Below, piece by piece: positions 1 through 64,000 of a DNA stretch of 64,000 nt. The notes beneath the pieces were generated by a model. That model saw only the letters and a program-made list of their open reading frames with translations. It did not search any database and was not told the DNA's origin. The number at the start of each line of letters is the position of its first letter. Positions within the stretch are counted from its first letter, which is position 1. The translations under genes were made by a program, and so were the position numbers. Source of the DNA: Thuidium tamariscinum (taxonomy: Eukaryota; Streptophyta; Bryopsida; Hypnales; Thuidiaceae); NCBI GenBank assembly GCA_947034885.2, contig OX344750.2, positions 32,040,821 to 32,104,820 on the forward strand, in the 5' to 3' direction.

Positions 1-20
1 GCTTAGGGGTTAAGTTGGTT

Positions 21-112
21 ACCGAACGTTGGGTCTCTGCCCCGTCAGGCCGCTGGCAGGTTTGCACTCTTCAGTTATTTTTGCAATGAAATTCGTTTCA
101 TTTGTTTGCAAA
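21..112 (+). repeat. LINE/retroposon-like 3' tail, copy 1
   Basis: The stretch ends in TTTTTGCAATGAAATTC, then GTTTCATTTG and an A-run. A closely similar string with the same GTCAGGCC block about 55 bases before the A-run recurs at 55868-55990, and a looser match lies on the minus strand near 15885-15935. A shared 3' sequence ending in an A-run is what truncated non-LTR retrotransposons leave. No reverse transcriptase is visible nearby, so the family is an inference. Confidence 0.4.
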
Positions 113-1537
113 AAAAAGATACTTGGTGACCGAACATTTGTACGGTAGTTTCGAATTTCTGTGGTTTCCCACGTGACCTTGGTGTTTGGAATGAGAACAG
201 TCAAACAAGCAGGATGTTAAATCCTGGAATCAAAACAGACGTGGGGCAGGTAAATCGAGCCTCAGCAGGTAAAACTTGTTTTTACCAAGGGTTGATAAGG
301 GTTTTGGGGTTTATGTTTTGTTGGGTTTTTTGGTTGAATTTGGGGTCTCCAAATCCAAATATGAATTCAAAATTTGAGGAAAAAAAAATTTGGAAAAAAA
401 ATAAATTTCAGTATTTACCTTGGGATAAATCCCAACTGTGCTACATCAGTTTTGTTTACAGGATTTAACGTCGCGCGTCAAACAATGGCTTCTTTGGCCT
501 TGTGGTATTGGCTCACTTCTAACCCTTAAAGTCCCAAGCCTTTTAGGGGTTAAGAACATCATTGCTTAGGAAGTGTTATTGGTGCAAATGTCATGAACCC
601 CCAATGGACCAAGGCCATTTTTATGTCGAAAAACTTCTTAAAACTGCCATTTTTGTTGCCTAAACCAAAGAACAAAAATTTTAAATTAAGAATCTAACTT
701 TAGGATCTTGTATACAACTTGATTGAGATTATGTGGTAAAAATTTCATGAACTTTGACCATATAGATTGATTGAAAGATATGAACATTAAAAGTTGGAAA
801 AACAAGTTTTTTTGAACTATGGTTTACAATTTTAGATGACTTTGACCACCATTTGTAAAAAAAACTTGTACTATAGAATTTGAATATATAATTTTTTGTC
901 TTACAAAACTGAGTTGAGAGTCTAAGAAAAAAATTTCACAGAAAAACACTTGATTTTCATTCTTCAAAGAATTGTTAAAAAGAAGGAAGTCTAAGATTGA
1001 AAGAAAAACTCAATGGTTAATAGTCCTAAGGTGGGATTGAAATATAATAATCCTAATAGTGAGATTGTTTTAGCAAGTAAACATAACCTTATCCAACAAT
1101 TTCTTTTCAAAAATTGTGAAAAATAATTGCATTAAAAAATGAATCTTATGAGTAATGTTTTCAAGAAGATGTTTAGATTCCCCAGAAACAAGATTGTCCA
1201 TAACTTTCTCATTGTAAGTCAAAATAGAATGAATCAAAGCTTCACATGTAGGCAAAAATATTTCTTTTCAGCAAAGAAAAATTAAAAATTTAATTTTGAC
1301 ATTTTGCAAAAAAAAATTTGTTGCTTGCCAAATGAAAATTTGGGCTTTTTGTAGTATAACTTTTGCTCTTGAACACCAATTGAAATAAAAATTATGTTCT
1401 CGAGAAGCTAATCAGTTTTTCTATGTGATGAGATAGTTTCAAAAGGTTTCACTAAAAATTGAAGTCATAGGAGCTTGATGAAAATCTACTTTGTCCCTTG
1501 AGGGGACAACGGTCCTTTAAGGATTAAGGTATGCAAA
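113..1537. other. AT-rich intergenic DNA, no gene seen
   Basis: Short ORFs here have low-complexity products with no recognisable domain. The text is full of A and T runs and resembles the dispersed AT-rich repeats elsewhere in the window. No RNA gene was seen. Confidence 0.5.
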
Positions 1538-1865
1538 CATAAGAGGATTTTTAGCTGGTTTACAAAACTGCGAGTTCCCAAATGCTGGGAACGTTGGGAA
1601 CGCGATGCTGATGTGGTCGAGCAACTACCACGTCAAAAATACTAATTATTTATTAAATATTTTTTATAAAAAATTTGAAAAAAAATAAAAATTTAAATCA
1701 CATTTTTTCTTTTTAATACATTCTGAAGTTTTTTGGGGAAAAAAATTTAATTTTTTTTTCAAAATTCAAAAATTCAGACCAACAAGGGGCTGGTCTGTAG
1801 CAGTGGGAATAGTTTCAAGGAACACCCCTGATATGGTCTTCTAGGGGTCCAAAAATCCTCTTATG
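1538..1865. mobile_element. MITE, 15-bp perfect terminal inverted repeats
   Basis: CATAAGAGGATTTTT at 1538-1552 is mirrored perfectly by AAAAATCCTCTTATG at 1851-1865. If TA is the target duplication, the element proper starts AGAGGATTTTT. The inside is about 300 bases of AT-rich DNA without coding capacity. Just inside the left arm is GAGTTCCCAAATGCTGGGAA, and just inside the right arm is CAAGGAACACC. These inner blocks resemble those of the elements at 2261-2542 and 13804-14112, so the three look like one MITE family. A TA duplication would suggest a mariner/Stowaway type, which is uncertain. Confidence 0.6.
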
Positions 1866-3010
1866 TCTGAACCATACAATCTTGTAGTATACATGTTGTA
1901 GATGATGTGAATCAAATTTGCAATCATTTGGTCATATAGAGTGAGAGATTATAATGTTTTAGTGTGAGTGAAAAAAAATGTTGAAATTTTCTTAGAAACA
2001 CATGTGGAGGTTAAATTTGATTTCTAAACTAACTCAAATGAAAAAACCTTTGAACTACAAAGTGCTTCAAAACCTAGTATACAAATACATTGAAGAAAGA
2101 AAATACCATTCAATTGACTCATTGTGTTTGTAAAATGGCTTTGAAGTGTCAAAAAATAGTTGCAAAAATACATCTAAGATTGAACCTTCTTCTACTACAA
2201 TGAGTTTTAGTCACTCATTACTCTTTGGATTGATATAAAATTTTAGTGACACAGACTAGTATTAGGAAGGATTGGAGGCTTCTACGAGACTGTGGGTTCC
2301 TATAGTCTAGGAATGTCGAAACTATCGCAAGAATCCCAAAACGCAAGATTGCAGCATGGCCGAGACCATGCCAGGTCAATCCAAAAAAAAAATGGGGACT
2401 TTTTCTCATATTTCAGGACCCCCTAATTTTTTTTTTTTTTAAATTTTAGATAATTGCTGGCTAACAACAGCCAGCAGTTCCCTGCACTGTTTCGGGAACA
2501 ACCCTGGAAATAGCCCTATAGAGGCCTCCAATCCCTCCTAATGACTTGTATGCACAACTTTTCTAAAAAATATTATTCAAAACGGAGACTATTTGAAGAA
2601 AAAACAAGCTGCCAAAGTTCATTGTAATCGAAAAATGTTTGGTTTTTGAACTTCAAATTTCTCTCAAACATTCAAAACAACTTGGATTGACTTGAAAATT
2701 TGACCATAATAACTAGACTTCTAGAGGGACATAATTCAACAAATTTTTATTGAAAACAAACATTGGATGAAGGAAATACAAGCCCTCAAAGTTGCAGCCA
2801 TTAATTGTAGTTTGGCGAACTCAAATTGAACCTATGAAGTATGAACTTTTATTGGCTTCTAAAAACTTGATACATCTTGGATTGATTTGAAAATTTCACT
2901 ACAAAAACAAGAAAGAGAGTGCAAATTTTTCAATACATTTCATTGAATTTGGACATCAGATGCAAAAGTTATAGCATTTCAAGTTTGACTTCTAGATTTT
3001 AAGGACACTT
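1866..3010 (-). repeat. Dispersed AT-rich repeat, copy A (minus)
   Basis: Read on the minus strand, this closely matches 14113-14870 and 52535-53490. Shared landmarks in order include GGTTCAA(C/T)CTTA, TTTTTGCA, ACTTCAAAGCCATTTT, ACACAATGAGTCAAT, GGTTTTGAAGCACTTT, TTTTTTCATTTGAGT and CTACAAGATTGTATGG. The copy is split by the MITE at 2261-2542. No ORF is conserved between copies, so this is a non-coding repeat of unknown class. Confidence 0.6.
2261..2542. mobile_element. MITE, 24-bp imperfect terminal inverted repeats
   Basis: The left arm 2261-2284 (ATTAGGAAGGATTGGAGGC and five more bases) is mirrored by 2519-2542 with two mismatches. The last AT and TA bases of the arms may be the target site, giving a TA duplication. 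The interior holds TGTGGGTTCC, a T-rich centre and GTTTCGGGAACAACC, similar to the other two copies of the family. It interrupts dispersed repeat copy A and is therefore younger than that copy. Confidence 0.6.
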
Positions 3011-5883
3011 TTAGTCCCTTGGGGTGTTTAATTTAGTTTTTTTTAAGAAATTTGAAAATTTTGAAAAAAAGAAAGAAATTATTTTCAAAAATTCAAAAAT
3101 TCAACCATTATGGATTGATTTACTATTTGAGGACAACACAAAGAACATACAAACTTGGAAACAACCTTGAAAGGGCCTTCCCTTGCCGTCAAATGCATGT
3201 CCTCTAATGAATTAAGATAGACAAGCCTATTACTAACCATCCTAATTTGCAATTTGACTAGTTTGGAGTCAAATCCAAGAGGGTCACACATTCTCAGAGG
3301 TGCGAGCTTATTTCATGAATTAAATCCAAGTTGATTTTTGATCAAAATTCTAATTTTTGTAAATTTTTGAAGTGCTAAGCCTTAGAATTACAAAATCACT
3401 TATCATATAGAGTCATGAATGCCCAATCAATAGCCTATAATCAATTCTTTAATGTATTTATTAGCACCTAAGTATTTACCAATCATATATTAATACATTA
3501 CTTTTAATGCATTGATTTTTTTGACATTTTGATGCTTGAATGGATGGGATTGAAGCCAAATAGGGTGATAGAATTGAGTTGGAGAAAAAATTAGGTTGGC
3601 TTACCTTAAAGTAAAATTATACTGAAACTTTCTTACATATTTTTGTAGTGGCCCTTCGGTGCTAAGCTAACAATTGAACTCTTGATTTACACTAAAGTCA
3701 ATGTAAAAGTTCTTTTTGTTGTAGGTGTAAATAGATAGTTTGAGTGATGAAGAGAGTTGAGAGAAGGAAAAGGGAGTCATGCATGAAGAGCATATGGAAG
3801 GTAGGGTCCAATCCCTCATGGGAATCATTGAAGCGTTTATTTACATGAAATTTACCTAAATAACAATTTGAGAATTCCCTAGAGGGGAAAATATGGCCAT
3901 TACCTCATGGTAATCAATTACTATATAGGAGTATAGTTCCTCTTGGTAATGGATTACCTTGTATTAATAGAGTATGGAAGGTACTAAATACATTGTAGAA
4001 AAGAGTGAGAAAATCTTAGAAACATTAATATACATTTCTATTATTGTATATTTTAATCTTATATTTAATTACAAAGTATAATGTACTATACACTATATAA
4101 TACATCATACAATATAGTATATATTTCTTGAACATACAAAGTATAAACCCAATACAAACCATGAAAGTAATCAAGAGAGACTTGCCTTTTATACTTCATG
4201 AGAGTATCACCAATGACAATGCTGATGGGATCATTTCTACAACAAAGAACCACATAGAAAATCACATTTTGGGGGGAATTGTTTTAACATGTGGGAAAAA
4301 TACAAAAATTTCCCTCTTCATGTGAAGTGTTTGTTGAATTCATACTTTATGACATAGTCAACTAATGAATCCATACTTTCTCCTTTCATGAACAGTAGAA
4401 TGTGGGAAAGGTAATGTACTTTACCTCATGCTCCATCAAGTAAAATTTCCTACCTTCCGTTTAGAGTTGTTGATGTACAATCCTTGGATTCAATTGGACC
4501 TCTACATAAGATATAGTTCATTAAATGTTTGAATTGACTAAAGATTACTCTACTAATTACTTTGCTCATTTACAATACGGAGCTCAAAGGATGTATGCTA
4601 TTAGAATGTCCCTTCATCTCCCTCGAACTCACATCCTTCTTCAAATATGAATCAAATTTTAGGAATGAAAAGGCAAGATTTAAAATGTACCTTCAATGAT
4701 GAATTTGTTATAAACCAACTTCTTGGAGAAGCACATTCAAATATACACAACTAAATTAAATAGTAGCCTTACAATCCAAATGTATATGCAACTTTGAATT
4801 TCTCCAAAGAATGAAAACTAATTATCCTATAAGCATCTATAAGAAGAATATTCTCTTGTAAAACACAATAGTTGAATGAACCATTTTCTAGCCTTCAAGA
4901 ATGTTATGATTGACTATAACTCATGTAATTATAACACTTTTGCCAATTATCACTATAGTGTTCATCTATGAGAAGCTTGAAAAACCATTACCATGATATT
5001 GTTGAGTTGTGTTGGCAAGTCCCTTTGCAACAATAACTTCTTTAAAATTTAAGACCAATTCCAATAAAAACTTCAATAGCATGAAGGATGCATGACATTT
5101 TTGAACTTGAGGAAGGGGTATTCTTTCTTTGCCTCATTGTTAACGCTTTACTCCAAATGGCTCAAACTCAATAATGATATTCTGGGATGAAGGATTCTCC
5201 ATAAAGCACTCTTTTCAGTAGCACAAATATGCTTACTACAATGACAATGTAAAAGGAGACCTACATACATGTTTTAGAAACTTTCACAGTAGACATACTT
5301 ATTTACAAACTTTCCAAGGGGAAAATGGTATATGACTACCGAAAAAACTGTACATTTTGAGATTTCCTACCTGATTTAATGGCCTATGCATTCCATCCTT
5401 CAACGCATGGCAGTTAAGTTATACACAAAAAGCAAACAACCGCGCCACGACGATCCTCGCACGTGAACAACCAAATTTGACAGCGAAGGTGAGCAGGACG
5501 CAAATGTTAGGTAATCAAATGCAGACCCAAGAGAATTTAGTTCATGGGCCAATGTCAAATCTGTACACTTGAGAAAGCCTGTACTGGGCCTCTATAAGCT
5601 AGTTAAAATTCCTTAACTGGATCATTCTCTATTTACTTGCCACACAGCATTTCGACCTTCCGCGAATCCACGCCATGTCACAGGAGAAATCCAAAAATGT
5701 TCATCATTCTATGGAATTTTTCAAAGAATTCCATAGTCAATGTCCGGTGATCGCTGACGATAGAATAGGATACACTAGGAATGGATACCTCCTCTGTGTG
5801 TGGCAGAATTGAAGCAAGCTCGTCGCAGCCCATGCATCAAGCGCCCATGGATCAGATTGAATCGTCGATGACATCTCGATCAA
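3011..5883. other. AT-rich intergenic DNA and 3' flank of the oxidase gene
   Basis: No protein-coding gene is recognised. At 3794-3803 GGAAGGTAGG is mirrored near 4447-4456, a weak inverted repeat about 660 bases across. A self-complementary AT tract lies at 4060-4125. The last several hundred bases before 5884 are downstream of the minus-strand oxidase stop codon and probably contain its 3' untranslated region; no clear polyadenylation signal was chosen. Confidence 0.45.
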
Positions 5884-8800
5884 TCACGTCGCCAGCAGCA
5901 CCCAGACCGCAACGCTCGGCACGGCTTGATTCACCGCAAACAGCATGTAATACCCCGGCGGCGCCAACGTCGGCCCTTGCGGCGCCGTGGCCCCAATCTG
6001 ATACACACTCGCCTGCGCCACTTGCACCGGCCCTCCCACCGCCAAGCTCACGACCCTCTGCCCTTGCTGAAACGAATGCGTGGAGTACGGCGCACTCACC
6101 AGGTTCAGCTCGATTGCGCCCGGCACCACCACCGGCACCGCGATCGTCACTGTGAACGGCGCCCCGTAGGTGATTTGTAACGGTGCTACAGTCACTGTGG
6201 GACGGAGGGTGTCGTGGGTGGCGTTGAGATACGGAGGGGAGAAGCTCTCCACGCGAAGCTCGGTGGGGAAGTCGGAGTCGAAGGTGTAGAATTGGTGGGG
6301 GTTGCTGCCGGCTATGAAGATGCGACCGTCTTGCATCAAGTTCGCGGTGGAGTGGTACATTCGAGCTATGGTTGAGGGGGTCATGGACACCATACGGTAG
6401 CCGGGACTGGCGTAGGTGTAGTACAATACTGGGCTGAAAGCCGGGTTCAGCGCGTTCGTCCAACCCTGGTGGAAACAGAGTTTAATTAGGGTGCCCGGTA
6501 GTAAGATTATTCATGCAAGGTGGGCTACACTGGAACCTACAGGTAACGTTTACCTATTTAAGCTACACAGAACAGTAAATCATACTCATTAGGATACGTT
6601 GCGCTATCGTGGATACGTAGATTAAAACCTCCAGTTAACATTCTGCTAATCTATACAGAACAGAAAATCATACTCATTCGGTGCAAACATTATAGTGAAG
6701 TGATTTCACATCTCCTCCCCCATCACAATGACTGCGAAGAGGAGTAATGTGACTTGATTGTCGAGCAATGCGAGCAATCCCAAAGGCCATGTTGCTCCAC
6801 TTCGTAGCCATTTCAAATTGGTCCCAACTGGTCAGAACAAGAAATCCACGCAACTGACGCACTCCGAATTCCGAATTGTGTCTACAGGCTCTCAGGGTTT
6901 GAGGTTTTGTGATCGTTCAGGTGCACTGATTCTAAAACCAACAGTCAATGCATTCATGGTGCAAGCATGTTCACGATTTCCAATACCTGGGATCCCTGTT
7001 GCGCGCCATTGATGATCATCACGTCCCTCGTCGGCAGCAAAATCATATCCCCCATGCACCTAGGAAACGGCATGACATCGTCCATCGCCCAAACCGGATT
7101 CACATCCGACACCACCATGCGTCCACACGTCGACGAGCACGGCATCTGCGCCGACGAGTTCAAATACGCCCCATACTGCGCCCCTCCACACACCAGAATC
7201 TCCACCACGGAGAAGTTGTTGGATGCAAGCAACGGCAGCATCACTGAGCTTCCAGCCGACGGGTAGTTCCTTGGCTCCCCTGCAATTTGAGGGAACGTCT
7301 GGACGACCGTGTCGGTGATGTAGTTGTACTCGATGGAGTCGCGGTTGGCGAAGACGAAGAGGTTGCCATTGGGAAGGAGGTGGACGTACGGGTAGAGGTT
7401 GTCGTTCTGGTCGTCGTTCGTGGCGTTCAGGAAAGGGAAGTAGAGAGGCCCATTTGCATTGGAGGGGATGAATTCGAGGTTGAAAGCGGACCTGCCGCCG
7501 AAGATGATTTGACGGCCGTCAGGGAGGAGTTGGTTCGTGGAGTACCAGCGACCGGATTGAAGCTCAGTGGTGTTGGATTCTGACCAGTCGCAGGTGCCGG
7601 AAGCAGGGCAGGGCACAAAGGTCCTGCAGCAAGGGACGCGCAGTCGATCAGGTTGTGTTTGCAGGTGCAGGAGACCACGGCGGTTCGGTTACATCCGTGC
7701 TTCAGAGCACCAGAATTGTAAACAAGCATTCAAACGCATATATTCCAACGAACTAAGACCAGTGTAGATCTAAGGTCTCAGATTGACGTTCCAGACGGGG
7801 CCACTGAAAAAGTGCGAATTCCTTAAAATTTGGCCATTAGAATGAATGTGACGATCATGGCTTTTGATCAACGTCACGTAGGCATAATTAACTTCTAAAT
7901 CCATTAGAGGTTCCATTGACCATACAGGTGAGCTTGGAATTATGCTAATAGAGAAAATCTTTTAACATTTGAGTTATTTGTAAAGTACCCTAAACCGGGG
8001 TTTAAACCCATGAGTTTTGTGTAAAAGTCGGTTGAGTTAAAAAAGTCAAAATAAAAGTGGGTATGAAACTTATTTTTCCATTAAAATGGTGCCTAAAAAG
8101 ATTTGGTCCCCACTTTTGAAGTCGTGTGACATAAATATCTTGCAAAGAGTTTGACGCTTCAACTATAGTTGCCTTCTCAACTTCAAAAAAAGTCATGCCC
8201 AAAGTAGGGGGACTTTACAAATAACTCAATTAGTGTCAACTTTGTTAAGTGGCGCAATGGCAAAAATATATGTGTATGGCTTCTAAAATCTAGGAAAAAT
8301 ATAGATTTCTGTATCAGAACACCTGTTCTGGAACGTGCCAAAGTATTGGAATACCGTCATTTTAACATAATATACAATCATTTGCTTATTTGCAATCGTT
8401 TTGTAGCTTAACACCAGATAAAAATAAATATGCAATAAATACTCGTAGGCTCAAATTTCATTGAGATTGGTGAGACCAGATTTGGAAAAAATTTCCATTT
8501 TAAACAATTTTTATGAATATGACGACCATGGCATTTGATGACTGTCGTTACGAATGGTTTTGGGGTTTAGGGATTTCATAGCAAATTTGATTGATATTGG
8601 CGTAGCCTAATTGAAACCTCGGATCATTCTGCACAAGTCCTAGTTTAAAACGCAAAATCACGAAACGAACATGACGATGGGAGATGAAGAGGGGCGTATT
8701 GACCTAGAAGTGGGTGCACAGACCTAATTTTGCGAACACCATCGAAGTCGCCTCCCGTTTGCATTAACGTGCCATCTGCCATGAACTGGCCCGAAGAGCA

Positions 8801-10067
8801 CCAGGGATCCGTCTGCAGAAAGAGGGGTCGGACGGTGTTGGTACCAGGGTCGAACAGAACCGAATGCGCCGTGCAATCATGCGGGAGGACCAAGTCGTCG
8901 CTGTCTCTGCAAACGCCGGCTGCAGGGCAACACTGGTTACATCAGGTTCACAATTCTGGTCAGACGATCGAAAGAAGACTGACACCATTCACGTGGTTGG
9001 GAAGACATTTGATCAGGCTGCCGTGCGGCATATCTAGAGAATCCTCAATGAACCATACAACAGTGACCGCAAGTGATGATTTCTCTGGTCTTAAGAACGA
9101 GGAGCTCATTCTCTCCAGTACGATATTCAAGAAACCCTTTGATCTTACCGCTGCTATCGAATAGAGTTTGTCATTTACAATGTATTCTCAAGTAATGAGC
9201 TTAGGATGTGGAGTGTTAAAAATAGAAATCGGAAAGAAAATGAGTAGTAATTAGGGTTGTATTGCAACGGTCCTCTTGAATGTCTGCCTGTAACGTGTGG
9301 ATTATACATAAATGGAGAAATTGAGCAATAGATTATATGTAGTTTTTTCTCACTGCGTTGAGAAAACCACAGAGCTACAAGTGACTTGGCCTATGCAAAG
9401 AAAGATGGAAATTGCACCGCTTGGCACCTAAAGCTTGGCTTACAATGGTTTCAACTGGTTCTAGTGCCCTAAACTCCAGTTTACGTGCTCACTCTTGTGA
9501 GCAAACTTATGCGAGGTAAGGCTCACTCAAAATACCCTGGCGAGAGATTCATAGTTCCTGAAGGCCTACACAATTTGCCCAATCTAGAGTGACGGGGAGT
9601 AATTCCTGTGACAGCAAACGAAGAAGTTCTCTATAAAGACTTTCACTCATTTCGTGTCAATTTCAAGAGATCCCAGGTTCTGTTGACCATTCTGGTGCAA
9701 TTTATTCGCGTCGAGAGAAAGCAACCATTAGACTCCGTCACGATCCACAAAATCTTACACAGCCCTCAGACCAAAGTACTACAAGTGATAAGAGAATCAA
9801 ACTTCATGGCGAAGATCGAGAATATCACTCACGTGGCAGATTTATTTCAGAGGCTCCAATGTCCGTTCTGTCGATCATCACCAGAGTGCCGTAGTGAGTG
9901 AGCGCTGTGTGCATCGCGGCGATTCCGGCGTTGCCCAGCAGCAATTGCCATGTCCCCAAATCTTGTCCACGCACTCCAGCTTGAGAGGACAGCCAGCAGG
10001 TTAGAATCACAAGAGCCGCGGCTGCTCTCCTCCAGTGCCATTGATGAGCAATCCTCGTCGTCCCCAT
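5884..10067 (-). CDS. Glyoxal/aldehyde oxidase (GLOX), galactose-oxidase family, 4 exons
   Basis: Secreted copper-radical oxidase that oxidises simple aldehydes or alcohols to release hydrogen peroxide, probably in the wall. Exons on the minus strand: 10067-9833, 8919-8724, 7623-6987 and 6465-5884. Donors (GTGAGT, GTCTGT, GTATTG) and CAG acceptors give closed phases and a 549-residue protein, the usual family length. The ATG at 10067 is the first in frame after an upstream stop and opens a signal peptide with a hydrophobic run at residues 15-30. Landmarks: DCTAHS with Cys94, GRWYSTNQ with Tyr171 (the expected Cys-Tyr cofactor pair), MYHS with Tyr393-His394, and STHSF with His486 as copper ligands. 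Kelch-type repeats come first and a DUF1929 C-terminal domain follows. Exons are much more GC-rich than introns. Nothing is missing, so it looks functional. Substrate cannot be read from sequence. It is related to Arabidopsis GLOX1 by family only. Confidence 0.9.
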
Positions 10068-11422
10068 CCCTTGGCACACGATCAATTGCAGCAGGATTGC
10101 TATGAACCCGCTTGCAAGCCCTTCGACTAGCTAGATCTCGACATACGCACACGCTTACGCTTGAACTCCAAATAGAATCGAACATAAAAAACTAGTCAAT
10201 CGTGGAAAGTTTCCACACCACAAACTAGTAAATCTTCGAGAATTTGAGGAGCATCCATAGCCCTGCTCATCAATCACTCACTCCATGCAGTTTCGTGATC
10301 AAAGCCCGTCGAAAAAGCTCGCAATCAATGTTCTGTACGAAGGCAAGGAAAAAAGCGAGGAGTGACGAAAACCCCTAAAGCAAACGCGGGCCTTGCATAC
10401 CAGACCCCCTCAAAAGAAGCTCAGCTTGGAGCTAATTCAAGTCCCAGACACGTGCTTTCAACGAGAAAATCCCTCTAAAACGACGACGACGACTAAGGCC
10501 GGGTGTACCGAAGTTCTCGGTCACGTACGATTCCCTGAATAGAATTCAAGCTTTAGCTAGCATCTCAAAGGAAGGGCTTCGGTCTGTGCCAAGGTTCTAC
10601 TAGAACTCAATTGTAAATCGAAAAGCACTACTAGGACCGAGTTCTAGAACTATGAAGCTTAATTGCCTGCTTTCGGCCACCCCATGCAGCAGAGGTTTAC
10701 ACTTTACAAGTGTCACTGACGCTGGTTGATGTGCAATCCGCCCGAGGTTGAGTTCTCCAAGATGTGCAGTCGAAACTTTTATAAAATATCATGGACTCAC
10801 TACTGTTTCATTGCTACACTGGCTGAAACCAACTAATAAGTTACAAAGATGGATAGAAAATGAAACAATTAGCTTACGGATCTGAGAGGACGGAAAATTG
10901 AACTGCCTGGCATGGGGTAAGCTAGAGGTCCCAAGCTTCGGCGAAAAAACGGCCGGCACAAGGCTCGAAGATGAGATGAGCTGGGCTGGGCTTTGTTAAG
11001 CTTACCATTTACTGTTTATTATTAGCTCGATGACCCGGACTGACACGTTTGCATTGCTTCCCCGTTTCCCTTTTCCAAAGTCCAAACGCCACGTACACGA
11101 AACCGGTGACGGAGTGGGGTATGCTTGACAGTGGAGTGGAGAGCTGTTGACAGAAAATTCGGGAGCCGTGTTAAGACAAGACATTGCTGCGAAGTTGACT
11201 AGTCAACAGCCATGTGTCAAGTCTGGTTGGTGGTTGCGAAGGATGTGAAGTTGTTGTTTGTTTGATTGTTTTTGAAAGAAATGAAACCGGAATTCCAAAG
11301 ATGTGAAGTTGGGAATTAAAAAATGAAGCTTCCTTGGCAATTAGTACCTCCACCTGACTCTATGCGTTCAAAAGACAGGTACACACAATCATCGCTTAGT
11401 CACGTGTACACTCTGTACATTA
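10068..11422 (-). promoter_or_regulatory. 5' flank/promoter region of the oxidase gene
   Basis: This stretch lies upstream of the oxidase start codon and has no credible ORF. A TATA-like run TTTTATAAAAG occurs near 10777-10790, about 700 bases upstream of the ATG. Use of that site would need a long leader, so the real transcription start is unknown. CACGTG-type ACGT cores occur near 11400. Confidence 0.3.
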
Positions 11423-11851
11423 GTGGGTGTCACGGCTCCTCAGAGAAACTCAATTTCTCAGGGAAACTCAAGTTGGTGAGATTTTTTTGGAACCAATGAA
11501 AACTGCTGTAGAATGGAGGAGCCGTGACACCCCTTTTGGGGTGAGCCCGGCGTGAGAACTGTTTCCTAGAGAATGAGTTACTTGGATCTATTTAGATCCT
11601 GGTTAGGGAGGAGGGGAGGATTGGCAGGGAGGAGTGAAAAATTGTCATGGAGTGAAATTCAAGGACAACAAATAAGAATTTCTTGAAGAAAATTGGGTGC
11701 AAGTGCGGTTTCTTCACTTCCGGAGGAGAAGAAACAACACTTGAATTTCTCTGGGAATTCCTAAACCACCTTCTGCTCTCGTTTTGTCCCCGCACGACAC
11801 GTGTCTATTCTCAGGGAAAATGGAGGCCATTAGAAGTGCCGTGACACCCCC
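11423..11851. mobile_element. TA-flanked inverted-repeat element with a nested third arm
   Basis: GTGGGTGTCACGGC at 11423-11436 is mirrored at 11838-11851 with one mismatch, and both ends are flanked by TA (11421-11422 and 11852-11853). A third copy of the arm lies at 11517-11533 and mirrors the left arm over 16 perfect bases (GGTGTCACGGCTCCTC), so a 108-bp unit sits inside the 429-bp one. There is no coding capacity. It looks like a MITE with an extra or internally duplicated end; the superfamily is unknown, and TA suggests a mariner-like origin. Confidence 0.55.
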
Positions 11852-12040
11852 TATTGTCTCTAGAGTGCATATGAACTATGAGGGTGGGAAAGGTAGAAGG
11901 ACCTAAAACTGACACTTTTGAAAGCAATTTTGTAGACTTTGAGGTAGAATTCACACATTAGAAATTGAAAATTATGAACTTTCAATTAAAACATTAATCA
12001 TTTTTTTTGTGTGAAAGTGGAATAAATTATTGAAGTTCAA

Positions 12041-13515
12041 ATACATCACATATGGGTGAATTCATGAAACACTTGTACTATTTTCTGTCACACGGCATGT
12101 GCTGATCTATTTTTTGGCCATAACTTTTGTGTTTTGACTCGAAATGACTCGAAATTCATAGGGAAGGTACTCATGACTATCATACACCTTACGTAATTTT
12201 TTCATAATTTTCAAAAATATTTGAAGATTAAAATAGTACTAGTGATTGAATGTCACATTTGACAATTTAGGGGTTTTTAGTCACTAAGGAGTACCTTTTT
12301 TTCATGATTTTGAGCTAAAATTTGGATGAATTGGTCTTCTAGTAGACTTCTAGCTTTCTAGAGAAGGGTCGTTGCAAGAAACACCTACCAAAAAGCGTAG
12401 CGTTTTGCAACGTAGTCTTTTTTTTTCCGGGAGTATTTTAAAATTAGAAAAACAAGTTTTAAAAAAAGTGAAAAATATGTTTCATGTATAAACCTTTAAG
12501 AAGAATATACCCTAGAAAGGAAAAGCATAGGAAAAATCTCTAAGTAGGAAATCCAGAAAAGTGCAAAATCTCATGAAAATTAGTACTTCGACATTTTAAT
12601 TTGTAAAAAATAGGAAAATCAATTTTAAGAAAAACTAAAAATTGACCATTTGAGGAAAGTTGATTTTGATGAGATTTGACCAAAATTTCGATCTTAGAAC
12701 CATTACCATTGTTCAAAAATTGCGTGCCAAAAAAAAAAGTTTGTACTCATGTGGAGGACATAAAAAAACATATTTTTAAATTTTTTTTTGGAATTTGTAG
12801 GTTTTACACCTATGCAAATAGACCATGAAAGTTTCGTCATCAAATCATTAAATTTAGACACTGCGAACGTAATGATAACCATAAACGTAATTTTGTGACG
12901 CTCAACGGAAATGTTTTTTAAATATAAAATGATTTTTTTTAATTTCTGAAAAATAAGGGATCTAATAAACTTCAAGTTAGGTATGTTCAATAAAAATTTC
13001 ATTTTCATTGGACTTAATCTCCAAAAGTTATTGTAGACAACAAAAAAGTGGTTCAAATTGTGACATGAAATAGGACAAGTGTTTCTTGCAATGACCTAGA
13101 AGGGATTTAAAAAAAAGTTATTTTTGTGTGGTGTACAAGTCTACAAAGTGGACCTCCTTCTACGTTTTTTTGGAAACATGTAAAAAATGATTTTGGTGAT
13201 TTTTTTGATGAATAACCATCTCCATAAAGTTTTTGCAAATGGACAATTTTTATTTTTATTTTTATTTTAAATTCCTATTTTTTACTAATTAAAACATCAA
13301 AGTATGTATTTTCTTGAGGTTTGGCAAATCTCAAGTTCTCCTACTTAGAGATTTTTTTAACAAATTTCCTTTGGTGGTTTCCTTCATCTTAAAGGTTTTT
13401 ACATTAGTCATTTTTTTTTAAAATTTAAAATTATTTATCTAATTTTAAAGTACTCCCAAAGAAAATCAGCAAAACACAACAAATAGTACAAGTGTTTCGC
13501 GAATTCACCCATATA
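12041..13515. repeat. 1.5 kb imperfect inverted repeat (foldback)
   Basis: The left arm, about 12041-12625, is matched by the reverse complement of about 13225-13515. Shared landmarks are ATGGGTGAATTC, GAAACACTTGTACTATTT, GGGAGTA(T/C)TTTAAAATTAG, AAACCTTTAAGA and AAATCTCTAAGTAGGA. An extra inner pair, GTTGCAAGAAACAC at 12370 and its mirror near 13085, suggests repeated folding. No ORF of note is present. The divergence between arms points to an old element or an inverted pair of the same repeat. Confidence 0.55.
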
Positions 13516-13803
13516 ACCCAAATTAAATTTTGCAATCAATACTTTTCGAGCTTTCTAAGTCTTCATATTTTCAACATTGGTTTGGGATAGAGTGTTGCAA
13601 ATGGGTGCTTCTAGCTTATACTTTTGAATGTTCTTCATTCAAGAGTGTACTTTTGTATTGTCTAAACGCAAACTCAATGTGCAAGAATTAGTCAATCAAT
13701 CAAACTTTGCAAATTAAAAACACCAATTTTTTTTTCCAAACCTTAATTAAATGGAAGTATTGGTAATATTTGCAAGGAGAGAAATAGACATTACATGATT
13801 TTT

Positions 13804-14112
13804 GAAGCCTCTGGAAGAGTGTGGGTTCCCAGTCTATGGAAACTTTAAGAACATTGTAAAAAACTCTCAGAACTTTGCCACGTAAACAAATTGATGTGAT
13901 CAAGACACTACTAGGTGAGATAGTACTAATCAATTAATATTTTGAATTAATTATGGAGCATTAAACATTCTAAAAATATTTTATTGAAAAAAAAAATTTC
14001 AATCAATTTTCAGTTTCTTAATAGATTTTGGAAAAAAAAATTAATTTTAATTCAAAAAATCACACCAACTAGGGGAGGTGTACTATACAAGGAACACTTT
14101 CAGAGAGCAACT
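13804..14112. mobile_element. Degenerate MITE, third copy of the family
   Basis: GAGTGTGGGTTCCCAGTCTA near the left end and CAAGGAACACTTTC near the right end match the inner blocks of the MITEs at 1538-1865 and 2261-2542. The centre is again A/T-rich with the string CACACCAACTAGGGG near 14060. Terminal arms are present but poorly matched, so the ends are approximate. Confidence 0.4.
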
Positions 14113-14870
14113 ATGGAATAGTTCATTAAATTGCATTTTGATGGTTGCAACTTCAAAGGCTTGTATCATTTTCTTTCATTCAAAGTGTTTGTTGTGTTAT
14201 GTTCCTTTTGAAATCTAATTATTGTTAGTGGTAAAATTTTCAAATCAATCCACGTTGTTTTGAATACTTAGGAACAATTCAAAATTTAAGATCTAGACAT
14301 TTTTGGATTACTGTAAATTTTAGCAACTTATTTCTTCTTCACAAAGTGTTTATTTTCAATAATCAATTTCAAAGAAAGTTGTGCAATCTAGTCTAGTTTA
14401 TATGGATAAATTTTCATATCAATCCAAAAAAAATGAATGACTAAGAACTTGGAAGCACAAGAAATTAGTGCCAAAAGGTTCAACCATAGATGTATTTTTG
14501 CAGCTTTTTTTCCTATTTTTTTGACATTTCAAAGCCATTTTGCAAACACAATGGGTCAATCAAATGATACATTTTTTTAACAATGTCTTTGTATTGATTG
14601 GTTTTGAAGCACTTTTTAGTTTACAGTTTTTTCATTTGAGTAGGTTTAGAAAATCAAGTTTTACATCCAAATGTGTTGCTTGGAAAATCTCATCATCTTT
14701 TTTCAAAACTAAAACATTATAATCTATGTCATCTACAACATGCACACTACAAGATTGCACATTTGAAATTTCTATACCTTAGTGACATTTAGACCTATAA
14801 GACTTCAAAAGCAATGATGTTTTTGAACCCAACAAGGGTATGGGCATTTAGAGGTTAAAGCCTAGGAGTC
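14113..14870 (+). repeat. Dispersed AT-rich repeat, copy B (plus)
   Basis: It carries the same order of blocks as copies A and C. GGTTCAACCATAGATG comes first, then TTTTTGCAGC, TTTCAAAGCCATTTTGC, ACACAATGGGTCAATC, TTTTGAAGCACTTTT and ACTACAAGATTGCACA. The next match, CCTTAGTGACATTTAGACC, is shared with copy C only. No coding capacity is conserved. Confidence 0.6.
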
Positions 14871-16489
14871 TTGAGAGTATCCATGTGCACCATTCTTCAA
14901 GAGACCTAACACTCAAAACTAGTTTCAAAGGCCTTGCAAGGCTAACTTCATTATTCCACACTTGCAAGCAATGGAGGCCCCAAATTAGACATTTGTCACC
15001 CCCACATCTCCCTTGTGAGAGCATATGCCCTCCAACCAAACCAAGAGGTAGCTAATTTATGAATCAATTATCTCTAGTTGTATGCCAAATTTTCCATTTT
15101 CTGCTCCACATAACAATGTATTAGCCCTCAACTGTTGAATGCCCTAGCCCATTTTTGAAGGGCCCCACTCACTATTTGTAGGTGCAAGATCATGAGTGGC
15201 GGACCTCTTACCCCTCTGAGCCCGTGACAGACATCCAAACTCCAAATCTGCAGCATGGGTGTGGATGTTCTCACCATTACGAGCAACGCCCGTTGATTCA
15301 AGCAATTTTGAGGAAACGTTTCTACGGAGAATGCGCAACTGGGGCCGAGATTCTACCATGGGGAGAACGGAGAGCTACTCTCAACGCTAGTGAAAGCGTC
15401 CTGGAGGGCGCGTTCTTTGGTCCATTTGCACCTTTTCCTGCGAGAAACAATTTCCAGATCCCACTTTCGTTGGTGCCATCATGAGTACTGTATGCTCCTC
15501 CAGTCCAAAACATACATATGGAGCTCCGCCTTCAATTCAATTTCCTGGTGATGCACGAATCAGTGAGAAGCGTACCTCGAATGCCTGCTTTCAGTTTCAG
15601 TGGGAGTGTCGTTTGTACTTTGAATTCGCCGTTAAAATATGGTGCAATGTGTGCCGAATTAATTCATATTGAAATGGCTGCCATCAGTGCCTTTGCGACG
15701 GCTTTCTGGGGAGTGTGGGACGCTTTCCGGTCCTGGGCTCACACCCTGCCCTGAGTGGCGGACGGTGGGCTTTGGATTCACGCCGGCCTCAAAAGCGGGA
15801 CCGGACTGTTCAGTTCTTGGGGTGGAATCTGCAATGAATGTACTCTTGATTCAGGTAGAGCTGAACTTCAGCTGCTCTTTTTGTCTTATTTTTTGAACAA
15901 ATGGGAAACCCACTGCATTAAATGAAACCGGAAGAAAACAAATCACTGGCCGGACAAGAGAGAAGAGAGAAACAGAAACGAAACCAAGAAAACCCAACAA
16001 CTAAGTTAGAGGAAGGAGCACCTCGGAGGGTTTCAGCTGCTCTACTGGGTGGTGGAATCTCAAACAAGTGGACGTACTTAACTCTCGATGGAGGGCGGCT
16101 TCCGAAGGGACGCGATGCGGAGTTCTTCTCTCGGTGCAGCCTCAAACGAATGAACTGTTGCTCATCTCGAAGAGCCTGTTTCCATTGGGCCTTTGGAGGG
16201 CCAGGAACTGGAGCAGCGATCCCGGAACCTCTTTCATGTAATTCGTCAGAATGCTCACGTATGCAGTATTTTTTCGTATATTTTTCCACAGGTATTTTCG
16301 TACGTAGAAGGAGTCGTATAAAGTGTATTTAATAATGCAGCATTCTGTGTAATTTTTTTCTGTGTGGTAAAGTGTGAGTTGCTACACATATAAACCTGAA
16401 GTACAATCTGCAATGCTACAGTTGCTTCTAACCATACACGGAAAGGCTAAGTACTGTGAAATTTTTTGGCAAATTTGTGATTCTTACTC
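14871..16489. other. Mixed repeat DNA, no recognised gene
   Basis: A GC-richer patch at 15160-15900 has ORFs on both strands (for example 15182-15484 plus and 15322-15513 minus), but none shows a domain I recognise. The words GAGTGGCGGAC at 15195 and 15754 are direct repeats. The stretch may be fragments of transposable elements. Confidence 0.35.
15885..15935 (-). repeat. LINE/retroposon-like 3' tail on the minus strand
   Basis: On the minus strand this reads GGTTTCATTTAATGCA, then TTTCCCATTTGTTCAAAAAA. It resembles the tails at 21-112 and 55868-55990 in the order TTTCATTT, TTCA, A-run. Upstream on the minus strand (to about 16290) is open but unrecognised. Confidence 0.3.
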
Positions 16490-16770
16490 CAAGGCATGAA
16501 ACACTAACTGAAACTCAAAGGCATGGAGCAGTAAACTAAAAGAGAAAACTCAAAGGCATGGAACTGATACACAAAGCTCAAAGGCAGTAAACTCAAAGAC
16601 AAAACTCACACTCAAATGCATGGAACAGTAGTTCAAAAACAGAAATTGAAACTGAAAGCCATGGAACAAAAAGTCAGAGACAAAAACAAAACTAGAAGCC
16701 ATGGATCTTTAACCCAAACATGAAACTCAAACTGAAAGCCAGCAAAGTGAAACTCAAAGCCATGAAACGA
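16490..16770 (+). repeat. Degenerate tandem repeat, AAACTCAAAGGCATGGAAC unit
   Basis: Near-copies of AAACTCAAAGGCATGGAAC recur roughly every 30-40 bases across this stretch, with changes such as AAACTGAAAGCCATGGAAC. Copies are irregular in spacing. There is no ORF, so it looks like a decayed minisatellite. Confidence 0.6.
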
Positions 16771-17321
16771 AAATTGTGCACATACATATATTCATATATA
16801 TAAGAATAATTTACAATGTTTTCTTGTGAGAATTGCATTGAGACTAAGTAAACTAAAGTAAAATTCAAACTAATCAATTCATTGACAAGGGAATTGAACC
16901 CTTTTCAACTGCCCAAATTTGCAGTGTCAATGGCCTGCACAAAACAGAACACACAAGACACATTAGACAGGTTAGTATCAACAAATCCTTCACTCTGGCC
17001 CACCTCCGCTCATAGTCTGAGTCTTTACAGCTCTATACTCGAAGGCTCCCGCAGTGCCACAGACCCGAAATCCGCCCCGCACTCCCACAGTCGGGCTCTC
17101 CCATAGTCTCATTCCACCAAATCGCCACAGTCCCGCTCTGATAAACCGCCACAATCCCGCTAGTCTCCAAGGGAACATGCTGGTTGCTGAAGTTGATACT
17201 AAATGAAGGGTAACTAAGTAATTTAAACTACAGAGATTGCCTAATCTCATGGAAACTAAAGAATCCAAGATATATGGAGAAAGATGAAGGATACTGCTCC
17301 TCTATCGCTGCATTTTCTACC

Positions 17322-17766
17322 TTACGCGTCCCCTTGCCGGCCAACCTTAACGGCAGCTTTCCATGACTCAATCGCTTCCTGGTAAGGGAAATTTTCGAGA
17401 GAAAAATACTGCTGGCCAAACATACGCACAACAAGGGGCAGATGTTTTCCTAACCTATTCCTCTGGCAAGATTTTAGAAATTTGAGAGTTGAGAAACACC
17501 TCTCATCCTCAACTGATCCCAAAACCAAGCAACATCCAATTTCGGCAAGTTTAAAATACTCTGAAATGAGCTTACGCAAATGCAAGGATAGGTGAAGTCT
17601 ACGCCATAGTTTAATGACCGGATTGACCTGAAACGGAGGACCACAAGCTGCCTCAGCATGAGACTTCATAGTCACTTTAAACAACCCCGCCTGGTTGTCT
17701 AAATTGGACGGGGAGAGCATTTCTGGCACAGTGAATGCCATCCCTTCACCAAATGCTTGCCCTTTG
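17322..17766 (-). pseudogene. hAT transposase, C-terminal end (continues from 35330)
   Basis: This is the last part of the hAT transposase whose front lies at 35330-38216. It contains the hAT dimerisation region at the C-terminus, with ISEYFKLAEIGC, then GSVEDERCFSTLKFLK and RNRLGKHLPLVVRM, and ends at a TAA at 17322. The CACTA element at 17767-35329 separates it from the rest. Joining base 17763 to base 35330 (one TTG kept) continues the frame as AKLLNKGQAFGEGM. The 3' flank holds repeated GGGACTGTGGCG-like words at 17040-17170 that may be subterminal repeats. The terminal inverted repeats of the hAT element were not found. Confidence 0.8.
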
Positions 17767-18009
17767 CACTACAAGAAAGTGGGGTTCAATGTGACTACCA
17801 AAAATGACTTTAATTTGACTGCTGTAAGTCATTTTTTTTGGTTTGACTTCTACGTGACTGCAACCACTACAGTCACAAGAAAGTCATTTTCATTGAGCTA
17901 AAATCTACGAGTGTCTAAAATGTACAAAAACAGTATTGTCACCATCTTTTTCTTTCCGGGTGGGTGATGGATGAAAAGGCTGAGTTGGCAAGTAATCTCA
18001 CAACCTCTT

Positions 18010-18235
18010 TATCCACGTCAACAGTCATTTTCTTGTCATTCAAGAGTGACAATGAACCCCTTAAAAATCTGACGTGGACTGCCACGTCAGTAGTCATTTT
18101 GAAGTTGCTCAACAGTGACGACCTACCCTTAAAAATTTGACGTGGACAGCCACGTCAGTAGTCATTTTGAAGTTGTCTCCTAGTGACGACCTACCCTTAA
18201 AAATCTGACGTGGACAGCCACGTTAGTAGTCATAC
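18010..18235. repeat. CACTA subterminal tandem repeats with ACGT palindromes
   Basis: Three adjoining units of about 60 bases contain AGTCATTTTGAAGTTG, then AGTGACGACCTACCC, TTAAAAATCTGACGTGGAC and GCCACGTCAGT. GACGTGGACAGCCACGTC is a near-perfect palindrome with two ACGT cores. Subterminal repeats are the binding sites of TnpA in En/Spm; which motif is bound here is unknown. Similar units resume after the inserted element at 21884. Confidence 0.7.
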
Positions 18236-18268
18236 AGTAGTTCGATTTCAGTCATAGGTGTCGCAACA

Positions 18269-18435
18269 CAGGGTAAGTAAATTCCCTGTTATACTCACAA
18301 AAATCACTGTAGAGTATAACTAAGTGACTCTAAAGATCGAACCCGCGAGATTCTGTGAAGTATCTGGCTTAGTTAAGCGATTAAGATAGGACAACTCCCA
18401 AAACTCTATAATCCGGTTCTAGATCTAGAACCGGA
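18269..18435. repeat. Three stem-loops near the end of the 3.6 kb insertion
   Basis: CAGGG at 18269 pairs with CCCTG at 18284. GTTATACTC at 18288-18296 pairs with GAGTATAAC at 18312-18320. A 24-base perfect palindrome lies at 18412-18435, centred on TCTAGATCTAGA. They lie at the 3' end of the element relative to its ORF and may be structural signals, but the function is unknown. Confidence 0.6.
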
Positions 18436-19524
18436 AATACACAAATAACCCGAGACGACAACCCGTTATCCCGTTCAAAAACTGATATCCTAGCAATCTG
18501 GTCCGGAACGGATCCATTCCTTCACTTTTCCGGTTTCCCGGATTTTATCCGTTCTGTCAGACTGCAACGGATCCGCTCCCTAACGAGTTCCGCTCCTGGT
18601 TTCCTCTTCGGACCAATCCGTTCCGGATGATCCGTCCACACCCGTTCCTCAATCCGGTTTGGTTTTGCCTCTGTTTTACCATCAGAGGGGTCGCCGCTTG
18701 ATTTTGTGAGCGGTAGGCCCACCGCTCCTTCCGTGACTTATAGTGGCTGAAGACCCACTTTCTACCCGTTAATTCTAAATTTACTTCAGATCCGGTTTGA
18801 TCCCTCACAACAATCCAGACAAAGATCCGGACTGTAGGTCACACAGAGATCCCCCGTACGATCTTCTCATACTACAACGACTTTGACGCGACTTTCCGTT
18901 CCTGGGGAGCCAGGTGGCTACAAGTGTATCCGTCCATTCCAACGTCAACCAGAACTCTTCCGTTTGCCACAAAGACGGTGAGACCTCACAGGAGATCGGA
19001 CACTCAACTGGGTTTCCCACCCAGGAGTTCTAGCACGATTAAGGAATCCTTCCCTCTCGTCTAGCCTAACAACGGCTTTCTCACCCGGAATCTTAAGTCC
19101 TAGAAGCGCTGAGGCGCTAGAGTTACACTCCCAACTCTTCTCTACCCGTTCTCATATACTCAGACACGGAAAATAAGCACCAAAGGGAGAATGTCGCCTG
19201 CAAAACCACTTGCGCCTTCCTAACTCCGCGTCGCGCCGCCCTGCCAAACTCGGGAGATACACACGCAAAGCAAGAGAGAATAAAACACACAAAGATAATG
19301 CAAAGGAAAAGACTCCCAGTCCACCGCGAGGGGACTGACTTAAATAATGGGCAAAAAGCAAAAAGTGCCATACAAGTCCGCCGCGATTATCGCTCGGCGG
19401 ATCCGTTCCTACCTACTTCTGAACCGGAACGGATTCCAACCCGCTCCAAGTTCCTAAACCGGACCGGATTTCCTCCTGATCCGTTCCTAAGTTAAAAACT
19501 ACAAAAACAGGAAAGTCCTAATAC

Positions 19525-21207
19525 CTACGTATCCGGCTCTGCTACCCTAGATCCTATAGTCGGGCTTTCCGCCCTACTGATCTGCTCGAAGACCTCGGTG
19601 AGGTTCCGATTCCGTTCTCCGTCTGTTGCAACCGGAGCTCCAGTAACCGGACTCGCAGGAGACTCCGACAACTGAATTGCCGCCTCCCGGTTGCCTGTTG
19701 ACGCTCGCCCTGACTTCTTGGATTGCGGCGTCCTGTCCTTCCCTGGTCTCTGAGGCAACCCTTCGGAAATATCCGGTAGAGACAGATCGGAGAGTCTGAC
19801 CGGAATTTCCGTCAGTCTCCGGCTACAGTCTTCCATCCGTTCGGCCGCCTCCCGAACCTTCACCAAAGTCGTCTCCACCTTTTCGGAGAAGTCGGACAGA
19901 ATCCGGACTATCCGGCTTCCGGATAGTTTCTTCTCCTTGTGCACCTCTTCGTCAAACAGTTGAGCCCGGATGACAGCCGATCCGGGTTCCCCGAATGTTG
20001 CCTTCACGTGCTCCGCCAATTTGACGGTCTCCGCCGCCATCTCCTTGGTAGCGGCCTCGTTGTCCCTGAGAACAAGGAGCTCCGCCTTCAAACCGTCAAC
20101 TTCCTCCTGAAGTTTCCGGTTTTCCTCCTCCATCTTGGCGAGATCCGCGGGCGAGGCGATGCAATTCCCTACCACGGTCGGGAGAGTATGATCCGGTCTG
20201 CCATTGACCATCTCCGCGATGTTCTCCAGGACGATCCGCTTGACCTCCCAATCCGCTCGGATGTTGCACAGGATTTCCGTCAGTTGCACGAACGGATCAC
20301 TGGGATCCGTTTCCTCTGCTGCTGGTTCGGCCTGACCCGGTTCGGAGGGTCCCGCTCTGCCTTCCGTTCCCGGATTGCGTCGGACCGGAGGAGATCCCCT
20401 CGTGTTCGGCGGTGTGGTCTTCTGCCGCTTCACGAGCGGAACTTCCGGTTCCTCTTCCTTATCCGAGTCCTCCCGCTCTGTCTCGGACTCGGAGCCCTCC
20501 TCATCATCCGTTGACGTCTCCCCGTACGTCAAGACTATCTTCTGGGTGTGCCACGTCTTCTCTTCCGTATCCGAAAGGAGCTGTAGATGGTGGTAGAGGT
20601 GGAAGAGGTAGGGGGAGATCGGAGTTGCCCTACTCCCTCCGAGGTTCTTCAGTAACCGGGCGATCAGGTCCTGTATGATCCGGCCCCAGTCCACTTTCCG
20701 GTCTCCGATCAGCGCACCGAAAATGGTGTTGGCCAGGCCGATCGTGATCCGGGTTGGCTTCTCCGGATGAAGGATCGGAAGCAGAAACTTCAACAGGCGC
20801 CTATGCCTGTCTTCGTTGCAGTCCATGATCCGATATCCGTCCTTCGGGTGAGGGGTGCCACTGAACTTGTTTTGGAGGAAGTCTACCTTCCTCTCGGCCG
20901 GTCCGTGCCCCTGGTGTTTGAACCCGTATACGGCCCTCCAGTGCGCCTCCGTCCATTTGTGCGGCATTCCCCGCGCCGTGTTGTCGAACTGATTCGACAC
21001 CTTGCCCTTCAGCTCCTTCACCATCCGCTCCTCCTTGAAACCCCAGGGTATCTCTGCTAACCCTAGACACCCCATGGTGGTCAAGTCCGCCATCAAGTTG
21101 CCTTTCTCCGGCTCTGTAGTAGGAATGAGCGGAACTACTTTCTTTAGTTTTATCCCTGAGGGTGGGGGTGTAGTGGACTCGGTTCTCTTCCGGTGTGGCT
21201 GCGGCAT
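19525..21207 (-). CDS. 560-aa ORF with plant-transposon-type N-terminal domain
   Basis: An open reading frame of 560 codons with an ATG at 21207, inside the 3.6 kb insertion. The N-terminal half (about residues 20-220) has the layout EDRHRRLLKFLLPILHP, then GALIGDRKVDWGRIIQDLI and PYLFHLYHHLQLL. This resembles the 'putative plant transposon protein' domain (Pfam PF20167 type) found in plant retroelement-related ORFs; the match is from memory, not a search. An acidic stretch follows at about 233-258 (DDEEGSESETEREDSDKEEE), then a Pro-rich basic linker, a predicted coiled coil at about 350-410 (MEEENRKLQEEVDGLKAELL) and a Ser/Pro-rich tail. No protease, reverse transcriptase or integrase is visible, so any movement would depend on another element. 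It looks whole. Confidence 0.6.
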   Translation of the reverse strand: MPQPHRKRTESTTPPPSGIKLKKVVPLIPTTEPEKGNLMADLTTMGCLGLAEIPWGFKEERMVKELKGKVSNQFDNTARGMPHKWTEAHWRAVYGFKHQGHGPAERKVDFLQNKFSGTPHPKDGYRIMDCNEDRHRRLLKFLLPILHPEKPTRITIGLANTIFGALIGDRKVDWGRIIQDLIARLLKNLGGSRATPISPYLFHLYHHLQLLSDTEEKTWHTQKIVLTYGETSTDDEEGSESETEREDSDKEEEPEVPLVKRQKTTPPNTRGSPPVRRNPGTEGRAGPSEPGQAEPAAEETDPSDPFVQLTEILCNIRADWEVKRIVLENIAEMVNGRPDHTLPTVVGNCIASPADLAKMEEENRKLQEEVDGLKAELLVLRDNEAATKEMAAETVKLAEHVKATFGEPGSAVIRAQLFDEEVHKEKKLSGSRIVRILSDFSEKVETTLVKVREAAERMEDCSRRLTEIPVRLSDLSLPDISEGLPQRPGKDRTPQSKKSGRASTGNREAAIQLSESPASPVTGAPVATDGERNRNLTEVFEQISRAESPTIGSRVAEPDT

Positions 21208-22604
21208 GGCAACTATCCGGAAAACTACCTCACTTCTCTCCTAGCCGCACGTCCCGTTCCTCACACACACTCACAATGACAGACAAAACTAAACCGCCCG
21301 TAATAATCACCTGCACAAAAACACACACAGTCCTCCCGCGCACACCAGCGCCTGGGCACACCGTCTGAAACCCGCGCACACTGACAATCGCCCGCCCTGA
21401 CAAGTACCAGGCGCTACCACTGACAGCCGCGCCACAGAAAGTCGCGCCACCAAACACGCGCGGAAAACCAACTCACAGAAAAGGCGGAAAACGCTGAGGG
21501 TTGAAAAACACACAACGAAGCGCCTGAGAGCAAATGGGCCAACTGAAAATGTCAGGCCTTATATAGTTTCCAGAAATGGATCCGATCTTCCGTTCCTGAT
21601 CATCCGTTCCCGTTCTCATCCGATCGGTCCAAGTCCGGAAATCATCCGTTCCGTTCTGGGACTGAATCCGGATAGAATCCGTTTTGTAGGGTCCGGAATT
21701 TTTCCGTTCCGGTATTCCGTCGTAATAAACCGGAATTATTCTGCCCCCGGTCTCTACAACATTATCTGGTACTACTTCTGGATCTTACCCATTCCCTGAA
21801 CAAATCCGGTTGCTAAATTTTCCACTTTCCGCTCCATACTGACTTTAAATGGAAAGATCAAAAATATGTCTTGCCACAATAGGGGACCCTTTCAAAATCT
21901 GACGTGGACTTCTGTAAATGTTAATAGTGCGACAGTCATTTTGAAGTTGGATTCCAGTCATTTTTAAGTTCCGTTCTAGTCTTTTTGCAGTTGGATTCCA
22001 CTCATTTGTAAGTATGAGTGCAGTCATTTCAGAGAGATGTTCTATTTGGAACACAGTATGTGGGGTAGACATATATGCCATTGCCTCCACAAATAACTTC
22101 TGCAGTAGTGGGCTAGTGCGGTTTTGGTTCTGTTCTAGTCATGAAAAATGACTAGTACATGGTAATGACAGTGGTGACAATAATATTACGGCTTCAGGAT
22201 TTAGGGTTATTTCTCCATACACAATGACACATGACTATACATATCACTTGTAACTTCAATTGTAATTTAAAGCATTAGAGAATGACTTCTATGAACTCCA
22301 TTGAATGAATACTATGGAGCTAAAAAATCACCTTCCTCACTAGAAAAACATTGACATGCAAGACCCAGCGTGTAAGAAGTTAGTCATCATACACTCCTAT
22401 GTATTTGACAACCAATATGACAAAAATAAAAGTGCTGCATTAAAAATAAAGGACAATGTCAGGGCTAGGGGCTGTAAACCAGCACTTACAAATAGCATCA
22501 TGTGGGTCCTCAAAAGTTTGCCTAATGCACACCCTATACTAGTCTTTGCTACCCAGTCCTTTGTCGAGAGGAGAAAACCTGCTGGCGGCAGGACAAAAAT
22601 CGCT

Positions 22605-25600
22605 TCAACTTACAAGTTTTATGTGCTTTGTATGCCACAATGCAGACAACCCCTTCGCATCTTCTATTTTTTGCATGTCAGGGTCTCCCGCAGGCATCAT
22701 GAGTGCCACCCCAAGATGCAAAATCGAGGTGACATCGACCTTCAGCCACAGCTCTGGAATGTCCTTGAAATGGAACTTGTATTCCCCTAGTAGTCCACTG
22801 ACCTGTCCCTTTGCCACCTTTTGACGTGTAGACCGTGGGTTGAAAAGGTATACTTTGTTTCCAATGTCAAACTGCAATATGCCAAGCGTTCAATCCATCA
22901 AAATTTGAGAAATAATTCAACAAGTATAAAACTAACAAATGACAACTTACGAATGTGCCACTTCACTGCTACTTGACTTCCTTTTGACTTCATCACGACT
23001 TGTGGATCGCCATTTGGCTATAATGCGACTATTTCGCTACTGATTTTTCACTTCATCATCACTTCTCTACAACTATTCACTCTTCATGTGAAATTAAAGA
23101 AAAAAGACAAATGAAGAAGACTTCTACCGTATTCAAAATTAATCTAGGGTTACATGAGCACCTTCTTAGAGGACGCCTCCCGTTGCTTCTTATTTGTCCC
23201 CACCGTTGCCTTCGCTTGAGAGTCTTGCTGCTTCTGCTTCTCCTGCATTAGACCAGAAAATTAATTAGAAATATTGTGAAACAAAAGGTGAGGGGACATT
23301 TACTCATTGCAACCACATGGATTGCGATTCCCCTCACCTTCAACAACATCAAGAAATTCATATGGTGACCCCTGTTGGCGTTTGGAGATCATGTCATCAA
23401 CTGATTCCTTCATTAACGATGGGTACTTCAACCGAAAGGCAGCTACAGAGGGACAGTCGCACAGAGCCTCCAGTATTGGCCACAGGTAGCACTTCAAGTA
23501 CTCCTTATCATCAGCCAATGAGATAAGCTCCGACACATAGAAGGGAAGATTCACAATGACATTTTCTGGGGGATTTCCAGCGACCCTACAATGTTTACTA
23601 TCTATGATGATAGTATTCTGAACATTGAATTCGGGCCACGCAGCATAAACTTTCGACAAACTCTTTCCCCATGTTGTTGGCGCTCTAGGCCCCCCATCCC
23701 CGAATTCACATTGCTTCCCCAACCATGTAAACAACGGACTGCAGTTCGGACCCCTGAATGGGCCAGTCATGAGGGTAGGAACCACATCTTCCATAAAAGA
23801 CATGCTCTTGCTGCCCCAGAAAGCCACTGCAAAGTGCTGAAAACAGCGGGAGAGGAATGGTTTCAGCCACGGCCTCAGTACCACTCTCCTCAAACTTGTT
23901 TTCAACGTTGGCCTGATTTTGGTGTTGGGATTCTTCTCACTAAGCAGGCTACAATCCAATAATGTTCCTTGTACATTCAACACTATTAACTTCAATGTCC
24001 CGGGAGAACTCGGTCCTGTCCCTTGACTTTGAATGTGTGAAGGGCTCTCTTTTGCCAAATCATTCTTAGGAACTATAGAGGCATCATGTACCTTCACTAG
24101 AGGTTTCACGCTCTTCTTCTTCTTCATCCGAGAAGGTGAATTTTCGAGGGGGGGATCTTAGATTGCCTCCACATGAGTCACATTTTCCTCCGCATCAGGC
24201 ACTGGCCGGCTAGAGTCCTCAGGAACTTTAGCTTTCTTCTTCGTTTTCTTCGGAGGGGTGCGAACTTCAGTGGCTTGAACATCGACATCCTCAACATTAA
24301 GCACGCTGTCTTCTGCATTCACCACTGCCTGGCTACTGTCCTCCTTCCCTTTGGCAGCACTTCCAACGGATGCAGCTTTGCACCCCTGTCCGTCTACTTT
24401 GTTGACGGCATCCTCCTGGGGTAATTCTTGAACATTCAAGGATCCACTGACAAGGCCTTCTTGAACCATGCTGTTAGACTTAGCATGGTTGCCTTTGTCT
24501 TCTTCTTGCACTAAAACTTGCACCTCGTCAAGGACTACATAGACTGGCGTTTCTTCATTTCATGTTCCGACATTCAGCTTCATGCACTCTTGTGGTGATT
24601 TGGTAGCTGATGTACCTCCATCATCTTGAACTTCATGCTGCACTTCAAGCATAGGAACAACATCAGAGTTTTGGATTGGAGACTTTGGCGGAGGCATAGT
24701 TCTCTCTTCAGACACTGGCTCATCTTCTACAGGGACGCCTTGCATTGATTCAGCGCGGCCAAGTCGACATGGAGGCGCTGGGTCTTCCTCCCGATTCACT
24801 ACCGTCGTCTTCCGAGGACCTCCTGCTTTTACAAGTTTTGGAAGTGCTTCCAGTTCCAACTCGTCCTCACATGGCAAAGTAATATCTTCTTCCATCGCCA
24901 ATTGATGAATCGAAAGCTTTCTCCTCTGTGACATATCCTCATCGTTATGGGCCTCCTTTAATTTGGACTGCCTATCCGGAATTTTCACTTGACTCATGAA
25001 GTTCTGGAACATATCGCGAAGTTCCTCGATAGCTGTAGATTGTGACGAGGCACTCTTCACAAACTGGTCCATCTTCACATCTACATCCTTCTTCCATTCC
25101 TCCATCACGGACATTGTAACAAATTCACCTCCTCCTGTGCTCTATTCCCAATAATGACATTGGCTTTAGCTATGAAAGTGTTATGAGTGCCACCTTCTCA
25201 ATGGATAAAATGAGAAAAAAATCAAGTGTTTCAAAAACTAATTCTGAACTCCAGTTAAACCTAAGACTGAAAACAAGAAACCGGACAACAACAGAGTGGA
25301 AAGCAAACAACATTGACTAACAACTGCGGCATCACTCGTCAACAACTACAGTATGACTTCCTAATGACTACAACGTCACTTCTATACAACTTCAGTATGA
25401 CGACAACATCACTGCCACAGTCATGGCTGAACATAGGAAGGTCCTCTATTGCAACCTTAATTCAGAAATGGAAGTAGCCCCTTTCTAAGAGTACAATAAA
25501 TGCATAAAAAGTCACACATGAACTTCTAACCTTTTCTTGACTAAACCCTAGAGCAAAAAAATGCTGACACAATATGTTCTGTAGACTTAAAAAGCACAAA

Positions 25601-27333
25601 CATGCCCTCCAGTAGTCCAGTGACATATGAAGTACCGAACTTGCACTCCAGAGGTCCTCTCAATATTCTTGGATTCATGTTATGATATTCAAGGGTGTGC
25701 TGAAGGAAGACATTCTACCTTCATTAGAATTCAAAATAGAACACCATGATTGAAAAGCTACAAAGGTTCAGGGCCACTCACTGTCCCTACTGTTTGATCC
25801 AGTGAAGTGGTATCGAAGCCCTTGACATCGTCATTCATTTGGAGCTTCTTACGTCTCCCGTCGTTGTCCTACATCCAAAACCAAAATAAATTCACATCAT
25901 TCTAACGAATGTGAGCACATACATTATCCCCATCTTATAATGAGTGCACTAAATTACAAATTACAAAAGCAAAAACAAAAGAATGTAGGCAGATGATAGG
26001 GGTTTGTAAGGTCCACTCACCAAGTGACCTTCCTTGACAGTTTTCGGTTTTCTACTCACTGCAGACATATTCCCCACACATTGTCGAGCAACAGCCATTT
26101 GTTCCGCCTTGAATTGTTGCTTCTCAGTTGACCAATAATGCTTCAAGCGCTTCCACTACTCCCCGTTGATTCGGATTGGGCAACTCTCAATTCCCTTCAA
26201 CCAACGGGCTTTCAACCGAGAGCGCTCCGACTTCATGTACTTCGTGATGAGTGTCCTGAATCCAATCATGCTTAGTGGATGTGGGTAGTACTGGAATTCG
26301 TTGTCAAGCGCATCCCTCAACTTCTGAATTGCCATGGGTGTCTACTTCCCATAATTGACAATGCTCATGTCCAGTATCTTTGGTACGAAGTTGCGAACTG
26401 CCTCATCCCAGGCACACTTCCCCACACAGGTGCTATCAATCTCACCATTCTCCAAGACCTGAAGGCGAGCCGATTTTGCTACACCTGATCGGTCAAAATC
26501 GGGTACAGTACGCTGTGGTCGCCGAAATCCACTATCTTGATCGTCCTCCGTAAGCAAAGACCCTGACCACTGAGACTGGTAAGGCGGAGGCGGCATTTGA
26601 GTCCACGGAGGTGCTACTTGCGACGGCTGCGTTGGCATGTAATGCCCGAGCACCTAATTCCACTACGGCAAATGCCCTGCGCTTTCAGGGGCAGAATCCA
26701 CCGTCGGAGGTCTTGGAGCATTGTACTTCTTCGAAGACTTCTTCTCCACTTGCATCCGACGTCGCTTCCTGGTCTTTGGCACAGGGATAGGGTCTTCCGC
26801 CTCCAACGAGATATCCTCATCGCTAGAGTCCACGACTTCCTGATCCGCCGCTGCAAGACAAAGAAACCACCAAGGCGAGTGCATTAGCATGGCCTTACAA
26901 TAGTCTCCAAGAAATGCCAAAATCGCAACAGTGGGCCCTCCCTCCGAGCTAGATAGAACTGAACCCTAAAACAACTACATTATTGGCAGCGGGACAGAAT
27001 TAAGAACCACTACCTGAACCCTAACTTCAACATCAAGAAACGTGATGCACATTTACCTGCCGCAAGTGCTCTCGACGTGGCCTCGTATTGCATATGGTTA
27101 CAAGCAATGCCTAGGGTCATCATACCTGCAGCCATGGCGTTCTCATTTGACTCTGTCGCTTCCGACGACGAATCTGTGTGGCCGCTCATTTGGTCTGCAA
27201 ATCGCACCTGCCTGCGCCTCGTTGAACCGCTTGTGTCCTTCCTCTTTGTCCGTCTTCTAATCGTGCAAGGCTGAGGTTGTCCTTCCTGTACGATTGTCTC
27301 CTTTGCAATATGCCTGTCCCTACAGGGATACAA
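22605..27333 (-). pseudogene. CACTA TnpA-like gene (Transposase_24 type), decayed
   Basis: The second gene of the CACTA element, on the strand opposite to the transposase. Exon 1 runs from about 27333 to the donor GTATGATG near 27130; exon 2 starts at 26850 after a TTGCAG acceptor. From 26340 to 25990 it contains a Ptta/En/Spm-type DNA-binding domain: MAIQKLRDAL, ERSRLKARWLKG, WKRLKHYWSTEKQQFKAEQM. A small exon lies near 25790-25869, then a long exon region 25114-23300, and a last recognisable piece at 22871-22605 with the layout of the En/Spm Tnp1-type C-terminal domain (GNKVYLFNP, AKGQVSGLLGEY, IEDAKGLSALW). In-frame stops occur at 26663, 26654, 26342, 26156, 24560 and 24158 (first base of each minus-strand codon is two higher); most are TAG. 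TnpA normally binds subterminal repeats. This copy is unlikely to make protein. Confidence 0.65.
23300..24127 (-). pseudogene. FCP1/NLI-type phosphatase-like segment captured in the TnpA-like gene
   Basis: A 275-codon stretch has the order of a small CTD-phosphatase (HAD superfamily) domain: LIVLNVQGTLLDC (motif I position), RPWLKPFLSRCF and VAFWGSKS (motif II), FTWLGKQC, WGKSLSKVYAAWPEFN (motif III Lys) and NTIIIDSKHCRVAGNPPENV (motif IV). The family removes phosphate from phospho-Ser/Thr proteins using a first Asp in a DxDGT or DxNG motif. Here that Asp is Asn (codon AAT), and the motif IV pair DD is DS, so catalysis is not expected. It lies between the TnpA DNA-binding part and the Tnp1-like end, in the same frame as the preceding segment. 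That placement suggests capture of a host gene piece. No intron was seen inside it. Confidence 0.6.
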
Positions 27334-30300
27334 TTATAAATGCATGCACACTATCTACAATCCAACAACCGATAACGATACTATTTCATTTGAAACTCGG
27401 CAAGTGGGCAACGTCTGCAATAGCCTACATACAATGTGTAAAGTGCAAAGTGGGTGCTAAACGCTAAAGCATCAAGTTCCAAGGAGGAAACAAAGAAATG
27501 GCTTATACTTTGCCCTTCTTGAGAGGAGGGGGTGCGCTTTCCAAGACAAGCACGCATTAAATGCAGGACTGTGTCTCCGTGACTACAACGTGACTTAGAA
27601 GAAGTCGCTCAAGAGTGAAGAGTCATGTTCTGTGACTTCCTCACGACAACAAGCTGACTGCAAAGGTGCTGACATGTTTGGCGGCGCTTAATAAATAAGC
27701 AATGCAACGGCTAACCCTACTGCGCCGCCAAACACAAAATTCCATGAGGAAAACTTCACTCACATTAGAAGACACACATTGAATTGAAGAAATGTGACGC
27801 CTTAAGGCAGTAACTGCCATAGATTGATTTCGGTGAACAAAAGAAGGGTTTGGGTACCCCTAAACCAGTTCTCCGATTTGAATGGGCTCTCACCATCACA
27901 ATGCTCCTATAGCGCACGTCAATTACCAGTGAAACTATAGTAGAGAAGAAGACGCTAAGTGATACTCCCGTCATTAAGTTTTCTATGCGCCTTTGAAGGT
28001 TCATTCGACCACTACTCGGAGAAATACACGCCTACACCGTCGCTCTCATTGTACTCAGGTATCGCTGTTCACATTACTCTTCTACTTGTATTGGAAATGA
28101 ATTGCGAAGATGGTGTTTGAGTTACTTACAATTCCTCTCTCGCTTCAACGGCAGGTCGCATTGCTGCCCGAACGATGGCAACATTCTCATCTCGTCGGCG
28201 CTCGTATTCCGACTTCTCCGGCGAAGGACTCTCCATCGGTAACAACTGATGATTTACAGATCGGGGCTGCTCTCAATGCAATTCCTCTCTCGCTCTACTA
28301 ACTCAAGAGAACGTCTTCAGTCGATCACACAATTGATAGAGGAATTGCAACTACGACTACTCGCAACGGAGACTCAAGGAAGTCGCGGGAGTGGGCTTCC
28401 TCTCCTTCGTCCAAGTACCTCAATTGCACATTGGAAATGAATCCCCTGCATGTTCAACAGCCAGGTTTCCATCTGAAATGCCAACTTGCTTGAGGGAGGT
28501 GGCTTTCATGATTGGGGAAGATGGTTCTGGCGGCTGACCATTAAATGCAGCAAATCACAGGTAATCACTAGTAATTATTGTAAACTACAGAGTTGTCCTT
28601 GAACTCCAAGTTCATGGTGTTCCACTCATTTGCATCTATCATTGGCTATGAAATAGTAATGATTAGATGGGACTTCATGTTGTGGGGTAGGTGTCAAAGT
28701 AGGCCTCCTTCTAATAAGTAATAGGTACACCTGGTAATTGAGTGATTTAATGGGCTTAGGGTCCACATTAGGCCTACTTAGAGGCCCAAAACTTCTATTC
28801 TACTGGTACCAGTAGCCTGGAAGTTAGAAGTCGTATGCGTGACTTCTAGGCTACTTGAAGAAGTCATTTCTAAGTAAAGACGTGACTGTTAGACAAAGAC
28901 GCACAGTTGGAAGTGTTGAATACCAAAGCTACTTTTGCGAATTTGAACACCCCCCATCCATTTTGGTTTGTGCAAAATTTTCTATCAATTTTTTCCCACT
29001 ACAAGAAGGATTTTGTGATTGTCTTCTGGAGTTTTTTCCCATTTCTATAGCGTATGTCATTAAACTTGTTGCATATAATTGCAAGTCCTTTGGCAATGGT
29101 TTGTAAACTCACCCATTCTATACAGTGGATGCAATGGTCATTTCATATTTTTTTTGTGGTAAAAATTATGGTGTTTCCATTTCTGCAGTGCTGTAAGTCA
29201 TTTTTTAATTCGTCAGCAAGAGTGCCAACCATCTACTTCTGAACCTTCTAAAATGTAAATACTCGTTCCTATATTTGAGTGCATTGTCCCTCATTCTTGG
29301 TTTGGAGAGTTCTTATCTTTACAGTAAAATGCACTTGTTTCTTGGTTGAAGTAGTACTTGTCAAGAAAGTTAAATGTTTTAGAAGGGTTGTAAACATGCT
29401 GCTCAAGTATAATTGAAGGAGCAATCTTAATTGTGAGTTGCATGTGTCATGAAGTTTCGGCAGTAGATGTGTAAAGATGTCCTTTGTCACCACCTTACTT
29501 GAAGGAGTCTCTAATTTGAATTTCAAAGCACATTTGCAAAGTGTGGAAACATGCTGACACAAGACTTCACCTTCTTGTAGAGAGATGGACCAAAAAGAGG
29601 GGGAAAGAATTTATTTTGTAATGCTGGATTGGTTGGCTCGAAGACACACATCTTGGGCTTTTCTGAATACAGCCAGTGTTGATGACATCCTTCTTTTTGG
29701 AAGACTTGCTATGTCAACTAAATCTGGTCTGCAATACCTGAAAGCATGGGAGGAAGTTCACACAATACGCATGAATTGAATATTATTATTCCAGTAATGA
29801 CTCTGAACTTCCTCACTTGCACTTCCGTTAGAAATTGTTGTCCAACTATCGTCTCTTGTTGTCTTGGTAATTTCTTGGTCTACTACTATGTGCCTTTTTG
29901 TTCTCTTTATCTATACATTTGTCCGTAATTGTTTATCTACACATGCAACCCTACCCCTTTCAACTTATATGTCTTTTCTCTTTATCATGTTGTATGTATT
30001 TTGTTTCTTGATTCCATTTTGAGTTCATACTGTACAAAGAACAAAAGTTCTTGAGCATGTTCCCAAACTAGAAATATCCTAGATAACATGTAATTCATAT
30101 CCTCTCAATTTGAATCTGTGCACAGTGAGAAGAAGTTCATGATTCCGCCGAGTGTGGATTGAGAAGCACTCGAACGCAATCACGTATTAACCAAGTCACA
30201 TAAGTCTACTTTTTCCTGACTAAATGAAGTCAATAGGAAGTCATACTGTGTAAGAAGAACTACAATATGACTATAGGAAGTCACTTTGAAGTCATTTTCC

Positions 30301-30507
30301 AAAACTGTCTTTGACATTAGTCCCTCCATGTAGGCATGCACTCCTTCTTTCAGTTGTAGTGGAACTAATGTCATTGCATGGCATGATGTGACTCCAGAGC
30401 AACAACAGTCACTCATATCCTTCATCTTGACAATGATACCTGCTAGGTTGCCCCTGTCTGATAGCCATAGGCAACAGCTATGAGATGAACGCCTGTGGAC
30501 CAGAGAG
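27334..30507. other. Central region between the two divergent CACTA genes
   Basis: About 3 kb without a convincing gene separates the starts of the minus-strand TnpA-like gene and the plus-strand transposase. It presumably contains both promoters and leader exons. Repeated GAAGTCATTTCTAAGT and AAGTCATTTT-like words resemble the subterminal repeats. Short ORFs at 28110-28440 and 29585-29779 are unrecognised. An AT-rich patch at 28900-29560 could be a further insertion. Confidence 0.4.
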
Positions 30508-33500
30508 GTGCAACGTGCTTCAGAATTGAACATCACAAGATTGCATTGCCCTTGCTGCAAATGTAGGGGCCACAAGCGACTACTCATTAGGAATGTTCGC
30601 GACCACTTGATTCAATATGGACGAGATCCACAATCACGTAGGTGGACAGGGCCAGGAACCTTGGATTCCTCTGATGAAGAGTGGGAGCGGGAATTCTGGA
30701 AGGAGCCAGAGGAAGTGACACCAAAAGTGGATGAAACGGTAGATGTTCGTGGTATGCTACAGCAGGCTTCCCATACAGTGGACGAGGTCCCATCCGTGCT
30801 GGAAAGATTTGAAGAACAAGTTCTTGATGCATTTGCAACAGTTAATTCCATCCAAGAAGACTGTATAGAGTTGGACACCGACGAGGGTGTTGACAGACAT
30901 GAGTGCCGTGATCCGCCGCACAAAGAGGATGCAGAGGAACATGATGATGCAAGGGAACAAAACTTAGACATGAGTGCCCTGGAGAAATCGATGGATGCTT
31001 TGTACGTTGGTGCAAGGTCCAGTAAATTAGCTGCAACAGTGCTCCTCATGAATCTGTGTATAGTGCATGATGTGAGTAATACTTGTGCTAACGAATTATT
31101 TAGCATCCTCAATCAACATTTGCTCCCCGAGAATAACTCCTTACCAAAAACATACCACGCAGCAAAGACCTTGACGGAGAAGCTAGGTTTGTCATACAAT
31201 AGCATTCATGCTTGTGAGAAAGGGTGCGTTCTTTTTCGTGGAGAGTATGCGGAGGCACTTCGCTGTCCAAAATGTGGCGGCCAAAGGTTTCGAGATGAGT
31301 GACGGAAGGCCTTTCCCTTGAAGGTACTCCGTCACTTCCCCATTATTCCACGCTTGAAGCGGATTTTTAGAAGCCCTACGCTGTCAAAGCTCATGGTATG
31401 GCATCATGAAAATCGTAGCGACCAAGAGGGAGGGGACGGTCTCGTGCGACATCCTTGTAATTCGAAGGCATGGAAGCACTTCCATGACAACGTAGACCCT
31501 ACTTTTGGAAGTGATCCGAGGAATGCTCACTTCGCATTGGCAGCGGATGGGGTGAACCCATTCAAACAGAACCGGTCCACTTGGTCAACATGGCCAATAC
31601 TGTTATTGAATTACAATGTCCCCCCTTGGCTTTGTACAAAGAAATTCTTTGTACTTCTCATCCTTCTAATTCCTGGAAAGGAGTCTGTGACGTCAGAGGT
31701 TTTTGATGTGTACTTAGAGCCAATTGTAGAAGAATTGTTGGAATTATAGGCAGGAATTCCTGCATATGACGTAACAAAGGATGAAGGGTCTAGGGAATTT
31801 CAAGTCCGTGCCATGTTACTGTGGACTATTCACAACTTTCCTGGATATGGGACAGTGGGAGGATTTGCCCATCAAGGATACGCAGCGTGTCCATGGTGCG
31901 GTGTGAATTTGGGTGCCGAACATTCGCAAGAATTAAACAAACAAACATATGGTAGAACACGGCGTTGGTTACCGGAGCAACATCTGTACAGGTCAGCACA
32001 AATGAAAGACCTTTTCAATGGGCAGATGGAGACCAGACCTAAACCTAGGGAAGTTACAGTTGAGGAGCAGTTGGAAAATGTGGCTGAATTTGAAGAATGG
32101 AAGAGCTCCGGCAACAGAGAAGGCAGCAAGGGAGACCCATCAAAACTCCATGGTTGCAAGCGTATGAGCATACTGTTCAGATTGCCTTGGTGGAAGGTGA
32201 GTTAATTAATATGGCTTACTTTGTAACCCATAAAAAAAGTTTACAGTGCAACAGAAGTGAATGGTGTATGAAAGTAATCATAGGAGTGATTAAGAAGTTA
32301 GAGGTCAGTCGAAGGCAGTTGCATTAAGTGACTTCGTTGAGTCATTATGTGACTTTGTTGAGTCATTATGTGACTTTGTTGAGTCATTGTGTGACTTTGT
32401 TGAGTCATTATGTGACTTTGTTGTGACTACCCTCAACCCCACAACTAGTTTGTGCTGTGAAGACTGTCGATGTTCCACAATGTCGGCTTCGTATTCTCTA
32501 GTTTTTGTAGACCAAAGTACTAATTGTTTCTTTCAAAAATTTCACATACCATGTGTAGGATCTTCTCATTCGAAACACGCTAGACCCAATGCATTGCGAA
32601 ATGAACTTAGCGAAGAACTTCTTGAAAACTATCACAGGAAAAAAAGACACTGTCAAGGTCAGGAGGGACCTCAGGAGGCGAAATATAAGAAAGCACCTTT
32701 GGTTGACTCCACACCCTCGTAAGCCTGGTAAGATGGTGAAGCCAAGAGCAAGCTATGTATTGACAGATGAGGAGTTTGAGAAATTTGTCAAGTGCATTGA
32801 ATCCTTGAAGACACCAAGCGGATATTCATCTGATATTGGGAAGTGCTTGAGGAAGAAGAATTTTGGAGGATTGAAATCGCACGACTACCATGTGCTGATG
32901 CAGCAAGTGCTTCCTCTTGCATTACGAGGGCTACTGAAACCTGGTCCTCGTTTGGCTATAATGCAAATGTGTAAAGTGTTCCGTCGCCTGTGCACTAAGG
33001 TTTACAACCCTGAAGATTTCGATTCACTCTGTGCAGACGTTACTGAGAGCATGGCATTGGTAGAGATAGAATTCCCTCCATCCTTCTTTGACATAATGAC
33101 GCATCTACCTTACCATCTCGCAAAGGAACTTGACTTATGCGGCCCAGTTAGTGCGAGGTGGATGTATCCAGTGGAGCGATACATGAAAGTATTAAAAAAT
33201 CATGTCCGGAATATGGCTCGACCGGAGGCATGTATGGCAGAGGGGTATCTCAAAGATGAGTGCATAGGCTTTGTTACAGAGTATTTGCAGAAGTTTGAAT
33301 CTACACAAAGACGAGTTTGGGACGAAGATGAAGAGTACGGGGATGCTGAAGAGGTCCTGCAAGGTGCAGGGAAGGTATATTTGATGTCCACTGCACTACG
33401 AGACCTTGCCCACGATTACGTCCTCATGAACGTAGTTGTCATGGAAGATTTGTATATGTAAGTGTTTTCATCAACCATTTAATAGAAAGTAATTTCTTCA

Positions 33501-34568
33501 GTCGATCATGTAGTTATGAAAATGGTATACAGTCTAACTGGATTGGCAGTTATACTTTGATGCACTGCTAGTCATAGAACACAACTTGTTCAGTGGCGAC
33601 TAAGTCATACAAAGTTGCTATAAAGTTGTCTTGAAGTCATTTAGAAGTCATGAACCAAAACCATTCTACGTCTATATCTATTCTGAAAATCCATAAAACG
33701 TTCATCACTTGTATTATGAATGTCTAATTCATATATCATTTTCTGCAAACGACTACAGATGAGCATTCAATAAATAATTTTTGTGGTATGAATGTAATGA
33801 TTACCTTGACATCATCATTTGTTTGGGTGGTTTCATAGGAAATGGAGGGATGAACAATTGGCAAATCCATCTACTCCAGCATTAGCGGATTGGATGGAGA
33901 GCACTGTTGGGAATTCTACTCTAGATATACGAAATCCTGACGACCAAGATCGCTTACTTCTCAGTAAGAAGCCATCCCAAAGAGCAAAGAGATACTCCCG
34001 TATTACAGCTTTTGGAAACCACTTCCGTGTAGACGATGCGAAGACTGCCGGACTTCGCAGTTACAATAGCGGTGTGGCGTCAATTTTTGAGTCGCCTTCT
34101 GAGAATGGTCGGGAATCGTCCGTGAACTACGTCGGGGTCCTCAAGAATATATTGTTGCTGGATTACGGAACTCTACATACACAGATCATTCTCTTGCAGT
34201 GCGAATGGGTGAAGCCTCATGACAACAGAGGGAATGAAAATTATATTCGAGACGATGCTGGATTCTTACTGGTAAACTTTCGGCATTTGCTACCTCGAAT
34301 GGCAGAGCCATTTATTTTCCCCAGTCAGGCCACGCAGGTGTTTTTTTCAAATGTTGTGGAGAAACTTGGTTGGAAAATTGTGTTACGAAAAGAGGCACGA
34401 CCGAAGCGGGAGGTTGTGGAGGTGACAGATGCCTTCATCACTACAACGTCTGAGAGCGCCGGTTTAATTGCTCCAGAGATGTGTCCAATTCCATCAGAGG
34501 TAGTGAGTCTTATTGGAGCCATTGAACTATCTGAGGAAGAGAATGTATTAGCACAAGAGGATTATTAG
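30508..34568 (+). pseudogene. CACTA TNP2-type transposase with DUF4218 and DUF4216, two in-frame stops
   Basis: Exons 30508-32196, 32559-33457 and 33839-34568, joined by GTGAGT/TAG and GTAAGT/TAG introns whose phases close, total about 1105 codons. The N-terminus has a transposase-associated zinc motif (CPCCKCRGHKR). The TNP2 core follows: LGLSYNSIHACEKGCVLF, RCPKCGG, MVWHHENRS, FALAADGVNPF, WTIHNFPGYGTVGG and the exon-2 start DLLIRNTLDPMHCEMN. DUF4218 covers exon 2 (LPLALRGLLK, PYHLAKELDLCGPVSARWMYPVERYM) and DUF4216 exon 3 (YVGVLKNILLLDYG). In-frame stops at 31300-31302 (TGA) and 31747-31749 (TAG, where the family has Trp) break it. The true 5' end is unclear: there is no good ATG, and an upstream TGA lies near 30480, so a leader exon is likely. 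Confidence 0.85.
32330..32425 (+). repeat. 21-bp tandem repeat in transposase intron 1
   Basis: The unit TTGAGTCATTATGTGACTTTG repeats about four and a half times, nearly unchanged, within the first intron. The unit contains TGACT/AGTCA words like those of the subterminal regions. Confidence 0.8.
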
Positions 34569-35329
34569 TTTCGTTTGTCACTTCCTTGCTACATCATACA
34601 TGCAGATCAATGTTGTCTTACTTGCACTGTAAGCATGTCCAACTATGTTGAACAATTGCAGAAAATGTAGTGATTTTCTTCATGTTTTTTCCAAGCATGT
34701 AAAGACTACATTTTTTGAGCTTCTTGTCCCTCCATGTATAAAAACTTTTAATTCCTAAACAATAGTATTCAATTGTGGCTCAAGTTTGGATGAACAAAAA
34801 TTCTATATTTATAACCCTTTGATGCAATGAACATGCCAAAAATGTTTACTTGCCAAGAAAATATGCTACAAGAGTGGGATAGTATTCATAAGTCATTTTG
34901 AAGTTGCTCAACAGTGACTTCTAGTGGGGCAATATGACTTGTGATGACTCCTGGGTAACTCATCCCTGCAGAATGGACATGTTAGCACAGTCACATCCAC
35001 GTAGACAAAGGAAAAAGACCTTCTTTATCCTTTAGTTAAAGAAAAGTCATTAAGTAGTTGTTAAGTAGCGACAAAATGTCACTGAGACCTTTTATGACGT
35101 TAAAGAATTACAATACTGATGAAAAATGCAAAAAATCGGGATTTTTCATCCCCTTTTCATCCACCAGTGACAGACATGACTAGAAAATGACTTCCTCGCT
35201 CTTTCTCATATCCACAACGTGCAATTAGAGAGGTACAATCACGCAGAAGTCATTTCATGTAACCACAGAAAAGGTGCTCGTGACTGCAAGTCACCGGAAA
35301 GTCACTTTTTACCCCATTTTCTTGTAGTG
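34569..35329 (+). repeat. CACTA right subterminal region
   Basis: Follows the transposase stop. It contains AGTCATTTTGAAGTTGCTCA at 34891 and several further AAGTCATT and GTGACTT words, ending with the terminal CCCATTTTCTTGTAGTG. No gene is present. It mirrors the composition of the left subterminal region. Confidence 0.7.
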
Positions 35330-38216
35330 TTGTTTAGGAGTTTGGCTGAAGAATAAAATTTCTTCAGTACCGCCAAGTGATGGACAAAGCTCTCATCGGC
35401 ACCGTCCTGGCGCCAGTATTGGGGATAGATTATCCCGAATGCATCGAGAAGGTCCTGTTGGGGGAACCTTCTATCAAGCTCGTCACACAAGCATTGGGCC
35501 ATTTCTGCACACATTAAACCCTTCCTATTAGAAGCACTCATTCACTGAATAACAAAGCAAGTCTGCCAACGGCCACTGGAAATTCCGATCAACATATTTT
35601 AAGCTGCAGCAGAGCGACCATGAGGATGAAGACCTTTTATAACTCAATGATGCACTTATGCTCTCATCAAACCTGTCTACTGTAGTGATAAACTCACAGG
35701 ACCACAAAAAAAATTGGAAGCCTAAACAACATCACCCTATTAATTTTTCCTTGCAACAAAAACTAACACAAGTACCACAGCAAGCTTCCGCTCTCCGTCA
35801 AGCCATCTCACCATCTGCAGCGATTAACTAGAAACAGTCACTAAGAAACAAAAAAAATGGGGAATAATTTCAGATAAACTGAAGCAGCTAAGAAAAAAAT
35901 GGGGAACAGTTACTACTGAACTGAAGCAAGCCAAGAAAAAAAATGGGAAAAAGTTTCTGATAAACTTAAGCAAGCCAAGAAAAAAAATCGGGAACAGTTT
36001 CTGATGAACTAAAGCAACCAAGAAAAAAAATTAGGAACAGTTCCTGAACTTCCGATTAAGTACCAAAAAATCCCTGTACAACACAAGAGAGGCAATGAGG
36101 ACTAAGAAACAAAGACATCGCAATGGCAATGACCACGCCGAGTCTCAGCCTTCCACCTGCTGTGACAATCACAGAAGGCAGAAAAAAAAATTAGAGGTAT
36201 AATCTCAAAGCACCATCAGTAGTTCACAAGGTATGCATCCCACATGGATCAATAGAAGCTCAAAATACTTGAGAAAGAAAATGAAACGAGGGACTTGCCT
36301 GAAAATTGGCGTTCAATATTGTCCTGGACTCTGTTGTACTCTTCCTGTGTCACAAAAATGTGGTTGCCAGTCTGCTTGTCATGGCAACGAGCATACATGG
36401 TTGTGTGCTGAAAATCAAATAGCAAATGTGAGAGACCAGAGTCCCCACAAAGTGGCCGCCAAGCCAAAGGAATCTCAGGGCAGGAGAGAGACACAAGTTC
36501 CTTGTACCATTGGAAATCAGTCGCTGAGTATGCTGTGGCGCTGTTTAAAAATATGCGGGCCAACTCACTCTGGCAAAGCTTTACAGTTTCCAGAAAATCA
36601 CAAATGAATATATCACGAGACTGAGAGAGCTTCATCAGATTATGTACAACATTCACTAATGGAATGAAGCAGGCAAGGGAAAGCAACAACTCAATATTAG
36701 CTAAGAAATCGAAATTGTCGGCAGCTCCAGTCTGCGGCTTATGACCAGGGAGGGAAGTCATGTCGGCCCCCATCTTTACCAACAACGTCCGATATTCAGA
36801 CATGATTCGAGCAGCAGGGCTTCTCATAGATATCCATCTAGTTTCAACATTTCTTACCATCTTGTTACCTTTAGTTTCCATGAGATCAGCAAGTCTCTGG
36901 AGCTCAGCATGACGACGGTTGCTGCGGCAGAAGTAGGCATATATGGACTGAAACAAGCTCTCAAGCCTAGAAATCATTGGAAACTTGGAAAGTGTTTCAA
37001 CCACGAGGTTCAAACGGTGACTTACGCAACTGGCCCCAATCAGAAACGGAGCCCATTTCTCACGAATTTGGGTGGTTACACCCGTCTTCGTTCCTTGAAA
37101 TGTACTCACTCCGTCAGCCCCAAAGCAAACCAATTTTGAAGCTATCTCTTAACGAGATAAGCCCCCCTCACCCATCAAAGTATGCATGATAACATCAGTC
37201 AAGTGATTAGCAGTACCATTCTCTGAAACACAAGAGAGGTGGAGTAGATGAGGCACCCTCTCCCATCCCTGCATGGCATAAACATGGACACCCACCCAAG
37301 AAGTATTGTCTACAGTTGTGACTTCATCTGCATTGATAGAAACAACATTTGCAGCCTGGACAATACCCTTGATGGCAGCAAGAATAGAAGCATGCAAATG
37401 TTCACTCATTTCCCAACCTGTAGTTTCGGACCAGTGCTTTCTCGGCAGATTTTTTACCTTCAGTTGCCGAAGAAGCTGCTGTTGGCGCTCATAATCACAC
37501 ATTGGATGACCATGACCAAGGATATGCAAAAGGGTTGAGAATTGAACTCCCTTTTTTTTCATGTCGCCCTCCAAACTCCCCAGCAGCTACTCAGCCACAA
37601 AGCCTACATTCTTCTGCCCCACCCAAAGTTTGCAAAATTGCAAATGCCTGCAGTCTCGTTTGATGTACACATCGCCCTTCTTGAGATGCGGCTCTGGAAC
37701 CCCATCCTCTAGGCAGGAGCGCTTCCCTTCATGTTTCTCTAGGTTGTCCAATTTTGGAACCATGATTTTGCGCCTCCCCGTCACCACAGTGCAGCTTCGG
37801 CAAACGACTCCAACCACATCGCCATCGGAGTTGAATTCGCCTTCTACCCATGCAAACTTGCATGCCCACACCTCTTGCCAGCGTTGGGTGATCGTGCTGG
37901 GTGCGGTTTTCCTCTTCTTCCGCCCCGTCGCTAGCACCGATTGGCCTCTCTTCCCCGCCACCGCGCCTTCACAGACACTCCCCGCCGCAGCGCCTTCACA
38001 AACACTCGTGCTTGCCAAGATCGGAGACAAAATTGTCACCTCCGACGGAGGACAATCTGGTGGCATCGGAACTGAATCCACCAAGCGAGTCTCGGAAACG
38101 TGGGTAATGCTCATCAATGGCGGCGGCATCATGTATTTTCCCATGCCACTTGTATTGCGGCTGGAGCCGAAGGTCCGAACGCGAAAGTTGTCGGGCAATT
38201 TCAATCGAGGTGCCAT
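35330..38216 (-). pseudogene. hAT transposase, N-terminal and central part
   Basis: Exon 1 38216-36299 and exon 2 35504-35330, continuing beyond the CACTA insertion at 17763-17322; the total is 2535 bases (845 codons) with closed phase. The start ATG is at 38216. A BED-type zinc finger lies at about residues 115-165 (WACKFAWVEGEF, VVCRSCTVV, LDNLEKHEGKR). The hAT core includes VVSINADEVTTVDN, GADGVSTFQGTKTGV and SCVSHRLNLVVE, then NVETRWISMRS. Two in-frame stops, TAG at 37587-37589 and TAA at 37149-37151, break it. Exon 1 ends in a GC-type donor (CAG then GCAAGT), unusual but a known class. Exon 2 begins EMAQCLCDELDRRFP. The transposase would excise and reinsert hAT elements, but this copy is dead. 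Confidence 0.85.
35840..36050 (-). repeat. About 46-bp tandem repeat in the hAT intron
   Basis: Four to five copies of a unit containing AAGAAAAAAAATGGGGAACA, then GTTTCTGATGAACT and AAGCAA follow each other, with a few changes between copies. It lies wholly within the single intron of the hAT gene. Confidence 0.7.
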
Positions 38217-40659
38217 TGAAGAAATCGGAGCAACGTGCAGGCCTACAAGAAGTCACTTGTCGTTAGATCTTGCACTCCTGCACCGAAACAAGTGAACACC
38301 CCAGCCAAGTCGACAATCTGCACACAAACACAGCGGGGATAGCACCCCAAGTCCACGATCTGCAGCCCAACACACCACCTGAAGTCCACAACCTGCACCC
38401 AACACCTCAGGTCCAAAACACCAAGTCCAAAACACCAAAACACACAAAGCAAAGGAGTCAAAGCAAATCACACAAAAACAATGCAAAACAATGACAATTG
38501 CCAACCGATCATCGAATGCAATTGCCAACACAAATTCACCAGAAGCTAACGTCGATGGCTCGATGCAAAGGGAGCACCAGTGCAGGATTGATCACACTCC
38601 AAAGCCGCAAAATTGCAAAGACAAGCAATCGAGCAGCAAGCGCAATGCACACACAGATTACTCAGAAGCACATGCCAGTGGAAAGGTGCAAGATCAGAAA
38701 ACTTCACTCGTTATATTCTCGGTGATGAAGGTCTCAGACTTGTCTGAATTGCGTAAAGGATACGTTCACAATCACAAGCCGCCTCCATTTCCGAATTGCA
38801 GGGATTGCAAGAATAGAGTCTGACCCTTCAGAGACTTGCTCAGATCTTGCAAAATTCCACTACAGCAAGGAATTGGCGCAGCGCATTCAAGCGTTTCCAA
38901 GGAGGGAAATTCTTTTCAAAATTTCATCATGAATTCGTGAAACCAAGGCACTGATCTCGAGAGCAAAGCACTTAAAGGAAGGGCAGGGATCAGGAGGATG
39001 CAAAAGCAATGTTGATTGCCATTAAGGCTAATGAGGAGCATCAAGGAGCGCATTAATGCTACGTACAATCTGCAGAAACTGAGGACGATGCTAATGGGCC
39101 AGGGTTTTGGCAGCCCCCCCAAACCCTAGGCCGGCTAATGGCAGCCGCAGGATGTCGCCGCCGCGCTACCGGATCAATGGCTCAGTGAATGCCAGCGCGA
39201 CTGGATGAAAAGCGCGTGGCAAGTTAATGCTATTCGTTCGGTGGATGGGGAGCTCGAACTGCGACATGCTGCAGCCGCGACTCAAAGATTTTGCTCAAAA
39301 TCTTTATTACAGGAACATTCTTGCTTTATAGATTTTGCACATGTCCCAAACTAGTAGAAATCTGGCACATTTTAGCCAGTTTAGGGATCGCTGAACTGGA
39401 GGGGGCCTAGAACGAGCCTGGACATCTAAGATAGATATACCCAATAGTAACATTGGTCATTCAATGACATCTAAAAATCACCCCAAATTCAAGTGCAAGT
39501 TGACCTAAAGTAGATAGGTGGGGTTCTAAATAGTAGTCACTCTTTCAAGAAGTGGCCAATCATCTACGCAATATCCAAGCTTACAATGTGTTGTTTTTGG
39601 GTGTTTCCATGCCCACTTTGGTATTAGTTTAGTGTTCACAATACTAAATGTATTTATGTAGTTCTTTCCAAAAATTTGTATTATATTCATACAAGCTCAA
39701 AAAAATAGGAAACAAATTTTTTTGGTTTCCTAAACCATTGCCTAACAAACACACATTGTTTTCTCTCTCTCTCTCTCTACGTACCTTCAAGATCAAGAGA
39801 TCCAAGGTAAGTGGTACATTTAAAGATGCTTCTATTGTAGGTGATGGACCAACACATTTCCATTGAGCTTTCTTTTGATGGTCTTGTTTCCTACATGTAC
39901 AATAGTAAACATTCAAACATGTACATTCCCTTCTCTTTTTCAATTGCATCAAGTAGATTTTGTAGCCTCCAATGGCAAATGATTAGCTTGCCCCCTTGCC
40001 TTGAAATTAAAAAAGGCTTACTAACTAGCTACTCTAGTGATTCACTCTGTTTTTTTGGTGAATAATTCTGTGCCTACTTTTTTCCAAGCCTTCCAACTTT
40101 GCAAAAGCAAAATGCAAGGGTTAGAAGGGAGGCTAGAACTCCACTAGTTTACAAAAGAAAGCAAAGGGTGGGTTCAATTTTGAAGACTCTCCAGTCCCTT
40201 AATGGCAATTTGAACAAAAGGAATAAGGTATAAATATCCAATATGAACTTTGGCAATCTAATTGCTTACATTTTAACCTATGAAATGTTTGACAGCCGTA
40301 GAGAGGGATGTAATTAAGTTAAAGGTGCAGAATGCATACACAAACTTTTAATTAGTAGGAATTCTTCAAATCTTGAATGGGGTCTTTAAAGTATTAGAAT
40401 TTATCAAGTTCAAGGCTAGAGTTAGAAGGGACAAGAGTTCTTCTTGGGTGAGCTCTAACTTGATTGAATTCTTAGTTCAATCTGATCTAACTCTAAGCCC
40501 ACCTCAAAAGAGATACAAGTTTGTCTTTAGTCTCTTTGGTCAAATTGAGTGCCATTCATTTTGAGACACAATCTTCTCGGTAACGTTTGAACAAATTCAA
40601 GCTCAATTGAAGCCCCAATTGATTATGCAATGCAAGAATGAGTGTAAGTTTGTTCTTTA
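38217..40659. other. Flank of the hAT gene and AT-rich DNA, no gene seen
   Basis: 38217-39300 is the 5' flank of the hAT gene. It contains repeated CCAAGTCCA/CACCAAGTCCAAAACACC words at 38340-38440 and a GC-rich patch at 39080-39290. The hAT terminal inverted repeat should be near here but was not identified. 39400-40659 is AT-rich without recognised coding. Confidence 0.4.
39761..39778 (+). repeat. (TC)n microsatellite
   Basis: An uninterrupted TC dinucleotide run of about nine units. Confidence 0.9.
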
Positions 40660-41330
40660 TAAACCAAGTATAGGAGAAGGCTTGAATATGGTGCAAGCTT
40701 TTCAAATTGTCTAGTAGGAGGTTGTGAAATGGATACGAGATTGTGGAAAAATGGATTCTTGATTACATTAGAGCATGATAGGAATTGTTTTTTACTTCTT
40801 CAATGGATGGTTTAAGATCCAAAAGGGGTTCATTCCTAACTAAGTAGATAGGTGTCTACTAATTTATTCAAAATAGGAGTGGTAGTCCAACTACCTTCTT
40901 ACAAATGTTAAAAAATCTGAAATAATGATTGATTCAAGCATTCATTTCAGATTTAGAAAGGGCCACATTTTGAAACCATCTCAATTACTTTTTACATGTT
41001 ACAATGTTATAAGAGAGGGCTTTGAAATCGCCCAAGCTTTTGCAACCATTAAGTAGGAGGCTGCGAAATGGAACTTGATTGTGAATCAATGAACTTCCAA
41101 TTACATTGGAGCATGATAAGAGTTTGGTTTTTCCTTCTTCAATGGATGGTTTTAGAGCCTTAGTCGCTTCATTCTTATCTAAGTGAATAAAATAAGATGT
41201 GGTTGTTGAACTTCCTTCTTACAAGTGTTACAAAATCTGAAATAAAGATTAATTCAAGCATTGACTCCAGTTTTAGGAAGGAACACATTTAGAAATCACC
41301 TTGATTACTTTTTACATGTTGCAATGCTAG
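40660..41330 (+). repeat. Two tandem copies of a ~340-bp non-coding unit
   Basis: Landmarks TTACATTAGAGCATGATA and CTTCTTCAATGGATGGTTT at 40765-40811 recur as TTACATTGGAGCATGATA and CTTCTTCAATGGATGGTTT about 338 bases later. CTTCCTTCTTACAA, AAAATCTGAAATAA and ACTTTTTACATGTT also recur at the same spacing. There is no ORF. Confidence 0.7.
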
Positions 41331-41885
41331 ATCTTGAACAAAGCTAGATTTATTTCCAAACTGTGCACATATGAGTTTTCAAGGCCTTTTGATCATGAAT
41401 AGGGCCTTATGCCAAATTGTACTTGAAAATTCATAACTAATTCAGTAATGCTTCAAAAAATATGAAACAACTTGTGTTAGATTCCTAAAAAAAATTTTTT
41501 GATTAAAAAATAAGTTCAAAATATTTGCATCAAAAGAAATATATGAAAAAGGGAGATCAACTCTTAAATGAGCAGTTTCTAAGCCTCCTCCCTTAGTTTT
41601 TGAACGAAGCCATATTCTTTTCCAAACCAAGCATGTGTGGGTTTTCAAGACCTAGTAATCACAAATAGGGCTCTATGCTAGATTTTGTTTGAAAATTCAT
41701 AAGTAATCCAGAAATGCTTTGAAAATTATGAAACGACTTGTGTTAGATTCCTCATCTATTTTTCTTTGATTGAAAAATGATGTAAAAATATTCCCATCTA
41801 AGAAAATACATGAAAAAGGCAAACTAGCCCTTAAATGAGTGGTTTCTGAGCCTCTTTCTTTAGTTGCAAAGCAAGTCAAGGTATC
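41331..41885 (+). repeat. Two tandem copies of a ~270-bp non-coding unit
   Basis: AACAAAGCTAGATTTATTTCC near 41336 corresponds to AACGAAGCCATATTCTTTTCC near 41603. GTTTTCAAG, CTTGTGTTAGATTCCT, ACATGAAAAAGG and CTTAAATGAG(C/T) follow in both copies. A minus-strand ORF in each copy (41442-41648 and 41697-41879) shares the word LPFS; this seems to be a by-product of the duplication, not a gene. Confidence 0.7.
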
Positions 41886-42016
41886 AAAAATTATTGTTGG
41901 TTGAGACTTACTAAGCCATGAGCAACGAGGTATTGTATTTGATGACTTGGCCTACTTTGCAATTACAGTAAGACATAATGTCAATGTAGGAGAGTTCAGC
42001 CGGCTAGTGTAAATAA

Positions 42017-42488
42017 GAGCATCCCCACGGCTCACCCGCCAAGAAGGGACGCCAAACCTGGTTTGGTGTGTATTGCTAGAGCGGTCCATTTCTAAAATGT
42101 GTCCCCTGCCCCACGCCTATTACGCCATTTGGACACGGCAATGCATAGGAGTTTGAATAAAATATAAATAATAGCTCAAAAATAACTCCTCATTAATTAT
42201 AAATTGAATATAAAAAGTTTTATAATGCTAAACAAGCACATGTCAACGGGATTGTCTACATGGGGATTTGGATTTCTTGGCCAATGCGATTTCATTCTTA
42301 CCTTTTTACATTTATTGATGCTTTGCCAAGCCTACTCTTGGACACTCGATTTGGCCAGGCGCTTGCCAAATTTGGCCGGGGCCGCTCACTTTTTTTGCTT
42401 CCGCGTGTCTGCGGTGGGGAGCAGATCACTGAGCAGGCTCAGCCAAGCAGCAGGTCAGCTGCTTTGGCGAGTCGCCGTGCAGATGCTC
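42017..42488. mobile_element. Tourist-like (PIF/Harbinger) MITE, TAA duplicated
   Basis: The left end GAGCATCCCCACGGC at 42017 is mirrored by GAGCATCTGCACGGC on the minus strand ending at 42488. TAA flanks both ends (42014-42016 and 42489-42491). GAGCATC termini with a 3-bp TAA/TTA target are typical of Tourist-like MITEs. There is no transposase inside. The termini differ from those of the Harbinger element 170 bases downstream, so that element did not mobilise it. Confidence 0.75.
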
Positions 42489-43820
42489 TAAGTTCCATCG
42501 TGATTACGTCGAAGTTACGGCCTTTCAAGACTTATATGGCTAAGAACAGCAGAAGATGATTTGTCAGAGGTTTCTGTTCTCGGCCTTCTGGCTGGACTTG
42601 TCCTTGCATGTGTGACAAAATGCTGTGACCTAAAGAAGTAACTTACGATTTAAGCTTAAGGTCCCTGCAGACTTGGCGTTAGGGCCCAATAAGGTTTGAC
42701 CGCTAAGTGCGTAGTTTCATTGTCCTTTTAATATAAAAAATTCGCAGCATCCACGAGGCAGAGGATCATATACACCTGTTTAATATGTGCTCTACGTAGT
42801 TACATGCTTGTTCGCACTTGAGCGGTAAGTTCCGTGAGCACAGAACATAACTTCACATACGTCCACTGTAAACATTGCCCCTGTCACACCTGAGTATTAA
42901 CCATTAACTTGGAAGGACTGAGTGGGTTGCTTTTGCAGTTACGGTTTTCGACAGCAAGAAAATCGCTTCCTCACGGACCTCACGGAACTCGCGAACTGGG
43001 TTGTTCCTTCAGTTCAATCCGAAGAGCAAAATTTCTAGATTTTTGCCGACGTTCTTCTTGCTTTGAAAGTAACCAGGTCTCATATGCAAAGCTTGTCGCT
43101 CTTACTCCGTCGCGTTTGCGTAAAAATTTGGTTGCTTACGGAGGAGGGTGCACACGACAGTGTTCGACTTTCGCTTGAAATGCGGAAGCATTTAGCTCGC
43201 TACCTATTCACTTGAAGAAGAGCTGCACTGAGGGAAGTCCACCGACAACAAATTGAGGTAAATCTCTGACCCTTCTGAGCGCGCAGCTGAAATTTCCAAC
43301 CATTTCAAGTAGTGTTCCGCTTGTCTCACTTTTGAATTCGGAGACGTTCACTTAGGGTTTCAGTTCGAGGACTAACACATCGTCGGCCACGATGCAAGAC
43401 CCTTAGTCCTCGAAGTTAAGACAAGCGTCGACACAAACGGAAAGCTGTGATTCCGTTTCTCAGGTCTCGTGCTCTCATCTTCGTCAAATACACCGGTTCG
43501 GTCGACATCGCCGACCACAGCGCCGTTTCCAGGTACCCCACACCGAATACTGAGAAGCCCTGCAATGTCTTCTTAATTTCACTTCTGATGCTGGTATCCT
43601 TCCATTGTACATGTGATTGTTTTCAAACACTCTTTTCTTTGCACACTCTGTGCACATGCTATTACCTCAAATTCCCATACCGTACTTGGCAATGCATGTC
43701 TTCACAGAGGTCTATATGACCGACGAATGTTTCAGTTAAATTCGGGAAAACTTCAATTCTTTTCATGTAGAAGGAAGTAATTCACGTCATCCCTTTGCAT
43801 CCTTGCAGGAACAACGTGCC

Positions 43821-45281
43821 ATGGATTTCCTACAGCACCCCACCGAATGTCAAGCTCTCGTGACGGCCTTCCTACTGCTCCTCTTCGAGACAAACATGGC
43901 GCTCCTCATGTTGCCGCATACAGAGGAAGATGAGCACGATGATATGGAGTTAGATCGACTCTGTAATGCATCCTTGGACTCGTCAATGGAGTTAGACCTC
44001 ATTATGACCACTACTTTGCATTCCTTCCAGATGCTCACTTCTATGCATCTACTTGACGAGGATTTAGGCTACTGGGTTAAACCCCGTAGCACTACTTGGT
44101 TTTCAAAATTTTTACTTGAACAATATGCAGACGAGCAATGGATTGAGTTGTTCAGGATGACAAGGGCCTCTGTCTTCACACTTGCTGATCTATTTAGGCC
44201 TTCTATCAGCAGAAAGGACACAAAATATAGGCGCGCCATCCCCGTTCTTATTCGAACTGCGTGCACACTCTTCAAACTCAGCCATGGTGCAAGTTTATTG
44301 GTTTGTAGCGAAATGTTCACAATGGGACATAGTTCCGTGTCAATGATGCTTCAAGATGTTATGTATGCCATAAACAATAGAATGTGAGGAGAAATTAGCT
44401 GGCCAAGAGGAGATGTACTTTTGCGCACAGAAGAGGATTTCCGTCAACTCTGTCAATTGCCTGGCGTTGTTGGCGCAATTGACGGCACCCACATAGCAAT
44501 CTCAAAACCGAAATTTGCCCCAGCAGACTACTACTACTTCAAAAGTGGGGGGTACACCATCAATTGCCAAGCAGTGGTATCCAACGACACTCGGTTCCTT
44601 GATCTGTTTATTGGCATGCCAGGTTCAACCAATGACTCTCGTGTACTGCGAAGATCAAGCCTACACCAGAAAGCAAGTGAAGGCACCTTGTGGGATGCAG
44701 GAATTACTTTTGAAGGCTTCACGCCTTATCTTTTAGGAGACGCAGGGTATCCCTTACTACCATGGTTGATGGTACCTCACATTGAGGTTGGTGCTTTGGG
44801 TTTGGCTGACACCTGGTTCAATCGTCGATTGCGAAGGGAAAGAGGAGTGGTTGAAAATTCTTTTGCAATGTTAAAGCAGACATTCCGGGAGCTCCTTCAC
44901 AAAACTGAGTTGGATGTAACGTTCGTGCTTGACGTCATTGTAGCTTGCACTATACTTCACAATGTTTTACAAGTGCAGTCCTTCGCAGACGTGCAACACT
45001 TGTTGGAAATTTTACAGAGCGAAAATGTAGACCCCATAGTTGTTGCCGCAGCCCCTGTTTTCCCGCATGTGGAAGCACCAGTTGACAGAAATGCAGTTGA
45101 GATGGCATGGCCATGGGTAAGAGACGAGATCTCGGAGTCTATCTTGCAGTATAAAGGCGAGGAGGTGCTTAGTGAAGACAGGTATGGTTACCAACACAAC
45201 TATGCCGAGAGCTATGATGTACAATATTTTTCTTTATTTTGGCATTCAAACTGTCACTTTACAAAGGGCATAGGTTTGTAG
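43821..45281 (+). pseudogene. PIF/Harbinger DDE transposase, one in-frame stop
   Basis: A CTTGCAG acceptor just upstream and an ATG at 43821 open a frame that runs to 45281. An N-terminal region with WIELFRMTRASVFTLADLF and a helix-turn-helix-like stretch (SHGASLLVCSEMFTMGHSSV) is followed by the DDE_Tnp_4 catalytic domain. GAIDGTHI carries the first Asp, LLGDAGYPLLPW the second, and RERGVVENSFAMLK the catalytic Glu. DDE transposases cut at the terminal repeats and insert at TTA/TAA. A TGA at 44385-44387, in a codon likely once CGA, interrupts the frame between the two halves; otherwise the triad is intact. The length of about 486 codons is normal. Confidence 0.85.
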
Positions 45282-45770
45282 TAATACTTGACAATGACCT
45301 CATCAGTTGCCTATATTTAATTTGCACATCAAGTGCACTGAACATAGTAAACTGTGATTGTAATGTATCTTCATTCGGTACTATCACTGCAGGGAAAAAA
45401 GCCAATACTATGAGCACCACAAAATATCAAAATTGTTTGTACATTGCACATATGGAAGCGGCAGTTACGTAGTGAACTCTATGGAATAAGACTTCGAGAC
45501 TGGAACGTCGAAGTGCAGCTATGTACAGCTCCTCGTGAGGAATAAGTTCGTTCCTTCTTCGACAATAGCTTCGTTGAACCCAACTGTCGTCACTTACTAG
45601 TCCGTGTCATTAGGGTCCGTTGAAGTTTCAAGGTCTGATGGGAAAGTGTGCCGTCTCCTCTCGCCATCATGTACAGGGACATAACTACCACTAGGAGCTA
45701 GGCATACAGTGAACTGAGGACCTGCTTGCAAGAGTCCTGCACTCAGAACATCACACATATTAGCGAGACA

Positions 45771-46870
45771 CTACACTAGTTCATCTTGTTTTAGAATGGA
45801 AAGTTTGGCGTTTTCGTCAACGTTTTTGGCGTTTTCACGAAGCTTGGTATCACGGTCTACTTGGTACTCGAATTGCTTTGCGAACAGACTTTGCTGGACT
45901 TCGATTTTGCATCTCTCCATTTCTTGGCTGCCTTCAGACATTTCTCTAATTTGTTGTGTAATAGTTTGACCCATGGATTTAGTCGCTTCCGCCATCAAAG
46001 TGTGCCCGGAGAGAGACTTACGTCGAATTGCAGTGTTTCCGGGTTCATGGTGATTAGTTCGAGGTGTCGTATCATTGGAGCTCAAGGCATGTACTTCAAC
46101 TCCTACAGGAACGGCACTTCGAGGGCGACCTCGAGCTCCGGTACTCGGCATTCCCTCATACACAAGAGTCGACGCACGCATCGGTGGAGGTCGCTGACTC
46201 GGTAAGGACGCAGGAGTCAGCCGCTCCGTTGCTTCTTCCTCAGTGAAAGCATCCTCGAATTCGTCATCGGTAGGATCTTCCATATCAGCCTGATTGTTCA
46301 TGTTCGTAGGTGCTGCTTCGACAGGTCTGTAATTTCCGTCATGAGTTGATAGCAGGTCCCTTGTATGCAGTGATTGCATGTTGGGTCTTTGGCCGTACTA
46401 CTCTGAAATTGCAAGAAAATAATCACGAGAGAAACACGAGGTAGAGTGAAAGTCCTTCACTCGGCTGGACTCATCAACCAGTAGTCCGCGTTATTCATCC
46501 CAGTACATGCATAATAATCTGCAATTCGTTTGTAGTCGGTGAAAAGCTGGCCCCACTTGCTTTTGCAAGCAGTAGCATCACGCACAATAGGGGAGAAACC
46601 GGATTCATGTACAGCTAGGCTGATTCTAGCCCACTTCGAGGCGTCACTATGCATAAGCTGACGACCATCGGATGACCACAGTTCTTCGAGATTCAGTTGA
46701 TGCTTGGCTGCAATGAGGGCACGGACTTCGTCAGGTTGCCAATTCGGTTGTCTGTCTCTACGTGCGCGCGTACTTTGGGTTGCATCGCTCTAAACATCAC
46801 CAGTACTCACTGATCGTGTGGAAGGCTGATTGGAACTACCGGCTTGTCCATTGCTTTGTCGTGCACCCAT
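45771..46870 (-). pseudogene. PIF/Harbinger Myb/SANT-like partner gene (ORF1), decayed
   Basis: Starts at the ATG at 46870 (MGARQSNGQAGSSNQ). A trihelix/Myb-like DNA-binding domain follows: RQPNWQPDEVRALIAAKHQL, then SKWARISLAVHESG and TACKSKWGQLFTDYKRI, then YWLMSPAE. The C-terminal part has an acidic stretch (DPTDDEFEDAFTEEE), a Pro-rich linker and a helical region (EGSQEMERCKIEVQQSL). In-frame stops at 46790-46792, 46457-46459 and 46398-46400, and a one-base frameshift between 46457 and 46400, break it. In PIF elements this protein binds the ends and brings in the transposase. It converges on the transposase with about 490 bases between their ends. Confidence 0.75.
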
Positions 46871-48067
46871 CGAAAGTCCTGGGCAGTTCATACATGATGC
46901 TAAGACACGAGATTCTCTTGGGAATTTTTCAAATCGTGGACTCGCATGCAAAATAAGAGCATGCATGAAGTCATGAACTCACACGACATGAACAATTGAA
47001 CCAGTGCGACTAAACTGCGGACAACGTCGACGTACATGGTACATTGAAAGACTTGAGTACTGAAGTCCCGAACACTGCATTATGTATTGTCTTGTCGAAT
47101 ATTGACCGAACTGAACGAGTAAACTATGAAAACGTGAATGCAAACGATTTACAGACACAGTGCACTTCAACAGCACACGAAGTTGTCAGAGTGTGGAACA
47201 TTGCAAAGGAGAGAGCATTATAGGATCTAAGCGTGAACGTAAATTTTAAGAACGGTAGACATAGCAGACCATGACTCAAAATAACGCAAAGCAGAAGTTG
47301 GCAAGTCTAGACTCTCACCGTTTGATGCAGGCACGACTCCTGCTCGCTCGGAGTCATGAAAGCCTTGGGACGTTGAATTCTCCATTGTCCACGTCTTGCA
47401 AGGCAAAACATGACGGTGAGATTTACAAATGCAACGTAGGCTGTCGTCAAGTCATTGTGTGAAAACTGTGAACTTGAAAAGAAGTTGTATGCAATGCATG
47501 TAGAGTAACTCACAAAACAGGGACGAGGATTCACCGTCACTGAAGACACTGTACGACGTAGAAATCATGTCGACAAAGGTTAAGCAAGATTACGAGTACT
47601 AATCACAGCTTGAAGATGGAGTGCACAAAAGCTGAAGCATCCCTTTAATCTGCAGACGAAGGGTGACGAGGTCGGCGGCATTTACTTTGTGTCAACCTAC
47701 ACTTGAATACTGTGTCGAATATGCAAGCAATAGTGGGCCCAAAGTTTATACCTTTACGTAAAATTTGCAGCTGCAGCCGGCAACGCGAGATAATGTGCCC
47801 TTGCCCCCTTCGTTAAGTTATCTCAGACCCACGTCGTTGAAATCTACATTTCAAGCAGATAAAGGTCTTCTTTTATAACTGCAACTACCCATTCCATAAA
47901 ATATTACATTTTCATTCCGTAATCCTAATCACCGCTCTTAGGACAAGCCATGTTCGCCTCCACTTAGGTTCGGCATTTCTGAAAGACCACAGGTTTGAAC
48001 ACGCTTCCACTTCTAACTCCAAAGTCGTTGCCTTCTTTGACTCGTAACACCAGGTTTGCAGGGACCT

Positions 48068-51000
48068 TTAGTATTCTTTTCTGTCTCTACGAAGACCGGC
48101 CCCCAACTACAAAACACTAAGCGTGTGACCCTCAACTAATATTATCAGACTGACAGATGCTTTCAACGGATCACAAAATTAATAATGCTGGCAGGTGAGG
48201 TCAATTTCAGCACTTTATCTCAATAGCCTTCACGTCCACCTCTCGTTTAACTTGAGTATTCCAATTTTGTTCCAGTCAGTGGTGTTGAAGTAGATGAGGC
48301 CTCACCATGACGCCATAATTTCTAAGTCACACCTTAAGTTGCGCCTTCTTCAGACTTTACCACTTTGTTTAATTTCTATGATAATATTGAATTTTGTTGT
48401 TGTCAACATTCACTGGGATATGGGACATTTTGAGTTAAGTGATGCGTCAACAAAGTAGATGACTCTCGATGTCATTGTTTTTTTAGTCATCCTGTGCACG
48501 TTGCTTTCAAAAGTCACAAGAAGATTAGCTTGCAATGTGAGAATGAAGTCCCGTTCCAAAGAAATAGCAATGAGCGCAATAGACCTCAAGACATTTTGCA
48601 GAACAATTTAGATGTTAGACAATGTGCCCTCATTAAAACTGATAGACCCATAAGCGCGAAGGAAAGAGCAATCGTTAAAGACATGAGAGAGTGCAAGAAC
48701 AGAGTTGGATTCCAATTGAAATCCTTAATAAGAGGTTGCAAGGTCTTCTTCTCCAATCTGAAGATGGTTTCACTTCCCTACTTACAATGAAAGGAATGTA
48801 AGGGATGTGACCCTGTGCACTATTCTTTGATATCTTTTGTGCATTTTGGATGCTTGAACGGTCCGTTTGGCCAAAAGAGTACCCACTTTGGAAAACTCCA
48901 TCCTCCACTACAAGCCTTCAGAACATTATAGTACAATAAAATTAGGTAGGTCGTCACCTCTTGTAAGTTCACAAAGGAAGAGCAAGCTCATCTGGCTTCA
49001 ATGCCTTCATACAGCGTATGATAGAAGAGGAAAGAAAGAATCTAGTCTTGGGACCAATGTCAATGAAGAGTGTGTTGGAGTAGTTCCATCAACTTTATCA
49101 CATGGATGTAGATATTAGGTTCTATGTTCTATGCAAGGTCATCATTTGTGATGGATTCTCTACAAATAGAAGTGGATAGTATTGTCATGCTTTGTTGCTT
49201 AGCCCTTACAAGACATACTAGTTACAATGATTGTAGAAAACACTTGCTCTATTATCTATCTAAGAGGGGTGTTCTTTTTGCCATAATTTTTGCTTTAGGT
49301 TCATGGAACTATTCCGCATGTTGTATTATTTTTTCACATCCTTTTGATAGAATTTGCTATTGATAAGTAGCCCTTTGGATACTTTTTGCATTATCTCGGT
49401 GATGGGCCTTGTTCTTCTAGGGTTGACCCTAAAAGGACATTGTGGACAATTAGTGTCCGATGGGTGACAAAGAATCTTTCCTTATAGGATAGAAGTGCAA
49501 CTATTCATACTAAATATTAGCAATGGAAAGGGAAGATCCTCTACAATACTTTGATTTCCAATGGGAATACTTTGACTTATTCAAAGTAGATGATGTCGCA
49601 CAATATCAAAATGGCATGATTTTCACAACCAATAGTCCATCCTTTAAGGGTTAAGGCCACAACTCTAAACCCAACACCACCCACACCAACCTCTTGTGTG
49701 TAGGATATATATACAACACTAACCAATGCAATGATGACAACTCATTTGTCTAATCACTAACAAAATGTTGGGGAAATGGACTGTTCATCAGAGAATGTCA
49801 GGACCATGCTTTGGCACACCCGGGTGAAAAGCTTTAGTGTCGATTCCTGAATGGTAGAAGGGAGCTGCAACAGATGTTTGAAGAAACCTAAAATGCAATC
49901 CTTGCCCTTCCCAGAGTCCATCCCTTCTAAGGTGCATGGACTTCAACATAATAGTCTGAAGGGAAAAAACACATCCCAGCATTGGGTAGCTTCCCGCCCC
50001 CCCCCCCCTCTTAAAAAAAAATGGAAAAATTTCACATGTACAGACAGTAACACATTAGCAGATCAAAGATCACCGTGTACGAGTGTCCAATATACATCCT
50101 ACATATTCACACTTTTTAACGTGCACTGACCTCCACAGGAGCTAAGCGTAAACTGAAACAACTTCACACTCAAAGCACCTAATTATTGAAAACTCGAGAG
50201 GACCTTTATTGCTGCAAGGAACTCTACTGCTCCTTCAAGCTAAGCTCCTCGTGATTCATGAGCTGTCACTTTAAAGTTTGCCAAACAAACGAGGTTCATA
50301 TTGCCTAATCTCTGCTCGTTGTAGACACCAGAAAAACGAGATCTCAGCTTCCACAATCACATGCATGTCAACCACTTGTGTGCAATAACGGCCTACGTGC
50401 ATGCGTAGGACCAAGAGGCCGGTTGACCTCCGCAACTCCACTGCAATGTCCCACAAGCCCTCCAACTCTCCTTCAATTCAATCCCAGCGCTGCAATTCTT
50501 GCTTCCACACAGCTGACAAACTAGAACCCCCACCACTCCACCAGCGCCTGACATGGAAACCAGCTCTAAGCGTCTCCAGCCTACCGACTCGCACCGAAAA
50601 TCCTAGCCAGGACTCGTGTAAATCCCGAATGATGTAACGTTCATAATGAGCTTACTAACTGCCTTTCCAATAATATTTTTTTAAGGTGTTGATGATTTTG
50701 ATTTTTGAGAACTTTGTTAAGTCGCCTGAGCTCACCCAATCCCGAGGTGGCCACTTCTGTATAACACGCAGGGGCAACGATTTAAGAAGAGCAAAATAGC
50801 TAGACTTTAAATTTGAGAATTTATGATAATGTTGTAATAAAGCTTTTATGAAAGAAGTTAGGGCTGAGGTTTCTAATAAATTCCAATAACTTGACTAGGA
50901 TAGCCTAAATGCCTAGTTCTATTATTCTAGTAGTATGTGTTTCACTTCATGTTACAAAAGGAACATTAAAATTTTGAAAGTGAGATCTTTTTTATTAAAG

Positions 51001-51754
51001 TTTGATTGTACACACTACTTTTCAAAATAAAGTTGCAAGCAATGTTGATGAATAGCAAATATTGTCAGAATGACAACATGATCAAGGCTTGCAATTTCCA
51101 TGCCCTTTGTCCATAACACTATTCTTATCCAATATCAACTTTTTGAGGATTAATCAATTAGTATAATTAGTATAATTCTTGCAACATATACGCTACTTGA
51201 ATATCAATCAATTGAGGTAGTTCATTAAGGTAGTTTGGTGGCAAGCGGTGAATATTAAGACATGAATTCTAACGCGCGAATAGTTGATGCAATAATAAGA
51301 TCCAATAACTACCATTAGAAGGATCTCTTTAGAATATAATTAAAAAGTAAGGAAATGTAAAATAATTAAAAAACACACATTTGGGGGGTCTACTTGCTCC
51401 CTTGTGTTTGAAAATTTTTTCTTATCATAAGTTCTTAAAAAGACTTCTCAATCCCATTATGGTCTTCTGATTCCTCTTAATTTTGATGCAATTATAAGCT
51501 TCATGAATATTACACTTTGAAAAGGGTTCTCCTTACATCTCAACATGGTTTGTAACAATGTTCTTTTCAGCCAAAGGTCCACCCAGAAGTTCATTTGGGG
51601 ACCGAAGGAGTATAATTTCTACATAACAAAAAGTGTGTCCCCTTCTTGTGGATTAAAGAAGTCAAGAAAGGACCTACCTCGGTATCGTCTGCGTGAGTTG
51701 CCTGGAGCACCGGTTTCAGTTCTCCCAAAACTGAACTTTTTAGATGATACTTAC
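48068..51754. other. AT-rich intergenic DNA, no recognised gene
   Basis: The ORF at 48494-48790 (98 codons, plus strand) and that at 50271-50465 (minus strand) have no domain I recognise. The minus-strand stretch 50640-50150 has gene-like base composition and an AATAAA near 50205 on that strand, so it could be a terminal exon or a long 3' untranslated region. A C10 run lies at 49997-50006. The frame of the next host exon stays open down to 51591. Confidence 0.35.
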
Positions 51755-52265
51755 GGTCCGGATCCATCGAAAGAGAAAACTTAGCAGCAGGGGCAAGATC
51801 TGCGATAGTTCCATCTCCCATAGCTCGTCGATCTGGGATAGTTCGATCTGCGACAGATTCATCAGCGACTGCATCTTCCTCCACAATCTTGACGTGCTGG
51901 TTTTCCAACCTGTTGACAATTGGTAATGCAACGGGCTGGATTCTGCACAACCGGAGAACGAACATCATACATGCACATCTCTTCACGACCGGAACTCCAA
52001 TCCAAACAGGAACACCTCTGAATTCTTCGGTCCCCTTGATTTCAATCTTTGAATACTCTGCAACGTCATCAGAAGTCAAAGGTGATCCTACAGGTAACTT
52101 TTCCGGTTCCGTTGTTAATAAATACTCGCGGTATGTTGCATTCCTATCAATTCTCAGTAGAAAAGTTTTGCCCGGGTTGATGAGATTCTTAATGAAATAT
52201 ACTCCACCAGACCCCTCGGTAATCTGTACTTGGACTGTCGTAGAGTTGACGAATTTCACATACAT
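51755..52265 (-). CDS. DUF7748-like protein exon
   Basis: A minus-strand exon opens at an ATG at 52265 (MYVKFVNSTTVQVQI), just after a plausible GTGCAG acceptor, and ends at a strong donor CC|GTAAGT at 51755. The product has EGSGGVYFIKNLINPGK, then LLRIDRNATYREYLL, and LTSDDVAEYSKIEI. This order (an NxT strand, a GGVYF block, a PGK turn, ATYREY, TSDD) resembles the plant DUF7748 family, recalled rather than searched. The family function is unknown. If the donor is not used, the frame runs on to 51591. Downstream exons could not be identified. It is probably a host gene, since no transposon features surround it. Confidence 0.5.
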
Positions 52266-52442
52266 CCTGAAGCCTCGCCTGCACACAAGCGTGCATGTGA
52301 GCATGACTGTGAATTCCCTGAATATGTTTGCCATACAGGAATTTTTTTTTTTTGGCTATGTTCGAAACAAATCGACAGTCTTGACACGGCTACATCCATT
52401 CACATTTCAGTGAATCGCTCAAACGTAGTCACAAGTAGAAAG

Positions 52443-52484
52443 CACCGGAGGTATTCTTTTAGCCTAGTTGCAGTGAACCCTGCC
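52443..52484 (+). repeat. Half copy of the 86-bp hairpin repeat
   Basis: CACCGGAGGTATTCT, then CCTAGTTGCAGTGAACCCTG matches the right half of the hairpin at 54473-54558 with few changes. The left arm is absent here. Confidence 0.6.
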
Positions 52485-52534
52485 ATAGTAGCAATTTCAG
52501 GCATTTTCTAACTTGGGACCAAAAGTGTCCTCAC

Positions 52535-53490
52535 ATAGTCTAGAAGTCTAATTCGGTATGGTATAACTTTTGCATTTTATGTCCAAATTCAATAAAACTT
52601 GTTCTGAAAAAATTTGTGCTCTCTCTTCTAGTTTGTGAGGTAAATATTTCACACCAATCAAAGGCCAAATGATTTGGTGGAAGTCACTCTAAGTTCACGG
52701 ATTCAATTTGAGTTTACCAAACTAAATTTTCATTCTCAAACTGCATTTTCAAACTCAATTCAACTTTGGGGGCTTGCATCTCCTTCATTCAATGTTTGTT
52801 TTTGATAAATTTGTTGAATTTTGTTCCTCTTCAAACCTAGTTATTGACTTATTGTGGTAAAAGTTTCATATCAATCCAAAGTGTTTTGATTGCAATTCAA
52901 AGTTTAAAATTTGAACATTTTTGGATTATGCTAAACTCCAAATAGCTTGTTTCTTCTTCATGAAATGTCCATTTCCATAATTTGGAGGGGAAAGTTGCAC
53001 ATACTAGTCTAGTTTGTGTGGTTAAAACTTCATGTAAATCCAAAAAGTTTTGAGTGATTGAAAAACATTTTAGTAGAAGGAGGTTCAACCTTACATGTTT
53101 TTTTGCAACTTTTCTTGCTATTCATTGGCATTTCAAAGGTCATTTTGCTAACACAATGAGTCAATTGAATGATATTTTATTTCACCAATGTGTTTGTATA
53201 TTGGTTTTCAATCACTTTAAAGTTTAAAGTTTTTTCATTTGAGTAGGTTTAGAAATTGAATTTCACCTTCAAATATTTTGCTAGAAAAATTTCAACATCT
53301 TTTTTCTTATAATCTTACAATCTATGAAATTAAATGACTCCAAATTTAATTTATGTCATCTAGAACATGTACACTACAAGATTGTATGGTTGATATTTCT
53401 AAACCTTAGTGACATTTGAACCTATAACACTTCAAAAATAATGATGTTCTTAAACCCAAAAAAGCTTGGGCATTTAGGATTGAAAACCTA
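52535..53490 (+). repeat. Dispersed AT-rich repeat, copy C (plus)
   Basis: The same block order as copies A and B. GGTTCAACCTTACATG comes first, then TTTTTTGCAAC, CATTTCAAAGGTCATTTTGC, ACACAATGAGTCAATTG, TTTTTTCATTTGAGTAGG, ACTACAAGATTGTATGG and CCTTAGTGACATTTGAACC. It is non-coding and lies between two host exons on the other strand. Confidence 0.6.
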
Positions 53491-53948
53491 CCAATTGTAG
53501 GAATTTTTTTCACAGCGGGCAAATAGGATATTATCAAAATCTTGTAGGTAGAACAAATATTTTGTTAAAATAGTGGTATTCCTACACCATTTTTCCATTC
53601 ATTTTCTAGGACTGGCCAGTATACATTTCAGACTTCAACGTCTTGAAATCTAGGAGCGGTGTACATTTTACACCGCATGGTTTGAACCTGAAAATGCCAA
53701 GTTTGTGGCGTACCGCCATTTTAACCAAATATCCGTTGTAGATGATTGAGATCCAGAAGAAAAGGGGCTTCTGGACACAAGATCTGCATCTTTCAATCAG
53801 AATAAAAACCTGACTTTTGAGCTTCCACGTATGAAATGAAGGTCCGCAACATAAGGAACTGAAAATCAAGGTTACGATACCCCCAAAAGAATCAAACCAA
53901 ATATCAATGACCTTGATTAAGAGAACTTGCCTTTGAGCAGCTTGAATT

Positions 53949-54140
53949 TTACTGTTCCCTCAAGCACAGGATCCGGTCGATGCTACCGATGACTGCTCCT
54001 GAGAAGCCGAGAATCGCAAGGAGAAGAACAGCACGGACTATCAGAATCCAAACTTTCGATGGCTCTTCCAGTGACGTCGGTGCCACAAACTTAAACTCGA
54101 GGTTTTTCCCTCTCAGTTTTGTGATCTGAGCTTTTCGATG
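53949..54140 (-). CDS. Terminal exon of an unidentified membrane-anchored protein
   Basis: On the minus strand a CTTTCAG acceptor near 54137 opens HRKAQITKLRGKNLEFKF, then a strongly hydrophobic stretch VWILIVRAVLLLAILGFSG and AVIGSIDRILCLREQ before a stop at 53949. One transmembrane segment near the C-terminus is expected. No upstream exon was found before the second CACTA element begins at 54850, so the rest of the gene may lie beyond it or be lost. Whether it belongs with the DUF7748-like exon is unclear, because this piece ends in a stop upstream of it. Confidence 0.35.
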   Translation of the reverse strand, partial: HRKAQITKLRGKNLEFKFVAPTSLEEPSKVWILIVRAVLLLAILGFSGAVIGSIDRILCLREQ

Positions 54141-54472
54141 CTGAAAGACGATCAAACATGCCTGAGTTAGAAATTTAGCCAGCTAAAATGCAGATGGCAA
54201 ATTTCGTTAATACTAGAAGGCCCTGTGCCGATGCCACAGTCAGAACTAAAGTAAAAGTAATTTTTAAATTTTCTAATCCATTTAAAACTTTGAAATTCAA
54301 TCATTTTCACACCATAGGTTGAAACCAAGTCTGTGCACCCCTCCTCACCAAGAGCTTTCTGATGGTATCAAGCACGCGACCGAGGGATGCACGGTCCAGG
54401 AGATCTCGACATGACAAACAAACAAAACAAACTACTTGTCTTTAACACATAAGCAGTATTCAACATATCTGA

Positions 54473-54558
54473 GCAGGGTTCACTGCCACTAGGTTGACAG
54501 AATACATTGGCAGAGAACACCGGAGGTTTTCTGTCCACCTAGTTGCAGTGAACCCTGC
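54473..54558. repeat. 86-bp hairpin repeat
   Basis: GCAGGGTTCACTGCCACTAG at 54473 is mirrored by the strand ending at 54558 (GCAGGGTTCACTGCAACTAG on the minus strand). The arms match over about 32 bases with a few mismatches and a loop of about 20 bases. CAGGG ends hint at a tiny hAT-type MITE, but no 8-bp duplication was found. Confidence 0.55.
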
Positions 54559-54715
54559 CATTGTATTGGTATATTTCATAACAACAACGAGCATAGAAAT
54601 TAACATTGCTACATTGCTTGGCCACAGTCCTTCTGAGTACCTAAATATTCCAATAAAATGAAGATTATTTGATAGAATAGTTGCAGTACCCTGCCTTACT
54701 TAGGTACATCTCTTA

Positions 54716-54765
54716 ACATGAACAGGCTAGCTCAAAGTGATTACATGAACAGGCTAGCTCAAAGT
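54716..54765 (+). repeat. 27-bp direct duplication
   Basis: ACATGAACAGGCTAGCTCAA plus AGT occurs at 54716 and again at 54743 without change. Confidence 0.85.
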
Positions 54766-55867
54766 CGACGTGCCATCTACAGTCTTACCGTCAAAAACAG
54801 GTGGAAGTAATTACTTACATTGCGTTTTAGTTGTTGCTGGTCTGCATACCACTACTAGAATAAGTTACCCTATGCATCATCAAAAACGTTGTTCAGTACA
54901 CTAGAAATGGAAACGAGAGGTGGCCATCAAACGTTGTTAAAAGCCTTGCTGCAAACGTTTCTCAAGTGAAGCATCGTTTTGGAACATGCATTGAACAACG
55001 TTAGCTCATGTATGGGAACGTGTAAATTTCAGTGTTCACTAGTTCTAGTGGAGCAGTAAAGTTGGTTCACAGGATTTGTCAGTCCACCGCAGTGCTTACA
55101 TAATAAATAACAATGCAGTCTGTCATGTCTTCAACTTCTGACCTTCACTATTGTTAACAGTTCCAAATACACAACCGCACCATTTAATGCCATCTTCACT
55201 GCAATAAAAAAAAGGTCTATATAGATACCATATAAAATTGGAAAAATGTTGACTGCTTATGCAATGACAACTGCGAAATCTGTGAAATGGTATCAAAGAA
55301 TATGGATACCTGTCATTTCATAATTGGAAGTTAATTTATACAAATGAAGTGCGTTTCATTAAAATAAGGGAATTTTACAGATTGAAATGAATAAACTTGA
55401 TTTGTAACTACACTGACACGTGTCAAATTGTCAATTGTTCCTTCGGTCAAATTTTGGTAGTATATAATAAAAATACATTTTGAATTAAAAATAATAAAGG
55501 TTTCGAATGGCAGAAGCACACACAATAGCCAATCTCTATGTTAACATTCAGTCAATTTGCAAGCACAAGACCTCATGAAGAAAAAAATATCTAAAATTGC
55601 ATGATATGTAATAGCAATATTTTTTATAGACTTGCTTCTATAGAATACACAACCATTCAAGAATTATAAGCATTCCTACTATGTAAATGTTTGCAAGCAT
55701 GGTAATAACAAACAATCATTCATTTCATAAGTAGAAGTTCACATAGAGATTTGAAAACTAATATAGAAGCACAGATGCTCTACCTTGTAAAATTAAGTAG
55801 CCTCAATCTACAACTTCAAATACAGCTTCATATGTAGAACATATAGAACCTGCCTACTTAGCTCTTG

Positions 55868-55990
55868 CTTGTCGTCAATCTGGTCTGTCTGTGTCATGCG
55901 GTCTTGTATTCGTCCCTGTCAGGCCACCGATAGTTTGCAGTTTAGTCCTCTTTTTTTGCAATAAAATTCTGTTTCATTTATTCAAAAAAA
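55868..55990 (+). repeat. LINE/retroposon-like 3' tail, copy 2
   Basis: CCCTGTCAGGCCACCGATAG, then TTTTTTTGCAATAAAATTCT and GTTTCATTTATTC before an A-run, closely parallel to 21-112. If the second CACTA element begins at 54850, this tail lies inside it. Confidence 0.4.
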
Positions 55991-56625
55991 ACACAAAAAC
56001 TTAGCTACCTACTTGGATTAGATGTCAATTCTACTTGTTTTTCTAGAAAAATTTACTGAAAAATATTTCTAGAGGTTTTACCTTCCTAAAATTCTGTTTC
56101 AGCCCTCAGATGGTTCATTGGCTTACAAACCTGCGCCTCTGAGGGTTTCCACTCAAGCCCTGCTCCATCCAACATCCCACGTCACAAGTCCTCCGTCCAA
56201 AAGTACCTGATTTTTGGGTAAAAAAAAAAAATACCCGATTTGGGCCAAGGACATCCATCTCTGCAAATATTCTTGGCAATCACCAGATCACACACACCGC
56301 AAACAAAATATGGCACTCACTGCCAGGCCACTGAGCACTTGATGGAGGGGGGCTTTCTTGCACGGGGCGAGGAGAGGAACGATAGGACCCCTCAGTCGAA
56401 CCAAATCCAACCCACAGAATCCTTCGAGCGGCAATTGCCACACATAGATAGATTCCATCGAAACTGACTAAGGAGCTTGAGAGTCAAATAACCCGGTTGC
56501 CTCTTACCTTAGTACCCCCATAATCAAGCCAACTAATCCTACAAAATCTACTCTCTATTGCAGCCTTCAACATCTCGGTAAGCCCACTTGAATTGAACAA
56601 AAGAATCTTCCATACCTGCCAAACA

Positions 56626-59182
56626 TTAATAGCTTGTAGAAGCAAAATTGTCAATACTAGTATGTGAATCATGTGATGAAGAAGAAGAGCCAGAAGTACT
56701 GTCCGATGTGTTCTGCACATCATGGCCTTCTGAAGTCTCTGAAGTCGTTATCTTCTGTTTGAGAGACAACCATCCGTTCAATTTCCCATACTCTAACTCC
56801 TCGTCAGTTGGAGGTCGGTTGCAATAATCCACCTACATATAACAACAATAAACAGAGTATGAAAATATATAATGAATGTGGTTTGAATTCAAAGACACAA
56901 AAGTATCAATTTAGGACTATAGTTTCTTATTCTAATTAGAATATATTGCATTCATTTTATTATATTCTCTTGCCTTGTTTTATTTTTAGATGTTAGAAAA
57001 TCAAATAACAATTGCATACAAATGCAAAGGAAATAATTTCTACATATATTTAGATCCACAACTATATCCATACATATGCAAAGGAAATAATTTCTAAAAC
57101 TTTCATAATACATGTGCAAAATTATTTAAATGTTCAAATTCATATACATCACTATTTTATTTGTTAGTAGCTTCTTCTATAACTACTTTAAAAATCTTTG
57201 CAAAATATAGAAACTAAGGAAGAGGTCAATCAGAAAAGAAAAAATCACATAAAAAACTTAAAGGCATCAAATGAAGACTTTGATAAAGACATTCACAATG
57301 AACTCAAAAAAATTATTGAGAAAAAACAAAACAAGTGGAAGAGTTGAATAATACTTACAAAACGATCATATAAGCTTTTCATCCCCCCGGGTCTACATCG
57401 ATGGGTAAACCCCTGAACCTTTAACCTCTCGTTTGTGGCATTTTTACACAACTGCGACTTCTTTTGCTTCCTTGTATCCTTCGTTGATTCATAGATTTGC
57501 ATCCATGATTCATGAGAGCAACCTGCAGGTCTTGATACTTGTTTGGGATTCTTAACTTTGTCGAATTTTCTCCTCAAGCGAGTTCGACGCTCTCGGAGAT
57601 TAGCACCAATAGCCTTCAAAACACTAGTGTGATCCCATGGTCCAGGATAGATTTTACGCAATTGCAATGTAAACCTAGTTTTCAACTTCGGACACTGCTT
57701 GTTCCAGTCTATATGCCATGGAAATTCAATTGCAGCTTGCTCAAAAACATAGCGACGCATATGCTCCCAAAACTCTCCTATCGGTGCTGCAAGTAAATTT
57801 ACTTCAAAAGGAGGAACAGTGTTGTGTACACCCCAATTACCTAAATCATTGCCTTCGGTAAAATTTGTCGAAGCTGATGATACTTGAATCCCACACGAAG
57901 CACCACTTGAAGAGATCAAATCTTTCTTCTTCTGAGCCTGGGGATGCGGGCTCCCACGAGCTGGACTAGAAAACTGCCTGGCAGAGGCACGTGAAGGCAT
58001 CGGCAACAGATTTGTAGTTAGGGGCTGGAAAGGCCGAGGAGTCAAGGGAGACCTTGGAAGGACCTCCTTTTGTACAGTAGACTTAGCCTTCGATTTCGCC
58101 TCCAGCTCCTTGGCTTGTTTTTTTTTTTGCTTCTTCTTATATTTCTTTTCGTCCCGAGCAAGCTCTCGTAGCTTTTCTTCAAACTGCCTCTTGCTTACCA
58201 TAGCCCCCTTACTAGTTGCTGGCATCGTTCCTTCTTGCCGCAAATCATTCCTTCGTAAACAAGGAACATTGATTTCCATACAAGGCACTTCTTCCGTAGG
58301 TAACTGTTCTGTGTCATGTGCTTCAAAACTTGGAGGCAAATTCCTCAAAGGCTGCATTGCGTGAATCCTCATCAATGCTGGTAGGTCCTCAGGTGGAACG
58401 AATGAGAGCAAATGATCTATAAACTCCTTGGAGTAATTCCCCGATGACTGAGAAAGACCATTGTGAAGGCCTGTACCATATCCTCCCGAACTCAAGGTAT
58501 TTTCCACAGCTACTTCAATAGGACCTTCGTCTTTGCTTTCTGGGGCTTGCAGAGAAACATGAGTTGTTAAACCTTCCTCTATAGTTCTCAATGGCAGAGT
58601 ACCACTCACTCCTTCGAGCACTTGCAATGATGGCTGTAGGATTTTGTTACTTTGAAGCCCTTCTGCTAAAGTAACTAACGGGTCACTTCCCGGCACTTCC
58701 ACTGCAATTTCTTCTACACCAGGAGATCTCATCTGTAAGCCAAAGGATGTGTCTTCATTACATTGCTGCCCTTCAATAGCTGACTGCGACTTCAATGCAG
58801 AGGATGTAAACTTTAGAATCTTCCTTGCTGTTACCAAAGGATCTAGAAATAAGTTTTCTTGGCGTCGGTCCTCTTCTGCTTCGGATGCTATAACACAAAT
58901 ATTAGGGTTTCTTTGCAAGCTTTCCGTATAAACATCTTGCAGAGGCACTAAACCACACTTTGTGGAAGTCGTGGAAGTCGTCCTTACTGGCTGTATACTT
59001 CCGCATGATACCAATACTGCTGCGTCCATTCTTCCATCAAAGTTCGGAGTTGGAGAAGTGACTTGCGAGAGGAGCTTCTTCTTCTGACTATTGCTATCAT
59101 TGGGACAACGTTGCCGTTTTGAAGCTGTTCCCGTTCCTGCCAACACTTGCTTACGTCCACGGCAATCTGATGCTTCGGCCAT
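56626..59182 (-). CDS. TnpA-like protein of the second CACTA element, open
   Basis: Exon 1 59182-57359 (608 codons exactly) and exon 2 56832-56626, joined by a GTAAGT donor and TAG acceptor, give a 676-residue protein with no interruption. The N-terminal two thirds are low-complexity and variable (repeated DPLVTLAEGL/DPLVTARKIL-like words). A Lys-rich helix lies near residues 340-365 (DEKKYKKKQKKKQAKELEAK). The C-terminal part has the plant En/Spm DNA-binding layout: LKTRFTLQLRKIYPG, RERRTRLRRKFDKVKN, then SHESWMQIYESTKDTRKQKK and LCKNATNERL. Exon 2 adds PPTDEELEYGKLNGWLSLKQ and a Ser-rich tail. It would bind subterminal repeats. It was called from layout, not from a search; a host gene is less likely given the TNP2 gene beside it. 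Confidence 0.65.
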
Positions 59183-61688
59183 TGGTGTAGGTATGGCCTT
59201 CCCACACTTGTACTATGATATGGTATTCCTTCCCATAAAGAAAAATCTGCAAATATTCTCAATTATTCCACAAGATAGCTTCTAATCTGAGAATAGTACA
59301 TCTATTTGTCTTTCATCACTTTATAAAGAGAGCTTAATCTTCTAAACACAAGTAGTTTTTGTATCAAAACTAATAAGAATATTGCACTTCATAAATTAAA
59401 CTAAACAACTCCAAACATCAAACCACCTTCTCCATAAACGATATAAACTGTAACGTTATAAATTTCTTTGTTCCTAGGAGTAACAGATCAACTAAATAAT
59501 TGAATCAATTTCAGCAGGTAATTGAATCAATTTCAGCAGTTTTCATTTCGGATTACATAATAGAAAACATAACCTAATCAAGATAAGTGTTTGTAGGATA
59601 AACAGACAATGACAACTTCGGGCACAGAGGCACTTACCACTTCGGGAGCCGAACTTGCTAATACAGAACTTAAAGCTCAGTAACAAGAGAAATCAACTAT
59701 TCGTCAAGCAGGTGTTTGCTACCCTCCACAGATCAAGTGCCCAGTCTTCTCTATCCACTACAATCAAGCTTACTTGAATGATCGAGTATCTCACATACCG
59801 ATTAAGCAAGCAAGAATTATCCTGCATTATACATCGCAGTTACCACCATCAACAATCGACAACACTACCAACGGCTTAAAACAAAACAAGGGTACAATGA
59901 AGCCACAAGAACGAAGTTGGGTTCAGGGTTGCGAACTTGAATTGAAGTAACGCAGGTTGGCCAGAATCTCAAACGACTAACATCACGATGAACAACAAAG
60001 GCAACTGCAGGTAGAAAAGAAGGTACTTACACACTAAACCTAATTAGTCCTAGAGTGTGTATAGAGAATTGCATTCAGCGAAAAGAAAACTGCGTCATAA
60101 ATCAATGCTTATTAATCTAAATCTGTTGATTTTCGGTTTTTAATAAAATCAAGAGAATAAGAAGAAAAGATCAATTACATTTAAGCTAGTTTATTAGAAG
60201 ACATCTATTTTCATCCCGTTTAAAGCATTTATTTATTTTCAATGTACACAATCTGCTAAACAAGAGGAGTAGGAAACTATTAAGCTTACCTAAGGAAAAC
60301 TGACTTGATGAAATGTCAGCAACTGCTTCTTCAGGTAGGTTGGACAAGCACAGTGACGGCCGGCCGAATAAAGGTGATTCAATACTCTGGAGCAAATTAA
60401 ACTACTGTTGCAGAGAAACAGTCATCCAAGACATCTACGATTTCTGTAAGGTAGAAGCAACGTACAAGTCCTCGAAGTGCAATAGTTTCAGATTTTTTGA
60501 AAGGCTCAATTCCTCAAATTCATTAGGTATTCCCCATGTTATAACCCATGTCCATTTGTTTTGTGCAATTCATTTTTATCTACAATTAATACAAACATTA
60601 TACATTTAGTTATGAATTGACATGTTGTTCACCAAGAGTAATCATTTATACCAAGAGTAATCATTTACACCGAAAGTAATCATTTACAATAGATTTATTT
60701 GAATGTATATATTTGATATAAAAACCTTTATAATAAAATCCTTTCATTGCATTGTAACATATATAGCCAACCTCCTTAAATTATTATAGAAAATACACAT
60801 CAAATTGTCAATGTCTAGGAAGGACATGCAAATTTCAATAATTACATAATCATTTATTCTAAGAAGATTACTACTTCTAATTCAAAATATGCACTTGAGT
60901 TAAAAAAGTACCTCATCTTTATAAATTTTGACAACTTGCATTTTTTCCCCTTAATATAACTATAAAGTCATTATAATATTAATATATATGTTTATTCAAT
61001 TCTTTTAAATATCAAATTGTTTAGCAAATATTATAAAGGATGTATATTAAAATAATACATTACTTTGCAGAATAATGATTAATAGTTTTACATCCTACTT
61101 AAATATTTAACTTACCAATTGATATAAAAGAAAAAGCCTAAACATCTAAGTAATATATAACAAGCTTCATAGAGATATAAAAAAGAATAGAAAAATGTAC
61201 AAATCTATTGGAAGGATGTTCCTTTTATACAAGCTTCATATACAAAGTAAAAGTTATTAAATTAAAAATAGAACAATAAATAGTAAAATGTATTACTTCA
61301 TACAAAAAACTTTAGCTTTCAATTTTAGTTCAATTTAATTTTAGAAAAGAAGTTTAGAATAATTTAGTCATATAAATTATTTAAGTTCTAGATAAGTGCA
61401 TAATAGTAGTAAAATGAACTTATAGTAAATTTTCTTGACTATGTTCATTTTTCTATGCACATTCAGTTCTTTGTCTATATCTATTTTAAAATTTTTTTTT
61501 AATGGAAATAAGGTTCAAAAACTTTAAAGGTTTTGGAATTTACACACAATTCTTCTAAAACATGAATGCATTAAAAAAAACATTTGCATGTTCTTCCGAT
61601 GTGTTTCCCTTCTTTTCTTGTCAAAATTTGGACTTACAATCTTTTTGAAATTAAAATAATTTCTCGTAATGGCTTCATTGGATGTAGA
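59183..61688. other. Central region between the divergent genes of the second CACTA element
   Basis: About 2.5 kb of AT-rich DNA with no convincing gene; it should contain both promoters. A small ORF at 60313-60609 (plus) is unrecognised. 60600-61560 is extremely AT-rich. Confidence 0.4.
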
Positions 61689-64000
61689 ATGCCACGCAAA
61701 CCACCTGATTATTCTACATTACGGAGATCCAGTATAGTGGAAGAGATAAACAATGAGGACGCTCCGACACCACATCGCAGAAATAATAGACGTCGAAGAG
61801 ACTTTGTTGAAGGAGGTTCTTCGGATTCTAGTAATGAAGCACAATTCTATAACATATGCCCATGCATGAAATGTGCACTGAAATATAAACAAACTGTGCG
61901 GTCATCTTCAGTCATCAAACATCATATTGAGAAATATAAGATTTCTCCCCGGTTTGAGGTGACTTTTTCCTTTCCCTTCATCCAACATTTGAATTTATAT
62001 TCTTCACATGACTATTAATATATGTATTGATTAAAGATAATGATACATCATACCATATAGAGGTGATATTTGTCAATTACTATGCCTTATGGAGTTTTTT
62101 ATAATTGGATATTGTAAAATCATGTGGTTACATGCAAAAGAGAGTACTTAGAACTTTTGAATTCATATGCTTTTTTTCTTAAATCAAATTTCACTCAATT
62201 TTTTTTATTTCTATTGCAATGCACATGCAATAATCTTTATAAATTGTCGTTCTTAGCATATGCAATTGTACAATCATGCAATACAATTATGACTATTATG
62301 TACAAATGTGTCAATTATGTTTTAGAAGATTCACCAATGTGGATTAGAAGATATTAGCTTCTAAACTTCAATTTTTTTCCTTTGAACTTTGATAGCTACA
62401 TTTCTAGACCTCTTGTCTTTCTTATTCAAATTTTCACTATTATATAGGATGAATTTATATTGTTTAATTGTCCAATAAGAGGCATTTTATGGTGCAAACA
62501 TCATGAGCATGAAGTACCAATGATCTTATAAAAGAAAAAGTCTCACTTATAGTACTAAAAACACATGAGCCATTAGTACTTAATTGCACCAAATTTGTCC
62601 TTCTCCAAATAAAATAATCCCTCAATGTACTTAAATTTTGAATGATAAGAAGTACCTAATGTCCCATTATCCAATAAAAAAACATGTACCTTTATAAACA
62701 TTATGATGTCAAAATGGGTGGAATAGGGGAAAAAATTGTCCTTTCTTTGACAAATATGCATTTAAATTCAGTTGAGGACCCCAATTGAGGCCATTTTAGA
62801 GGCCTCTTTGAAGGTTCAAAATTTCTCTAACATTAAGTACTATTACTTCTCATGTATAATCAAAACATAAATCATTAATATATGTAAAGTACAATGGAAG
62901 CACTATAATCCAAAGTATCAAATTGTTCTACCAAGATAGTATATTTTGTTTTAAAATTGCTATTGTGCCTAATAAATCTTACTAAAATCTATACATTATA
63001 TATTTTATTTTTGGCAAGTTAAATGAATTTTCAACACATCAAAGAATGTGATATTTTGAAGTTGTATATAGAAGTTATCAAAGAACAAGGTTTAATTCTA
63101 AAGGTGTTTCTTCTACATAGGTTTGGAATTGACTTTTTTAATGTATACAAAGTGAGGTTCGTGTCTTAGGGTCAATGGTGCATTTGGAAGTGTCCACCTT
63201 ATCTACATTTAAAGATTACTCATTTCAATTAGGTAACAAGTGTATGTGTTGTAGTTGAATCTTATCGAAGGCTAATTTCTAGAAATTGGCATCTATATGT
63301 ATTATTTTTCTAAAGATTAGTGAAAAAAACTTCCTTCTCCAAAATTACAACAAAAACAAACATATGTTCAAAATTGTAGCATCCTTTTCTTAAACTTTTA
63401 TGAGTTCTAACTTTTCCCAAGGGTGATTTCTTGAATCTATAATACTACTTAGATCTTTTAATTCTAGCTTCTACTACAATTGATTCTAGTCTATTGATGT
63501 GTAGGCTCAATACAGAGCTGGAATCTTGAAAGGCCCATCTACTCTACCCTCTGCAAGTATTCCACATTCAGACAATGACCTTGCAGAAACTGACAATGTT
63601 CAAGAAGAACCAATGGATTATGAAGATATTGGAGAACATCCTGATGTGGTTGTTGCTGATTTCCTACTGCATAGGTTGGGGATGGAAGTCCAACCACTTG
63701 ACAATGACATAGCTGACATTGAGGGTGCTCCAATGAATTATTTAGCCACTGAAGCCTCGACACCATTATATACTGGTTCTAGGGCTAATCGTTTGTCTAT
63801 TATTCTTCAGTTTTTGAAAATACAGGCTAAGCATGGAGTAAGCAATGTATGCATGGATGAAATATTCCAATTGATTGGAGATCATGTCATTGATTCAAAT
63901 TTGGACTCTAAAATGCCAAAGACAAGAGCAGAAGCAAGGATACTAATTACAGAATTGGGACTTGACTATAAGACAATACATTCATGCCCATGTGATCATA
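61689..64000 (+). CDS. TNP2-type CACTA transposase, 5' part, open to the window end
   Basis: Exon 1 61689-61958 (90 codons) starts MPRKPPDYSTLRRSSIVEEI and carries the transposase-associated zinc motif NICPCMKCALKYKQ, then IKHHIEKYKISPRFE. A GTGACT donor and TGTAG acceptor join it in phase to exon 2 from 63505, which stays open to 64000. Exon 2 has TPLYTGSRANRLSIILQFL, MDEIFQLIGDH, MPKTRAEARILITELGLDYK and TIHSCPCDH, the expected order just before the TNP2 catalytic core. The first intron (61959-63504) is AT-rich. No stop is seen in what is visible, so it may be functional. The remainder lies outside the window. Confidence 0.8.

Follow-up and report, generated by a model that had tools for sequence, protein, structure and literature searches.

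A NIF-type pseudophosphatase domain in the TnpA-like gene of a CACTA transposon lineage of Thuidium tamariscinum

The closest described system to the mobile element considered here is En/Spm, a CACTA transposon in which TnpA is needed together with TnpD. CACTA elements can, in addition, carry pieces of host genes. According to one account of En/Spm, TnpA binds subterminal repeats, and this binding can block RNA polymerase (PMC2613891). The present element lies in a 64,000-nucleotide stretch of DNA from Thuidium tamariscinum (the window, by which the whole stretch analysed is meant), and it shares with En/Spm the CACTA termini, a 3-bp duplication, a Transposase_21 domain, AAAATGACT repeats at the ends and a separate TnpA-like gene. 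It differs in that this gene runs divergently to the transposase and includes, besides a NIF domain, a C-terminal exon of its own, and in that its TnpA similarity remains below threshold in Pfam.

The NIF domain (PF03031) links the element to a second body of work, that on the FCP1/SCP CTD phosphatases of the HAD class. In HAD enzymology, the two Asp residues of the motif I signature D-x-D-x-T act as nucleophile and acid/base, and further catalytic roles belong to the Ser/Thr of motif II, a Lys and a metal Asp. The CACTA domain matches the NIF profile over nearly its full length and keeps the Thr, Ser/Thr, Lys and Asp positions, but it has N-x-H/Q-G-T where the phosphatases have D-x-D-x-T, and it is embedded in a transposon protein. 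UBLCP1, an active phosphatase, is a distant relative, and its structure (PDB: 3shq) is the only PDB sequence match at E up to 1 (5.9e-5 with the window protein alone, 1.1e-5 with the family profile).

Fungal Tim50 offers a precedent for a domain of this kind outside catalysis: it is described as a preprotein receptor whose CTD-phosphatase-like domain has neither a perfect DxDx(T/V) motif nor phosphatase activity (PMC8346121). Tim50, however, belongs to mitochondrial import and not to mobile DNA. Among the titles and opening lines of abstracts listed in open-access literature searches, none describes a CACTA protein with a NIF or CTD-phosphatase domain.

The CACTA element and its divergent partner gene

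Positions 17767-35329 of the window form a CACTA transposon, with CACTACAAGAAA inverted repeats, a TTG target duplication and a transposase of the Transposase_21/DUF4218/DUF4216 type. The left terminal inverted repeat (17767..17796, + strand) is 30 nt long, starts with CACTACAAGAAA and is directly preceded by TTG at 17764-17766, while the right repeat (35300..35329, - strand) is 87% complementary to it and directly followed by TTG at 35330-35332, the target site duplication on both flanks being 3 bp. The transposase gene, of the TnpD/TNP2 type, occupies 30484..34568 (+); its Transposase_21, DUF4218 and DUF4216 matches in Pfam exceed their cut-offs (Transposase_21 in two pieces, E 2.4e-35 and 4.2e-21), and a Transpos_assoc match falls slightly under its own. 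In 1.4 kb of the ends there are 11 occurrences of the 9-mer AAAATGACT (9 left, 2 right), versus two in 10.9 kb of the interior, a concentration as expected of TnpA-type subterminal sites, which these repeats putatively represent.

A second copy of the element, on C3, is 95.7% identical over 13.4 kb and is free of a 3.6-kb insertion present in the window. This later nested insertion (18258..21879, approximate limits, no strand assigned) is flanked on both sides by ATAGG and is not part of the CACTA element proper. It contains a 571-codon open frame at 19525-21240 (-), which has no Pfam match above cut-off, and no internal direct repeats of at least 40 nt were detected in it. Elsewhere in the window, open frames at 43740-45281 and 36249-37148 resemble, by eye, pieces of PIF/Harbinger and hAT transposases.

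The partner gene is encoded on the - strand, divergently from the transposase; it comprises a TnpA-like exon, a linker, the NIF domain and a conserved C-terminal exon, with approximate exon limits. The TnpA-like exon (about 25964..26965, -) is interrupted by stops in the window copy, and a probable upstream exon at 27010..27333 (-) is suggested by similar open frames seen by eye in the C3 and C7 copies. Linker and NIF domain share a single frame, 23303..25141 (-), which in the window has in-frame stops at 24560-24562 and 24158-24160 and in the C3 copy is open for 613 codons. The C-terminal exon (22608..22889, -) lies 414-1163 nt downstream of the NIF match, and on its strand, in 30/30 loci read. 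The window copy of the transposon is decayed, because in-frame stops occur both in the linker/NIF exon and in the transposase, where four of them fall across the stretch matched by a 590-aa frame of the C3 copy.

The preliminary description of this locus, made from the sequence without database searches, had called the two ends of the partner gene TnpA-type and Tnp1-like. Both proved to be conserved exons of one gene family, but the names themselves fared less well. TnpA-like exons from 10 elements, those with a usable open frame among 16, align at 46% mean column identity, and 6/10 of these relatives match Transposase_24, all below cut-off (best E 0.0017; 19.0 bits vs 28.7); the window's own TnpA-like pieces have no Transposase_24 match in Pfam. 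For the C-terminal exon, a Pfam search of 3 proteins gave no match in any of them at E-values up to 1.

Two copies, L010 and L011, have a short Lys/Arg-rich frame of the QEKQKQQDSQAKATVGTNKKQREASSKK type immediately past the NIF exon, as judged by eye, and this could represent a small exon that encodes a nuclear localisation signal. A separate observation concerns the C7 copy, in which the NIF gene and the transposase are 23.6 kb apart; a 704-codon frame with a RING-type zinc finger (L042:3998-6109, -; best E 4.9e-6, slightly under cut-off) sits between them and is perhaps a nested insertion.

The NIF domain and its altered motif I

An open frame of 285 codons (23303-24157, -) covers the NIF region of the window. 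Within it the FCP1-type pseudophosphatase domain extends over about 23456..23992 (-), where residues 56-234 match profile positions 1-155 of the 160 in PF03031 with an E-value of 8.6e-11 and 42.2 bits, against a curated Pfam cut-off of 21.8. The earlier view of the segment as FCP1/NIF-like is thereby confirmed, and its placement inside a CACTA TnpA-like gene is supported. A HAD-type fold is predicted for the domain on the strength of the HMM matches; the single-sequence AlphaFold model of the window segment has a mean pLDDT of 33.

Motif I, at 23952..23977 (-), reads N-V-Q-G-T-L-L-D-C in place of D-x-D-x-T. The replacement of the first catalytic Asp by Asn had been noticed before, and the codon is indeed AAT (23975-23977); the second motif-I Asp is gone too, with Gln in its stead. 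The same holds across the family. In the 30 copies read, which are the 30 best of 127 matches and not a random sample, motif I is invariably N-x-H/Q-G-T where active enzymes have DxDxT: the nucleophile position is Asn in all 30, the acid/base position is His in 28 and Gln in 2, and the Gly and Thr are kept in every copy. Motif II has Ser in 25 copies and Thr in 5, the Lys is present in 30/30, and the Asp of motif III, likewise found in all 30, is followed by Ser in 29 and by Asn in one. The loss of catalytic residues that had been proposed from one copy is hence seen in all 30. The supposed change of a DD pair to DS needs a different reading: DS is what the sequence has, but the pair is not cleanly lost, its first Asp being kept throughout, and DS by itself is not a sign of death because an SCP-like protein of the same genome (L001) reads VDN at the corresponding position.

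A degenerate DNA motif pattern extended this survey to the whole genome, where its Asn form occurs at 52 places, the Asp form of the identical pattern at none, and a reversed-pattern control likewise at none. All 52 places lie inside the 113 loci of the NIF family described below, 19 of them within the 30 copies read, and reading and pattern together cover the motif I Asn in 63 of the 113 loci, the other 50 falling outside that coverage.

Since both motif-I Asp residues are lost, the known HAD mechanism implies that the CACTA domain would be unable to dephosphorylate a substrate by the standard route. One might still suppose an unusual HAD hydrolase that employs another nucleophile, as most of the other pocket residues are intact; with nucleophile and acid/base Asp both replaced in 30/30 copies, and no place in the genome with the Asp motif, we hold continued enzymatic activity to be very improbable.

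Spread, capture and constraint

With the window NIF protein as query, 127 matches were obtained from the 136 of 142 candidates that were scored, and these merge into 113 loci distributed over all 11 large contigs. The segment is therefore not confined to the window copy, and other CACTA copies holding it, which the preliminary description had anticipated, are plentiful. A search with the transposase of the C3 element (76 matches merging into 74 loci, with the best 74 of 696 candidates scored) located the NIF gene divergent from the transposase and within 30 kb in 66/74 related loci, at 6.2-12.7 kb in 57 of these 66; the NIF domain was in some other arrangement in 5/74, and 8/74 had none in the expected place. 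Among the other Transposase_21 matches listed, only 4/121 are within 30 kb of a CACTA-family NIF domain, and at least one of the four (C6:4984931) looks like a further true transposase/NIF pair. Counted from the NIF side, 66/113 loci pair with a related transposase among the matches listed; a first count, made with the best 150 of 627 Transposase_21 candidates, had paired 27/113. A query with the TnpA exon (best 125 of 260 candidates scored) gave 117 loci; in 103/117 of them NIF follows on the same strand at most 20 kb downstream, at a median distance of 1.9 kb, and in 14/117 there is no NIF in the expected place. The NIF domain marks one CACTA lineage and not CACTA elements at large, because, among the matches listed, it accompanies 66/74 related transposases versus 4/121 others, and 103/117 TnpA loci.

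Three of the 14 NIF-free TnpA relatives were read. L074 (C5) has the TnpA-like exon, a coiled/low-complexity linker and then the C-terminal exon; L075 (C6) has the same exon and linker followed by the start of the C-terminal exon, where the stretch ends, the exon having been matched separately; and L073 (C3), a more distant relative, has the TnpA-like exon and linker. In tblastn searches of these three loci with two NIF queries no match had an E-value under 0.64; the positive control, L012, reached 3e-165. Because NIF is absent from 3/3 of the NIF-free relatives read, it appears to have been acquired by this lineage, and in the simplest history its insertion, at the end of the linker exon, would date back to the lineage's ancestor. 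Loss of NIF in these relatives, in place of gain by the lineage, is a possible alternative history. Two other NIF-free TnpA loci, at 52% and 60% identity, may be truncated members.

In a genome-wide search for the NIF family, among the best 150 of 466 candidates, 17 overlap the CACTA family and 133 do not; of these 133, one is within 20 kb of a Transposase_21 match among those listed. Motif I of the non-CACTA domains is mostly D-L-N-G or D-M-N-G among those read, and four of them (L043-L046) match the CACTA domain in a profile-profile comparison with a probability of 96% and E 4.8e-9. These families (L043-L046, L064) resemble the CACTA family in having a related profile and in being repeated, one query giving at least 138 matches (best 138 of 535 candidates), but they are situated away from Transposase_21, retain the first Asp and the DD pair in the aligned members, and have other proteins as neighbours. 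A further copy of L062 is 85% identical to it. The search for a host parent gene, expected from the earlier idea of a captured host gene piece, came out negative: no single-copy parent was found, and the nearest relatives read belong to repeated families. A tree of 13 of the 30 CACTA copies and 8 other NIF domains gives good support to the CACTA clade; long branches make its placement among the other groups unreliable, however, and for this reason no parent is claimed. Of that earlier idea, then, capture stands, favoured by all three NIF-free relatives read, but what was captured is a near full-length, constrained and lineage-wide domain and not a fragment in one copy.

Several observations on the other NIF groups were made in passing. 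L043, L044 and L045 (with L069, L071 and L072) are dispersed repeats in which a D-L-N-G NIF domain is accompanied by a neighbouring protein that bears an INGQHSxxAS-type motif; by eye the latter looks ParB-like. For two such proteins, L043:351-872 and L044:3-1310, and for the next frame in L045, Pfam gave no match at E-values up to 1. Two copies of this repeat family share more than 8 kb. At L070:4598-5602 (-) a NIF-like protein with the motif E-V-Q-G-T and a DS pair adjoins a GGQHTVTA protein that resembles the INGQHSxxAS one; the group appears repeated, and it looks like a putatively independent loss of the catalytic Asp. Contig C11, with 17.5 Mb about 5% of the genome, has 52/133 of the non-CACTA NIF matches listed, and our guess is that it is possibly a sex chromosome or an otherwise repeat-rich one.

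The repeated families with related NIF domains in the same genome could be taken to favour another role, in which the CACTA domain has no part in transposition and serves as a decoy, mimicking a host NIF-family protein and so blunting a silencing or transcription pathway. We judge this improbable, for the domain is fused to a DNA-binding partner gene and not free-standing, and the target of such mimicry is not known.

The dN/dS comparison between copies proposed at the outset was made pairwise under NG86, on non-independent pairs with mostly high dS. For the dS bins 0.3-0.6, 0.6-1 and 1-3 the medians for NIF are 0.22, 0.25 and 0.17 (56, 54 and 185 pairs), that is, 0.17-0.25 above a dS of 0.3, versus 0.40, 0.45 and 0.47 (55, 43 and 146 pairs) for the linker. 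At dS 0.1-0.3 the values are 0.27 for NIF vs 0.94 for the linker (4 pairs), and in recent pairs, with dS below 0.1, the median omega is 0.43 for NIF vs 0.54 for the linker (44 pairs), a weaker constraint as expected if copies decay after insertion. Of the 435 NIF pairs, 89 yielded no value and 3 belong to none of the bins. Across 10 elements with TnpA, NIF and linker, NIF dN is lower than linker dN in 45/45 pairs, and the median omega is 0.10 for TnpA, 0.17 for NIF and 0.41 for the linker (12, 30 and 33 pairs with an estimate out of 45); 6 of a set of 14 TnpA stretches are left out of this comparison. With dN/dS well below 1, selection seems to have preserved the NIF domain.

These values also bear on whether the domain is a passenger, a captured host fragment carried without function. 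The known capacity of CACTA elements to carry host gene pieces, and the stops in the window copy and many others, would suit such a passenger. Nevertheless, NIF runs through the lineage (103/117 TnpA loci and 66/74 transposase loci among the matches listed), long frames are open in many copies, and NIF omega is well below 1 and below that of the adjoining linker; on lineage-wide presence and dN/dS we reject this reading, which retains hardly any probability. We are instead highly confident that the NIF domain is a captured, lineage-wide, dead and constrained module.

A putative binding module at the element ends

If the usual route of hydrolysis is closed to the domain, while its pocket is kept and it is fused to a TnpA-like protein, then the domain probably functions as a binding module, and these three features are our grounds for that reading. 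The mechanism we envisage would start with a CACTA lineage taking up a whole NIF-type HAD domain, which came to lie in the linker exon of the TnpA-like gene, followed by the loss of both motif-I Asp residues while the other pocket positions were retained under constraint. At the element ends, the TnpA-like protein would recognise the subterminal repeats and, through its NIF domain, hold a partner protein in place. This partner would most plausibly be a phospho-Ser/Thr peptide, gripped without hydrolysis, and candidates may include the RNA polymerase II CTD and a phosphorylated chromatin or transposase subunit.

Conservation of the pocket alone cannot separate ligand binding from maintenance of the fold, and the main competing proposal is a scaffold, in which the HAD fold would persist for protein packing alone, for instance in a TnpA oligomerisation that joins the ends, and the pocket is free of ligand. 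To this proposal, which we place a little short of an even chance, belong the loss of both motif-I Asp residues and the many invariant columns outside the pocket in 11 aligned copies (e.g. DDKEYLKxYLWP and YEFxDxVEGEG), but the Ser/Thr, the Lys and the motif III Asp, kept in 30/30, seem to exceed what packing needs.

For the binding module, the strongest hint of a ligand may come by analogy from crystallography. The SCP1 constructs 6du2, 2ghq and 4ygy have, in their PDB sequences, Asn at the same position as the CACTA domain, and the related 2hhl and 2q5e have Asp there. The Asn constructs were presumably made as a trap, to hold CTD or other phosphopeptides; no printed account of the SCP1 Asn mutant was found in the open-access literature. 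That the CACTA domain binds phosphopeptides is accordingly put forward tentatively, as a suggestion whose chances are well under even. A more specific version would make the domain a natural substrate trap, in which the evolved Asn and its grip on a phosphopeptide tether the TnpA-like protein to transcribing Pol II or another phosphoprotein; we think this unlikely, though, if true, it would link transposition, or the suppressor role of TnpA, to the host transcription machinery.

Gene capture by DNA transposons is usually viewed as a matter of short-lived cargo. In the CACTA lineage described here, a captured enzyme domain seems to have become a permanent, non-catalytic component of the transposon machinery itself; by its residues it is dead as an enzyme, and it is kept in more than 100 loci. 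Should the NIF domain bind phosphoproteins, it would tie a CACTA element physically, in a direct and testable way, to signalling or transcription in the host, and would be an instance, arisen by evolution, of the substrate-trapping mutation that is introduced deliberately in biochemical work.
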